Shown here piece by piece: positions 1 through 64,000 of a stretch of 64,000 nucleotides of DNA. The position numbers and the translations under genes were made by a program. Below the pieces are notes generated by a model. The model made no database searches. It was given only the letters and a program-made list of their open reading frames with translations, and was not told the origin of the DNA. Each line of letters opens with the position of its first letter. The first letter of the stretch is position 1. The stretch spans positions 2,170,001 through 2,234,000 of the forward strand of contig NC_063022.1 in the NCBI RefSeq assembly GCF_020509005.1, in the 5' to 3' direction. This DNA comes from Fulvia fulva (lineage: Eukaryota; Ascomycota; Dothideomycetes; Mycosphaerellales; Mycosphaerellaceae).

Positions 1-420
1 AAGGAACTTCATATTGGTTAGTAGGTGGAAACGCAAGGAGTACGCTGCCCGGCGTGGTGTGTGCCCCGAGCAGACCTGCGAGGCATGGACGGCCGCTTTC
101 TAGAGATAGGCTGCGGTAACGCGAAGGGCGTCAAAACCTGGGGCGTGGTGTACACTGGCAGCGACGGCTGACACTGTCTGTACAGCCCGAGAGGACGGAT
201 GCGCATGTCGGTCAATAGAGAGCACTAAAGGGCTCAGGCCTATGGAGGTGGATATTGGCTTAAGGAGCAAACAGGGAGGGAGGGCGTAGAGGGAAGCTTT
301 TGCTCCGGGCTAACCTCTCGAAACGAGGCTACACGGTGGTGCTAGATGAGTGGGAAAGCGCGGTTAAGACTTGTCACCTTATCTCGTAGCTAGCTTGCTA
401 AATACGATTCCTTCCTTGCC
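1..420 (+). repeat. Partner segment fused to the LINE 5' end, copy 1
   Basis: This segment aligns base for base, apart from C-to-T and G-to-A changes, with 7621-8039. The match stops abruptly after CCTTCCTTGCC, where LINE sequence begins in both places. I see no convincing reading frame. An 8-bp inverted repeat (GGAGCAAA at 264-271, TTTGCTCC at 298-305) and a small CTCG-AAA-CGAG hairpin (317-327) suggest a folded RNA. It may extend left of the window. By analogy with chimeric LINEs made by template switching, I infer that it derives from an unrelated RNA. Confidence 0.7.
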
Positions 421-426
421 CTGGAC

Positions 427-2457
427 ATGGATTGGGCGGTTAGCCCTAACACAGTAACAGGAGTCATAAGTAAGCTAAAGGGACGAAAAGCCCCAGGCCC
501 AGACAGGATACCAAACGTACTGCTAAAAGAGTGTAGAGAAGAGATCGCGCCGAGCCTTGCAAACCTATTTACCGCGTGCCTACGGCTAGGGTATCACCCG
601 AAGCCGTACAGAGAGTCTATGACAGTAGTGCTACGCAAGCCACAGAAGGAAGACTATACTCAGCCCAAGTCGTACAGACCAATAGCACTTCTAAATACGA
701 TAGGGAAGGTCCTAGAAAAGATAGTAGCCCAGAGACTTACGCAGCTTGCCGAGGACAACCACGTACTCCCAGCAACACAGATGGGGGGAAGAAGCCAGCG
801 ATCGACACTAACAGCAATGGAGCTAATTACGGAGCAAATCCAGACCCTCTGGCACTACGGCAGGAACCGAGCGGCGTCCTTACTATCCCTCGACATCGCA
901 GGGGCCTTCGACAACGTCTCACACCAAAGGCTAATACATATCCTACAGCAGAAAGGCATCCCCCAGTGGGCAACGTCGTTCGTCTTCTCCTTTCTCCAGG
1001 AACGGACGACATACCTAGTCCTAGGAAGGTACACGTCCGACCCGGTGAAGGCAGAGACTGGAATACCTCAGGGATCTACTCTCTCCCCTATCCTGTTTCT
1101 AATATTTATGTCGGATCTAATCCCCCTACTCACCTCTCCGCAAACCTCAGCATCGGGGTTCGTAGACGATACAAACATCCTAGCCTGGTCAGACTCGACA
1201 GAAGAGAACTGTCGCCTCCTTGAAGATAGGCACAAGAAATGCGAGGAGTGGGCAAAGAAGCATGGTGCCCGGTTCGCCCCTGAAAAGTACCAACTTATAC
1301 ACTTCAGTAAAGCGAGAACACACCATAATATGAAGGCGGCGGTAAGAATCCAAGGCTACGAGACCAAGCCATCAGCGGAGCTACGAGTACTAGGGATCTG
1401 GCTCGACCCGAAGCTAAGCTGGAATGTACAGATTAAGAAAGCCCAGAGTCGAGCGCAAGTCAATGAAGCCTCGATAAAGAGGCTTACGGCATCTACATGG
1501 GGAGCAACATTCGACAAGGCAAGAGTAATGTATAAGGCGATCGTCAGACCAGCTATGTTGTACGGGGCACAGATTTGGGGAACAGGAGGCGCAGGCAAGC
1601 CGATCCCGAAACGGATAGAGCAACCCCTAAACAGGACACAGGCAGGCAACCTACGTAGGGTACTAGGCGCATACAAGACAACGTCAACAAGCACGGTAGA
1701 AATGGAGACAGGAATACCACCAATCGGCCAGTACATCCGGGGAATGAGAATTCAATACGCGGCAAAGACGACAGGTTACCTAGCACAAACCACGATCCAG
1801 GAGGCAAAGAATAAGATAGAAAGCCGCTACCGGAGAGGGGCAGGATATAGGACAAGCCAAAAAGAGGATGACCTTACGACCTTTACGGCCGTACAGACAA
1901 GCACCGAATGGCTAGCACGAAAGGAGGAGGAGCGTAGGACTCGCCAGGCCGGCGGGAGCAAGGCTAAGACCCAAAACCTAGCGGAACAGATAGCGAGCTG
2001 CCTATGGGAGCAGGACTGGAAAAGGAAGCCCCCTAAGACAACAGGCCCGATAGCGCTCCGAGCCTTCCAGAGACACAATTACCAGCTATATAGGGACCTG
2101 ACAAGGGCCGAAGCAAGCATAGCGATCCAAATCAGGTCCGAACACATTGGATTAAGGGCCTACCTGTTCAGAAGACGCGCACTAGACATCTATAGCCCAG
2201 CCTGCCAGTGTGGCTACCCATCGCAAAACCCAGAACATATGCTACTACGATGCCCGCAGTGGGCGAGAGGCAGGGGAAATTGGAGGCACCAAGCGGGAAG
2301 GAGAGACTACAAGTCAATTATTAGGGACAAAGGCAACATTCGCCGAATCTCTCGGTGGATACTACAGCAGGGATACCTCCAGCAGTTTAGCCTCGCGAGC
2401 GAGACGGAAGAGTGGATAGACAAGAGGCGGAAGCGAGGGGGGTTGCAGATAGGGTAG
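427..2457 (+). CDS. LINE ORF2 fragment: reverse transcriptase with C-terminal zinc-binding region
   Basis: The 676-residue open frame begins about 20 residues before the RT core (KAPGPDRIPN). RT motifs are in order: the KSYRPIALLNTIGK region, motif A LDIAGAFDNV, motif B GIPQGSTLSPILF, and motif C FVDD at residue 245 (1159-1170). A thumb/connection region follows, and then a Cys-rich tail C-x-C-x8-H-x4-C near residue 597, typical of the end of Tad/I-type fungal LINE ORF2 proteins. I do not see an RNase H domain. The apurinic endonuclease normally upstream is absent, so this is the 3' half of a longer ORF2. The ATG at 427 may be fortuitous, because the frame is joined to a foreign 5' segment. 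There are no stops or frameshifts. Priming ability would depend on an endonuclease supplied in trans or on pre-existing nicks. Confidence 0.85.
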   Translation: MDWAVSPNTVTGVISKLKGRKAPGPDRIPNVLLKECREEIAPSLANLFTACLRLGYHPKPYRESMTVVLRKPQKEDYTQPKSYRPIALLNTIGKVLEKIVAQRLTQLAEDNHVLPATQMGGRSQRSTLTAMELITEQIQTLWHYGRNRAASLLSLDIAGAFDNVSHQRLIHILQQKGIPQWATSFVFSFLQERTTYLVLGRYTSDPVKAETGIPQGSTLSPILFLIFMSDLIPLLTSPQTSASGFVDDTNILAWSDSTEENCRLLEDRHKKCEEWAKKHGARFAPEKYQLIHFSKARTHHNMKAAVRIQGYETKPSAELRVLGIWLDPKLSWNVQIKKAQSRAQVNEASIKRLTASTWGATFDKARVMYKAIVRPAMLYGAQIWGTGGAGKPIPKRIEQPLNRTQAGNLRRVLGAYKTTSTSTVEMETGIPPIGQYIRGMRIQYAAKTTGYLAQTTIQEAKNKIESRYRRGAGYRTSQKEDDLTTFTAVQTSTEWLARKEEERRTRQAGGSKAKTQNLAEQIASCLWEQDWKRKPPKTTGPIALRAFQRHNYQLYRDLTRAEASIAIQIRSEHIGLRAYLFRRRALDIYSPACQCGYPSQNPEHMLLRCPQWARGRGNWRHQAGRRDYKSIIRDKGNIRRISRWILQQGYLQQFSLASETEEWIDKRRKRGGLQIG

Positions 2458-2660
2458 TCATCAGGGCAGGCCCATGACACTAGCGTACCCCTAACAAGGG
2501 AAATTTAAGACGACAACGAGGAGGAAAAGACAGGCGGGAAGGAGGAGGGGTTTTCACCAACACGGTTTCCCCTCTATATATACAAAAACAAGATAGCATA
2601 GCTGCATAGGCCAAAGGGCACTACAACAGCTTAATGAAATATCTATCTATCTATCTATAT
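2458..2660 (+). other. LINE-1 3' UTR with conserved tail motif and ATCT repeats
   Basis: The UTR holds a GGCGGGAAGG...GGTTTTCACC...CGGTTTCCCC...TATATATA block (2533-2584) and ends in ATCTATCTATCTATCT. The same block, with minor changes, precedes the ATCT tail of the more divergent LINE-2 (11169-11212) and LINE-3 (minus, 25218-25257). It is therefore a candidate for the 3' element recognised by the reverse transcriptase. Confidence 0.7.
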
Positions 2661-3800
2661 TACTAGGGATCTATCTTTTTAGATATATAAGCGATAGGAT
2701 ATAACACTCCTCGCTCGTTACGTTATAAGAGTACTACTACTATTACGTAATTTAAGGCATCTATTTCTAGAATAGTCTCTCGCTATAGGTAGAAGTGTTT
2801 TAAGGTAGGCGTATCGATAAATGCTTACTTTAATACCTCGAACGCCTGTTAATATACTAGAGACTAGTCCTATAGGACATTCTTCCTCGTAAGCTTTGTT
2901 ATAGGTAAGTAGATCTTACTAAAATCCTTAATAAACCTACGGTAGAAGTTAGTAAACCCTATAGACGATAAGATATCGGTAATATTCGCGGGTATAGGCC
3001 AATTCTTAACGTATTTAATCTTAGCTAGGTCCATCTTAATGCCCTTATTTGTGATAATAACACCTAGATAAGTAGTCTCGTATCTAAAGAACTCGCATTT
3101 GTTAATATCTAACTAGAGTCCGGCGGTATCTAGCTTTTATAGAACCTTTAGGATATATTAGACATACTCTTCTCTTGTCTTACTGAAGACAAGTACGTTA
3201 TTAAGGTAATATAACACGAAGTCATCTAGAAACTCCGTTAGTATATCGTTTATAAATAGCTAAAACGTTCCTCGTATATTATATAGTCCAAAAGGCATAA
3301 CTACGTACTTAAACTACCTATATCTAGTAGTAAAGGCCGTTTTCTACTCGTCTCCTACTATAATACGGATACGATTGAACGTAGCGATAAGATCTAGCTT
3401 AGTGAACTATTACGCGCTAGTAATACGATCTAAGGTCTCTTAAAATAGTAGAATCGGGTAGCGACTCTTCGTCGTAAGCGCGTTTAGAGCTCTATAGTCT
3501 ACGTATACTCGTAGCCCTCTACCCGGCTTTTTAACTATTAGAACAGGTACTACTACTAGTAATACGCTTCTCTAAATAAAACCTTTCTTAAGTTGGTCGT
3601 CGATCTACTTCTTAATCACCTCGTTCTCTCGTATAGAGAAGGAGTATAGTCTTTGAAATAGCGGTGTCTAACTATTCTTTAGCTTAATCTTATAGTCTAC
3701 GCTAGGCCGTCGCGGTGAGACCTTATCTACTTCCTTACGGCTAAATAGCCTAGCCATTTCCCTAAACTCTACTAGTAATAAAGGGATAGGATCCTAGTCT
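2661..3800 (-). pseudogene. Gypsy-1 reverse transcriptase/RNase H, RIP-inactivated
   Basis: Read on the minus strand, near 3535-3475 a stretch ending in VDYRALNAL follows KKPGRGLRV, which is the classic start of a Ty3/gypsy RT. The catalytic box near 3214-3181 reads YYLNNVLVFS, so both catalytic Asp codons have become Asn, consistent with G-to-A RIP changes. RNase H sequence follows (ETI-E-DA-NYVI pattern around 2790-2730, then an IAYISKK-like stretch) and stops where LINE-1 begins. Stops are at former Trp/Gln codons. The gene is non-functional. Confidence 0.8.
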
Positions 3801-4999
3801 TTGTCCTTACCGTTTATAAAACGTTAATAGTCGTTAGCTAATATAGTAGAGGCGTTAAGGTGCCGCTAGGTATAGTTACCCCGGGGCTCCTCCTATCTAT
3901 CTATATTTTCTTAAGTATTAGTATCTACTAATATCGCCGCGCTGCCTCCTAGTACTAGCTTCGCTCTTATACCGAAAGCCTTTAGTATATACGCGGATAG
4001 CGGGTCTCGCGCGACTTACTTATCAGGATTTTCTTTTAGGTTAAACATCTATATTATATATACTTTATAGCCCTTCCTCTAGCTTATACGCCGAAGTGCT
4101 TCTATATTAATAGGCTTGATGTCGATCTCCGGCTTAGTCTCGACCTTTAGTTCTTTCTTCGTTCGACGCGCTAGACGCTTAAGTGTTTTAACCCTATCGG
4201 CGGGTAGTAGCTAGCGGATATAGTAAGACGGTTCCGGTTTATCGTAGGTATCGACGGTATGTCGTATTACTACCTTCGTCGTATACGTCTCCTATACTAC
4301 TATAGGTTCGTCTTTATCCTCTACGTAGGGTTTAGCGTAATTAGATAGAGCTTAAGGTCGCGAACTCTCTAGTACTAGTATCTCGGTCTAAAGAACGCCT
4401 CTTAGTATAATACCCTTGTCGTTAATAGACTATACGTATACTAGTTCAGTTCCGAGTATATAGTTCTATCGACAATATAGTAAGAATAGAATTATAGTTC
4501 CTAACGTATAGTAGAACGTAGGTTAATGCTCGTCGTACTAGGGACGGCCGAGGACTATATCGTATTCTAGTAATACGTAGTAGCTAGACCTAGTCTCTAC
4601 GTAGTTACCGATCTGAATCTATACCGTTGTTCTATAAGTAATAAGGTCACTAGTAGGTCGGCTATCTACTAATATTAGCCCTAACGGATTAGGTAGCTAT
4701 ATTATATTAAGGTTATTCTTATACGTAAAGTCGATATTAAAGTACATAGAGTCAGTACTATTATTATAAAGGGTTTGAGTAGGGATCTTTCTATTCACTA
4801 TATATAGTATAACTAGATAAGAAGCTATTACCGGATTGTGTTTATCTATAGAGTAGTTTATAGCTAGTAGGGAGTATACCGATATACTCAAAACCTTGCC
4901 TCTCTTAGGAGGCCTATATTTATATTTATACTTTTTCTCGTTGTCTCGTAACTCTAACTCGTCCGTTCTACTACGTATTACGCTTACGGAGTGGACTAG

Positions 5000-6950
5000 G
5001 CGTTTCCCGCGCCGCCGGTATTGTTAGCGTTACTACTATTACTACCGTTACGGCGGTTATTACTTCGGTTATAGCCTAGCGTAAATAGGCGGCGGGCGAC
5101 ATCTCGAAGGGGGTACTAATCGGTATCGACACGGCGGTAACCTTCTTATTCGCATTTTAAGTACCTATTCTAATCGATATATTCCTAGGCGCGAGTAGTA
5201 TCTAAAGGTTAGATATACTAAAATGCCTAAGGTCGATTAGCCTACTTAGTCTTAGCGTTCGGGTTAGTGTTATTACTACTACTACCCGAAGCCGTATCCT
5301 TCTTATCGTCGTTACCCTTAGTAGTCTTCTTATTACCTTAGATCTTATTACTATTATCGGTCTTACCGTACTTAAGGTTAAACGCCTTAAACTTGTCCTC
5401 GTAGTTATATAGCGTAGATACGACTTACTTAAGGGTCATGTTGACTATGTCCTCGTTTATAATACGGTTATTATAGCGCGAGTTTAACTTACGGAGTAGG
5501 AAGTCCTTCTCGAGTTTCTTTTCCTTCGCGCCGTTATTAAGGTTAACAATATCGGCGTTCTTACGGAAGGATAGGTAGAAGTCACTAAACTTCTCCTTCT
5601 TACCCTACTATAGACTATTAAGCTTAGTTATAGTATTAGTATAGGTATTACGGGTACCGTAGCGCCGGGCTAGATCTTCTATTATCTTATCTATAGAAGC
5701 GTACTAAGTAGTCGTACCTTCCGTAGACTTAGTAAGACTAGGGATCTTCAAGTCGATATAGGTCTATATACCGTTCTTTAACTAGCTCTAGACATTCTAA
5801 AGGGAGTCCTTTATAGTACCGTACTTCGAGGCTTAGAGCTTAGCTTCGGTAGTACGCTACTACTCTTAGAACTTAATATCGTCGCTCTTTAGATCGAGCT
5901 TAGTAGGGGCCTTTAGCTCGTTAGAGGACTTAATACTAGTAGTTATGTCGGCGTCGTAAGTCGTGTATATAGAGATAGGGTTACTATCTAAGTCGGTACT
6001 CGGGCGATTCTTCTTACCCTTATAACTACCGTCCTTACGGCTATTCTTACGGCCCTTATTACCGTCGTCCTCTCGTCTAATAAGTCCGACAAATCCGGGT
6101 CCGACTTCTTCTTATTAGGCTTGCCTCTATTCTACCGACGCTCTAGTAACTCTTTAGACTCGGTTCGCTAAGGTAGTAGGTCTTACTTTTCCTTAGACTA
6201 GCTACGGTCCTTCTCTTACTTCTTAAGCTTAGTAATACGCTTCTCGGCTACTACGAGCTTAGTCTCGGTCTCTACTAGCTTACTCTCCGCTACCTTATAG
6301 TACGTACGATATACCTTCTTTATATCTTTAGCCCTCGTAAGCTCGTCTAGGTCGATAACGATAGTATTATTACGCTTAGCGATCTTCTCCTTTAGTCGCG
6401 TAACCTCCTCTTCTAGGGACTGTCTAGTCGCCTATTCCGTACCGATTATATCCTCGAGTCGGTCTATCTAGTCCTTAGTATCTTACGCCTTACGGAGGTT
6501 AATACGGTTAGCTATATCGAGCGTAGTATTAAGCTTATACGTACGTCGGTAATTGGACTCGATATTATAGAGGATCTTATAGATCTACTAGGGATAGTTA
6601 TTAACCGACTTCTTAAACTTGTCTATATTTAACCCGTTTAACGAGTCGAAGGCTTCCTAGAAGTTGTCGATAGTAATCCTCCTCTTCCTTAGTACCTTAG
6701 TACCCTTATCTTCTGTCTTATCCTCGATAAACTCCGCCCTATATAGGTTAGCTAAGTTCAACTCTATCTCGACCTCCTCTTCCTTAATTGCCTTAAGTTA
6801 GTCAAACACCTTCTTATACTACTTACGGTACTAGTTATTCTCGTCGGGGAGTATATTTACGATATCCTCTTTACGTCCTTAAGTCTACGTCGCCGGGTTC
6901 GCGCTATCGTTATCGGGCGGATTAGGTAGTAGGGTAAAGAAGGATAATCT
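5000..6950 (-). pseudogene. Gypsy-1 gag, RIP-inactivated
   Basis: The minus-strand translation shows a charged heptad-rich segment (EKRITKLKKQEKDRS around 6240-6200, preceded by a VAESKLVETETKLVVAEK-like stretch). A retrotransposon gag core follows (KFSDFYLSFRKNADIV, FLLRKLNSRYNNRI, around 5600-5450), and then a Lys/Asn-rich linker. The zinc-knuckle region expected near 5250-5080 is degraded. Stops come from TGG and CAG codons. Domain limits are approximate. Confidence 0.6.
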
Positions 6951-7439
6951 ATTAAGGGAGGTCGACGACGAGAATCACCTATACGTAGTATCGGCTACGA
7001 ACCTCTCGTCTAGCTACGAGAGAGCTAAGTATTCTTACGCTAGAGCGTCGTAGGCGCGACGGGCGCGTAACGTAGGCGAAGCCGCGGCGAATAGAGGACT
7101 ACTAGTAAAACGGGTATAAAAACTATCCGACGAGCGTGTACTCGTGTCGGGAGCGAGTCCCTCTTCTTTCTACGTATAAGAAGGGCGCGGAACCGTAGCC
7201 TATACGCTCGATAGGACACCTCTAGTATAAGTATAGAATTTTTACCTCCGGAGACCGTAAACCGAGCGGGCTAAGCGACGAATATTAGACGAGCGGACTA
7301 TAGAACAACAACTGAGCGGACTATATAACGGCGTCGAGCGGACTAAGAAACAATCTAGTGTTTGCTAGCGGGCAATACGGTAGGTAGGTAGACACGCGAC
7401 GAAGCCTATAAGGGCCTATTAAACACCCGGTATAGGAAC

Positions 7440-7620
7440 GAGGGTTTTGCCTAAGGCACTACCTATCCCGCTACATAACGCACCTAGTCTGATATAGTAG
7501 ATTGCGACGAGGAAAAGACGATAGCCTAAGCAAGGAAAAGACGGCTATTAGGACGGGGAAAAGACGTATAATATAAGTAGATTAGTTCTATAATCGGGGA
7601 GGATCGAGGGCAGGGTAATA
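7440..7620. repeat. Unassigned RIPed stretch with GGAAAAGACG repeats
   Basis: GGAAAAGACG (with GAGG/CAAGG/CGGG leaders) occurs three times between 7500 and 7570. It lies between the 5' part of gypsy-1 and the partner segment of LINE-2 and could belong to either. A similar GGAGGAAAAGAC string is found in the LINE-1 3' UTR (2518-2531). No gene is seen. Confidence 0.4.
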
Positions 7621-8039
7621 AGGAACTTTATATTAGTTAGTAGGTAGAAACGTAAGGAGTACGCTGCCCGGCGTAGTGTGTGCCCCGAGCAAACCTACGA
7701 GGTATAGACGGCCGCTTTCTAGAGATAGGCTACGGTAACGCGAAGGGCGTCAAAACCTAGGGCGTAGTATACACTAGTAGCGACGGCTAACACTGTCTAT
7801 ATAGCCCGAGAGGACGGATACGTATGTCGGTCAATAGAGAGCACTAAAGGGCTTAGGCCTATAGAGGTGGATATTAGCTTAAGGAGCAAATAGGGAGGGA
7901 GGGCGTAGAGGGAAGCTTTTGCTCCGGGCTAACCTCTCGAAACGAGGCTATACGGTAGTACTAGATAAGTAGGAAAGCGCGGTTAAGACTTGTTACCTTA
8001 TCTCGTAGCTAGCTTACTAAATACGATTCCTTCCTTACC
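7621..8039 (+). repeat. Partner segment fused to the LINE 5' end, copy 2 (RIPed)
   Basis: This is the same sequence as 1-420 with only C-to-T and G-to-A substitutions, mostly CA to TA or TG to TA. The hairpin arms GGAGCAAA/TTTGCTCC are retained. It ends at the same base as copy 1, after which LINE endonuclease sequence begins (GACTAGGAGG, matching the reverse complement near 51565). Confidence 0.75.
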
Positions 8040-11000
8040 GACTAGGAGGTAGTGTACTACGTAGACGAAGAAGGCGGGGGCGATATTACCTCCCTCTACG
8101 TAGGTAGTACCTAGATATACAACCTATATATACAACCGCTAGCCTCGAAGTCTAGCCGCGACCTAGGGGTCTATAGACACCTAGACAGTGCGCTTAAGAG
8201 ACAAGGGTGCCATATCGTAGTAGGAGACTTTAATATACACTACCCTTCCTAGGAAAGCCTTATATAGCCGCACCCTATAGCCGACGAAGTACTCGACTTA
8301 ATAGCGAGCAACGTAATTGCCCTTAATACCCCGAAGGACCTAGGCACCTAGAAGAGAGGGGGACTCTAAGGTACGATCGACCTCTCCTAGATCTTAGATA
8401 GCTACTACTATACGGTAACCTACTATAGGATCGAACATAAACTCGAGGCGTCGTTAGACTATATACTAGTTAGGACCTCTATTACGACATAGATATAACG
8501 TATACTAGCGAGTACCCCTAAGCTAAACTAGGGAAAGGCCTACTAGGCTAACATCTAGGCGTACCTCGATGACTCTAAGAGGCTAGTCTAGATCGCGTAG
8601 TAGCAATACAACAGTAAAGACGAGATAGACGAAGTAGTCTAGGGGTTAATAGACGAAATAAGAAAAGCGACCTTACTTCACGTTCCGCTTACCTAACTAA
8701 CGATATAGTCTAAACTATACTAGACGCCGGAGTACACTACGGTAGTAAGAGAAGTAAGGAGAGCCCGCCGGGTGTAGACGAGTAGTTATAGCGAGGAGGC
8801 CTAGAACGTATATAGGGAGGCATACTAACAGAAGAAAGCTATAATACGAAGGGAGAAAGTAGTCGGCTAGAGGGCTATAGTAGAAGAAATCGCCGGCAAG
8901 CTAGAGAGGATGTAGAAGCTAGCGAAATGGGCCCGATAGGACCCTATATAGGGCCCCTCCTTCTCTATCCTAGCGCTATAATCGCCTAGTAGCCCGGTTA
9001 GCGACCCTAAGGCTAAGGCGCGTCTACTAGCTAGTAAGTTCTTCCCGCCCCTAGTCGAGGCTAATCTAAGCGACATAAATAGCTCTACTCCCCTAGCCCC
9101 TAGTATCGCGGTCTAATAGGAGGTGTCCGAGGGAGAAGTTGCCGCTATGCTAAGGAAGTTGCCGGCGAAGAAAGCCCCGGGGCCGGATAGGATCCTGAAC
9201 GAGCTACTAAAGAAGTGTAGAGATCAACTAGCCCTAGTAGTTATAGCGATCTTTAACGCCTACCTATAGACCGGGTACCACCCGATAGCTTTTAAACAAT
9301 CGACGACAGTAGTCCTACGTAAGCCGTAGAAGGAAGACTATACGTAGGTGAAGTCGTACCGCCCAATTACGCTCCTTAATACTCTTAGGAAGGCGCTTAA
9401 GAAGCTAGTTATAACGAGACTCTCCGAGGCGGTAGAGGAACACTCCCTACTCCCGGACACCTAGATAGGTACGCGCCTATAGCGATCGACGCTATCCGCG
9501 ATAGAACTTATTACCTCTTAGGTAAAGGCTATCTAGTATAAGAATAGGGACAAGGTGGCTTCCTTACTTAGCCTAGACATATCGGGAGCCTTCGACTACG
9601 TGTTATACCCGCGGCTACTCTATATCCTAAGGTCGAAAGGACTCCCTAAGTGGCTTGTTAACTTCGTACGGTCCTACCTCCAAAACCGTAGTACGTCGAT
9701 CCTAGTCGGCTAGTATAGAAGCCTATTTTAAGTAGTCTATACTAGAATCCCGTAAGGCTTAACGCTAGTACCTATTCTGTTCCTCTTCTTTATAGCGACG
9801 CTGCTCCTAGCCCTAGAATCCTAGAACACCGCTACGAGCGGCTTCGTAGACGACATAAACATCCTAGCGTAGTCTTCCTCGACTAAGGAGAACTATAGGC
9901 TACTAGAAGAGAAGTACAAGATCTACGAGGACTAGGCTAGGAGGCACGGGGCTCGGTTTGCCCTAGAAAAGTACAATCTGATACACTTTACGCGCCGGCT
10001 ACGGTTCTATAATATATAAGCTTCTATCTAGATATAGGGGTATACGACTAACCCGGCAAATTAGCTTAGGATCCTCGGACTATAGGTAGACCCGGCGCTA
10101 CGGTAGAGGAAGTACGTATAGGCAATATTACGGAAAGCTAAATAGAATATAGCATTATACTAGAGGCTTACTACGTCTATATAGGGGGCGGACTTCCGGT
10201 AATTACGACTTCTATATACGGCTATTATACGGCTAGTCCTTACCTATAGTAGCTAAGTGTAGTCCTTAGGCGAGAGGGCCTACCTATCGAAGGGACTCGT
10301 CGCGCCGCTAGCGAAGATCCAAAACTAATGCCTAAGGAAGGTCACCGGGGTATATAAGTCGATACTAACGAGGATACTTAAGTACGAGACCGCTATACCG
10401 CCGATCGACCTATATATCTAGGGACTACGGACCTCCTACTTAGGCAAGTCGGTATAGTACCTAGTATAGAAGGTTATCGCTAGTACAGTCGTAAGGGCCC
10501 GCGAATTAGTACTAGCGTATAGGGGCATTCGACCCGGAAACGAGCCGAACTACCGGGTAAGGGACGAACAGCTAGTAATATAATAGGAAGGTAAGAAATC
10601 GTTTATAGAGCAACTATAGAAAGAGAGGTAGAACAACTAGGTTGTAGGGTATAGTAGACGCCCTTAGCTAGCGGGATAACCTAAGGAATAGTTAGCTACA
10701 AAATCCGCGGTCAAGTACCCCCCGAAGCTTATCTACTACCGCCTTACGAGGGTATAGAGTAGTATAGTAACCTAACTACGAAGCGAACACATCGGCCTCT
10801 AGGGGTACCTATCATAGAGGAAGGTTCTAGGATACACGAATACTAGCTGCCCCTACGGCTATCGCTCCTAGAACGTACGGTACGTACTCCTCGTCTATCC
10901 GAGGTAGTCGCTAGGAAGGGGGGAGTAGATAGTAAAGGCGAGGAACCGGACGATTAGGGCACTTCTTAACAACGCTAAGGACCTACGGCGTATTACGAAA

Positions 11001-11110
11001 TAGATACTAGAGAAGGGCTGGCTAGAATAGTACCGCCTAGTAGGAGCAGTATAGGAAGAGAGGACACGACGTAGCGCGACGAGACCGGCTAGGAGCGGGG
11101 GCTAACGGGG
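8040..11110 (+). pseudogene. LINE-2 ORF2 (partial endonuclease + RT), RIP-inactivated
   Basis: The frame enters the apurinic-type endonuclease at VVYYVDEEGGGD. It shows VGDFNI (around 8225), then the RT core KAPGPDRI (9172-9195), motif A LDISGAFDYV, an IPQG motif B, and motif C FVDDIN at 9843. In-frame TAG/TAA codons replace Trp and Gln throughout. It is related to LINE-1 but is a separate subfamily. It lacks the first part of the endonuclease because of the chimeric 5' junction. Confidence 0.8.
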
Positions 11111-11285
11111 TAGTGACATAGACTACGTACGTTTAGAGGGAAAGCTAAACTAGATAAGGAGTAGTCGGGGGCGGGAAGGGTTTTCACCTATTCGGGTTTC
11201 CCTTTATATATAATAATAGATATATACCTATATAGGCCGGATAGGGTCCTAGAACAGAGGAATGACAAATCTATCTATCTATTAA

Positions 11286-11557
11286 GGGACGCGCGATAAA
11301 CGCGTCTATTAGTATCCTCTATACTTACGCCTAGTACGCCGGTACCGGTCTATTTCGCTATTACTACTATATTAGCTATAATCTACTTTAAGGTACGACT
11401 TAGTGAGTACGACTCCTAATCTTAGTACTTCCTTATATACTGTCGCGGTTTCTCTATAATCTCCTAAATATAGCTTCTTATATCTCTCTATACGTTAGTA
11501 ATAATCTATTTGAAGTGTTATAAGTAGGTATAAGTATATAGTCGGGTAAGGTATAAG
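11286..11557. other. RIPed intergenic stretch, no gene seen
   Basis: This stretch lies between the LINE-2 tail and the copia-A 5' LTR and continues across copia-A into 18338-18530, because the ATAAG target-site duplication joins them. It is AT-rich and CA/TG-depleted. I recognise no coding or terminal repeat structure. Confidence 0.4.
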
Positions 11558-11764
11558 TGTCGCGATCCGAGCGTATATATAGGTAACATCCTATTATCAA
11601 AACTTGAGGCTACGTACGCTAAGAATTAGGTGACTAATTAGTCACCTACAGCCTCTTTAAGAGCAACACTTGTCCATTCTAGATAGATATATACAATACA
11701 TAACCTGCTTTTAAAACACCCTATATAAGCTCGTATAATAACTTCCTATACTTCTAACGTGATA
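11558..11764 (+). repeat. Copia-A 5' LTR
   Basis: Aligned by eye to the 3' LTR, it differs at about 19 sites. All are C-to-T or G-to-A relative to the 3' LTR, and all but one lie in CA or TG. The 5' LTR is the mutated one. Confidence 0.95.
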
Positions 11765-11788
11765 GTTATAAGCCCGGTTAGCGCTCAC
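11765..11788 (+). other. Copia-A primer-binding site (initiator tRNA-Met half)
   Basis: GTTATAAGCCCGGTTAGCGC directly follows the LTR. It resembles the complement of the anticodon stem-loop and D side of initiator tRNA-Met (GGGCTCATAAC), with G-to-A at a TG. Priming by a cleaved iMet half-tRNA is established for Drosophila copia; its use here is inferred. Confidence 0.6.
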
Positions 11789-11798
11789 TAACATTCTC

Positions 11799-13300
11799 TA
11801 CGATAAGGAAGCCCTAAAGCAGAGTTTGTATCGTTATAGCACTACTGCTACAACTAGTACAGTAGTATCCCCTAGGCCTAGTGAACCCGCGTAGAACTTT
11901 CACTAGCCTATAACCCATTTTGTAGTTATAGCTACTACCGAGACGCCGGTAACTACCGGTACCCTACCTTAGGGTACCGTAGTTCTAAAGAGCTATGACT
12001 AATAGGACAAGTTTGACCGTTAGCTAGAGCTCTACGTAGAGTCTTTGAATGTCTAGAAGTATATAGATCCTTACTAACTAAGTAACGAGCTAATAGAGCC
12101 TACTTACTTAACGTTTAAGGAAATCTAATAAGCGTATACGGTAGGAGAGGCTATATTAAGAGATCTTATCAAGCTACGACAAATAGACGTAGACCGAAGG
12201 CAACGGATGTACGACATCTTTACTACTACGCGATCAAAGCTTATTACCTACCTTATCCGTACGACGACAGAGCTAGGGCAAGAGCTAATATACGGCTAGA
12301 ACACCCTTAGAGCGAAATACTAGGCTCTTAAGGATCAGTATAGTCTAGACGATATGCTACGTAAGCGGCAGCTCACGCTTGAGCTGTCTAGGCTTTAGAA
12401 GGCTAGCGTACGTAGAATCGATAACTAGTGCTTAGACTAGTTAGTTTTATAGACTAAGATACTTAAGTATAACTACACCGAGTACGACGACCTTAGTAGA
12501 CACTTCCTACTTACTATTCAGTAGAAGCAGGCTCTAGCCTACGGTGCTTCTCTATATAACGAGTAGAAGCGTAACAAAATATCACTATAAAAGCTTACTA
12601 AGCGTTACCTCGAATAGATACGCGACACCGTACTAGTAATAACTAACGGTCGATTAGTCTTCGCAACCTTCTCCGGAGAAACCTTAGTAGAAGCAGAGGA
12701 TGAAACAGTACCTATAGGTACTAGTCAAAAGGAGGGTGACCGTAGTAGTAGCCGTAGTAATAACCGTAGTAATAGCCGCGGTAATAAGGGTCGTAGTAGT
12801 AGCCGCGGCGATAAGAACAAAGATAAGGACAATAATAGGCCAAGCGGCTACTAGAACATCACCGGCGAGCCTAAGGACACTTATCACAAGGGCCTGTTCT
12901 TATGCGATGTAATCAACCCCGATAAGCGCCTAGTAAAGGATTAGCGCTTAGAGTAGTAGAAGAAGTACTAGAAAAACTTTATTAACTACTGCTTAAGCGA
13001 CGACGGCGAGCGTCTGCTTAGCGTATTGAATCGTAACAATCGTAAGGACTAGGAACGTGACAAGGCTATTACTAATACGAAGAAGGTATTACTAAGCGAT
13101 AAGGGCTTTATTGGCCTTACTGTTCTTTCTAGCTTAATTAGTAAGTTAAGCGTCAACTTTAGGGATTACTAGGTGTATAATAACTGTTTAGACACTTATA
13201 TAATCAATCATTATGACTAGGAGGGTGTAGAGTTTATTATAGAGCGCCTTACTACCTTAGAAATCTAGGCTAGAACAACTACCTTTCTAATTATAGCGTT
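11799..13300 (+). pseudogene. Copia-A gag and protease region, RIP-inactivated
   Basis: The frame reads through a copia-type gag core (YDKEALKQSL, then a FDRQLELYVESL and EPTYLTFKEIQQAYTV-like region at 12000-12140). An Arg/Ser/Asn-rich stretch (12735-12835) follows, and then a degraded nucleic-acid-binding region. Protease sequence follows around 13080-13330. Stops are TAG/TAA at former CAG, CAA and TGG. No frameshift is seen. Confidence 0.7.
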
Positions 13301-13799
13301 AGGGCGTGTTTATATATTAATTAGGGGCCATTCATTCACCTTACTAGATATGGCTTACTGCCTAGGCTTTTATATAAACGTCATCTCTTATATACGTATA
13401 GAAAGAGCCGGACTCTAGTAGTACGGACGTAGCAATTCAATGTGGCATAACGACACTAAATTGATAGACCTATACCGCCCTACTAGTACAATCCCTTTCT
13501 TCAAGGTGGTCACACTACCTAAGTCACCTATCATTTACTAATAGCCTATAAAAGAGGGCCTAGTACTACCGAAGGTTACTAAAAAGATGCGTAACGCGTA
13601 CTTTATTAGCACTATTAGTAGGGGTGCAAACATCGGCGATGAACCTACTAATAGCGTAGTATCTCTAACTACTTAAGAGGATAGTAATCGTACCGTTCTC
13701 GTAGTCATGAACAGCACTAGGGGTACTTAAGGTGTAGCTACGTCTAGTAGGACCCCTATCAAATACCGAAAGCTCTCTAGCCGCTAGTAGCATCAAATC

Positions 13800-16700
13800 T
13801 TTAGTCACATTAGCGCTAAACGTGTCAAGTAGTTACCGCTTAGAGTTAAGGGGGTGATCATTAACGATAGTCTAAGCGTACCCCTTACTATACATTGTAG
13901 AGCATATAGGCTTAGCAAAGCTTATAAGGTACATAATCGGTCTTAGCCTATTAGGGTGATGACCCTATACGGCTACATAGCTATAGACTTAGCAGAATTC
14001 ACTATCGCCTATAACGGTGATAGGTACCTCGTCTACTTCTACGATCTAGATACCTATAGACACTTCTAGTTCACTATTAAGAACAGGGATTAGCAATCGG
14101 TGTTGGCTTGCTTTAATAGCCTACTAAGCTTCATTAACTTTATTGGTCGTAGGTTTGTATACTTCTATAGCGATAATGAGCCCGCTATTAGGAAGGTGTT
14201 TCGCTTAGTCATTAATAACAACAAGATTGAATAGTACGTAACCGCGGAATACGCGCCTACGTAGGACCTAGTAGAAAGAGCTAGAGCTCTAATCATCACT
14301 ATAAGCAGAACTATTCGTATCTACGCACGATTGCCGGAAAAGCTTTAGCTAGAATATACTATAGTAGCGGCGTATATCCTCTAGCGATCCCCTATCTAGT
14401 CAAAGGGCTAGAAGACCCTATTCGAATTAGTAATAGGACGAATTCCGAACGTAGGTCATATAGTAGTATATAGCTCCCTTATATACGTGTTTATCTATAG
14501 ACTAGATCAGCCTAGTAAGAGCGAGAAACTCTAAGAGAGAGCGCTTATAGGCTACCTTATAGGATACGACTCTACTAACATCTACCGCGTATAGGACCTA
14601 TTAAAAGATAGGGTTATACGAGTTAAGGACGTCCTCTTCGATAAGACCACGTTCTATGACCTATCACGCCTAATAGTAGGGTATACGACCCCTATCGAGA
14701 ACATCGTAATAGCGGAACCGGCTAAAGAGCCTAAACAATACTACGACCTATATATCGCTTATTACGAGCAAGACATAGTATAGGCCGAGGGGGTAGAAGA
14801 ATAGGCTTAGTAGCCGTATACCTAATAACCTCGAGACGCCTACTAAAAGCTCCTTAGGCAAGAACTACACTAGCCGTAACACCGCGAGTTAGTAATATAT
14901 AACTAAAAAGACCGGCAAATCGAGTACGTAACAGATCACGTGACTCAAGATAATACACAGTAGTTAGTACCTAATACTACTAACTACTACGATACCCTAT
15001 AGTAGCAGATAATAGATGCCCTTACCGCAGAAGACCGTAAGGAGATTATAGGCAACACGGACCCTAATCGCGAGCTATATCCATTTACGTTTATACTACT
15101 AGAAGACGCGTTAACATATAACGCGTCTAATATACTACTCTTCCCCCTAGAGCCAGAGCTCTACACACTAGAGGAGTCCAACTATGTAGTTATAGAGAAT
15201 AGAAAGCGCCTACGAACGGCCTACTTCTACTATATACTATACTAGATCATAGTCGCTAATATAATTATCGGCTAGATGTCCGGTATACGACCTAGAATAC
15301 GCGCCTATCGCGACAAGAGCGATCGAAGCCCTACACGAAGAGGCAACAGCCCTCTAAGGCGTGTCAACACTACTACCTCTATACACCGCGATAACCTTCC
15401 GCCCGAACCTTCTAACTACCGAGCCGCTATAAAACACCGCTTCTCCTAACAGTAGATCGAAGCTATAGCTAAGGAGTTTGCTAAAGCCCTAGTAATAGGC
15501 ACATTCAGATAGGTAACAAAGGAAGAGAAGGATCAGGATGCTTAGTAAGAGGAGGGACTTTAGCTACTACTGCCGCTTAAGTAGGTATATAAATATAAAC
15601 TAGACGAGCACGGTATACTAAAGAGCTTTAAGGCTAGGCTATACGTAAGAGGCGATTTGTAAGGAACACACTTAGACATATACGCCGCCACACTACTAGT
15701 AAGTATGTTCCGCCTCTGCTATACTATAGCCGCGAGCTTCGACCTAGAAGCCGAACAATTCGATATTGTTAACGCCTTCCTAAACTCGGACCTACTATAC
15801 ACTATATATCTACAACCACCTCCTAGAATCGATAGGCCATCCTATAGACACGCCCTTAAGCTAGTTAAGGCCCTCTACGGTCTGAAGGAGTCCCCTTTAT
15901 TGTGGTACAACTCCCTAACCGAGACGCTGGCCTCCCTTAGACTAGTACCCCTATCGGACTCCGAATGTATCTACTATAACAACAAGGTTATGTTCTTCTT
16001 TTACGTTGACGACCTGGTTATGCTCTACTACCGTAAGTATAAGGCCTATGCTACTAATATCAAGTAGCGGCTACTTGCTAAGTACGAGATACACGAGCTC
16101 GGTGATCTCTCCTAGTTCCTAGGAATCAAGGTTACGCGCGATAGAAACAAGCGCTTACTATAGCTCTCTTAAGAAGACTATATTGAGAAGCTAGCCGCCG
16201 AATTTAGCATATCTACGAATGCACGCAAAACGACAGTGCTAGTAGATCAACACCTTGATTGGACCGTTCTAGAGGGTCATCAACCCACCTCTATCGCCAT
16301 CCTTACGTACTAACAACGTATAGGATCCCTCAACTTCGCCGCTATATACACGCGGCCTAATATCGCCTTTTCCTTGTCTATACTATCGTATTATCTGACC
16401 AAGCTAACTGAGACACACCTCAAGCTTGTAGATTAGTACTTGCGCTATCTCCTAGAGACTAAGAACCTCTGCCTTATATATAGCGCTAGCAAACACATCA
16501 CTGGCCTTTATAGCTAACTAGAGCACCTCGGTAGTAACTACGAGTTCTCTGGAGTATCGGACGCGTCCTACGGCATAAATAATGACAGGACCAGCTCAAA
16601 TGGCTAGGTCTTTATGCTGTTCGGTGGACCAGTGGATTATAAGGCATCTAAACAAATCACTGTCACCAAGTCCTTAACAGAGGCTGAGCTACTCGGGCTT

Positions 16701-17154
16701 TCGCAAGCCGCCTTAGAGCTTATATAGTAGGAACGAGTCTTCGCTAAGATACACCTTCAGTTCAATCAGCGCACCCACTTATACTACGACAACACGCAGA
16801 CCATCCGCCTTGTCAACCAACAAGGGTAAAAGCTTGACACGAAGCTACGCCACGTTGACATCCACTACCACTGGCTCCGATAGCGAGACTAGCGCGGAGA
16901 CATTGAGATCAAGTATCTCAGTACTAACGACATACCTACAGACGGGCTGACCAAGCTGCTTCTACCACAGAAGCATAAGCACTTCGTCAAGCTGCTCAAT
17001 TTGGCTAAGGAAGGCGTGGACCTACGCACCTCAGTGCCCTCTACAGCCGTATCAGGAGGTAACGGGCTAACAGACGCCTAAGAAGCCCGTAGTAGCGGCC
17101 TTACCTCATCTCGAAACGAACACCGAACGGCTTCATCTTTACGGACACCTCTCT
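13800..17154 (+). pseudogene. Copia-A integrase, RT and RNase H, RIP-damaged
   Basis: An integrase core lies at 13970-14620 (an IAIDLAEFTIAY stretch, YSDNEPAIRKVF, and a conserved IGYLIGYDSTNIYRV-like end). The RT spans about 15560-16400: FKARLYVRGD, then an ORF-sized intact stretch 15705-16067 with VNAFLNSDL, LKLVKALYGLKESPLLWY, and the YVDD box at 16002-16013. RNase H follows at 16540-16960 (VSDASYG, a KSLTEAELLGLSQAALE-like stretch, YYDNTQ, KHIDIHYHWLR-like). Even the better-preserved RNase H part carries a few TAG codons, so the protein is not functional as read. Confidence 0.85.
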
Positions 17155-18125
17155 AGAAGCGCTAGTAGGCGCAAAACACGGCCACTAGTAGCCACTAATG
17201 CTGTAGACGACAACGAAGCCAGGGCAAAACATCCACTATTCACCGGTGCGGCCCTAGCACCATCATTAACAGGTGTTTCTCGGACTCCCATTGGCTAACA
17301 GCGCAAGGGCGAGAAACACCCCTGTCACTAGTAGCAGCGCGTCTAATTAGAAAGCGAGAAACGCCTCCAACTTGCTACTAGCTACAACACTACCACCTTG
17401 TCACCACATCATCCGCTGCTTTCGCACCTCACACATAGCACACACTTGCCCAAAACAAAAAGGTGTCACCACCCTGAGGTGATGGACCTTTAAAAGTGCA
17501 GAAAGTAAGGCACCCCGAAGGTACCTTTTCAACTTTCCGATACCGTTGCTCCGGTGTTACCTATTGGAGCCCCATTACACCTTATATGGTGCAAGCTCTG
17601 TCGTAGACAGCCCAGTGCATTGCGCCACTGACTAGTATCTCATACTCCCTAGGGGCAGAGCGAGCTCTCTCACCATTCGCCGGAGCGAAATAACTTGGTA
17701 TAGAGCAATTATCGGACAATTTAATAAGTTGAGCGGACGACAATATATGTTTAAGCATACGATAGGACTAAGGCTACCCCTAGATTGAACTCAGGACCTT
17801 TGATGTTTACCGGTGGGTGAGATGATTACACACTCAAGTGAAAGTCCGTACAACGGGACTATCACCTGAGCTATCTCACCGGCAATAGTCACACATTCTA
17901 TGCTTTATTATATAGGTAACAATGGCAGCAGTGAAAGTGAGGAATGAGGGAAGGGGTACAAAGCTCACCTCACTTCACTTGAAACAGCTGACTTACCCTC
18001 ACTACAGCAGCAGCAACACCGAGGGCCTGACGTCACTGCTATAGATAGGGGGGGTAGTTATGACAGGGTGCACGCGATCACATAGGAATCAGCTCATTCA
18101 CTCCAGCGCACGAGCTGAGGGGGTG
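17155..18125 (+). other. Long non-coding 3' region of copia-A
   Basis: Nearly 1 kb separates the RNase H end from the 3' LTR, which is long for a copia element. It contains the tRNA-like hairpin at 17775-17885 and a purine-rich tract just before the LTR (GAGCTGAGGGGGTG, 18112-18125). The region is conserved in copia-A' (25845-26800, minus), so it belongs to the family. No reading frame is recognised. Confidence 0.65.
17775..17885 (-). ncRNA. tRNA-like long hairpin inside the copia-A 3' region
   Basis: On the minus strand, CCGGTGAGAT is followed by TAGCTCAGGTGATAG, which matches a pol III A box and tRNA D arm. GTCC-(8 nt)-GGAC follows, and then ATCTCACC..CCGG closing a long imperfect stem. 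GAGTTCAATCTAGG, a B-box-like T arm, lies downstream. The spacing between boxes is too long for an ordinary tRNA. It may be a SINE-like or decayed tRNA fragment. The same structure is at 26100-26215 on the plus strand of copia-A'. Function is unknown. Confidence 0.4.
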
Positions 18126-18332
18126 TGTCGCGATCCGAGCGTGCATATGGGCAACATCCTATCATCAAAACTTGAGGCCACGTACGCTAAGAATCAGGTG
18201 ACTGATTAGTCACCTGCAGCCTCTTCAAGAGCAACACTTGTCCATTCTAGATAGACACATGCAATACACAACCTGCTTTTGAAACACCCTATATGAGCCC
18301 GTACAATAACTTCCTACACTTCTAACGTGATA
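18126..18332 (+). repeat. Copia-A 3' LTR
   Basis: This is the same length as the 5' LTR and much less RIPed, retaining for example GCATATGGGCAAC where the 5' LTR has GTATATAGGTAAC. The flanking base string ATAAG completes the target-site duplication. Confidence 0.95.
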
Positions 18333-18337
18333 ATAAG

Positions 18338-18529
18338 TCGAATAGATATTCTATCTAAGAGAGGCGCGGAGGGCGCGAGAGTTATATACGGGCGCTAAGC
18401 CGCTAGTCGGATTAGTTAGCGGGCGCGGGGTCTAGGTACGTACCTACGGGTTTAAGTAAATATACGCCGGTACGGTAATAATAATTCTAATTATATAATA
18501 GATAAATCAGATAGAGTCTTAATCCTTAG
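18338..18529. other. RIPed stretch, no gene seen
   Basis: This is the continuation of 11286-11557 on the other side of copia-A. It is GC-richer at 18360-18440 and AT-rich after. Nothing is recognised. Confidence 0.35.
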
Positions 18530-19293
18530 GTATATCTTCTTCCTCTATAGGGCACTAGTTTCTTAGATAAGTAAGAAGCAAAAGTCTATAGTAATATCTA
18601 TAATAGAGGCTAAATATATAGCTATAAATATATATATAAAGTAGTCCTAATTCCTAGCTTTACTACTAAGAGAAATAGATTATCTAGAGTTAGTAGGAGA
18701 CTGCTCCTATTAACTAAGAATCACTAGAAACTAAGAGACTATATCAAATTTGAGACTAGTCTAATTAAGAGATAACAATTAAGCTACCCTTACCCTAGTA
18801 AAAGATATATATGTTTATAACAAGTCGAAGCATATTAATATTACCTATAACTTAACGCTATTAGGAAACTTTAGTAGAGGAGGCTTATTGCTATTTAGTA
18901 TACCCTAACCTCTGTGATAGTTATAGACGGGTTTATAAAACTAAAGACTAGTCTACACTTCTAGAGGTTTATAAGCTAGCTTAACCTATTATGAAAGGTC
19001 TAAGTACTATTAATAGGAAGTGAGCAGACTATAACCTCCTATACAAGATAAGTAGGAGTATTAAGATGTAGCATCTTAAAGGGAGTCAATAATTAGGAAG
19101 TGATCTAGTAGTCTAAGGTATCTACGATAACTTAGCTTATAGGGAGATACCTTCTCTCCCCTTTAGCTTAGATAGACATCCGACATAATCAACACATTGG
19201 TTCCTAATATATTGCTATATGCTCGTGCTATTAGTTAGTTAAAGATTGATCTCTTACTCTACTCCGCTACTATTAATCCGTACCTATTTAATA
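18530..19293 (+). mobile_element. Copia relic: RNase H end plus 3' LTR
   Basis: At 18560-18860 the plus strand reads SRKQKSIVISIIEAKYIAIN-like and LVKDIYVYNKSKHINITY-like sequence, matching the RNase H of copia-B and copia-C in this window. A 235-bp LTR follows at 19059-19293. It begins TATTAAGATG directly after the purine tract ATAAGTAGGAG and ends CCGTACCTATTTAATA, the same end as the copia-B LTR. The upstream part of the element is missing. Confidence 0.7.
19059..19293 (+). repeat. LTR of the copia relic
   Basis: The start is set by the AGTAGGAG tract that also precedes the copia-B and copia-C 3' LTRs. The end is set by TACCTATTTAATA, shared with the copia-B LTRs. The original TG...CA ends have become TA...TA. 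Confidence 0.65.
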
Positions 19294-19545
19294 TAAGTTA
19301 TAGATTAATACTAGCTTATATAAATACGCCTAAATTAGGTAAACGACGTAGTATTTAAGGGCGTAATAAGGTAAATACAGACGAAGGGCGTAGTAGTAAG
19401 CGCTAAATACGTACTAAAGATAGTAATAGTAAGGTAGGTAAATAATACCTAAGATTTTAATACGCCCTTACCTATTCGAGATAAGTAGATGACGCCTATA
19501 ACGGCGGGATAAATAAGCCAATCTAGGTGTAGAAATAAGCTAAGT
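19294..19545. other. RIPed boundary sequence, no gene seen
   Basis: This AT-rich, CA/TG-depleted stretch contains scattered GGGCGTA motifs in both orientations (for example 19351, 19386 and 19465). It may be a decayed small DNA element, but no clear terminal inverted repeats are present. At about 19550 the sequence switches abruptly to normal dinucleotide composition. Confidence 0.35.
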
Positions 19546-19781
19546 AGCCCAGGGCTGTGAGTCAGCGCTAGAACCGTCTGACATCTACGACTATCTGGGA
19601 TTCCGACCTGGTGGCGCACTCAAGCTTTGGCTAGCCGCGTTTGTCATCGACCACGAGGAAACCACGACTCATACCGCATTTGAGTTTCCGGCTGCTTCTC
19701 CGCCACGGCAAGAACGCCGGAACATAGACATTGCCCGAAAGCGTCATCAAGGTGCGACTCTGGGCAGCGATCGCGGATGAG
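19546..19781 (+). promoter_or_regulatory. Upstream region of the JJJ1-like gene
   Basis: Only about 235 bp of unmutated sequence separates the RIPed repeats from the start codon, so the core promoter and 5' UTR must lie here or in the repeat edge. I see no clear TATA box. Confidence 0.35.
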
Positions 19782-21470
19782 ATGGGACAGAGTCAGTCCT
19801 CTGGCGGTGCCGGTGGAGGGAGCAGAGGCGGTGGAGGAGAGGTGAAGACGAGCTACTACGTGCTACTTGGCATCGAACGAAATGCTACCGAGGAAGAAAT
19901 CAAAAAGGCGTACCGACGAAAAGCACTCGAGCTCCATCCAGACCGCAATTATGGCAACGAGGAGGCAGCTACGAAGACGTTTGCTGAGATCCAGGCTGCG
20001 CATGAAGTGCTGTCCGACCCACAGGAACGCGCCTGGTATGACAGCCACGAAAGCGCCATCCTGCGAGGTGACGATGCCACCACCGACGCCCCAACTTACG
20101 AAGATGTACGTGTGACTACTGCGGATGACATCGCTCGACTGGTGAGCAAGTTCAATCGGAATGTAGAGTTCTCTGATGCGCCTTCTGGATTCTATGGCTT
20201 TGTGCGGGAGACATTCGAACAGCTTGCCAAGGAGGAAGATATTGCTTCGAGCTGGGAGGATGTTGAGGTTCGCGAGTATCCCACTTTCGGTCACAAGGAC
20301 GACGAGTACGGCGATGTTGTCAAACAGTTCTATGCTGCTTGGTCCGGATTCAGTACGGTCAAGTCTTTTTCGTGGCGTGACAAGTACAGGCTCTCAGATG
20401 CGCCAGATAGATGGATCAGAAGACGCATGGAGCAGGAGAACTTGAAGTTGAGGAAGGATGGCAAGCAAGAATTTAATGAAGCAGTAAGGTCTCTTGTGCA
20501 GTTCATCAAGAAGCGAGATCCTCGCTTCGTGCCAAACACGCAGTCAGAGGCAGAAAGGCAGAAGGCGTTGCGTGACGCTGCCGCTGCGCAAGCTGCTCGT
20601 GCCAGAGCCGCCAACGCTGCAAAGCTAGCTGAGCAAGCAGTGCCGGAGTGGACGAAAGCCCGAGATCCAGAAGAGCTGGAAGAGAGCTCGGAGGAAGAAG
20701 TCGAGGAGCTCCATTTCGAATGTGTGGCATGTAATAAAGTGTTCAAAAGCGAACGTCAGTGGGAAGCACATGAGAAGTCGAAGAAGCATCAAAAGGCCGT
20801 CAAAGAGTTGCAGAAGCGTATGCGGAAGCAGAATGCTCATCTCAACCTGGACGAAAGTGGTACTGACAGTGGAGCTGTTACACCGGATCTTGAAGACGAG
20901 GAACAGGAAGTCCTAGATGACCTGGCCGCTGAAGTGGAAGACCACGAAGATTACGCCGATGGAGCCTCGGAGAAGGCTGAGGATGACATTGACGATGCAG
21001 CGTTTGCCACTGATGCAGAAAAACACGAAGTAGATGTCCCAAAGGACGACGCCGACCAGGGCCCTCGAGAAGACCACGAACCTTCCACCACTGTCCCGGA
21101 AATGGAAGCCAACGAAGTCGAAGAAGCCTCAAATTCTGAAAACGAAGATTATGCATCTATGTCCACCATACAAGCGCGAATGCGATCTGCGGCTCTCGAC
21201 ACCCCAGCCTCTACCGTTGCTTCCACCGCGGCATCTGAAGACAATTCTGGACCTGCCAAGCCGAAGATGGGCAAAGCCGCACTCAAGCGAGCGAAGAAGG
21301 CTGCCGCCGCTGACGCACAGGCTGCTGCGGGTCATAAGTGTCAAGTCTGTAATGAGGAGTTCCCTTCCAGGACTAAGCTCTTCCAGCATGTCGAAGAGGA
21401 AGGCCATGCTGCGCTGAAAGATGCTAAGCCTGGGAATGCGAAGGGCAAAAAAGGCAAGGGAAAGGGATAA
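19782..21470 (+). CDS. JJJ1: JJJ1/DNAJC21-like J-protein co-chaperone of 60S ribosome maturation
   Basis: This is a single-exon gene of 562 residues. The frame is open from a TTG at 19731, but the ATG at 19782 (MGQSQSS) gives the expected N-terminus, so I start there. A Gly-rich linker is followed by a J domain at about residues 22-92 with the HPD motif at 52-54, and then a conserved middle region ([28 protein letters not shown]). A charged Ala/Glu-rich coiled segment follows. Two C2H2 zinc fingers complete the domain set: one at about 311-342 (CVACNKVF...H-x5-H) and one at about 518-545 (CQVCNEEF...H-x5-H). An acidic region lies between the fingers, and the C-terminus is Lys-rich (KGKKGKGKG). 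In yeast, Jjj1 stimulates Hsp70 (Ssa) and, with Rei1, releases Arx1 from cytoplasmic pre-60S particles. The same role is inferred here from the domain order. Composition is normal, without RIP damage. Confidence 0.93.
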
Positions 21471-22053
21471 TTCATACCCTTATATGGGCACTATCAATTG
21501 CCTGCCAGATCTCCCGTCGAACATGAATACACATGCCTCACCCCGCAGCAACAGACAGATCATGGGCCTGGACTACGGAAGAGTATGAATGTTCAAAATA
21601 CCTACCAATCCTGAAGATTATCAGGCCTTCAGACTTCGCAGAGGACATTCAAACGCAGCGCACGTCGCACTGCAGTCGCAAACATGAAGCATATTGGTCA
21701 CACAACTGGCAAGAGAGATAGTTGATATCTCTGGACGGCGAGCATCGGAGAGATACGGGGCTCCGCAACGCCGGGAACCCCCCGCTACACCCGCAATGAC
21801 GGTCAACCAGGATCCGGATAAAGGCCAACCTTATCAGTAGTACTTTACCAACGTTACATGATCCCGTGAGTTTTGCTGAGGAGATGTGCAACCTCGCATC
21901 GCAGCGTGTCTGCATCATGCGCCGATCGGGCAAGCTGCTTCGCGTCCGTCGCCGCCGGCAGCGATAAGGCACATGAATATCGAGGTAGGACTTTTGGTTT
22001 TCCTTCTTCCTCGTCAACTTGGTCTTCGCAGTCTTGCACCGGCGCCACAAAGT
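21471..22053. other. Intergenic region between the JJJ1-like gene and the MFS gene
   Basis: This stretch holds the 3' UTR of the first gene and the promoter/5' UTR of the transporter. Short frames here have no recognisable product. Confidence 0.5.
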
Positions 22054-24335
22054 ATGGCCGATCTCAGCAGGGTACCGGCCGTCGAGAGCGCGAAACCGTC
22101 TGACGACCACGAACGCACGAAATCAATTAGCACCGATGCTAAAGGCGACACTGTCATCATCACCCAGAATGGCGACAGCTTCACCATCGACAAGAAGGCG
22201 GAAAGAGCGCTGCTTTGGAAATTGAATTTGCGCATCTTGCCACTTCTCACCATGATGTATCTCTTCAACAGCTTGGACAAGGCAAATCTTGGCAATGCGA
22301 AGACAGCAGGATTGGAGAAAGATCTCGGGTTCGCTGGAACGAATAAGTGTGAGTATCAGAAGGCCTAAGCGAGTTAAGGTATGACATTGACAGACGTAGA
22401 CAACATTCTACTTTCGATCTTCTTCGTCCCATACGTTCTCACAGCACCGTTCCTCGGCATAGTCGGCAAGATGTACGGCCCTTCACGAGTCTTACCGGCG
22501 ATGATGGTGTGTTTCGGATCCATGACGTTGCTAGTAACCGCAACTTATAACTGGTCTGGCCTCATGTGAAGGAGGATTTGTCACACACCTCGTATTCGTA
22601 TTGTGAGGTGTATGTGACTATTTACTGTACAGGAAAACCGAAGAAGAGCAATGTGTGGGCCAAGCACGGCAAGTGGTGCCACGGCTAGAGCAGTGCGGCA
22701 GTGCCGCAGTGGTGCTACCTCGTGACAAGGTCATTTTAGAGCTCGTCGTCGGACTCTACCTCGACCTTGATGTCGACTCGCTTCTCACCTGACGGTGCGT
22801 CCTCGGCGTCGAACTTCTGATGCTTCGGCTGAGTTCTGTTCTTGACTTCGACTCGGCCCTCACCTGATCTTCCCTTCTCGGTGTCGAACTTCTGCTGCGC
22901 TTCGACTCGGTCTTCGCCTGATCTTCCCTTCTCGGTGTCGAACTTCTGCTGCTCCGGCTCTTTCGACGTAAGGTGTGTAGTAGTGATAGTCTACGGCGTC
23001 GAAAGTCAAAGCTTTTTCGACGTAAGGTGTGTGGTGGTGATAGTCTGCGGCGTCGAAAGTAATGGCTGCTTCGACGTGAGGTGTGTGGTAGTGGTCGCTT
23101 AGCTACGAGAGCTTGTGACTACTTCAACTCGGCAGCATGTGCTAACATGTGACATTACAGTGTCGAAAGTGAAATTCGCTTCGACGTGATGCACGACCTA
23201 TGCCTTAGTGAGCTTATGATTTGGCACTCTGTTATGGGCCAATTTTCCGACAAGGCTACGTAGTCTGAATTGTAAGAGATGGTTCCTAGGAATGGCAGAA
23301 AGCGCCTTCTTCCCACTGGTCATCTACTACCAAACACAATTCTACCGCAGAGGTGAACTCGCCCGCCGACTTGCCGTCTTCTACGCCGCTTCCGACATCG
23401 CCTACGCCTTCGGTAATCTCCTTGCTTTTGGCATGTTCCAGCTAGACGGGGGCGTTCTGCCAAGTTGGAAGTACCTATTCGCTCTGGAAGGGAGCCTGAC
23501 GATCTGTGGTGCTGTCGTCGCGTTTCTGTTTCTGCCGTATAGCGCGGAGAAGGCTACGTTTTTGACGGCTGAGGAGAAACGACTCGCTTTCTACCGTATT
23601 CAGACTGATTCCTCCGCCGTGGTCGAGGAGAAGTTCAACCTCCGGGAGACACTCAAGATTCTCAAACAACCCACCAGCTGGGTGATCCTCGCGATCCAGA
23701 TGTGCTTGAGTATCCCTCTGCAATCGGTCTCCCTCTTCCTACCTCAGATCGTGGGAAGACTGGGCTACAGCACTATTAAGACGAACCTCTACACAGTCGC
23801 ACCCAACTGTGCCGGTGCAGTAATGCTCTTAATCTTAGCATACTCCTCCGACTACACCCGCTGGCGCTTCCCCTTCATCGCTCTGGGTTTTCTCTTCACA
23901 TTCTGCGGCTTCATCATCTACGCGGCCATCGACGTCGAGCACAACATCAACGTCGCATACTTCGCCTGCTTCATGGTGACTTGGGGCACATCAGCACCTT
24001 CCGTCATTCTGGACGTCTGGTATAACAATAACATTGCGGACGAGAATAGGAGGATGCTGCTTACGTCTATCGGAGTACCGACGGCGAATATGATGGGGGT
24101 GGTATCGAGCAACATTTTCAGGACGCAGGATGCGCCGGATTATATCCCCGCACTGGCTACCACTGCGGCTTTTGGGGCACTGGGAATCTTGTTGACGTTA
24201 GCGCTCGGAGGATGGATGATTCTTGAAAATGGAAGGAGGGACCGCAGGCAGGGTGTGATTGTTAGGGCGCAGGATGTGCCGACGGAGAGGTTGAAGGAGG
24301 GGCCTGATTGTGATGATTTCAGGTGGATATACTAA
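22054..24335 (+). CDS. MFS transporter, Dal5-like anion:cation symporter family (three exons)
   Basis: The proposed join is 22054-22348, 22394-22565, 23264-24335, which gives 512 residues in frame, a normal length for the family. The start ATG opens MADLSRVPAV. Exon 1 ends after a conserved DKANLGNAK...LEKDLGF stretch. Intron 1 is 45 nt (GTGAGT...GACAG). Exon 2 carries LLSIFFVPYVLTAPFLG and GKMYGPSRVLP. Exon 3 carries RWFLGMAESAFFP, RDAPDYIPAL-like sequence and the family-typical tail (RRDRRQG...VPTERL...GP...FRW-Y). Multiple hydrophobic segments fit 12 membrane helices. The family moves vitamins, allantoate, nicotinate and small organic anions at the plasma membrane; the substrate here is unknown. 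The exon 2/3 junction is the weak point: the intervening 0.7 kb is repeat-filled, the donor (GTGAAG) is poor, and the acceptor I chose adds two residues relative to the usual spacing. The gene could be disrupted instead. Confidence 0.8.
22349..22393 (+). other. MFS intron 1 (45 nt)
   Basis: The GTGAGT donor and GACAG acceptor have a CTAAG-type branch candidate between them. Splicing removes the stop after KCEYQKA and joins NK to a Tyr codon followed by VDNILLSIFF, as expected for the family. Confidence 0.75.
22566..23263 (+). repeat. Repeat-filled intron or insertion in the MFS gene
   Basis: The stretch begins with an inverted repeat (GTCACACACCTC / GAGGTGTATGTGAC, about 22579-22617). It then contains a minisatellite in which TTCGAC recurs at 22847, 22901, 22962, 23016, 23070 and 23180, a period near 54 bp, each paired with a GTCGAA about 35-40 bp later. 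There are two unit types: one ending CTTCTGCTGC and one containing GACGTRAGGTGTGTRGT. A textbook branch point and acceptor (TGCTAAC...ATTACAG) ends at 23160, but exon sequence after it soon meets a stop. The 86-residue frame inside is repeat-derived. The fungal introns I would expect here are under 100 nt, so this is exceptional. Confidence 0.65.
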
Positions 24336-25133
24336 GCATTACTATTGCAGCGGACTGCAGCGGACAGGTCAGCGAACATGCACATACATTTATGACAGCC
24401 TGAGGGCACCTCCAAGTTGCTCGCGCAAGCTGTTATATCTGCGACAGGGTTTGATTGTCTCCGTTCTGGCTCCGCGCTCGAAGTCGCGACACTGCATGAA
24501 GACTGTATGTCCCGGATGGAGGTTAGTCACTGACGAGGCCATAATTGGAGCCCAAGGTATACAGTACAGGACCTGGACTACTAGATCGGGAAGATCTACA
24601 ACACCCTTTCCCACTCGAGGCTTCCGGAGCTTCGAAGGATCCCACACACATATCCGCTTCGAAGCTCGCTCGCGGCTCGCTCACCCTCGATCATTGCAAG
24701 CCGGCGTGGTACTCAACAGCATAGCGGGATTTCTGGGATGTCTTCATCTGGTCTTCGCTACCGCGACGTTCTCGGCGTTATTCTCCATCGCACCGCTCGA
24801 TGCCATAGGACAGATAGCAATGCGCCTAATGCTGTCAGCTCTAGTGTGCCGATTGGTCGTTGTCTTTGAGATTGCTGGGCTGCGTGGGCAGGCCCCTGAT
24901 GCGAAAGAGGTGTTGTGGATTATGAGCCGGGTATGAGATATCTCTGGTCGATAGAAGTGGTCCTGCCGTGGAATGGTTAGCTGAATGAGCATTTGGGCCA
25001 TACCTTTGTACCACGGCTTTGGTATTAGAACGCTAGCATAAACACCTAGTGCACTCGGCTTCCTCGATCGTCGCGTTAAACCGCGACGTTTTAAACAAAA
25101 CAGTATATTAGGCAATAACGAAGCGCTTAGTTA
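24336..25133. other. Intergenic region after the MFS gene
   Basis: Unmutated sequence continues to about 25090, followed by the LINE-3 tail. Apart from the membrane-protein-like frame at 24686-24936, I see no gene. Confidence 0.4.
24686..24936 (+). pseudogene. Possible C-terminal relic of a membrane protein
   Basis: The end of an open frame reads a hydrophobic stretch (SIAGFLGCLHLVFATATFSA, then SALVCRLVVVFEIAGLRG) with two likely membrane helices and a short soluble tail. It has the look of the C-terminus of conserved fungal integral membrane proteins. The upstream part of the same frame (from 24310) is not convincing, and no start or first half is seen. It could be a decayed gene fragment or a coincidence. 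I do not recognise a named family. Confidence 0.35.
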
Positions 25134-27049
25134 TATAGATAGATAGATAGATAGATTTGTCATTCCCCTATTCTAGGACCCTATTCGGCCTATATAGGTA
25201 TATATCTATTGTTATATACAAAGGGAAACCCGAATAGGTGAAAACCCTTCCCGCCCCCGACCTCTCCTTGTCTAGATTAACTTTCCCTCTAAACGTACGT
25301 AGTCTATATCACTACCCCGTTAGCCCCCGCTCCTAGCCGGTCTCGTCGCGCTACGCCGTGTCCTCTCTTCCTATACTACTCCTACTAGGCGGTACTGTTC
25401 TAGCTAGCCCTTCTCTAGTATCTAGTTCGTAATACGCCGTAGGTCCTTAACGTTATTAAGAAGTGCCCTAATCGTCCGGTTCCTCGCCTTTACTATCTAC
25501 TCCCCCCTTCCTAGCGACTATCTCGGACAGACGAGGAGTACGTACCGTATATTCTAGGAGTAATAGCCGTAGGGGTATATTACGGTTTACTACTACCGTA
25601 ACGTCGCGCGCCTTAGCGCTTCCTTATATATCTCGCGTATTACGTTAGAAGTATAGGAAGTTATTATACGGGCTTATATAGGGTGTTTTAAAAGTAGGTT
25701 ATGTATTGTATATGTCTATCTAGAATGGACAAGTGTTGCTCTTAAAGAGGCTATAGGTGACTAATTAGTCACCTAATTCTTAGCGTACGTAGCCTTAAGT
25801 TTTGATAATAGGATGTTACCTATATATACGCTCGGATCGCGACATACCCCCTCAGCTCGTACGCTAGAGTGAATGAGCTAATTCCTATATAATCGCGTGT
25901 ACCCTGTCATAACTACCCCCCCTACCTATAGCAGTAACGTTAGGCCCTCGGTATTACTACTACTATAGTAAGGGTAAGTCAGCTATTTTAAGTAAAGTAA
26001 GCTAAGGTAAGTAAGGTGAGCTTTATACCCCTTCCCTTATTCCTCACTTTCACTACTACTATTGTTACCTATATAATAAAGTATAGTATATATAACTATT
26101 ACCGGTAAGATAGCTTAGGTAATAGTCCCGTTATACGGACTTTTACTTAAGTATATAATCATCTTACCTACCGGCAAACATTAGAGGTCCTAAGTTCAAT
26201 CTAGGGGTAGCCTTAGTCCTATCGTATACTTGAACATATATTGTCGTCCGCTTAACTTATTAAATTGTCCGATAATTGCTCTATACTAAGTAATTTCGCT
26301 CCGGCAAATAGTAAGAGAGCTCGCTCTACCCCTAGGGAGTATAAGATACTAGTTAGTAGCGCAATATACTAGGCTGACTACGACAGAGCTTGTACTATAT
26401 AAGGTGTAATAGGGCTCTAATAGGTAATACCGGAGTAACGGTATTAGAAAGTTAAAAAGGCACCTTCGGGGTGCCTTACTTTCTACACTTTTAAAGGTCA
26501 TTACCTTAGGGTAGTGACACCTTTTTGTTTTGGGCAAGTGTGTACTATATATAAGGTACGAAAGTAGCGGATAATGTAGTAACAAGGTGGTAGTATTGTT
26601 ACTAGTAGCAAGTTAGAGGCGTTTCTCGCTTTCTAATTAGACGCGCTACTTTTGTCGCGCGCGTACGCTACTACTAGTAACAGGGGTGTTTCTCGCCCTT
26701 ACGCTATTAGCTAATAGGAGTCCGAGAAACACCTATTAATAATAGTACTAGGGCCGTACCGGTAAATAGTAGATACTTTGCCCTAGCTTTGTTGTCGTCT
26801 ATAGTATTAGTAGCTACTAGTGGCCGTGTTTTACGCCTACTAGCGCTTCTAGAGAGGTGTCCGTAAAGATAAAGCCGTTCGGTGTTCGTTTCGAGATAAG
26901 GTAAGGCCGCTACTACGGGCTTCTTAGGCGTCTATTAGCCCGTTACCTCCTAATACGGCTATAGAGGGCACTAAGGTACGTAGGTCTACGCCTTCCTTAG
27001 CTATATTAAGTAGCTTGACGAAGTGCTTATACTTCTGTAGTAGAAGTAG

Positions 27050-30000
27050 CTTAGTCAGCCCGTCTATAGGCATGTCGTTAGTACTAAGATACTTAATCTC
27101 AATGTCTCCGCGCTAGTCTCGCTATCGGAGCTAGTAGTAGTAGATATTAACGTAGCGTAGCTTCGTGTTAAGCTTTTGCCCTTATTAGTTAATAAGGCGG
27201 ATAGTCTACGTATTGTCGTAGTATAAGTAGGTACGCTAATTAAACTGAAGGTATATCTTAGTAAAGACTCATTCCTACTATATAAGCTCTAAGGCGGCTT
27301 ACGAAAGCCCGAGTAGCTTAGCCTCTATTAAGGACTTAGTGATAGTGATTTGTTTAGATGCCTTATAATCTACTAGTCTACCGAACAGTATAAAGACCTA
27401 GCCATTTGAGCTAGTCCTATTATTATTTATGCCGTAGGACGCGTCCGATACTCTAAAGAACTCGTAGTTACTACTAAGGTGCTCTAGTTAGCTATAAAGG
27501 CTAGTAATGTGTTTACTAGCGCTATATATAAGGCAGAGGTTCTTAGTGTCTAGGAGATAGCGTAAGTACTAATCTATAAGCTTAAGGTGTGTCTTAGTTA
27601 GCTTAGTTAGATACTACGATAGTATAGATAAGGAAAAGGTGATATTAGGCCGCGTGTGTATAGCGGCGAAGTTAAGGGATCCTATACGTTATTAGTACGT
27701 AAGGATAGCGATAGAGGTGGGTTAATAACCCTCTAGAACGGTCTAATTAAGGTATTGATCTACTAGTACTGTCGTTTTACGTATATTCGTAGATATACTA
27801 AATTTAGCGGCTAGCTTCTTAATATAGTCTTCTTAAGAGAGCTATAGTAAGCGCTTGTTTCTGTCGCGCGTAACCTTAATTCCTAGGAACTAGGAGAGAT
27901 CACCGAGCTTATATATCTCGTACTTAGTAAGTAGCCGCTACTTAATGTTAGTAGTATAGGCCTTATACTTACGGTAGTAGAGTATAACTAGGTCGTCAAC
28001 GTAAAAGAAGAACATAACCTTGTTGTTATAGTAGATATATTCGGAGTCCGATAGGAGTACTAGTCTAAGGGAGGCTAGCGTCTCGGTTAGGGAGTTGTAC
28101 TATAATAAAGGGGACTCCTTCAGACCGTAGAGGGCCTTAACTAGCTTAAGGGCGTGTCTATAGGATGGCCTGTCGATTCTAGGAGGTGGTTATAGATATA
28201 TAGTATATAGTAGGTCCGAGTTTAGGAAGGCGTTAATAATATCGAATTGTTCGGCTTCTAGGTCGAAGCTCGCGGCTATAGTATAGTAGAGGCGGAACAT
28301 ACTTACTAGTAGTGTAGCGGCGTATATGTCTAAGTATGTTTCTTACAAATCGCCTCTTACGTATAGCCTAGCCTTAAAGCTCTTTAGTATACCGTACTCG
28401 TCTAGTCTATATTTATATACCTACTTAAGCGGTAGTAGTAGCTAAAGTCCCTCCTCTTACTAAGTATCCTAATCCTTCTCTTCCTTTATTACCTATCTGA
28501 ATGTGCCTATTACTAGGGCTTTAGCAAACTCCTTAGCTATAGCTTCGATCTACTATTAGGAGAAGCGGTGTTTTATAGCGGCTCGGTAGTTAGAAGGTTC
28601 GGGCGGAAGGTTATCGCGGTATATAGAGGTAGTAGTATTAATACGCCTTAGAGGGCTATTGCCTCTTCGTATAGGGCTTCGATTGCTCTTATCGCGATAG
28701 GCGCGTATTCTAGGTCGTATACCGGACATCTAGCCGATAATTATATTAGCGACTATGATCTAGTATAGTATATAGTAGAAGTAGGCCGTTAGTAGGCGCT
28801 TTCTATTCTCTATAACTATATAGTTAGACTCCTCTAGTATGTAGAGCTCTAGCTCTAGGGGGAAGAGTAGTATATTAGACGCGTTATATATTAACGCGTC
28901 TTCTAGTAGTATAAATATAAATAGATATAGCTTGCGATTAGGGTCCGTATTGCCTATAATCTCCTTACGGTCTTCTACGGTAAGGGTATCTATTATCTAC
29001 TACTATAGGGTATCGTAGTAGTCAGTAGTGTTATATACTAACTACTATATATTGTCTTGAGTCACGTGATCTATTACGTGCTCGATTTGCCGGTCTTTTT
29101 AGTTATATATTACTAACTCGCGGTATTACGGCAAGTATAGTTCTTACCTAAGGAGCTTTTAGAAGGCGTCTCGAGGTTATTAGGTGTACGGCTACTAAGC
29201 CTATTCTTCTATTCCCTCGGCCTATACTATGTCTTACTCGTAATAAGCGATATATAGGTCGTAGTATTATTTAGGCTCTTTAGCCGGTTCCGCTATTACG
29301 ATATTCTTAATAGGGGTCGTATACCCTACTATTAGGCGTAATAGGTTATAGAACGTAGTCTTATCGAAGAGGACGTCCTTAACTCGTATAACCCTATCTT
29401 TTAATAGGTCCTATACGCGGTAGATGTTAGTAGAGTCGTATCCTATAAGGTAGCCTATAAGCGCTCTCTCTTAGAGTTTCTCGCTCTTACTAGGCTAATC
29501 TAGTCTATAGATAAACACGTATACACGGGAGCTATATACTACTATATAACCTACGTTCGGAATTCGTCCTATTACTAATTCGAATAGGGTCTTCTAGCCC
29601 TTTAACTAGATAGGGAATCGCTAGAGGATATATACCGCTACTATAGTACATTCTAGCTAAAGCTTTTCCGGCAATCGTACGTAGATACGAATAGTTCTAC
29701 TTATAGTGATGATTAGAGCTCTAGCTCTTTCTACTAGGTCCTACGTAGGCGCGTATTCCGCGGTTACGTACTATTTAATCTTGTTATTGTTAATAACTAA
29801 GCGAAACACCTTCCTAATAGCGGGCTCGTTATTACTATAGAAGTATACGAACCTACGACTAATAAAGTTGATAAAGCTTAGTAGGCTATTAAAGCAAGCT
29901 AATACCGATTGCTAATCCCTATTCTTAATAGTAAACTAGAAGTGTCTATAGGTATCTAGATCGTAGAAGTAGACAAGGTACCTATTACCGTTATAGGCGA

Positions 30001-32220
30001 TAGTGAATTCTACTAAGTCTATAGCTATATAGCCGTATAGGGTCATTACCCTAATAGGCTAAGACCGATTATATACCTTATAAGCTTTGCTAAGCCTACA
30101 TACTCTACAATATATAGTAAGGGGTGCGCTTAGACTATCGTTAATAATCACTCCCTTAACTCTAAGCGGTAACTACTTAATACGTTCAGCGCTAATATAA
30201 CTAAAGATTTGATACTACTAGCGGCTAGAGAGCTTTCGGTGTTTAATAGGGGTCCTACTAGACGTAGCTACACCTTTAGTGCCCCTAGTACTATTTATAA
30301 CTACGAGAACGGTACGGTTACTATCCTCTTAAGTAGTTAGAGATACTACGCTATTAGTAGGTTTATCGCCGATATTTATACCCCTACTAATAGTACTAAT
30401 AAAGTACGCGTTACGTATCTTTTTAGTGACCTTCGGTAGTACTAGGCCCTCTTTTATAGGCCATTAGTAAATGATAGGTGACTTAGGTAGTGTGACTACC
30501 TTGAAGAAAGGGATTGTACTAGTAGGGCGGTATAGGTCTATCAATTTAGTGTCGTTATGCCACATTGAATTACTACGTCCGTACTACTAGAGTCCGGCTC
30601 TTTCTATACGTATATAAGAGATGACGTTTATATAAAAGCCTAGGCAGTAAGCCATATCTAGTAAGGTGAATGAATGGCCCCTAATTAATATATAAACACG
30701 CCCTAACGCTATAATTAGAAAGGTAGTTGTTCTAGCCTAGATTTCTAAGGTAGTAAGGCGCTCTATAATGAACTCTACATCCTCCTAGTCATAATGATTA
30801 ATTATATAAGTGTCTAAACAGTTATTATATACCTAGTAATCCCTAAAGTTAACGCTTAACTTGCTAATTGAGCTAGAAAGAACAGTAAGGCCAATAAAGC
30901 CCTTATCGCTTAGTAATACCTTCTTCGTATTAGTTATAGCCTTGTTACGTTCCTGGTCCTTACGATTGTTACGATTCAACACGCTAAGTAGACGCTCGCC
31001 GTCGTCGCTTAAGTAGTAGTTAATAAAGTTTTTCTAGTACTTCTTCTACTACTCTAAGCGCTGATCCTTTACTAGGCGCTTATCGGGGTTGATTATATCG
31101 CATAAGAACAGGCCCTTGTGATAAGTGTCCTTAGGCTCGCCGGTGATGTTCTAGTAGCCGCTTGGCCTATTATTGTCCTTGTCTTTGTTCTTATCGCCGC
31201 GGCTACTACTACGACCCTTATTACCGCGGCTATTACTACGGTTATTACTACGGCTACTACTACGGTCACCCTCCTTTTGACTAGTACCTATAGGTACTGT
31301 TTCATCCTCTGCTTCTACTAAGGTTTCTCCGGAGAAGGTTACGAAGACTGATCGACCGTTAGTTATTACTAGTACGGTGTCGCGTATCTATTCGAGGTAA
31401 CGCTTAGTAAGCTTTTATAGTAACATTTTGTTACGCTTCTACTCGTTATATAGAGAAGTACCGTAGGCTAGAGCCTACTTCTACTAAATAGTAAGTAGGA
31501 AGTGTCTACTAAGGTCGTTATACTCGGCGTAGTTATACTTAAGTATCTTAGTCTATAAAACTAACTAGTCTAAGTACTAGTTATCGATTCTACGTACGCT
31601 AGCCTTCTAAAGCCTAGACAGCTTAAGCGTAAGCTACCGCTTACGTAGTATATCGTCTAGACTATACTGATCCTTAAGAGCCTAGTATTTCGCTCTAAGG
31701 GTATTCTAGCCATATATTAGCTCTTGCCCTAGCTCTGTCGTCGTACGAATAAGGTAGGTAATAAGCTTTAATCGCGTAGTAGTAAAGATGTCGTATATCC
31801 GTTACCTTCGGTCTACGTCTATTTGTCGTAGCTTGATAAGATCTCTTAATGTAGCGTCTCCTACCGTATACGCTTATTAGATTTCCTTAAACGTTAAGTA
31901 AGTAGGCTCTATTAGCTCGTTACTTAGTTAGTAAGGATCTATATACTTCTAGACATTTAAAGACTCTACGTAGAGCTCTAGCTAACGGTCAAACTTGTCC
32001 TATTAGTTATAGCTCTTTAGAACTACGGTACCCTAAGGTAGGGCACCGGTAGTTACCGGCGTCTCGGTAGTAGCTATAACTAGAAAATAGGTTGTAGGCT
32101 AGTAAAAGTTCTACGCGGGTTTACTAGGCCTAGGGGATACTACTGTACTAGTTATAGCAGTAGTACTATAACGATACAAACTCTGCTTTAGGGCTTCCTT
32201 GTCGTAGCGAATGTTAGTAA
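27050..32220 (-). pseudogene. Copia-A' gag-pol, RIP-inactivated
   Basis: Reading down from 32220, gag, protease, integrase, RT and RNase H are in the same order as in copia-A. The YVDD catalytic box is intact at 28003-27992 on the minus strand. Many TAG/TAA codons break the frame. The Ser/Arg/Asn-rich gag stretch is at about 31280-31170. Confidence 0.8.
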
Positions 32221-32240
32221 GCGCTAATCGGGCTTATAAC
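32221..32240 (-). other. Copia-A' primer-binding site
   Basis: GTTATAAGCCCGATTAGCGC on the minus strand directly follows the 5' LTR (32241-32447). It is the same iMet-tRNA-like site as in copia-A. Confidence 0.6.
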
Positions 32241-32542
32241 TATTACGTTAGAAGTGTAGGAAGTTGTTATACGGGCTTATATAGGGTGTTTCAAAAGCAG
32301 GTTATATATTGTATATATCTATCTAGAATAGACAAGTGTTGCTCTTAAAGAGGCTATAGGTAACTAATTAGTCACCTAATTCTTAGCGTACGTAGCCCTA
32401 AGTTTTAATGATAGGATGTTGCCTATATATACGCTCGGATCGTAACATCGCGCGCTTCGCGCTTCTCTTTCGTAGCCTTACCGAATAACGCTTGTTTTAC
32501 GGCAACCCTATACTATCGTCTTATAGATCACTACCCGTAATA

Positions 32543-32950
32543 GTTTGTTCGGTCTTATAAGCGGCCTATCTAGTTAGGCTAGTAGTTATAATCAAATCGT
32601 ACTAATAATAACTATAGTCGCGTAAATAAGCGTATTAGTTAAGTTAATAGATCACCTCTCTCCTTCGCGTAAAACGCGTTAAGGTAGGTCAAGTTCACTA
32701 TAGTTACTAACCGTCGAGTCGCGCGTATAGGCGTACTAATAATAACTATAGTCGCGTAATAAGCGCACTAGTTAAGTTAATAGATTACCCCTCTCCTTCG
32801 CGTAAAACGCGCGCCTCCCTACTCTTATAGAGCCCTTATATACCTACTAAGAGAGTAGTCTTATCTACTACGTAATAGTATAATATAGCTACACCCGGTA
32901 GTACTACTAACGGGGTGCTCTTACCTAAGCAACCTCTTTATCTAGATCTT
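32543..32950 (+). other. Gypsy-B leader with an 83-bp direct repeat
   Basis: A unit starting CGTACTAATAATAACTATAG at 32598 recurs at 32732 (period 134 bp), ending CTTCGCGTAAAACGCG in both. The leader lies between the 5' LTR and gag. The repeats could be a packaging signal or a duplication without function. Confidence 0.7.
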
Positions 32951-32959
32951 AGTAAGTAT

Positions 32960-34740
32960 AAGCGTTAGTCGCTCGTATACGCTAAGCTTTTCCTAACCGT
33001 ATCTACTAAAACATAGACACTTAATAACCTAGGTACCGATACCGCCCTAGGTGCCTTCCCTTCTAACGACGACTCGAACGTATTCGCCGCCAAATAATAA
33101 GAGATCGAGAAGGATCTACTACCTAAAGAATAGTAGTTTACCTTAACCTCCGACCCTATTAACTTCGTACAATTCCTCGACGAAGAATAGATCTTAGAAG
33201 AAGGAGGAATTAAGGTGTATAAGATTATAGAGTCAAGAGATGATATATCTATATAAGATAGTAAAACTAATAATATACGCTAACCTAAGGAGTAGGTAAT
33301 CGCCTTAGAGTATACTACTATTAAGAGCCTAGCCGAGTTCGTAACTTATACTATAGTATACCTAGAGATTATGTTTCACCTCGTTCGCTAGATATAGTTA
33401 GACTTCATTATACTTTTTAACTAGGTCGAGTCCCTAAAGAAGGCTAATAAGGTTATATAGCGTAAGTACGCCGATATAAAGAAGGAACGTAATATCGTAT
33501 CCGAGAGTCTTAGTTAACTCGAAAAGGATAAGGATGTTAAGGGCCTCTTTATATTCTACTTTAACAAGTACTAGAAGTATAAGAGTTAGATATAAGACCT
33601 TAAGGAAGCTAATTAGCGCCTCCGATAGGATAACGATACGCTCTTCGGATAGGTCGAGGAGTCGTAGGTAGGCATATTATCTAAGGACATTAAAGCCCTG
33701 TCTAAGCGTAATTAGGCTCTAAATAAGGAGGTAGTAGAGCTAAAGGCTTAGCTAGTAGCTAAGGATACGAACGGTACTAGCGATACTAGCGGTACTAACG
33801 GTAATAATAATAATGACCGTAGTCGTTAGGTCCGCGTCTACTCCCCTCGTCGTAACGGTATTTTACGATCACCTACGCCTCCTACTTAGTAGGACCGTAT
33901 AGGTAGAGGCACCCGACGAGGAGGTAGTAGAGGTAGTAGCGATGACGACGGAGACAACTCTAATAACGATAAGGGTAGAGATAATAGTCGACTACGCCAT
34001 TACCTACGCCGTAACTCCTTACGACGAGAACGCTAGGGCATACCTAGTAGTACTTCTAGGGTAACTAGTAATACCGCCGTTAGCTAGTTCACTACTATCG
34101 AACCCTCCGTTAATGTTATATATACTAACAAGTCAGTTAAGGACCTAGAAAGCAAGTTCGATAATAAGAATATAAACTTTAACCGTTAGCTCGATTAGCT
34201 AGAGATTAAGCTATCCGTAATATAGTTCTAGACTATCGATGACGGACTACGCTACATCCTTAACTACCTCGACGGGTACCCGTACTAGCTATATAATCCG
34301 CGAGTACCCTCTAAGCGTACTAAGCGCAATTATATTAACCCCTTTAAGTCTATCGATAGGATAATCTAATTCCTTATCGATCGGTATAGTAAGAAGGACG
34401 TCGTAGGCAAGGCCTTCTAGAAGCTCTAGGTCTTATAGTAGGGTAAGAACGAGTCATTTTCTATCTTTATCGCTAAGTACGACGAATAGCGTAACTTATA
34501 CGACCTATTAGCTAAGACTAATCACCGCCTACTCGAGGGTAAGCTTAACTACAAATATATAGAGGCACTGCCTATAGAGACTAAGGACCGCGAAGACTTA
34601 GTCGACCTATACTATAAGCTCGAAGCTAAGTTCGAGCGCCTAAAGTCAAAGACCCTAGCTACACTACGACTACCTCGTAGTACTAGCGGTAGTAACGGTA
34701 CTATACCTACCGCGCCCGGCGTAGCCTAAGGTTTAGGCCT
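32960..34740 (+). pseudogene. Gypsy-B gag, RIP-inactivated
   Basis: A coiled-coil segment (DLKEANQRLRQDNDTLFGQ-like at 33600-33650, KEVVELKAQLVAKD at 33725-33770) is followed by an Arg/Ser/Gly-rich region (33820-34060). A retrotransposon gag core follows (34120-34650: FSIFIAKYDEQRNLYDLL-like, EALPIETKDREDLV). Stops are from CAG and TGG. Confidence 0.7.
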
Positions 34741-36322
34741 TAAGCTATACGCTTAGATACCGCGCAAATTTAAGGAACTTAAGAAGCTCGAGCCTAAGGA
34801 GAAGGCTAGTATTATCGTAGTAGGCGGTTATGTCCGCTACCGCCGTATAGACTATAACTTATACTCGCTAGACTGCCCTATTAAGTAGTATAAGCGCTCT
34901 CCGCCGCGCGCGAATACTAGCTCTATAATATAGATACCGGCTAACCCTTAGTAATAGAGAAATAGCTAGACTAACACTTAAGTACGATAACCGTTAGTCC
35001 TACTTACAAACATAATACTAAGAAGGAAATATAGTAAGATGCGGTAATGTAAGGACTAGAGTACGCTTTACGTATATTAGTAAGCTCTCTAATACCGCCT
35101 ATTATACGAGGGGCACTAAGGCCGAGAGTATCCCCTTACCTTATAATGCCTAGTAGTATAGATAGTAATTAAGCTCTTACCTTCCTTAATTATAGTGCCA
35201 CCTCTTAGTATATAAATTCTATATACGCTCGTATATATAATCTTCCTCGACTCTAGGAAGAACCTCTTTAATTAGGACTAGCTAATAGCGGCTCCGCTAA
35301 CGAGCTTATTACCGAGTCTACGTTCTTTCCTTTTAATATCGGCGGCTACGTCGAAATCCTTAGCTACTATCTAGTAGAATCACTAGAGTATAACATCGTG
35401 CTCGGCTCTAGTTAGTTTATAGACTACGAACTAGAGATATAATAGGAGAAGGGTATTATAATAATGAATCATTTAAAATGCCGTACCTATAAGGCAAACT
35501 AGAGGTCTAATAAGTACCTAATAGTATAGTCTATTAACTATCTAGCTACGCTAGTACTATTAGGCAATTATCGACCGCCGATAGTAGAAGATAACCCCGA
35601 CGAAGTCACCGCTCCTACGCTATCGTTACCTAAGTATATACCCTAACTATAGTTCTATACGACGTTCGAGGACGAAGAGGATGACTTCCGTATATATACT
35701 CGATAACCGTTACCGGTAGACGGCGTTAAGACGTTAAAGCGACCGTACCGATATACGAAACAAAAGTAACGAGTTGTCGAACTAGAACTAGAGATCGATA
35801 TCGTAAACATCTCCGCGGCCTACGTAGTAAAACTAGCTCGTAAGAAAGGAGCGGAAGTCTATATAATATAGATTATACTACCTAGTCAGAAGTACTACGC
35901 TAACCTATTACGAGCCTACGTAATAGTAGCGACTAGGTAAGACTTCGATCCTACTAGGCTCTACGCTATAAACCTTCGGAAGGTATAGTTAGCAAACCCC
36001 TTAAAAGTATATATAATAATAGTAAATAGCGACTTCGATAAATTTATAAAAGGCAAAGATAAGGACTAAGATACTAAGGTCTACTTACCCTAGGAACTAT
36101 ACGATTTTAAGGACTGTTTTAACCGTTAGGATATATCGAAGATCCTACCTTACCGCCCTAGTAAAGACTATAAAATATACCTTAAAGACGAAACTAAGTC
36201 ACCTCCTTTTAAGCGGCTATACGTAATGTCGCCTCCCGAGAATAAGGTAATTAAGAAGTAGGTCGATAATTAGCTAGAATCTAGAGCGATATAACGAAGC
36301 ACGAGCCCGGCTTCTATACTAG
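34741..36322 (+). pseudogene. Gypsy-B zinc knuckle, protease and RT start, RIP-inactivated
   Basis: Sequence after gag includes the degraded nucleic-acid-binding region and a protease segment around 35200-35450. The RT lead-in follows (MSPPENKVIKKQVDNQLE-like, 36225-36280). The frame is cut at 36322 by gypsy-C and resumes at 44990. Confidence 0.65.
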
Positions 36323-36841
36323 TGTTATAGTCTCCCTATAGAGTGTATAGAAGGTAGGGACAGAAGAGCCTTAGAGTGCTTAGAAGTCGTTAAGAAGTGA
36401 AAGTCTAGCTTAGTGTATAAGCGCTAAGAATTATATACCCCGTAATATTTACTACGGGACCTAGCCCTCTAAATTCACTACTCTACTAAACCTTAATAGA
36501 TTTACTTCGGCTCGTAACTATATAACTTACGGCGCTCTCGCGAGTACCCGCGACTACGCTAGACCCTAGAAGAAGCACGTAGAAGACTCGGAACGTAGGG
36601 CAGGTTAGAATAAGGTTTTGAGCAAAGCTACTAAGCGCGGCTTCGTACGGGTTAGCCCTATTAATACGGGGACACGTACTCGTAAGGGTCGTGTATAAAT
36701 ATCTAGCCTTCCCTAGGCCTCTCTTACTTTCTTCGTCTTTCGTTTTGTATAGTAATTATACTATACCCTTTGTATCTATACTTCGTACCTATATTCTCGC
36801 TTTTACTCTTATATCTTATAGGCTAGGCTCTCGCCCTAATA
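36323..36841 (+). repeat. Gypsy-C 5' LTR
   Basis: At 519 bp it is equal in length to the 3' LTR and differs from it mainly by transitions. Confidence 0.93.
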
Positions 36842-36879
36842 TCACGAAAGACTAATAAACCGTTAACTACTCGAGTCAT

Positions 36880-38095
36880 CCTTATAGGTAACTACGCTAC
36901 CGATAGAGGTGTTAACTTCGACAACTAAGACACTCTATTCCACTTTAGTAAGTAGGCTAATATCCCCTTCTCGAACGCCGCTACCTTCGGTACCTAGGTA
37001 AACGCTAACCCTAATACCGCCTACGCTCTTATTAACCGTACCGTCTCCTCTTTCCGCGAGACCGCCTAGTAGGTCGAGCAAGTAAACAACTAAGTAATAT
37101 ACCTTTAAGGTATTATAAACACCTTCTAGAACCTCGCCCTATACGCCGACGATAACCGCCGCTACTACTTCTCTAAGAAGGTTAATAACCTAGACGAGTT
37201 CGACGGTAATAAGAGCAAGTTTAAGGCATTTAAGACATAGCTCACTATTAAGCTATTAGCCAATGCCGACCACTTTCCGTAAGAGAAGGATAAGGTCACG
37301 TACGTCTTCTCCCTCCTTCGGGGAGACGCCGCGGCTTAGGTATAATACTATATCGATAACGCTACGTAGACTATCGGCTACCCGGACGTCCTTACCTTAA
37401 TATAGGACCTCCGTGCTGCCTTTAGTGATCTAGACCGTAGAGCTACCGCCTAGAACGCTATCTATAACCTCCTCTAGAAGAACGAGAGCTTCGCCGAGTA
37501 CCTCGCGGCCTTTAACCGCGATATCGAGTTTACCGGCTATAACGAAGAGACTAAGAAGAGCACTCTCCGCCGTGGCCTATTAGTAGAGCTTCTTCGAGCC
37601 CTCGAGGACAAGGACGTCGGTACTATAAGCTTCCGTAAGCTCGTCGAGACCTACTAGCGCCTCGACTCTAATATAAAATATACCGCCTCTCTCCTCGCTT
37701 CCCGTTCTTAAGGTCGTTAGCCTCGTAGTCCCGGAAGCTACTTCGCTACTCTACTAGGCGCCGCCGCTCCTACGGCTCTCCCTCCCGTCTCTATAGGTAA
37801 CGCTATAGATCTTAGCGCTAGTACCGCCGTCCCTCGAGTCTAGGGCCTCGTTAACGGTAAGCTTACTCCCGAAGAGAAGCTTCGCCGTCGCTAGGCCGGA
37901 CTCTATACCTACTACGGCGGTCTAGGCTATATCGTAGTTAACTATCCGTAGCTCGCTACCCGTAACGCCCGTAACCCGGTTCGCGGCGCTATCGGCGCTA
38001 TCGAGCCTACTCCTACTACTCCCGCTAAGTAGGAAAAAGCCTAGGTCTTCCTTATCGACGCGATAAAGACTAAGAATAACGTTTACCGAAAGTAA
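36880..38095 (+). pseudogene. Gypsy-C gag, RIP-inactivated
   Basis: The gag core is clear (KFKAFKTQLTIKLLANADHF at 37215-37270, KVTYVFSLLRGDAA, YLAAFNRDIEFTGYNEE). A Pro/Ala-rich linker follows, and then a zinc knuckle at about 37905-37950 whose Cys codons now read Tyr (YTYYGGLGYIVVNYP). Few stops remain, so this is among the better-preserved RIPed frames. Confidence 0.8.
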
Positions 38096-38099
38096 AGAG

Positions 38100-41000
38100 A
38101 GGAAAGAAGTTGAGGATCAATATAGTATAGCTAGACCTATACGACGAGACGGGTAAGGACTACGCTTATAAACCGTTCGTTACGAATATAAATATCGGCT
38201 TAAAGAAACTCTCTTCTTCTAATCTTACTCTTATAGACACTAGCGTACTAGGCGAGTCTTTTATAGACTATAAACTCGCGACCTCTCTTAGCCTCAAACC
38301 CTAGAAACTAAAGTACCCTCGTACCCTTGAACTCTTTAACGGTACGGAGACTACTACTAGTAAGATTACTTATGTTATATATACGTTAATCACCCTCGGA
38401 GGCAAGCGTATGTCGATCGCTAGCTTCCTTACGTCCCTACCGTATTAGAAGTTTATCCTCGGCCTACCCTAGTTTAGACGATACTAACCTATTATCGACT
38501 AGACTTCCCTTACTATTAGCTTCCCTCTAGAAGCTCCTCCGGTACCTCCGCCTTCTCCGCCGCCTTAGCGCGGTCCTAAGTATACTAAGATCTTCTAGGT
38601 AAACGCCGCTACCTTTACTACTACTACTACTAAGTAGCCTAAAGCTTAAGTCTTCGCCGCCTCTCTCCGTAATATCGACATCGCCCTCGAGAAGCTCGAT
38701 AAGAAGCGTATACCTACCGACCCTACTACGAAGGTCCCTCCTTAGGCACACTATATCCTCTACGTATTCGATACTAAAGCCGTAGACGAGCTGCCTCCTT
38801 ATCGCCCTTACGACTATAAGATTAAGCTAGAAGAAGGTATAGAGATACCGTTCGGACCGCTATATTCTATATCCCGAGAAGAGCTTATCGTCCTTAAGAG
38901 ATACCTCGAAGAGAACCTAAAGAAGGAGTTTATTCGAGCGAGCCGTTCTAGCGCTAGTAGTCCCGTTATATTCGTTAAGAAGCCCGGCGGTAGTCTACGC
39001 TTCTACGTAGACTACCGAGGCTTAAACGCTATTATAAAGAAGAACCGCTGCCTAATACCGTTAATTTAGGAGACGCTCGAGCGCCTCTCTAAGGCCAAGT
39101 ACTTTACTAAGCTCGATGTCATCGCTACGTTTAACAAGTTACGAATAGTAGAAGGATACGAGTATCTTATAGCCTTCCGTACTCGCTACGGGCTATTCGA
39201 GTCGCTCGTTATACCCTTCGGCGTTTATAACGGGCCTAGTACCTTCTAGAACTTTATTAACGACATCCTTTAGGAGTTCCTCGATTAGTTCTATACTACC
39301 TATATCGACGACATCCTAGTTTATAGCGAGACTAAGGAGGAGCACCGCGAGTACGTCTATAAGGTCCTTTAGAAGCTCGTAGACGCCGACTTATAGCTCG
39401 ATATCGATAAGTACGAGTTTAAGAAGACCGAAGTCAAGTTCCTTAGTTTAATCATTACCGTAGACGGCATTAAGATAGACTAAGAGAAGATCGACGCTAT
39501 CGTCGAATAGGATACTCCTACGAACGTTAAGGAGGTCTAGGGTTTCCTAGGCTTTACTAACTTCTACCGCCGTTTATCTACGTATTCTCGGGCGTAGTAC
39601 GCCCTTTAACGAAGCTTACGCGTAAGGGTAAGAAGTTTGCCTAGACCGACGAATACTAGGAGGCTTTTGACTTGCTTAAAGCGAAGTTTATTAAGAACCC
39701 GCTTCTATAGCACTTCGATTTCGAACTAGAGACCCGTATAGAGACCGACGTATCCGACGGCGTAGTAGGCGGTGTCCTACTATAACGCCGCTCGCCTGAA
39801 TCCCCCTAGTTACCTATCGCCTTCCTCTCTAAGAAGATAACCGCTACGGAGTATAACTACGAGATCTACGATAAGGAGCTTCTCGCTATCGTTAAAGCTT
39901 TTAAAGAGTAGCGTCCCGAGCTCGAAGGCTCTACTATACCCGTCTAAGTAAGCTCCGACTATAAGAACCTCGTCTACTTTATAAAGAGCAAGCTACTTAA
40001 TCGTCGCTAGGCCCGCTAGAGCGAGTTCCTCTCCCGGTTCAACTTTATAATCTCGTATACGCCCGGTAAGGCTAACTCGATAGCCGACGCCCTTACCCGC
40101 CGCCCTAGTAACTCTCTAGTTAATCGAAGAGGGGGCTAGCAAATCGTAGAGTAATAAGTTATTAAAGAGTATAACCTCTCTTCCGAGCTTCGAGAGTACC
40201 TATCGAACGGCTAGCCTACGCTCGCCGCTTCCTTTACTACTCTTATACTCGCTCCTACCTACTATAACGAGAGTAACAATAAATCCGAGCCTAAAGAATA
40301 CGCCTCGGACGCTAAGGACTTAGACGACGATAAAGAGGGCTTAGTAACGACCGACGGCTTATCCGAATTAGACCTTAAGGGGTTTAATAATAAGGAGCAA
40401 CCTAAAGGCATTATAGTACGAGTACGAATAGCGTACGATACCGACCTAGACGCCTAAGAGTTAGTTTAGGTCCTTAAATCTAGCGCGAGGACATTCCCGG
40501 GCTTCTCGCTATCCGAGTACGAGCTCTAGGAAGGTGTCGTCTACTTCCGTAAGAAGCTTTACGTACCGTAGCCCAAAGGCTCTAATATCCGAGCTAAGAT
40601 TCTTTAAATCGTCTACGACTCCGCTTCTAGGGGTCACCTAGGCGTAGCTAAGACCTATAAGCTCCTCGCTAGGTATTACTAGTAGCCGTATGCCTAGAAG
40701 GACGTCCGCCGCTACGTACTAAACTACGCTACTTACTAAAGAGCTAAATCTAACCGCTACCGCCCCTACGGTCTCTTATACCCTCTCCCGGCTCCTAATC
40801 GTCCGTAGAAGTATATTACTATAGACTTTATTACCGATCTTCCTTACGGTAAGACCTTTAGCGGCGTAAAGGTAAAGGCCCTTCTAGTAATCGTAGACCG
40901 TTACTCTAAGGACCGGTATATAATCCCGTACTAGAGTATAACCGTAAAGGAGACTACTTGCTTGTTCTACGAATTCGTCTAGCGCTTTAAGGCCTCCCGG

Positions 41001-42060
41001 ATAGTATTACCTCTAATAGAGGCTCCTAGTTCATCTCGTACTTCTAGAAGCGTCTATATACTATCCTAGGCATTAAGTATAACCTCTCGACTAGTTTTTA
41101 GCTATAGACCGACGGCTAGACCGAAATTACGAACGCTATCCTCGAGTAGGTCCTTCGTTACTTCGTCGACTACTACTAGAAGGATTGGCCTTAGTATATC
41201 CCTACGGTAGAGTTAGCTACTCGTAACTAGGACTCGGAGACTACTAGCTACTCTCCCTTCTATACTACGAGAGGTTACTACCCTCGTATAGGTATAGAAC
41301 TAGAAGAGCCTCTCCCGCCTACCGAAGACGTAAACGAGTAAGTAGTAGACGAGTTCGTTACTATACTCTTATAGATCTATAAAGAAGTCTACGACGAGAT
41401 AGTATACGTATAAGCAATCTACGAGGATCAAGCTAATCGTCGTCGCTAGCTAGCTCCCGACTACTAAGTAGGCGATATAGTCTACCTTAACTCTAAGAAT
41501 ATTAAGACGGACCGCCCCTCTAAGAAGCTAAGCTAGAAGAACCTAGGTCCTTTTAAGATCACCGAGCGTATTAGTTTATACGCCTACCGTCTAGCTCTTC
41601 CTACGAATATAAAGATCTATAACGTCTTCTATCCCGTACGCCTTCGGCCGTCGGCTAAGGACCTATTCCCGAACTAAAACTAAGACATACTAGGTCCTCC
41701 TAATAAAGTAGAAGTCGACGAGCCTATTAACCTACCTTCTAACGACTATACCGTCCGTAAGATCCGGGGAATCCGCGTAGAGCCTAACGACGTTAAAGGA
41801 CTACCGCCGATTAAGTATAAAGTCGAATAGTAAGGTTACCCTAAGTAGGATACCTTATAGGAACCTATTCAATATATCATCTTTAATCGTTAAGCAATCG
41901 AAGAATACTACGCCCGCTTAGACGGCCTAGAAGTTAATATCGGTAGGCTCTTCAAATCTAAGCTCTTCGACGGGGCTTACTAAAAGTATATCGACTATAA
42001 TATTAAGCCTAGGCCTAGTACTAAAGCTAAACATCCTCGATATATAGAACTACTACGGCT
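38100..42060 (+). pseudogene. Gypsy-C pol (protease, RT, RNase H, integrase, chromodomain), RIP-inactivated
   Basis: The frame shifts relative to gag near 38100. The protease has LIDTSVLGESFIDY (38230-38270). The RT begins [20 protein letters not shown] (38970-39030) and keeps an intact YIDD box at 39301-39312. RNase H shows ETDVSDGVVGGVLL and [15 protein letters not shown]. The integrase spans 40620-41300 (TIDFITDLPYGKTFSGV, with a small frameshift near 41010 before the second catalytic Asp). A chromodomain-like end is near 41745-41880 (YTVRKIRGIRVEP...IKYKVE-x-QGYPKQDT). Stops are at former Gln/Trp codons. Confidence 0.85.
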
Positions 42061-42094
42061 TCGTAGGAACTTAGCTTTGTTCGGGGGGGCTACT

Positions 42095-42390
42095 TGTTAG
42101 GAACCGCTGTACGTTATCCCAACCGGGCTTGGATCTTTGCAGTGATGTCTCTGACTCGTTGAGAAGGTAGTGGTCCCAAACAGTATATGGTGTATACTTA
42201 AAATGAGTTGAGCACGAGGCTCCTATCTACTCGTAAAGAAGCGTCGTCTATATAGTGCCATGTCTTGGCGTGATCTGTCCTGCTCTCTTAATCTCTTGTC
42301 CTCTTGATCTCTTGCTCTCTGTCCCACAGGTTTCCTTGCTCTCATCGCGTAGTGAATGGCTGTGGGGTTCCCACGAATCGAACCGTAACA
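42095..42390 (-). repeat. Element D 3' LTR
   Basis: In element orientation it begins TGTTACGGTTCGATTCG and ends TCCTAACA. It lies 50-75 bp upstream of the plus-strand ORF and could act as that gene's promoter in reverse; CTATATAG (about 42249) is a palindromic TATA-like string. Confidence 0.92.
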
Positions 42391-42403
42391 CCATCCCCCT
42401 TCT
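42391..42403 (-). other. Element D polypurine tract
   Basis: AGAAGGGGGATGG on the minus strand directly abuts the 3' LTR, as required for plus-strand priming. Confidence 0.75.
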
Positions 42404-42464
42404 AGCTTAGCTTCGTCCCGAAGCTTATAGTCGTTCGGGTGTGCATCTTCTTCAGCGGCAAAAG

Positions 42465-43118
42465 ATGTCGTCTTCCTTACCATCACCCGCACACCGTCGC
42501 AAACCAAAGGTTTCGTCCACTCTCCGTCGTCTGGATCTCTATACCGATATCGAAACAAACGGTACTGAAATGGCGCCCTGTTCTTCCTGCAAGTCCGTCG
42601 TAGTCGCACCCGGCGAAGTTCGTCCTCGCTGCATTGTTGGTCCTCGCTCGTCGAAGTGCTCCGAGTGCATCAAGCACAACCGGAAATCCTGCGACGTCTC
42701 TCTGGCCTTCTCCCAGTGGGAGAAACTTCGGAGCGCGAGGGAGGCGCTGCGTCGTGATATTGAATCGTTGGAGGAGGAAGAGGTGGAAATCCTGCAACGC
42801 CTGTCTCGCGACCAGCAGGCGTTATCCGAGAGGAGAATGAAAAAGATTCGTCTCAGGAAACAACTGCGTCTCGCCGAGAACCGCGTTGACGGCGCCACTG
42901 CCTTGGCACTCGAGGAACTGGAGTCCGAGGATCCCGCTCCCGAGTCCGTTCTCCCTTTCTCTGTTCCTTCCGGCGTAGAGGTACCGGATCAATCTTTCTT
43001 TCATGGCATTCTCGAAATGCCTCTGGACCACTGGAGTACGATAACGGGTGTCCCTCTCGACGATCCGTTAAAGGGTCTCTTTTCTCCCGAACCTTCACAC
43101 CAAGAGTCCGCGGTGTGA
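42465..43118 (+). CDS. Antisense ORF of element D: Cys-rich, coiled-coil protein of unknown function
   Basis: The frame is open from an ATG at 42441 (225 residues). I prefer the ATG at 42465 (MSSSLPSP, 217 residues) but cannot exclude 42441 or a later MAPCSSCK start. A Cys cluster follows with spacing C-x2-C-x13-C-x8-C-x2-C-x7-C (CSSC...SKCSECIKHNRKSC), suggesting zinc binding and loosely like fungal Zn2Cys6 clusters. A strongly charged coiled coil comes next (QWEKLRSAREALRRDIESLE to RLRKQLRLAEN), and then an acidic/Pro-rich tail. It runs opposite to gag, and its stop lies 25 bp from the gag stop. Codon use is GC-rich and undamaged. It may be a captured host gene or an element-specific antisense gene. 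Function is not known to me. Confidence 0.65.
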   Translation: MSSSLPSPAHRRKPKVSSTLRRLDLYTDIETNGTEMAPCSSCKSVVVAPGEVRPRCIVGPRSSKCSECIKHNRKSCDVSLAFSQWEKLRSAREALRRDIESLEEEEVEILQRLSRDQQALSERRMKKIRLRKQLRLAENRVDGATALALEELESEDPAPESVLPFSVPSGVEVPDQSFFHGILEMPLDHWSTITGVPLDDPLKGLFSPEPSHQESAV

Positions 43119-43143
43119 GGCCGTTGTCGTCAGGTTGTTTCTG

Positions 43144-44139
43144 CTAGGCAGATTTCGAGAAGAAGTTCTCGCATTCCCCGTACGTCGTCGTTGCCCGATC
43201 CATAGCGTTGAACTCGCGGCTAACAATATTCTTCTTCGGACAGTCTCTAGCATAGTGGCCTTTCCTTCCACATGCATAGCAAGTTAGATCTCTTGTTAAC
43301 TGCTTGCTTCGTCCGCGCCTTTCCGTGGCGTCGAGCTCCATCGGCTCTCCATAATCAGGGTCATGACTTCTGGCCTTGAAGCCCCCTCTTCCGCTTCTCG
43401 CGGGTCTCTGGAATCCAGGCTGTACGAATCGGTCGTACTTCAACTCCTGGAGTCTCTCGTCGATTTCCTTTGCAGCCTTGACCATCGCGGCCAAGCTGGT
43501 GAGACTGGAGTTTCGAGATAATTCGGCTTTGACGTTGTCCTTCAAGCCTAGGTAGAACTGGGAACGAAACGCTGCGTCGTTCCACTCGAGGTCGGCGGCA
43601 TATCCCTGGAATTCAGAAGCATAGACGGCAACTGAGGTGTCCTGTCGGAGTTGTCGGATATGTCGGTCGGCATGAACCTCTTCATTAGGTATCCCGTAGA
43701 GATCATTCAGTTCGATCTCGAACTCATCGTAGTCGGCAAATACCTTCCGGGTTTCTGTCTTCGGGTCGTCTCCTTCGTCCTGGTTGTTGAGCCAGTCTTT
43801 GAGGCATGGTCTGAACCCCCGGGCTGCCCTGCCCCTTAGGAAGGATGCGGCGTACAAGACCTTAGAGGCCTCGCCATTAAACTGTTGGGCGTTGAAGTAG
43901 AGGTACAGCTGAACCTGCAGCTGAAAAGCCTCCAGCTTCCCTTGTGTCCCATCGAACGTCTCCGGTGGTGACACCTTAGGTGCCTTGGTGAACTCGTGCA
44001 TGCTGTTCGAGCTTGCAGAGGGTGTTGATCGTTTTCCGCTTCCAGTAATCGACATTTCGCTCATTCGTTCCGTGATGCCAGTTGACTGTGGCTGTTGTCG
44101 TGACGGACTCCGGGTAGCGTCTCTCCCAGACATGTGCAA
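43144..44139 (-). CDS. gag: Element D Gag with CCHC zinc knuckle
   Basis: The frame is an intact 331 residues. A Ser/Thr-rich head precedes a retrotransposon gag core (ETFDGTQGKLEAFQLQ, a KVLYAASFLRGRAARGF-like stretch, YASEFQGYAADLEWND, FYLGLKDNVKAEL) at about residues 55-230. A basic RG-rich linker follows, and then the zinc knuckle CYACGRKGHYARDC near residue 295. The protein ends about 25 residues later, without fusion to protease. Its length and order are those of a normal Ty3/gypsy Gag. It would form particles and bind element RNA, with Pol supplied in trans. It is the only undamaged retrotransposon gag in the window. Confidence 0.92.
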   Translation of the reverse strand: MHMSGRDATRSPSRQQPQSTGITERMSEMSITGSGKRSTPSASSNSMHEFTKAPKVSPPETFDGTQGKLEAFQLQVQLYLYFNAQQFNGEASKVLYAASFLRGRAARGFRPCLKDWLNNQDEGDDPKTETRKVFADYDEFEIELNDLYGIPNEEVHADRHIRQLRQDTSVAVYASEFQGYAADLEWNDAAFRSQFYLGLKDNVKAELSRNSSLTSLAAMVKAAKEIDERLQELKYDRFVQPGFQRPARSGRGGFKARSHDPDYGEPMELDATERRGRSKQLTRDLTCYACGRKGHYARDCPKKNIVSREFNAMDRATTTYGECENFFSKSA

Positions 44140-44165
44140 AGGGCCCTGGTGGTGGTGCTCAAAGT

Positions 44166-44461
44166 TGTTAGGAACCGCTGTACGTTATCCCAACCGGGCT
44201 TGGATCTTTGCAGTGATGTCTCTGACTCGTTGAGAAGGTAGTGGTCCCAAACAGTATATGGTGTATACTTAAAATGAGTTGAGCACGAGGCTCCTATCTA
44301 CTCGTAAAGAAGCGTCGTCTATATAGTGCCATGTCTTGGCGTGATCTGTCCTGCTCTCTTAATCTCTTGTCCTCTTGATCTCTTGCTCTCTGTCCCACAG
44401 GTTTCCTTGCTCTCATCGCGTAGTGAATGGCTGTGGGGTTCCCACGAATCGAACCGTAACA
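44166..44461 (-). repeat. Element D 5' LTR
   Basis: I found no difference from the other LTR on reading both. The base string after it in element orientation is ACTTTGAGCACCACCACC (44165-44148), the presumed primer-binding site. I could not match it to a tRNA end. Confidence 0.92.
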
Positions 44462-44465
44462 CTAC

Positions 44466-44984
44466 TATTATAGTCTCCCTATAGAGTATATAGAAGGTAG
44501 GGACAGAAGAGCCTTAGAGTGCTTAGAAGTTATTAAGAAGTGAAAGTCTAGCTTAGTATATAAGCGCTAAGAATTATATACCCCGTAATATTTACTACGG
44601 GACCTAGCCCTCTAAATTCACTACTCTACTAAACCTTAATAGATTCACTTCGGCTCGTAACTATATAACTTACGGCGCTCCCGCGAGTACCCGCGACTAC
44701 GCTAGACCCTAGAAGAAGCACGTAGAAGACTCGGAACGTAGGGCAGGTTAGAATAAGGTTTTGAGCAAAGCTACTAAGCGCGGCTTCGTACGGGTTAGCC
44801 CTATTAATACGGTAACACGTACTCGCGAGGGTCGCGTATAAATATCTAGCCTTCTCTAGGCCTCTCTTACTTTCTTCGTCTTTCGTTCTATATAGTAATT
44901 ATACTATACCCTTTGTATCTCTACTTCGTACCTATATTCTCGCTTTCACTCTTATATCTTATAGGCTAGGCTCTCGCCCTAATA
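44466..44984 (+). repeat. Gypsy-C 3' LTR
   Basis: Its first base doubles as the last base of the right-hand CTACT duplication of element D. Confidence 0.93.
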
Positions 44985-44989
44985 ACTAG

Positions 44990-47900
44990 TACTAATTATA
45001 CGTAAACTAGGCGGCGGTCTACGGGTCTATATCGACTATAGAGCTCTTAATACCCTTACGGTCAAAAGTAGATACCTAATACCGCTATTCTAAGAAACGC
45101 TAAACCGCCGAAATAGGAAGAAGTACTTTACTAAACTCGATGTCATCTCTACCTTTAACCGTATTTATATTATAGAGGGCTACGAATAGAAAACTACGTT
45201 TAGTACTCGCTATAGTCAATTCGAGTATATAGTAATGCCTTTCGGCCTACATAATGCTCTAGGAACATTCTAATTATATATTAGCGATACGCTTAGGGAG
45301 TATCTCGATAACTTCTATTTAGTATACCTAGATAACATCCTGATCTTTAGCGATACATTCGAGGAATATATATAATACGTACGTAAAGTACTATAGCGTA
45401 TATATAAAGCCGGCCTATAATTAGATATCGACAAATACGAGTTCTACTAAATAGAGACGAAGTACCTTAGTATTATTATAGGAGTCGACGGTATCCGTAT
45501 AGACCCGGAAAAGGTCGACGTAGTTAAGAACTAGCTTACTCTAATATACCTAAAGGATGTATAAGCATTCCTTAGGTTCGGAAACTTCTATCGAAGGTTT
45601 ATATAGAACTTCTCTAAAATCTATATACCCCTTACGAATTTGATAAAGACTAGTAAGAATAGTAAGCCGATACTATTCGTTTAGATAATAGAATACGAAG
45701 TAGCCTTCTAAGGATTAAAAGATATATTCTTAACGGACACGGTACCCGTATACTTCGTACTAGGGTTAGAAACTATAGTCGAAACAGATGCCTTAGATTT
45801 CGTTACTACGGTAGTAATTTTATAGAAACACGGAGACGTCTAGAGACCGGTAGTATATATATCTAAGAAGATGTTACTATAGAAGTATAACTACGAGATT
45901 TACGATAAGGAACTATTAGCTATCGTCCTCGCCTTCAAAGAATAGAGACCTAAGCTTACCGTTAACTTAGATAATGATATATATACTAATTTCGAGAATA
46001 CGAAGGATATAGATAACAATCCCGTTATTATCTACTCCGATTATAAGAACCTAGGATACTTTATAAGTACGAAGCAACTTAATAGACGGTAGGTACGCTA
46101 GGTATAGTTCCTAGTATAGTTCGTATTCAAAACTACCTATCGTCTAGGTATATAGGGTATAAAGCCTAATAGTCTTACTAGACGATCGTAAGATCTACTA
46201 TCGGATCTAAGCGATCTACGTCTATAGTATTAGAGCTAGGTCATCCTATCGCCCGCTCGCCTCGATACTAAGCTCAATTTAAGCGAGCTACGGGAGGGGG
46301 AGGTAGCGTAGTAGGTAGTATAGTAGGATATACTTATATAAGTTAAGGCTCTATATAACGAAGAGACCGTTTAGGCTGCTATATAATAGCTATCCTAGAA
46401 CTAGTAAGTACCCCTATTACGTAAATATAAGATCGATGATTATACGTCTAAAGTAGAAGATAGTATAATCTATATAAAGAACGCCTACGGAGGATATAGC
46501 TTATTTGTCCTAGAAGTTACTAGCGTAGTAGAACTTCGTACTCTAATCACAAAACGTTTCTACGACATACCCGCGGCTAGGCATCCCGGCCGTAAAAAGA
46601 CATTCGAGTTGATCAGTAGATACTACCGCTAGCTACGTATAGTATAAACGATTAAGAGATTCGTCCGTAATTATATTATATATAGAATAACGGTTCCGTT
46701 AAATTAGTAGTATTGGGGCCTCCTTATACTATTACCGGCACCCTTCGGAGTATAGGAGGATATCGCTATTAACTTCGTTATAGATTTGCCCGTAAGTAAG
46801 AGCTGAACCGATAAACAAACGTATAAGAACGTCCTTATAGTTACGGATAGGCTTACTAAGGAGAGACCCCTGATCCTAGTACTATAGATAGACGCCCTAT
46901 ATATCGTATATATCTTTATCCGCTATATCTTCGTACGTTATAGCATTCCTAAGAGCATCGTCTCGGATCGGGGCTCCTAGTAGACGTCTACGTTCTAGAG
47001 ACGAGTTTACTCTCTACTCGGTATTTAATAACGACTATCGACGGCCTTTTACCTAGAATCCGATAGATAGTCTAAAAACACAAATAAGGTTATAGAACGT
47101 TATCTTAGGGCCTATATTAACTACGCCTAAGATGATTAGGTTAATTAGTTACTACTTACCGAGTTTGCTACTAATAATTATATATTAGCTACTACTAGAG
47201 TATTACCCTTCTACGCTAATACTAGTCGTAACCTAGAATTTACGGATACTAGTCTAACTACCCCTATAAAGCTTATGCCCTATAAGTAACGACTCGATAT
47301 AGAATCTACGAATGCGTTTACTAAGCATAAAAACTAGATATACGTATATCTAATACAAGAAATTGTGTTAGCCTAAGCGTTATAAGTAGATTTTATAAAC
47401 GTATATCGCTAGCTACCTCCGAATTATAACATCGGCGACGAAGTTTATATTAACACTACTAACTAGTTAATAACACGCCCGTCTAAGAAGCTCGATATTA
47501 AGAACGTAGGGCCGTACGAGATCACCGTAGCACTCCTATATTAAAATACTTACCGCGTTATAATACCCGATTAGTTAGGTAATCTCTATAACACTTTCTA
47601 CGTCTCGCTCCTATAACTAGCTACTAATAACCCCGAACCTAGACAGCTCCTAGTACCGCCGCCTCTAATCGAGATTACCCGCGACGACGACGGCGAAACA
47701 TCCGAAGAGTACTTCGTAGGAGATATACTCGATAGGAAATATTTTAAGCTAAAGGGAAGACTACTAAAATACTTACTACTAAAGTAAGACGAGTATAAGT
47801 ACCTAGTGAAGTAGAAAGGATACCGCGAGCCGAGCTAGGAGCTACTAGAAGCATTAGTAGGAGTAGCCGCCTCTATTATAGACTTCTACTACAACTTTCT

Positions 47901-48480
47901 AATAAAGTCTATACCCGCCGACTTTAAGCTACCGTACGACTAGGTACCTAATAAGGACCGAGTTACTAGTATACTACGATCTTATACTAAGTCTAGGTAG
48001 TTACCTACGGAGAACGCGAGTACGTCTATACCGGTAGTTATACCGTAAACTAATACGCCCGTAACGGCGTCTAAGCTATAAGTAAGGACGTTACGCCGCT
48101 CGACAAGACTTAATACAAGTACGATAGAGTTCGATACGTCTATATTTAACCTATAAAGCTCTATAGAAACGAACGCTATAGATATAGGCTCGGATACTCA
48201 ACACGCTAGGGCTACTATAGAACCGCGTATACCTACTTCTATAAAGATAATAACGGATAGAAGTCTCTATAATAAGCGTTAGAACAAGGATATCGCTATA
48301 TACCCTAAGCCTCTTTATAGCCGTACTAGCTTAGCCGCCCGACGGATATAGTAATCGATAGTAAGGAGGATATTAAGGGTTTAGAGGATGCTTAAGCTAA
48401 ATAAGGTAGACTAGAGGATAATATAGTTTTCGTAGATATACTACTATAGAGACAGAGCCGTCCGAGGGGAAATAGCGATC
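44990..48480 (+). pseudogene. Gypsy-B RT, RNase H, integrase and chromodomain, RIP-inactivated
   Basis: The RT resumes with [16 protein letters not shown] and TKLDVISTFNRI. The catalytic box reads YLDN at 45326-45337 (the second Asp lost through TG to TA). RNase H follows ([19 protein letters not shown] at about 45890, SDYKNL). Integrase follows (HPGRKKTFELI, VTDRLTKE at about 46840, VSDRGS at about 46960). A chromodomain lies near 47704-47875 (EEYFVGDILDRK...YLVK-x-KGYREPS-x-EL, with both Trp codons now TAG). A Ser/Thr-rich tail extends to about 48400. Chromodomains of this class are thought to steer integration to heterochromatin. Confidence 0.85.
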
Positions 48481-48494
48481 TAAAGGGGGGGTAC

Positions 48495-48644
48495 TATTAC
48501 GGTTTACCACTACCGTAACGTTACGCGCCTTAGCGCTTCCTTATATATCTCGCGCGCTTCGCGCTTCTCTTTCGTAGCCTTACCGAATAACGCTTATTTT
48601 ACGGTAACCCTATACTATCGTCTTATAGATTACTACCCGTAATA
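48495..48644 (+). repeat. Gypsy-B 3' LTR
   Basis: This uninterrupted 150-bp LTR starts TATTACGGTTTACC and ends ACTACCCGTAATA. GGGTA follows. Confidence 0.93.
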
Positions 48645-51600
48645 GGGTAGCTAGTATTTGTATATTCTAGAACCTTCCTCTATAATAGGTACCCCTAGAG
48701 GCCGATATATTTGCTTCGTAGTTAGGTTACTATACTACCCTATACCCTTATAAGGCGGTAGTAGATAAGCTTCGGGGGGTACTTAACCGCGGATTTCGTA
48801 GCTAACTATTCCTTAGGTTATCCCGCTAGCTAAGGGCGTCTACTATACTACTCTATACCCTCGTAAGGCGGTAGTAGATAAGCTTTAGGGGGTGCTTAAC
48901 CGCGGATTTCGTAGCTAACTATTCCTTAGGTTGTCCCGCTAGCTAAGGGCGTCTACTATACCCTATACCCTAGTTGTTCTACCTCTCTTTCTATAGTTAC
49001 TCTATAAACAATTTCTTACCCTCCTATTATATTACTAGCTATTCGTCCCTTACCCGGTAGTTCGGCTCGTTTCTAGGTCGAATACCCTTATACGCTAGTA
49101 CTAATTCGCGGGCCCTTACGACTATACTAGCGATGACCTTCTATACTAGGTACTGTGCCGACTTGCCTAAGTAGGAGGTCCGTAGTCCCTAGATGTATAG
49201 GTCGATCGGCGGTATAGCGGTCTCGTACTTAAGCATCCTCGTTAGTATCGACTTATATACCCCGGTGACCTTCCTTAGGCATTAGTTTTGGATCTTCGCT
49301 AGCGGCGCGACGAGTCCCTTCGATAGGTAGGCCCTCTCGCCTAAGGACTACACTTAGCTACTATAGGTAAGGACTGGCCGTATAATAGCCGTATATAGAA
49401 GTCGTGACTACCGGAAGTCCGCCCCCTATATAGACGTAGTAAGCCTCTAGTATAATACTATATTCTGTTTAGCTTTCCGTAATATTACCTATACGTGCTT
49501 CCTCTACCGTAGCGCCGGGTCCACCTATAGTCCGAGGATCCTAAGCTAATTTACCGGATTAGTCGTATACCCCTATATCTAGATAGAAGCTTATATATTA
49601 TAGAACCGTAGCCGGCGCGTAAAGTGTATTAGATTGTACTTTTCTAGGGCAAACCTAGCCCCGTGCCTCCTAGCCTAGTCCTTATAGATCTTATACTTCT
49701 CTTCTAGTAGGCTATAGTTCTCCTTAGTCGAGGAAGACTACGCTAGGATGTTCGTATCGTCTACAAAGCCGCTCGTAGCGGTATTCTAGGATTCTAGGGC
49801 TAGGAGTAGCGTCGCTATAAAGAAGAGGAACAGAATAGGTACTAGCGTTAAGCCTTACGGGATTCTAGTATAGACTGCTTAAAATAGGCTTCTATACTAG
49901 CCGACTAGGATCGATATACTACGGTTTTAGAGGTAGGACCGTACGAAGTTAACAAGCTACTTAGGGAGTCCTTTCGACCTTAGGATATAGAGTAGCCGCG
50001 GGTATAACACGTAGTCGAAGGCTCCCGATATGTCTAGGCTAAGTAAGGAAGCCACCTTGTCCCTATTCTTATACTAGATAGCCTTTACCTAAGAGGTGAT
50101 AAGTTCTATCGCGGATAGCGTCGATCGCTATAGGCGCGCACCTATCTAGGTGTCCGGGAGTAGGGAGTATTCCTCTACCGCCTCGGAGAGTCTCGTTATA
50201 ACTAGCTTCTTAAGCGCCTTCCTAAGAGTGTTAAGGAGCGTAATTAGGCGGTACGACTTTACCTACGTATAGTCTTCCTTTTACGGCTTACGTAGGACTA
50301 CTATCGTCGATTGTTTAAATACTATCGGGTAGTATCCGGTCTATAGGTAGGCGTTAAAGATCGCTACGACTACTAGGGCTAGTTGATCTCTATACTTCTT
50401 TAGTAGCTCGTTTAGGATCCTATCCGGCCCCGGGGCTTTCTTCGCCGGTAACTTCCTAAGTATAGCGGCAAGTTCTCTCTCGGATACCTCCTATTAGACC
50501 GCGATACTAGGGGCTAGGGGAGTAGAGCTATTTATATCGCTTAGATTAGCCTCGACTAGGGGCGGGAAGAACTTACTAGCTAGTAGACGCGCCTTAGCCT
50601 CGGGGTCGCTAACCGGGCTACTAGGCGATTATAGCGCTAGGATAGAGAAGGAGGGGCCCTATATAGGGTCCTATCGGGCCTATTTTGCTAGCTTCTATAT
50701 CCTCGCTAGCTTACCGGCAATTTCTTCTACTATAGCCCTCTAGCCGACTGCTTTCTCCCTCCGTATTATAGCTTTCTTCTATTAGTATGCCTCCCTATAT
50801 ACGTTCTAGGCCTCCTCGCTATAGCTACTCGTCTATACCCGGCGGGCTCTCCTTACTTCTCTTACTACCGTAGTATACTTCGGCGTCTAGTATAGTTTAG
50901 ACTATATTGTTAGTTAGGTAAGCGGAACGTAAAGTAAGGTCGCTTTTCTTATTTCATCTATTAACCCTTAGACTACCTCGTCTATCTCGTCTTTACTATT
51001 GTATTGCTACTACGCGATCTAGACTAGCCTCTCGGAGTTATTAAGGTACGCCTAGATATTGGCCTAGTAGGCCTTTCCCTAGTTTAGCTTAGGGGTTCTC
51101 GCTAGTATACGTTATATCTATATCGTAATAGAGGTCCTAACTAGTATATAGTCTAACGACGCCTCGAGTTTATGTTCGATCCTATAGTAGGTTACTATAT
51201 AGTAGTAGCTATCTAAGATCTAGGAGAGGTCGATCGTACCTTAGAGTCCCCCTCTCTTCTAGGTACCTAGGTCCTTTAGGGTATTAAGGGCAATTACGTT
51301 ACTCGCTATTAAGTCGAGTACTTTGTCGGCTATAGGGTACGGCTATATAAGGCTTTCCTAGAAAGAGTAGTATATATTGAAGTCTCCTACTAAGATATAG
51401 TACCCTTGTCTCTTAAGCGTACTGTCTAGGTGTCTATAGACCCTAAGGTCGCGGCTAGACCTCGAGGCTAGCGGTTGTATATATAGGTTGTATATCTAGG
51501 TACTACCTACGTAGAGGGAGGTAATATCGCCCCCGCCTTCTTCGTCTACGTAGTATACTACCTCCTAGTCGGATTCTAGTATGTCCTTACTAATATAGAA

Positions 51601-51840
51601 GTACGTACGGGGTCTACCGTCGCCTCGTAGGTATATCGTATAGCCTAGTAACTTGTAGGTCGTTAGTCTCTTATAGTACGGGTTAATCTATAGCTCCTAG
51701 ATTACTAGGACGTAGTAGACGTACGGGTCCGCCTCGTATAGGAAATAGTTCGAGACTATATCCTTACTATAGTTAACGTTATACTAGATAATACTAAGCG
51801 TATCGAGGCTAGTTATCGTTATCGACAATCATTTCCTCTA
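48645..51840 (-). pseudogene. LINE-3 ORF2 (endonuclease + RT), RIP-inactivated
   Basis: The frame reads from 51840 downward. It begins with an apurinic-endonuclease start (LRILQYNVN, a VLVIQE motif, around 51820-51690). EN body and then RT follow (KAPGPD around 50430, FVDDTNIL at 49770-49751), and then the C-terminal region. The remaining C-terminus is at 25577-25320. Stops replace Trp and Gln. A 113-bp tandem duplication near the end shifts the frame. Confidence 0.8.
48729..48954. repeat. 113-bp tandem duplication within LINE-3 ORF2
   Basis: The unit starting ACTATACTAC at 48729 is repeated from 48842. LINE-2 has a single copy at the equivalent place (about 10670-10780). The period is not a multiple of three, so it shifts the frame. 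The two units differ only by a few transitions and probably arose before or during RIP. Confidence 0.85.
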
Positions 51841-51899
51841 TAATGTCCTATGTCCTACTACCTTATACGTCCTAGTCTACGCCTATCGGCTATGTACTA

Positions 51900-53150
51900 A
51901 AGGGGAGCCGGGCCTAGTTAGATTCCCTCGCCGTAGCTAGTAGAGCACGTGGCCTCCCGTACGCCCTAGGTTGCGTATCCTTTATATCGTTCTCGGCCCT
52001 AGGGCGCTTATACCCGACCGCCGCTAGTTAGTTCCGGTATAGGCTAGCCTTACGGTCGCCGTAGAATCTTAGGGCGACGGTTCTGTTTGTGATTGCCTTA
52101 TTTTTCGCTAGTTTACGCTATAGGCATTCCGCGCTATACGATAGGTAGTGCCCCGGATAGTTCGCGTACCGTCTCGTAGCCGATATATAGTCCCTAGATA
52201 TATAGTCTCCTATATAGTTCGAGTAGGCCTACTTATTTATATACGTATAGGTTTAGTGTCTATACTGTTAGTATTTAAAGTATTAGAGGACACGAAAGGA
52301 TAAGGAGTGCTTTTCTACTATCTTAAGGCTATATTACTAGATTAGGCCTTGTTCTATTACTAGATCCGCCGCTTTCGCGTCTTATAGCTATACGATTAGC
52401 GCCGAGGCCTTCTTGCCTTCTAGCTATTTCCTATAGAGCCAAGTCGCCTTCTAGATTAGAGAGTTAAGAGTGACCGGGTTGTCCTCCTAGAGAGTACGTA
52501 GGTGACCTTAGTTAGTTAGGTCGAACTCCTTAGGTATATCGTAGACTAGGATCGTAAATTACTTTATTAAGACCTTCGCTAATACCGTAACCTTAGATAC
52601 CTACTATAGCTATACCTCTAGGTACCTCCTCGTAATAGTAGAGCTAGTATAGATCTATAGAGTACTATTAGACTATTAGTTCACTACGACTACCCCTAGT
52701 TAGTTAATTCGTTAGGCGAGCTCCTTATTCGATAGCTTCGTAACTTCGGCCTAGTCTTCCTTTACTATAATACGGATCGTAACTATATCGTACGTTAGGC
52801 GGGAGCCTAGTATCGATTCCGCGACCGATACCTAGCTATAGGGGTGTTGATTCCGGGTGGCCTTACTAATCGCCTAAGACGTCGTCCTCATTTCTTATTA
52901 CCCTTAGTAATACGATAGTATAAGCGCCGTACGTAGCTAAGTGATTATTACCTATAGAGACCGGTATAGAAGCTAATCGTTAGTTTCTATACTTTTTGCG
53001 TCCTCTATAAGTAACTACTAGTTGTCTTAGGGGAGCTTCGCCTATAGAGCCGTAGGCGCCGGTAGTACCGTAGCCTAGGCTACTATTACCTAGGAGTTGC
53101 CTAATATAGCTAGGTACCTCCGCGGCGTTTAGAGCTAAAGAAATAGGGTG
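51900..53150 (-). pseudogene. LINE-3 ORF1 (gag-like) with zinc knuckles, RIP-inactivated
   Basis: Three consecutive CCHC-type knuckles can be traced at about 52290-52110 on the minus strand (spacing C-x2-C-x4-H-x4-C). Most Cys now read Tyr (TGC to TAC), and one reads YFKY-x-QYRH. A basic RKLAKNKA stretch follows. Upstream sequence to about 53150 is the rest of ORF1. ORF1 proteins bind LINE RNA. Confidence 0.65.
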
Positions 53151-53385
53151 AAGAGAACTTTAAGCTATCTAAATTAAATAAGGTAGAACTCCCTTAATTC
53201 TAGGGGTAGTGGCCTACTTCGTAGATCGTTAGAATAGCCTTAATAAGAGCTTTCGAATATATCGTGTTTAGCGATATAAGGCGAAAATCCGAGTTAGGTA
53301 TAGTATATATATATACGGAAGTTAGGATACGTAATAGGGAAGGAGAAAGGACTAATATAGTATACGAAGGTATATAGTAGAATAG
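53151..53385 (-). other. LINE-3 5' leader, no gene seen
   Basis: This RIPed, AT-rich sequence lies upstream of ORF1 and is bounded by the copia-C LTR at 53386. The true LINE 5' end could lie beyond copia-C if that element inserted within the leader. Confidence 0.4.
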
Positions 53386-53635
53386 TGTTTAGTACTAAAG
53401 GTGTCTCTACTATCGGTATAGAGACTACGTCTCTTATACCTATATCTTATCCTACGACGGTAGTTCCTCCGACAGTCTCGTACTAACTAGCTAAGTAACT
53501 TTAGGTCCTCTAAGTCGCTCCTACTATTCGTACGGTGTCTCGGTAGTATTACCGTACTATTATCTCGACTAGCTTAGTATATACTAAGTTAGTCTTAGTA
53601 CCGTACGATATGCCTACTAACCTATATTTGTAATA
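53386..53635 (-). repeat. Copia-C 3' LTR
   Basis: This 250-bp LTR begins TATTACAAATATAGG directly after the purine tract CCTAAGTAGGAG (identical to the tract before the copia-B 3' LTR) and ends AGTACTAAACA. The limits rest on these signals, because the partner LTR is outside the window. Confidence 0.7.
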
Positions 53636-53639
53636 CTCC

Positions 53640-55293
53640 TACTTAGGTCGTAAGGTAAGGAACGATTATTCCTACTATACTAGCTATAGCTATCGTACGA
53701 AGGTCTAGAACTAGGGACCGGCTAGCGGTTTAGTCAAACTATCTACTACTATCTCCTTAGTATAGTAGTACTCTACTTTGATCTTCCTCTACTACTAGAG
53801 ATGCCTAATATAGTTATAGGTAACATTAATATACTTAGATCTTTCGTAGATATAGGCGTCCTTAACTAAGGTTAGAGCCGCCTAGTTATCCCCTATAAGG
53901 CGTACTAGTCTTAGTTCGTCGACGGTGCTCCTATCGGCTAGGACTATTAGTTAGAAAGAGCAGTCTCCTACTAGCCCCGGGTAGTTTATCTCTCGGAGGA
54001 TAGCCGCTAGGAACTAGGATTGTTTCGCGGCGGCGTTTATCGCTATAAACTCTACCTCTATAGTAGAGGTTACTATAGACTTTTGCTTCTTACTTATCTA
54101 GGATATAGGTATACTATATACTAGCTAGACATGTCCTAGAATTAAGACCCTATCTACTCGCTCTATTACGTAGTCGGAGTCTAAGTATCCGGTTAGGGTA
54201 CCGCTACTACGTCTAAATATTAACCCTAGGTCGGGGAACGACCTTAGGTATCTCGAGACCTTCTTTAGTACTTTTATATACCGCTTTGTTAGATCCGCGA
54301 CATATGTACTAGTTCTCCTAAGTAGGAAGGCTAGGTCCGGTCTCGTTAAAGTTATTAGCTATATCTAGGTCCTATTATCGCTCTAGTAGTTATCCTTACT
54401 ATATCTCTCGTCGTTCGGGGCTATAGGACGGAGATTATCGTAACTATCTATTAGCGAGAGTGTTAGGCTTGCCTTTTCTTTTGCTATGTCTATTTTAGTA
54501 AGGGCCTTACGGATATAATAGCCCTAGTAGAGTTTTAGGGTAACGTTACGCCTATCGCGAGTAATCTTTAGTCCTAGTAGTTTCTCCGGTTCCCCGAGAT
54601 CCTTAATCTTAAAGTATTACGCGAACTACTTCTTAAACTATTAGATGTCGGCTAACCTTAGTACTATAATAGGTATGTCGTCTATATAGATAAGTAGTAT
54701 AATGTCTCTCTTAGTATAAGTTAGAAGATATAGATCTACCTCGGACTAGTAGAATCCTATTTTAACTAACGTAGCAATATAGAGCTTGTTCTAGTCTCTA
54801 GCTACCTACTTTAGGCCGTAGAGACTCCGGAGTACCTTAAGGACCGTATTCGGTAGGGTTTCGACTCCTAGTAGGGGTTTTATATAGATGTCTTCGGCTA
54901 GGTAGCTTTAGGTAAACGTATTATTAACGTCGACCTAGCATATCTCGAGATCCCGCTCGTAAACTACTACTATAAAGACCCTTAGGGTGTTATAGCGTAC
55001 TATAGATACGAATGTCTCTTCGAAGTTAACGCCGAATTTCTATAAAAACCCTCTTACGACAAGTCTTACCTTGAACTTTTCGGTTACTCCGCTAATAAGT
55101 CTCTTTACGTTAAAGACCTACTAAGAGGTGACTATATTTGCTCCCCTTAAAGCGATAGCCGTTTCCTAGGTATTATTACTTAATAACGAGAGTAGCTCGG
55201 TATCGATAGCGTCCTTCTATAAGTAGCCCTATTTAGGATCCTCTACCGTAGCCTTATATATCTTCGGGATAGGTACTTCCTATTAGTAGGCGA
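53640..55293 (-). pseudogene. Copia-C RT and RNase H, RIP-inactivated
   Basis: On the minus strand the RT shows a YIDDI box at 54688-54674. RNase H shows KKQKSIVTSTIEVEFIAIN and QSQFLAAILRE (about 54100-53990), then RSKYINVTYNYIRHL. The sequence is related to but distinct from copia-B. Stops are at Gln/Trp positions. The 5' part of RT is interrupted by copia-B at 55293. Confidence 0.8.
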
Positions 55294-55527
55294 TATTAAG
55301 AACATATAGGCCGTAGGACAAGTATATAGGTATAGGTATGTTATGTAACTAGATTACGTAACTAGGGTTTACTAGCCTATAGGCTAGTAAACATCCGGAC
55401 ACCTAGTATCTACCTATACTAATACCGGCGATACTATATATAGATATACGCTATCCTATTAGGTCCTTCTTCGTCTTTCGTGTAATCCGCCGTCTTCTAC
55501 TACTACGTAACTCGTACCTATTTAATA
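55294..55527 (+). repeat. Copia-B 5' LTR
   Basis: It is the same length as the 3' LTR, and the TG start has mutated to TA. It contains TTTACTAGCCTATAGGCTAGTAAA, a 12-bp-arm palindrome, also present in the 3' LTR. Confidence 0.93.
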
Positions 55528-55545
55528 GGTTATAAGCCCGGGTTA
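55528..55545 (+). other. Copia-B primer-binding site
   Basis: GGTTATAAGCCCGGGTTAG follows the 5' LTR and has the same iMet half-tRNA character as in copia-A. Confidence 0.6.
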
Positions 55546-56289
55546 GTAACTCGGTATTTTACCCTCGACAACGTCGTATTAGAGTTATTCCTCTTTAGAA
55601 TAAAAGGAAGGCAGACTGGAGGCCGCACCCGTATTATATAGGAAGCTATAGCCGTGCTATAGGTATATATAAGACGTAAAAGAGCCTAGTAAGGCACTAT
55701 TAGACTCCGAGTTAGGGAGCCTATACTAATACCTTAGATAAGTAGGCGAGCTTACTAAGAAGAGTCGCTCTCCGGACATCGCGTTCGTATCGACTAACTG
55801 TTTATTCTAAGAGAGCCGTAGTATCTTAGAAACCCCCTCTACTAAGAGAGTTACGCTATAGTGTCTTAGTACTAATACGATCCTTCGACTTTCCTCCCCT
55901 TCCCGGCGGATAGCCATCCTCTCTACTATTAACCTCGCGTTCGTTTTATCCTATTTCGATCCGATCGCGTACGACCGAATATATCCTTTTACCTAAGGGT
56001 ACCTAACCTGTCCCTTAACTTACAAAAAAAAGAGAATAAGACTAGGTTTATAAGAAAGAGAGTAGTACCTCTTCTAATAAGAGAGAACCACGAAACATAG
56101 TTCAAGCTAATAAGAATATACCTAGTATTAAAGTAGGTTGACTAGGTCCTCGAAGACATTATTACGGACATTCCCGCTACAACCCTATCTATAGCGACAC
56201 CCTCTATATTATCGGAGTCATCTCTTCCTTTAGATTAAGCGATAAGGAAGGCATCGTATAGACGGTACAATGTAACGGCCCTATATAAG

Positions 56290-57230
56290 ATGTACATCTA
56301 TCTATCGATAGATGACTAAGAGATGATATACGAGATCCGGTATACGAAGGAGTTATAGGAATAGGCTAAAGCCAAATATAAGAGAAGACTTCTCGCTACT
56401 AGAAGAAGTTTGCTTTAGCAATATACTAATTTCGTGATAACAGAGGACTAGTCAATAGATAACGCCTAGTAGGAGCTTAGCTCAATTATAAGGAGGGCTG
56501 TTTTAATCTCGCCTTAGTTCTAAGACATTAAGACTAAAGACAGAAAGATCTAGCAACTCTTAGTAGCTCTACTAGACTCATTTGGCTCAATTCGCGATGC
56601 AATTAATACCTAGGTGAATCTCTTACTACAAGACATTCTTATAATTCTTAGGGAGAAGTAAGAACTAATGATTTATTAAGGGACAGCTATATTCGCTAAG
56701 AAGGGTTTCTAGGGCAAGCTTACGTACTATCTCTACGGTAGTAACTATTTTATAAGCAAGTGCCTACACCTTTCTATAGCTTAGTAGGCTATTAGGAATA
56801 AGGACAAACTAGCTAGGGTTACCTATACTACTAAGAGACAACCGTTACTACCTCGTAGGAGGTCATTATTACTAAACCTTCGTAATGTCCTTAAGGTAAT
56901 AACAGACCTTATAAAGTAGATAAAGGAGAGCCGCAAGCCAAAACCGTTACTACCTCGTAGGAGGTCATTATTACTAAATCTTCGTAATGTCCTTAAGGTA
57001 ATAACGGACCTTATAAAGTAGATGAAGGAGAGCCGTAAGCCAAAGGCCTCCTCTAGTAAGCCTACGAGGGCCTATACGACCTAGGAAGACGCATTAGACT
57101 CTAAGATACTATTAGAAGATAATGATGTTAATAAGGTTACCTATTCTACTATAGAAGCTAAAGGTAAGTACCCCTCGTCCGAGTAGTTACTTAACTCTTA
57201 TATATCATTATATATAACTGACTAAGATTT
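56290..57230 (+). pseudogene. Copia-B gag region, RIP-damaged
   Basis: A copia-type gag core (about 56290-56700) is followed by a degraded zinc knuckle near 56735-56775 and a basic segment. It contains the in-frame 102-bp duplication at 56841-57044. Scattered TAG/TAA codons interrupt the frame. Confidence 0.65.
56841..57044 (+). repeat. In-frame 102-bp tandem duplication in copia-B gag
   Basis: The unit ACCGTTACTACCTCG... starts at 56841 and again at 56943. 102 bp is 34 codons (PLLPRRRSLLLNLRNVLKVI in both), so the frame is kept. The two units differ by a few transitions. Confidence 0.9.
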
Positions 57231-60200
57231 ACTATTTAGGACACTAAAGCCTCTTTAAAAGAGGAAGTGGATCAAGGTTAGGGGTGGCTATCTATAAGCT
57301 ATATATATAGGAAGTGTAGTAATAGGTAGTCCTTCTAGAAAGCAAATTGTCTTAGAAAATGTCCTGTTTGTTCCTAGCCTTAGAGTTAGTCTGGTTTCGT
57401 AGAATCAGTTTAGCTAATAGTTTGCTATCTAACTACCTAGTTTCACCCTAAAATCCTTATCTAGTAAACCCGTTGTCTAGACTAAACTTCGAGGAGGAGT
57501 ACCGTTTATCTACTCGATCTCGGAAATTCTTAAGCTATAGTATACTAGTATACTCTCTTAAGAACGTGACGGTACCGCTATAGCTAATACTAAGTCCGAA
57601 GATCAGTAGGAGCTATAGTATAGAAGATGTGTACACCTTGGTAAGGGACTACTAAGAAACCTATATAGAGTCACTAATAAGAAAGATCCTATTCCTATTC
57701 CTTCTAAACACTAGAATTACAAGGTCTGCTCCCTTATAAATATAAGGAAGTTCAAAGGACCTACTATAGAGAGGAAAGGGGAGAGGCTAGCCCTTATCTC
57801 TATTGACATCTATAGGCCTTTTTAGGGCGTAGTCTCTAGGCTAGGATATAAATATTGGCTTGAGATTATAGACAACTTCTCTAGAAAGAAGTAGGTAATC
57901 CCTTTGAAGGCTAGGAGCGACGCTCCTATAGCCCTACGGGATTAGAAGGTCTAGGTAGAACGGTAGTCAAGGTGCTTTCTATCTACGATCCGTAGTGATA
58001 GTATAAAGGAAATTCTCGCCTTACTAATAGAGTAGGAGAAGGAGTTTAGTACTTAGATAGACATAACTAATACCTATAACTCTCTTTAAAATAGACCTAT
58101 AGAAAGGTCAATTTAAGCCTCTAAGAACATAGTCCGGGCTATGCTTAAAGACTCTAGTATACTAGTTAAGTTCTAGCTAGAAGCTTTATAAGTATAGACT
58201 ATAATCAGAAATAGACTACCTAATAGTCCGATTATTGATAGTATTGCTCTTTTACTAGAAGAAGCCTTTACTAGCTAAGTACCGTCAGTCGACTATTTCC
58301 GCGTCTAGGGATACAAAGCTATAGTTTATATAGACCTAAGAGCCTAACCTTAAGGCTTAAGGAGAGACAAGTTAATGAACCGAGGGAAAGAAGCCGTGTT
58401 TATAGGCTACTTAGAAAACACTACAAAACAATAGCTATTCTAGGATCCCGACATAAAAGCTATAAAAGCGTATAGTCACGTCGACTAGTTTAAGAATAAG
58501 AAGGGGGAGATATAGATCTTGGTATCACCTTTACTAACTAGCCGAGTCGAGCGCTATAGCGTGATCCTATTAATAGGAAGCCCTTTAGGGCGAAATTTTC
58601 AGATAGGGGATTATTAGAGACACCGTTACGAAGGCTAGGAGAAAATATTAAGGCGGTTTCAACACTATCGAAGGCCGATAACGGTGGATCTATACAGAAC
58701 CTACCTAAGTCATTAACACTATAACAATCGCTATTTATATAACTTCCCCCTCCCCTAAAGGACATTAGGGAATACTAGAAGTTTAGAGATTAGGGTACTC
58801 TAATAAAAGAAAAAGAAGATGTCGTTTAGTTCGACCTATCCGAATACCTAGCGCTACCTCAGGTTATAGGCAACAAGAGGTTAAGGGGGGACGGAGATAA
58901 TGACTCTAAAGAGTATAAGGCTAAACACTATAAGGCTCTTATCGCCTAGATGTTCTATCTAGACCCTATAATAAGCTAGGTAGAGGAGATTCTGAACGAC
59001 GTAGAAGAACATATATTTGCTACTATTAGGTAGGCTATAGCCTATTAGTAGGAAGTACTAATCCTAAAGTCCTATAAGGTAGCCGTAGGAGACCCTAAAT
59101 AGGGATATATATAGAGAGAGGTAATCGAGAACAAACTTATTGCCTTAGTAAGTAATAACACCTAGGAAGTAGTTATACCGCCAAAGGGTACGAATCTAAT
59201 TACTTCTAGGTAGGTCTTTAATGTGAAAAGAATAGTTAGTAGAGCTATTAAGAAGTTTAAGGCAAGACTAGTTATAAGAGGGTTTTTATAGAAATATAGG
59301 GTTGACTTTAAAGAGACCTTTATACCTACTATTAGACATAATACTCTCCGAGTATTCATGGTAGTAGTGTGTAAGAGAGATCTCGAGATACACCTAGTAG
59401 ATATAAATAATGCTTTTACCTAAAGTAGCCTTCTTAAAGACATCTATATAATCCTACCCCTAGGAGTTAAAGCACCTCTAAACATAGTGTTTAAGGTCCT
59501 ACGAAGCCTTTATAGGCTTAAGTAAGTAGCTAGAGACTAGAACAAGCTCTATGTTACGAAGCTAGAGAAGATTAGATTTACCTAGTCCTAGGTAGATCTA
59601 TACCTACTTATCTATACGGATAGAGACCTTATAGTCCTTACCTATATAGATGACATACCTATTGTAGCTCCGAAGCTATTAGATGTTCAGTAGTTTAAGG
59701 CTAAGCTTAGAAAAGTGTTTAAGATTAAAGACCTTAGTGAACCTATAAAGATCCTTAGAATAATGATTATAAGAGACAGGTCCTAAGGCACTTTGAAGCT
59801 TGATCAAGGACACTATGTCCACACTAACTTAGCCAAGATGAACATAGCTAGAGAGAAGGCTACGCTAACCTACTTACCTATAGAGAGCTACGAGTATTTA
59901 GTGCCTACGGTACCTATAGATAAGAGGTATAACAAACAGGATTACTAGAGCTATAATAGTACCTAGATATAGCTAATGACAATAATAAGGCCAGACTTAG
60001 CATTCCCCCTTAGAAGAATTAGCTTATATGTTGCTAATCCCTCGTAGTAGTATATAAAGGCTTTAAAGAAGCTCTCCCGATACCTGCGGTCGTACCTAGA
60101 CCTAGGTCTTATATATAGAAAGGGAGGGGGCAATCTCTAGGGATACTCGGACTCTGACTACGCTATAGACAAAGTGGATAGAGTCTCAATTCTAGGATAC

Positions 60201-60650
60201 GTGTAGTTCCTTTATAGATCACCTATGTCCTAGATAAGTAGGAAGTAGAAGTCTGTTATAACATTAATAATAGAAGCTAAGTTTATAGCTATAAACGTAG
60301 CCGTAAAGCAGTCACAATTTCTTACTACTGTTCTTAGGGAAATGGGGTGCCTAGAACTGGTAGGAAAGAGCTCTTTCTAGCCGAGTATAAGGGCAAGCAA
60401 GGGCACTATTAACGAGCTAAGGCTAGTTAAGCTTATAGGTAACAACTAAGCCGCTTTAATACTTGTTAAAGATGCCTATGTACATAAAAGGTCAAAGTAT
60501 ATTAATGTTGTATATAACTATATTAGACATCTCTAGTAGTAGAAGAAGATTATAGTAGACTACTACTATTTAAAGGACATAGCTACTAATAGGTTAATAA
60601 AGCCCCTTAATAGCTAGTAGTTCTAAAACTTTATAAGGTAGCTCTAGCTT
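57230..60650 (+). pseudogene. Copia-B protease, integrase, RT and RNase H, RIP-damaged
   Basis: A GAG-pre-integrase zinc site (VHLGKGLLRNL, then CSLINIRKFKG, 57630-57750) leads into the integrase (SIDIYRPFQGVVSRLGYKY at about 57800, IRSDSIKEI at about 57990). The RT has FKARLVIRGFLQKYRVDFKE (59255-59310), HLVDINNAF, and YIDDIP at 59643-59660. RNase H shows SRKQKSVITLIIEAKFIAIN (60235-60295), QSQFLTTVLREMG and RSKYINVVYNYIRHL. Several Gln/Trp codons are stops. Confidence 0.82.
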
Positions 60651-60691
60651 ACGTAAAGGGATTATAGGAGACTATATAGCCTAAGTAGGAG

Positions 60692-60925
60692 TGTTAAGAA
60701 TATATAGGCCGTAGGACAAGTATGTAGGTGTAGGTGTATTATATAACTAGATTACGTAACTAGGATTTACTAGCCTATAGGCTAGTAAACATCCGGACAC
60801 CTAGCATCTACCTATACTAATACCGGCGATACTATATATAGATACACGCTATCCTATTAGGTCCTTCTTCGTCTTTCGTATAATCCGCCGTCTTCTACTA
60901 CTACGTAACTCGTACCTATTTAATA
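60692..60925 (+). repeat. Copia-B 3' LTR
   Basis: It follows CCTAAGTAGGAG, retains the TGTTAAG start, and is slightly less mutated than the 5' LTR. Confidence 0.93.
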
Positions 60926-63900
60926 GGCGATACCGGGTTCGAATATAGTAAAGGCGTATTCTTAGACTTCGTCGAATAGTTCCTCTACCGTAGCTATAAA
61001 TATATGTTCGTCGGCATCGGTAAGTCTATTATTTACCTATAGTAGTTAGTAGAACAAAGCTATTATAGCTTTGTAGTGCTTAGCCTTATAGTCCTAGTCC
61101 TAGCCGTAGTTATCTTTAGGATCCCTAGTCCTTTTCCTCCGGACGATTAGTTCCGGTAGCTCCGGGGTTTCCTCGATCTTCTTATAGTCCGCGATATTAT
61201 CTAGTCTACCGGGAAGTTAGACATAGAGCGGTCTTAAGATAGTTAGTCCTTTGTCCTTAGCCGTAGCGGGTTCGGTCTCTACGTAGGGAGCGGGGATTAG
61301 CTAGGTCGGTTCTTCTATAGAGGACTCGGCTACTTTAGTAGTAGGAAGTTAGGGTATTATACTACCCGAGGATCGTAAGATTGCTATCGGGGCATCCGCT
61401 AGTCGCTAAACTAGTAGTAGTCGCGAGACCGCCGGTAGTCGACCGACTAGCCTTCGTTTAGGTAACCTACTAGGTTAGTTCGTAAAGGAGATACCTAAGT
61501 CTAGATCTCCCCCCTTCTCGTTTTCGAACTAATCTACTTGGCTATACTGCCTAATAGCTCGTATATCTAGCTCCTAGAACAACTATTACTTAGTCGATTA
61601 ACTATATCTAACGAAAATAGCTTCCTTACCCCGGTTTATTAACTTATCCTATCGTAGCCCTTTTAGATATAATTTCGGTTCTACGTAAACTACTACCCTA
61701 TAACCCTATACTCTTAGGTAATCTACCGTCGGCACTTTGCTAGTAAATACTTCTTCCGGCGAAAGTTAGATACCGTTAAGTAACGGTCCGTTCGGTAGTA
61801 GGTTACGTATAACCGCCTATACCTCTAGCGCTTTAGGCTAGAATTCTACCGGTATCCCCGATTCCTCGAGTATTACGCGGATCGCGTTCTCCGATACCTA
61901 GATTAACCTTTCTACTACTCCGTTTTGTATAGAGTTATAAGTATCCGTCGTATTGTATTAAACCCCCGATTCTTTCTCCTATTCTTTTAGAACTATTAGT
62001 AGCTTAGGTATATTATTACTCCGTACTACTCTTACGTAGTATTTCGATACTTTCTCTATAGTTAGCCGCTATCGTCGTAGTACTTACGGTGCGTCGGATT
62101 TGTTCTTAAGCGGGATTACCTACTTCTTTCTTAAGAAGTTATCTACGATCTCTAGCTAGTATTTAAAACCTAGCCTAGATGTCGCATTTTCGAAGGGTCC
62201 GTAGATGTCGATAGATATAAGCGTAAGTCTTTCGTTCTTTCGTTCTACGACAGCGCCTTTAAACTTCCCTATATTCGCGATAGAGTATACCTTATAGTTA
62301 TACTCGTCCGGGATAGGAATCGGGTCCTTCTTATTACTTACCCTATAGACGTTCCGGAGTAATCCTTTACCTAGGTATACGAATCTTCTATACTAAAGCT
62401 CCTACTAATCCTCGGTAGTTACCGCGGCTAGAGCTTTCTTATATAGCATCTCCGGGGGTCTATTATCTACCTAGTTTAGGGAGTCGGATATCGAAGATAC
62501 TACCGGTACCCCCCCTCGTAGTACTGTTCGTACGATAGGCTTTCCGCTCTTATACTTAAGTATAAAGTTTAGAGGTTCGACATCGAATTACTTACTAAAT
62601 TGCCTCTAGAAAACCAGATTAACTCCGAGATTAGGAATAAACAAGACTTTCTCTAGCGTAATTTGTTTCCCCGTTAGACCTTCTATAGTTACTATTCCTT
62701 TATAGAATGTATCTAGGTATCCCCTACCGACTTTAATTACTTTCCTTCTCGCTAGTTTCCTAAGCGATCTGAATAGAGACTTATTGTCAGTTATATATAA
62801 GGAGGTATAGGAGTCTAGTAACTATTCGGAGGCGGGAAACTTACCTTTTACTTCGGTAGTAGAATAGGCGACTTCGTCGTCGTATATTTCCTCGGTATCG
62901 CTTTCTCGTAAGGTATAGGCTCGTGTCGCCTTTACCTTTGTCTTGTTATAGGATTAGCTTCTCCTATCCTTCTGCTATTTCCTAGACTTCTTAAGGGCGT
63001 TTTAGGCCTTCTCTAGATCCCGGACTAGCTCTTCGTAGGACTTCTTCTCCGGTTACTTCTCGGTGTTCTTCTTTTTAATAAACTCCTTTACGGAATCTAG
63101 TTCTAGGCACGATATAACTAGGTAGTTACTATCGTAGATAAAGTAGCCGCTCTTACCCCCTTGCCTCTAGGAGTATAGAGCGGTCTCGCCCTTACTCTCT
63201 TAGATCCGTGATTCGTAAGATTTAAGTAAGGTTATAGCGGATTCCTAGCCTAGGTTTAGCTAGGCTAGGATAGTGTCCCTAGTACTAGCGTAGACGTCCG
63301 GGAGGCTACTTAGTAGGTACTTAAATCTCCGGATAGGGTCCTTATAGTAGGTCTCTTTACTATCTATTTCGGCAATCTATATAGATAGGTTACCTAGATA
63401 TATCTACCCTTATCTAATTGTCTAATCGTCCGGTAGCTTAAACAATACTAGCTGTTTTATAAGCGCTACTACGTATGCCTTATAGACCTTACTATACTTC
63501 TTCTATAGAAGTTTCTAGATCTCTTTTATATCTTGTATATCTAAGATTTCTTAGTTATCCTCCTCGGATAAATATACTAAGATAGTATATCTCGCTATAC
63601 CGTTCGCCTTTAAAGTAATCTTAGGCGTAACAGATTCTAGGAGATCAGCCGACGAGTTATCGATAACCTAGAATACCTCCCGGCTTTCGAGATAGTCTCG
63701 TAGTATAACGAACTAGCGCTTCTAGTTCTTACGAGTAAGGGTAGGGCCGACCTTCCGGGGGCCCTCGTAACTCGTTAAGTCTTCTATAGCGAAGGTAGCC
63801 TTAGATATATAGTAAGCTCTACTTAGCTACGGTAGTTAGAATAAGCTTAGACTCCCCGAGTCTATTAGTAGCGTTCCGTATAGTAGACTCCCCGAGTCTA

Positions 63901-63950
63901 TTAGTACGTTACCGTACGGATTCCGGGTATAGGGTATAATACCCTACGTC
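60926..63950 (-). pseudogene. Copia-C gag, protease and integrase, RIP-inactivated
   Basis: This is the continuation of copia-C upstream of the copia-B insertion. The order by coordinate implies integrase about 61900-62600, protease about 62600-62900 and gag about 62950-63800. Only weak motif support survives RIP, so sub-limits are approximate. Confidence 0.6.
63848..63920. repeat. Duplicated GACTC-CCC-GAGTC hairpin near the copia-C 5' end
   Basis: GACTCCCCGAGTC occurs at 63850-63862 and 63886-63898, each followed by TATTAGTA. The period is 36 bp, close to the gag start or leader of copia-C. Confidence 0.75.
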
Positions 63951-63982
63951 GTACTTCCTTAGTATATCGATGTCCTATTAAG

Positions 63983-64000
63983 TAAACCCGGGCTTATAAC
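63983..64000 (-). other. Copia-C primer-binding site
   Basis: GTTATAAGCCCGGGTTTA on the minus strand is the same iMet-tRNA-like site as in copia-A and copia-B. It should directly follow the 5' LTR. Confidence 0.6.

Follow-up and report, generated by a model that had tools for sequence, protein, structure and literature searches.

Chimeras of LINEs with a 1,080-bp non-coding sequence in Fulvia fulva suggest MINE-like template jumping

Background

SINEs are non-coding RNAs that are multiplied by a LINE enzyme, the SINE supplying the 3' end at which copying starts. The reverse transcriptase (RT) of R2 is also reported, by Bibillo and Eickbush in 2004, to perform end-to-end template jumping in vitro.

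Chimeric elements of a related kind have been described in the fungus Magnaporthe grisea, where 31 MINEs are chimeras of WEIRD with the LINE MGL (PMC2104539). The MGL switch site is given there as GCC*A/U, with similar upstream variants (Table 3 in PMC2104539), and a housekeeping RNA is the preferred identity for the MINE partner. In vertebrates, U6 snRNA-LINE chimeras consist of an snRNA on 5'-truncated LINEs with target-site duplications (TSDs), and in Anolis one RNA is joined to three LINE clades (PMC4476161). When the open-licence literature was searched for chimeras of the MINE/WEIRD type, only the Magnaporthe work and that on mammalian U6 were relevant among the matches listed. The LINEs of the F. 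fulva Race 5 genome have been called Tad1 (PMC9453070), and LINE Tad1 makes up 16.3% of that genome (PMC9453070 and PMC10823647); in word searches, 'chimer' was absent from the main text of PMC9453070 and 'chimeric' from PMC10823647.

Results

Two composites in the window

The window, that is, the whole stretch of 64,000 nucleotides analysed here (F. fulva contig NC_063022.1, positions 2,170,001 to 2,234,000 of the forward strand), holds two composites in which a non-coding sequence, here called the partner, precedes a truncated LINE. Their features are as follows.

1..420, + strand: 3' part of a 5'-truncated partner copy of about 914 bp, the second one in composite 1
421..2655, + strand: 3' part of LINE-A, with ORF2 from before the RT core, the 3' region and the (ATCT)n tail
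427-2457, + strand: LINE-A ORF (RVT_1, E 9.7e-35)
2656..2668, + strand: right TSD of composite 1 (TATATTACTAGGG)
6947..6959, + strand: left TSD of composite 2 (ATCTATTAAGGGA)
6960..8039, + strand: RIP-mutated partner of composite 2, complete at 1,080 bp
8040..11276, + strand: RIP-mutated LINE-B, beginning within the endonuclease region and ending with the 3' tail
11277..11289, + strand: right TSD of composite 2 (ATCTATTAAGGGA)

Composite 1, which is locus L009, contains a partner-partner dimer most of which lies to the left of the window: its first partner, complete at 1,080 bp, starts at C11:2168427. The left TSD copy of this composite also lies before the window starts, and the junction with LINE-A falls at CC of the LINE template. 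Composite 2 including both TSDs occupies positions 6947-11289, and its LINE-B is 90.9% identical to the LINE-B of locus L022 (window 8038-11282).

The original prediction, made from the window alone, had described one sequence of 420 bp, present twice and altered only by RIP, that stops at a common base and continues into the ORF2 of two LINE subfamilies at different points. In our analysis positions 1-420 and 7620-8039 do align over 420 bases without a gap, and all 32 differences are of RIP type, the second copy showing G-to-A at 22 positions and C-to-T at 10. Both copies leave the partner through ...CCTTCCTT[G/A]CC, and the entry points differ as predicted: LINE-A (LINE-1 of the prediction) is entered before the RT core, and LINE-B (LINE-2) at about 137 bases inside the segment of L022 that covers the endonuclease region. 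That the two LINEs are different is borne out; with 49% identity across 670 aligned amino-acid positions they are further apart than the word subfamilies implies. Likewise the shared partner end stands and the length of 420 bp does not, the partner being 1,080 bp long and the window opening inside it. The parallel drawn with the MINEs of Magnaporthe was apt, as the architecture matches and the bases upstream of the junction are similar to those in PMC2104539.

The partner and its copies in the genome

The partner is a non-coding sequence of 1,080 bp that sits at the 5' end of LINE pieces. Its left end, GGTCGACGACG, and its right end, ...CCTTCCTTG(CC), are constant across the unmutated copies read. 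The genome search for the segment that the original prediction had proposed was made over 67,169,167 bases (67.17 Mb) in 14 contigs. The segment from the window, used as query, gave 637 first-look candidates, of which the best 40 were scored, and the number of candidates indicates that the segment belongs to a large family. A 23-base 3'-end pattern has 179 exact matches genome-wide and its reversed control has none, so the matches are not due to chance. The 22-base left end has 176 exact matches. With RIP-proof patterns the 3' end (20 bases) is found 546 times genome-wide and the left end, which is rarer, 352 times. The sequences read comprise 20 loci, each about 9 kb long, together with 60 short junctions from contigs C1-C3, 12 LINE-A 5' regions and smaller sets.

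Twenty of the 22 composites have a partner of 1,080 bp. The L009 composite, counted once, has one full and one truncated partner (1,994 bp in all), and the second partner copy at L019 is RIP-mutated and 1,057 bp long. On contig C1 an intact 5' end accompanies the unmutated partner 3' end in all 32 copies compared, 29 of them recognised by the left marker and 3 by reading. Among the RIP-proof right ends listed on the same contig, 37 of 100 are without the exact left marker; of those that were read, three are full partners of an older variant, and at one, L137, the 5' part of the partner is absent at the expected place.

The statement that the partner has no clear ORF agrees with our result, the longest ATG ORF being 62 amino acids long, below the shuffle median of 87. 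Its 'stable inverted repeats', on the other hand, found no support: the predicted folding is no more stable than that of dinucleotide shuffles (z = +1.18 with 100 shuffles, +1.51 with 20), and an unusually stable RNA was rejected on these scores. When the window was searched against Rfam, no family, ribozymes included, matched the partner at gathering scores; the only hits were weak ones to lncRNA fragments, far below threshold, and a structured RNA known to Rfam was rejected since nothing came near it. A tRNA-like Pol III gene was also discarded, the B box being absent by a simple pattern and A-box-like strings numbering two. One exact 22-base scan of viral contigs, a weak test, gave no match, and a viral origin is thus not supported.

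Junctions, LINE families and target-site duplications

Among the 82 junctions read there are 58 distinct sequences, four of which are RIP variants of others. The partner leads into LINE ORF1, endonuclease, RT or 3' regions and in two cases (L009 and L080) into the partner itself. The least biased set takes in 70 of the 72 3' ends that are listed on C1-C3; 53 of its entry sequences are distinct, and the clusters are, by size, LINE-A, LINE-B and then several more. Twenty-six junction loci of unclear content were compared by blastx with the LINE-A, LINE-B and LINE-D proteins, and 25 match ORF1 or ORF2; L064, which has no match of its own, clusters with L040 and L065, which do. At the RT level LINE-A and LINE-B are 49% identical, the piece at L073 is 62% identical to LINE-A and 61% to LINE-B, and that at L060 is 45% and 46% identical to them, respectively, which indicates that at least four LINE families are involved. 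A Passalora fulva protein is among the named relatives of the LINE-A RT, at 61% with 81% of the query covered.

No solo partner or source gene was seen in the 82 junctions, which include a minority of the copies on C4-C14. L060 and L081 were considered as source genes and rejected, as they continue into a LINE RT and a LINE ORF1, respectively. Eighteen further readable ends contain no clear solo partner, L121 joining a repeat without a family and L133 having no match.

Partner-to-partner junctions are three in number (L009, L080 and L116). The order at L009 is a full partner, a partner cut at about position 166, and LINE-A.

One TSD of 12-18 bp encloses the partner together with the LINE in 19 of the 22 composites. 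At L013 and L017 no clear TSD is seen, and the 3' end of the second copy at L019 lies beyond the fetched stretch. The prediction had named TSDs around the LINE piece as evidence against itself; the TSD encloses the whole composite. Nested insertions were ruled out on the same ground.

L027 and L028 have a common flank, an inverted duplication, and represent one event, and L047-L049 form a tandem array with one junction in common.

Bases at the junction

Uninterrupted templates, that is, LINE or partner copies running through the junction site, were found for 49 of the 58 distinct junctions (45 sites when the four RIP variants are merged). At these 49 there are no extra bases, and the fusions are direct and in the same orientation. 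Position -1 of the template is C in 49 of 49, a figure that is partly imposed by the 3'-end pattern used for finding the copies. Position -2 is C in 37 and T in 12, and position -3 is a purine in 44. The trinucleotides before the junction are ACC (17), GCC (15), ATC (11), TCC (4), CCC (1) and GTC (1), and the base after it is C in 35, T in 9, A in 4 and G in 1. For comparison, YC occurs at a frequency of 0.11 of positions in LINE-A.

A sample anchored on the left end comprises 75 copies on C1-C3, 19 of them without an exact right end. From these readings L128, which matched another partner junction, was left out, and L122 had no partner end. C or its RIP product is at -1 in 69 of the 74 evaluable copies, the five exceptions being T (3), A (1) and G (1). 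In 16 of 16 additional templates, several of which repeat sites included above, position -2 is a pyrimidine. Over all templated junctions, a pyrimidine, nearly always followed by C, precedes the break in 65 of 65, and the three partner-to-partner junctions obey the same rule.

Recurrent junctions

Some junctions recur. Junction CCTGGACATGG was found in eight copies, the first query having favoured it, and accounts for 6 of 70 copies on C1-C3. The LINE parts of seven of these copies differ from that of L012 by 1-2 bases in 2,195. The seven full partners read at this junction fall into 5 haplotypes, at 0 or 3-5 bases from the reference in 1,079. The same partner variants are also present at other junctions, and the reference haplotype is common to LINE-A, LINE-B and LINE-C chimeras. 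Part of the partner variation consists of G-to-A or C-to-T changes, but the LINE parts of the same copies are without such an excess. Since partner haplotypes are unlinked to junctions, the recurrence appears to reflect hotspots and not the copying of a master chimera. Master-chimera copying was discarded as the main source on the basis of five haplotypes at one junction with near-identical LINE parts.

LINE-A copies with and without the partner

Eleven of the 12 LINE-A 5' regions fetched belong to full-length copies that start at the LINE's own 5' end and lack the partner, and the twelfth, L098, is partner-capped within the LINE 5' part. The partner is therefore not the 5' UTR of LINE-A; had it been the ordinary 5' UTR, this would have been the other finding to count against the original prediction. 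By marker positions, 47 exact LINE-A 3' ends on C1 comprise 19 that are partner-capped, 18 with their own 5' end, 3 that reach ORF1 and 7 without a class, one of these seven being a plain truncation and one a head-to-head arrangement. Ten candidates for plain truncation were fetched: L111 is plainly truncated, L108 is a head-to-head arrangement and eight extend past the fetched stretch. One plain LINE-A truncation is thus proven, a thin control from 10 candidates, and such truncation looks rare in the sample seen.

Discussion

Partner ends that are fixed, LINE entry points that vary, the involvement of several families, single TSDs, dimers and a site rule can all be read directly in the composites, which are very probably template-jump chimeras formed during target-primed reverse transcription. 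At the level of sequence, this strongly supports the core of the original prediction, a template switch that leaves LINE RNA for a second RNA at its fixed 3' end, with 58 distinct junctions in 82, single TSDs, several families and dimers all pointing the same way. The LINE enzyme would nick the target and copy LINE RNA from its (ATCT)n 3' end. Copying would then halt short of the LINE 5' end, before a pyrimidine and nearly always after a C, and the enzyme would jump, with no bases added, to the 3' end of a separate non-coding partner RNA of about 1,080 nt. This putative RNA, which we infer to be a discrete molecule, would start with GGUCGACG and end in ...CCUUCCUUGC(C), also given as ...CCUUCCUUG(C/CC), and it would be copied through to its 5' end (GGTCGACGACG...). 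The composite would finally be joined to the target, leaving one duplication of 12-18 bp. Occasionally the enzyme may jump from the partner RNA to a second partner RNA before completion. It is likely that the enzyme halts before the pyrimidine, that a terminal G of the cDNA is then placed opposite the partner's final C, and that the G of partner ...CUUG is the first base opposite which extension takes place.

We infer that the junction arises in the course of cDNA synthesis and not by a prior joining of RNAs. An RNA ligase or a ribozyme-like reaction could instead join the partner to a 5'-truncated LINE RNA, the chimera being reverse transcribed in one pass, and the junction rule can equally be read as cleavage of RNA between a pyrimidine and C with a partner that ends exactly in ...UUG; homology to the LINE beyond one base would then be unnecessary. 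However, template jumping by LINE enzymes is already known, as PMC4476161 and PMC2104539 describe, the partner is without an Rfam match, ribozymes included, and the same cleavage would be required in multiple LINE families, so that we consider RNA joining unlikely. Retrotransposition of a few master chimeras as units, most copies being their descendants, would account for the recurrence of junctions such as CCTGGACATGG, and the partner could hold a promoter. It is nevertheless quite improbable given that 53 of 70 entry sequences are distinct and that near-identical LINE parts at CCTGGACATGG carry five haplotypes among seven full partners.

In the copies read the partner is always 5' of the LINE sequence, as would be expected of an ordinary LINE 5' UTR from which the copies arose by internal deletion, yet this is contradicted for LINE-A by the different 5' end of 11 of 12 regions, and one partner is found on LINE families of 45-62% protein identity; such an origin is scarcely credible. 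Nested repeats abound in the genome, and partner and LINE pieces might be separate insertions or DNA recombinants that abut by chance. This too is extremely improbable, since the partner end is fixed in 58 distinct junctions, always in the same orientation, and since single TSDs in 19 of 22 composites contradict it.

Template jumping during cDNA synthesis, the reading we prefer, allows a comparison with the known systems. Judging from the sequences, F. fulva is a new host of MINE-like template jumping, one in which partner-partner concatemers also form. The likeness to MINE lies in the architecture and in the upstream side of the sites. In both there is a full-length non-coding 5' partner of about 1.1 kb (1,113 nt in Magnaporthe, 1,080 bp here), a 5'-truncated LINE in the same orientation, TSDs of 10-20 bp and multi-step jumps, and the bases upstream of the recurrent switch sites are GCC or similar to it. 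No solo partner is found in Magnaporthe, and none was clearly seen here in the ends read. In contrast to the Magnaporthe system, which involves mainly MGL plus Mg-SINE and the LINE Enigma, at least four LINE families take part here, there are 179 intact 3' ends (546 RIP-proof) against 31 MINEs, and the junction is followed mostly by C instead of A/U. Partner-partner concatemers occur here, and the available part of PMC2104539 contains no mention of them. Compared with MINE, what is new is the host and the scale, how many LINE families are served, the concatemers and the capping count.

The U6 chimeras also have an RNA partner on 5'-truncated LINEs with TSDs and, in Anolis, in three LINE clades, but theirs is a known snRNA of 100-200 bases, and the partner here is several times longer (PMC4476161).

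As in R2, the jump would need no long homology and would lead onto the 3' end of a second template; here, however, the stop on the donor falls inside the LINE RNA and shows a preference for certain sites. SINEs resemble the partner as non-coding RNA spread by a LINE enzyme, whereas the partner would be copied last, as a 5' add-on, and has no LINE tail of its own in the junctions read.

A phenomenon recorded from one fungus and 31 copies is now indicated in a second fungus, probably of another class, in hundreds of copies, and one putative RNA would serve several LINE families under a common stop rule. How a prematurely stopped LINE cDNA is completed becomes a testable question, as the outcomes, full-length, capped or plainly truncated, are countable within one genome. 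From the LINE-A counts, capping would seem to be one of the main fates of interrupted insertions. LINE truncation is common and partner truncation was not seen in the 32 unmutated copies on C1, the picture being less clear over all RIP-proof right ends there (37 of 100 without the left marker). This suggests that insertion completes readily only once the enzyme reaches a true RNA 5' end, be it that of the LINE or that of the partner, and that such an end would help an unfinished insertion to complete.

The view of such a partner as a mere housekeeping RNA is also called into question. We tentatively raise the possibility that the partner is a selfish non-autonomous retroelement, which would multiply only as an acceptor of LINE jumps and would give unfinished insertions a true 5' end. 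By completing the insertions of many families, that end would leave LINE-A mostly full-length or partner-capped. The lack of a 3' LINE tail and of a solo gene in what was read, and the presence of several source haplotypes, fit such an element. So do the complete ends of the young copies read and the stacking of the partner on itself.

Tandem and inverted chimeric loci

Some chimeras, in which the partner is joined to a 5'-truncated LINE, appear to be copies of others:

C1:8826062, 8830729 and 8835400 (-), chimeras L047-L049, with one common junction
C3:1705000-1714500 and C3:1661500-1670800, opposite orientation, chimeras L027 and L028

The three chimeras on contig C1 have an identical junction and are spaced at 4.67-kb, forming a tandem array that probably arose by local duplication. 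The two on contig C3 have the same left flanks and the same target-site duplication with their orientations opposed; they are an inverted segmental duplication and represent a single insertion event.

Sequence variation in the partner and in LINE-A 5' ends

Three partner copies (L134-L136), all RIP-mutated, have an older variant in common, GTCTTACT as against the reference GTCTAGCT, and the partner sequence has therefore altered over time. By eye, short internal repeats are seen at partner positions ~330-640 (window ~7290-7600), where GAGCGGACTA has three occurrences and GGAAAAGACG roughly three.

Among full-length LINE-A copies without the partner (L089-L097, L099, L100), the outermost ~20 bases, directly upstream of GGACGAGGACCATTCAATCG, vary between a few recurring versions, including CTCTTTCGGGTACTA and TATCATTATAGATTGACTA; these may reflect alternative starts or additional short jumps. 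At C1:2567320-2568850 (L096/L108) a full-length LINE-A 5' end lies head to head with a 3' LINE-A fragment, a layout like that left by twin priming or by a nested insertion.

Other features of the window

25140-25575 and 48645-51703 (-), additional LINE-B pieces
19731-21470, DnaJ/zuotin-like zinc-finger protein
23292-24335, MFS transporter
43144-44139, retrotransposon gag

The LINE-B piece at 25140-25575 is a 436-bp 3' fragment, and no partner was detectable there. The zinc-finger protein and the transporter are likely host genes.
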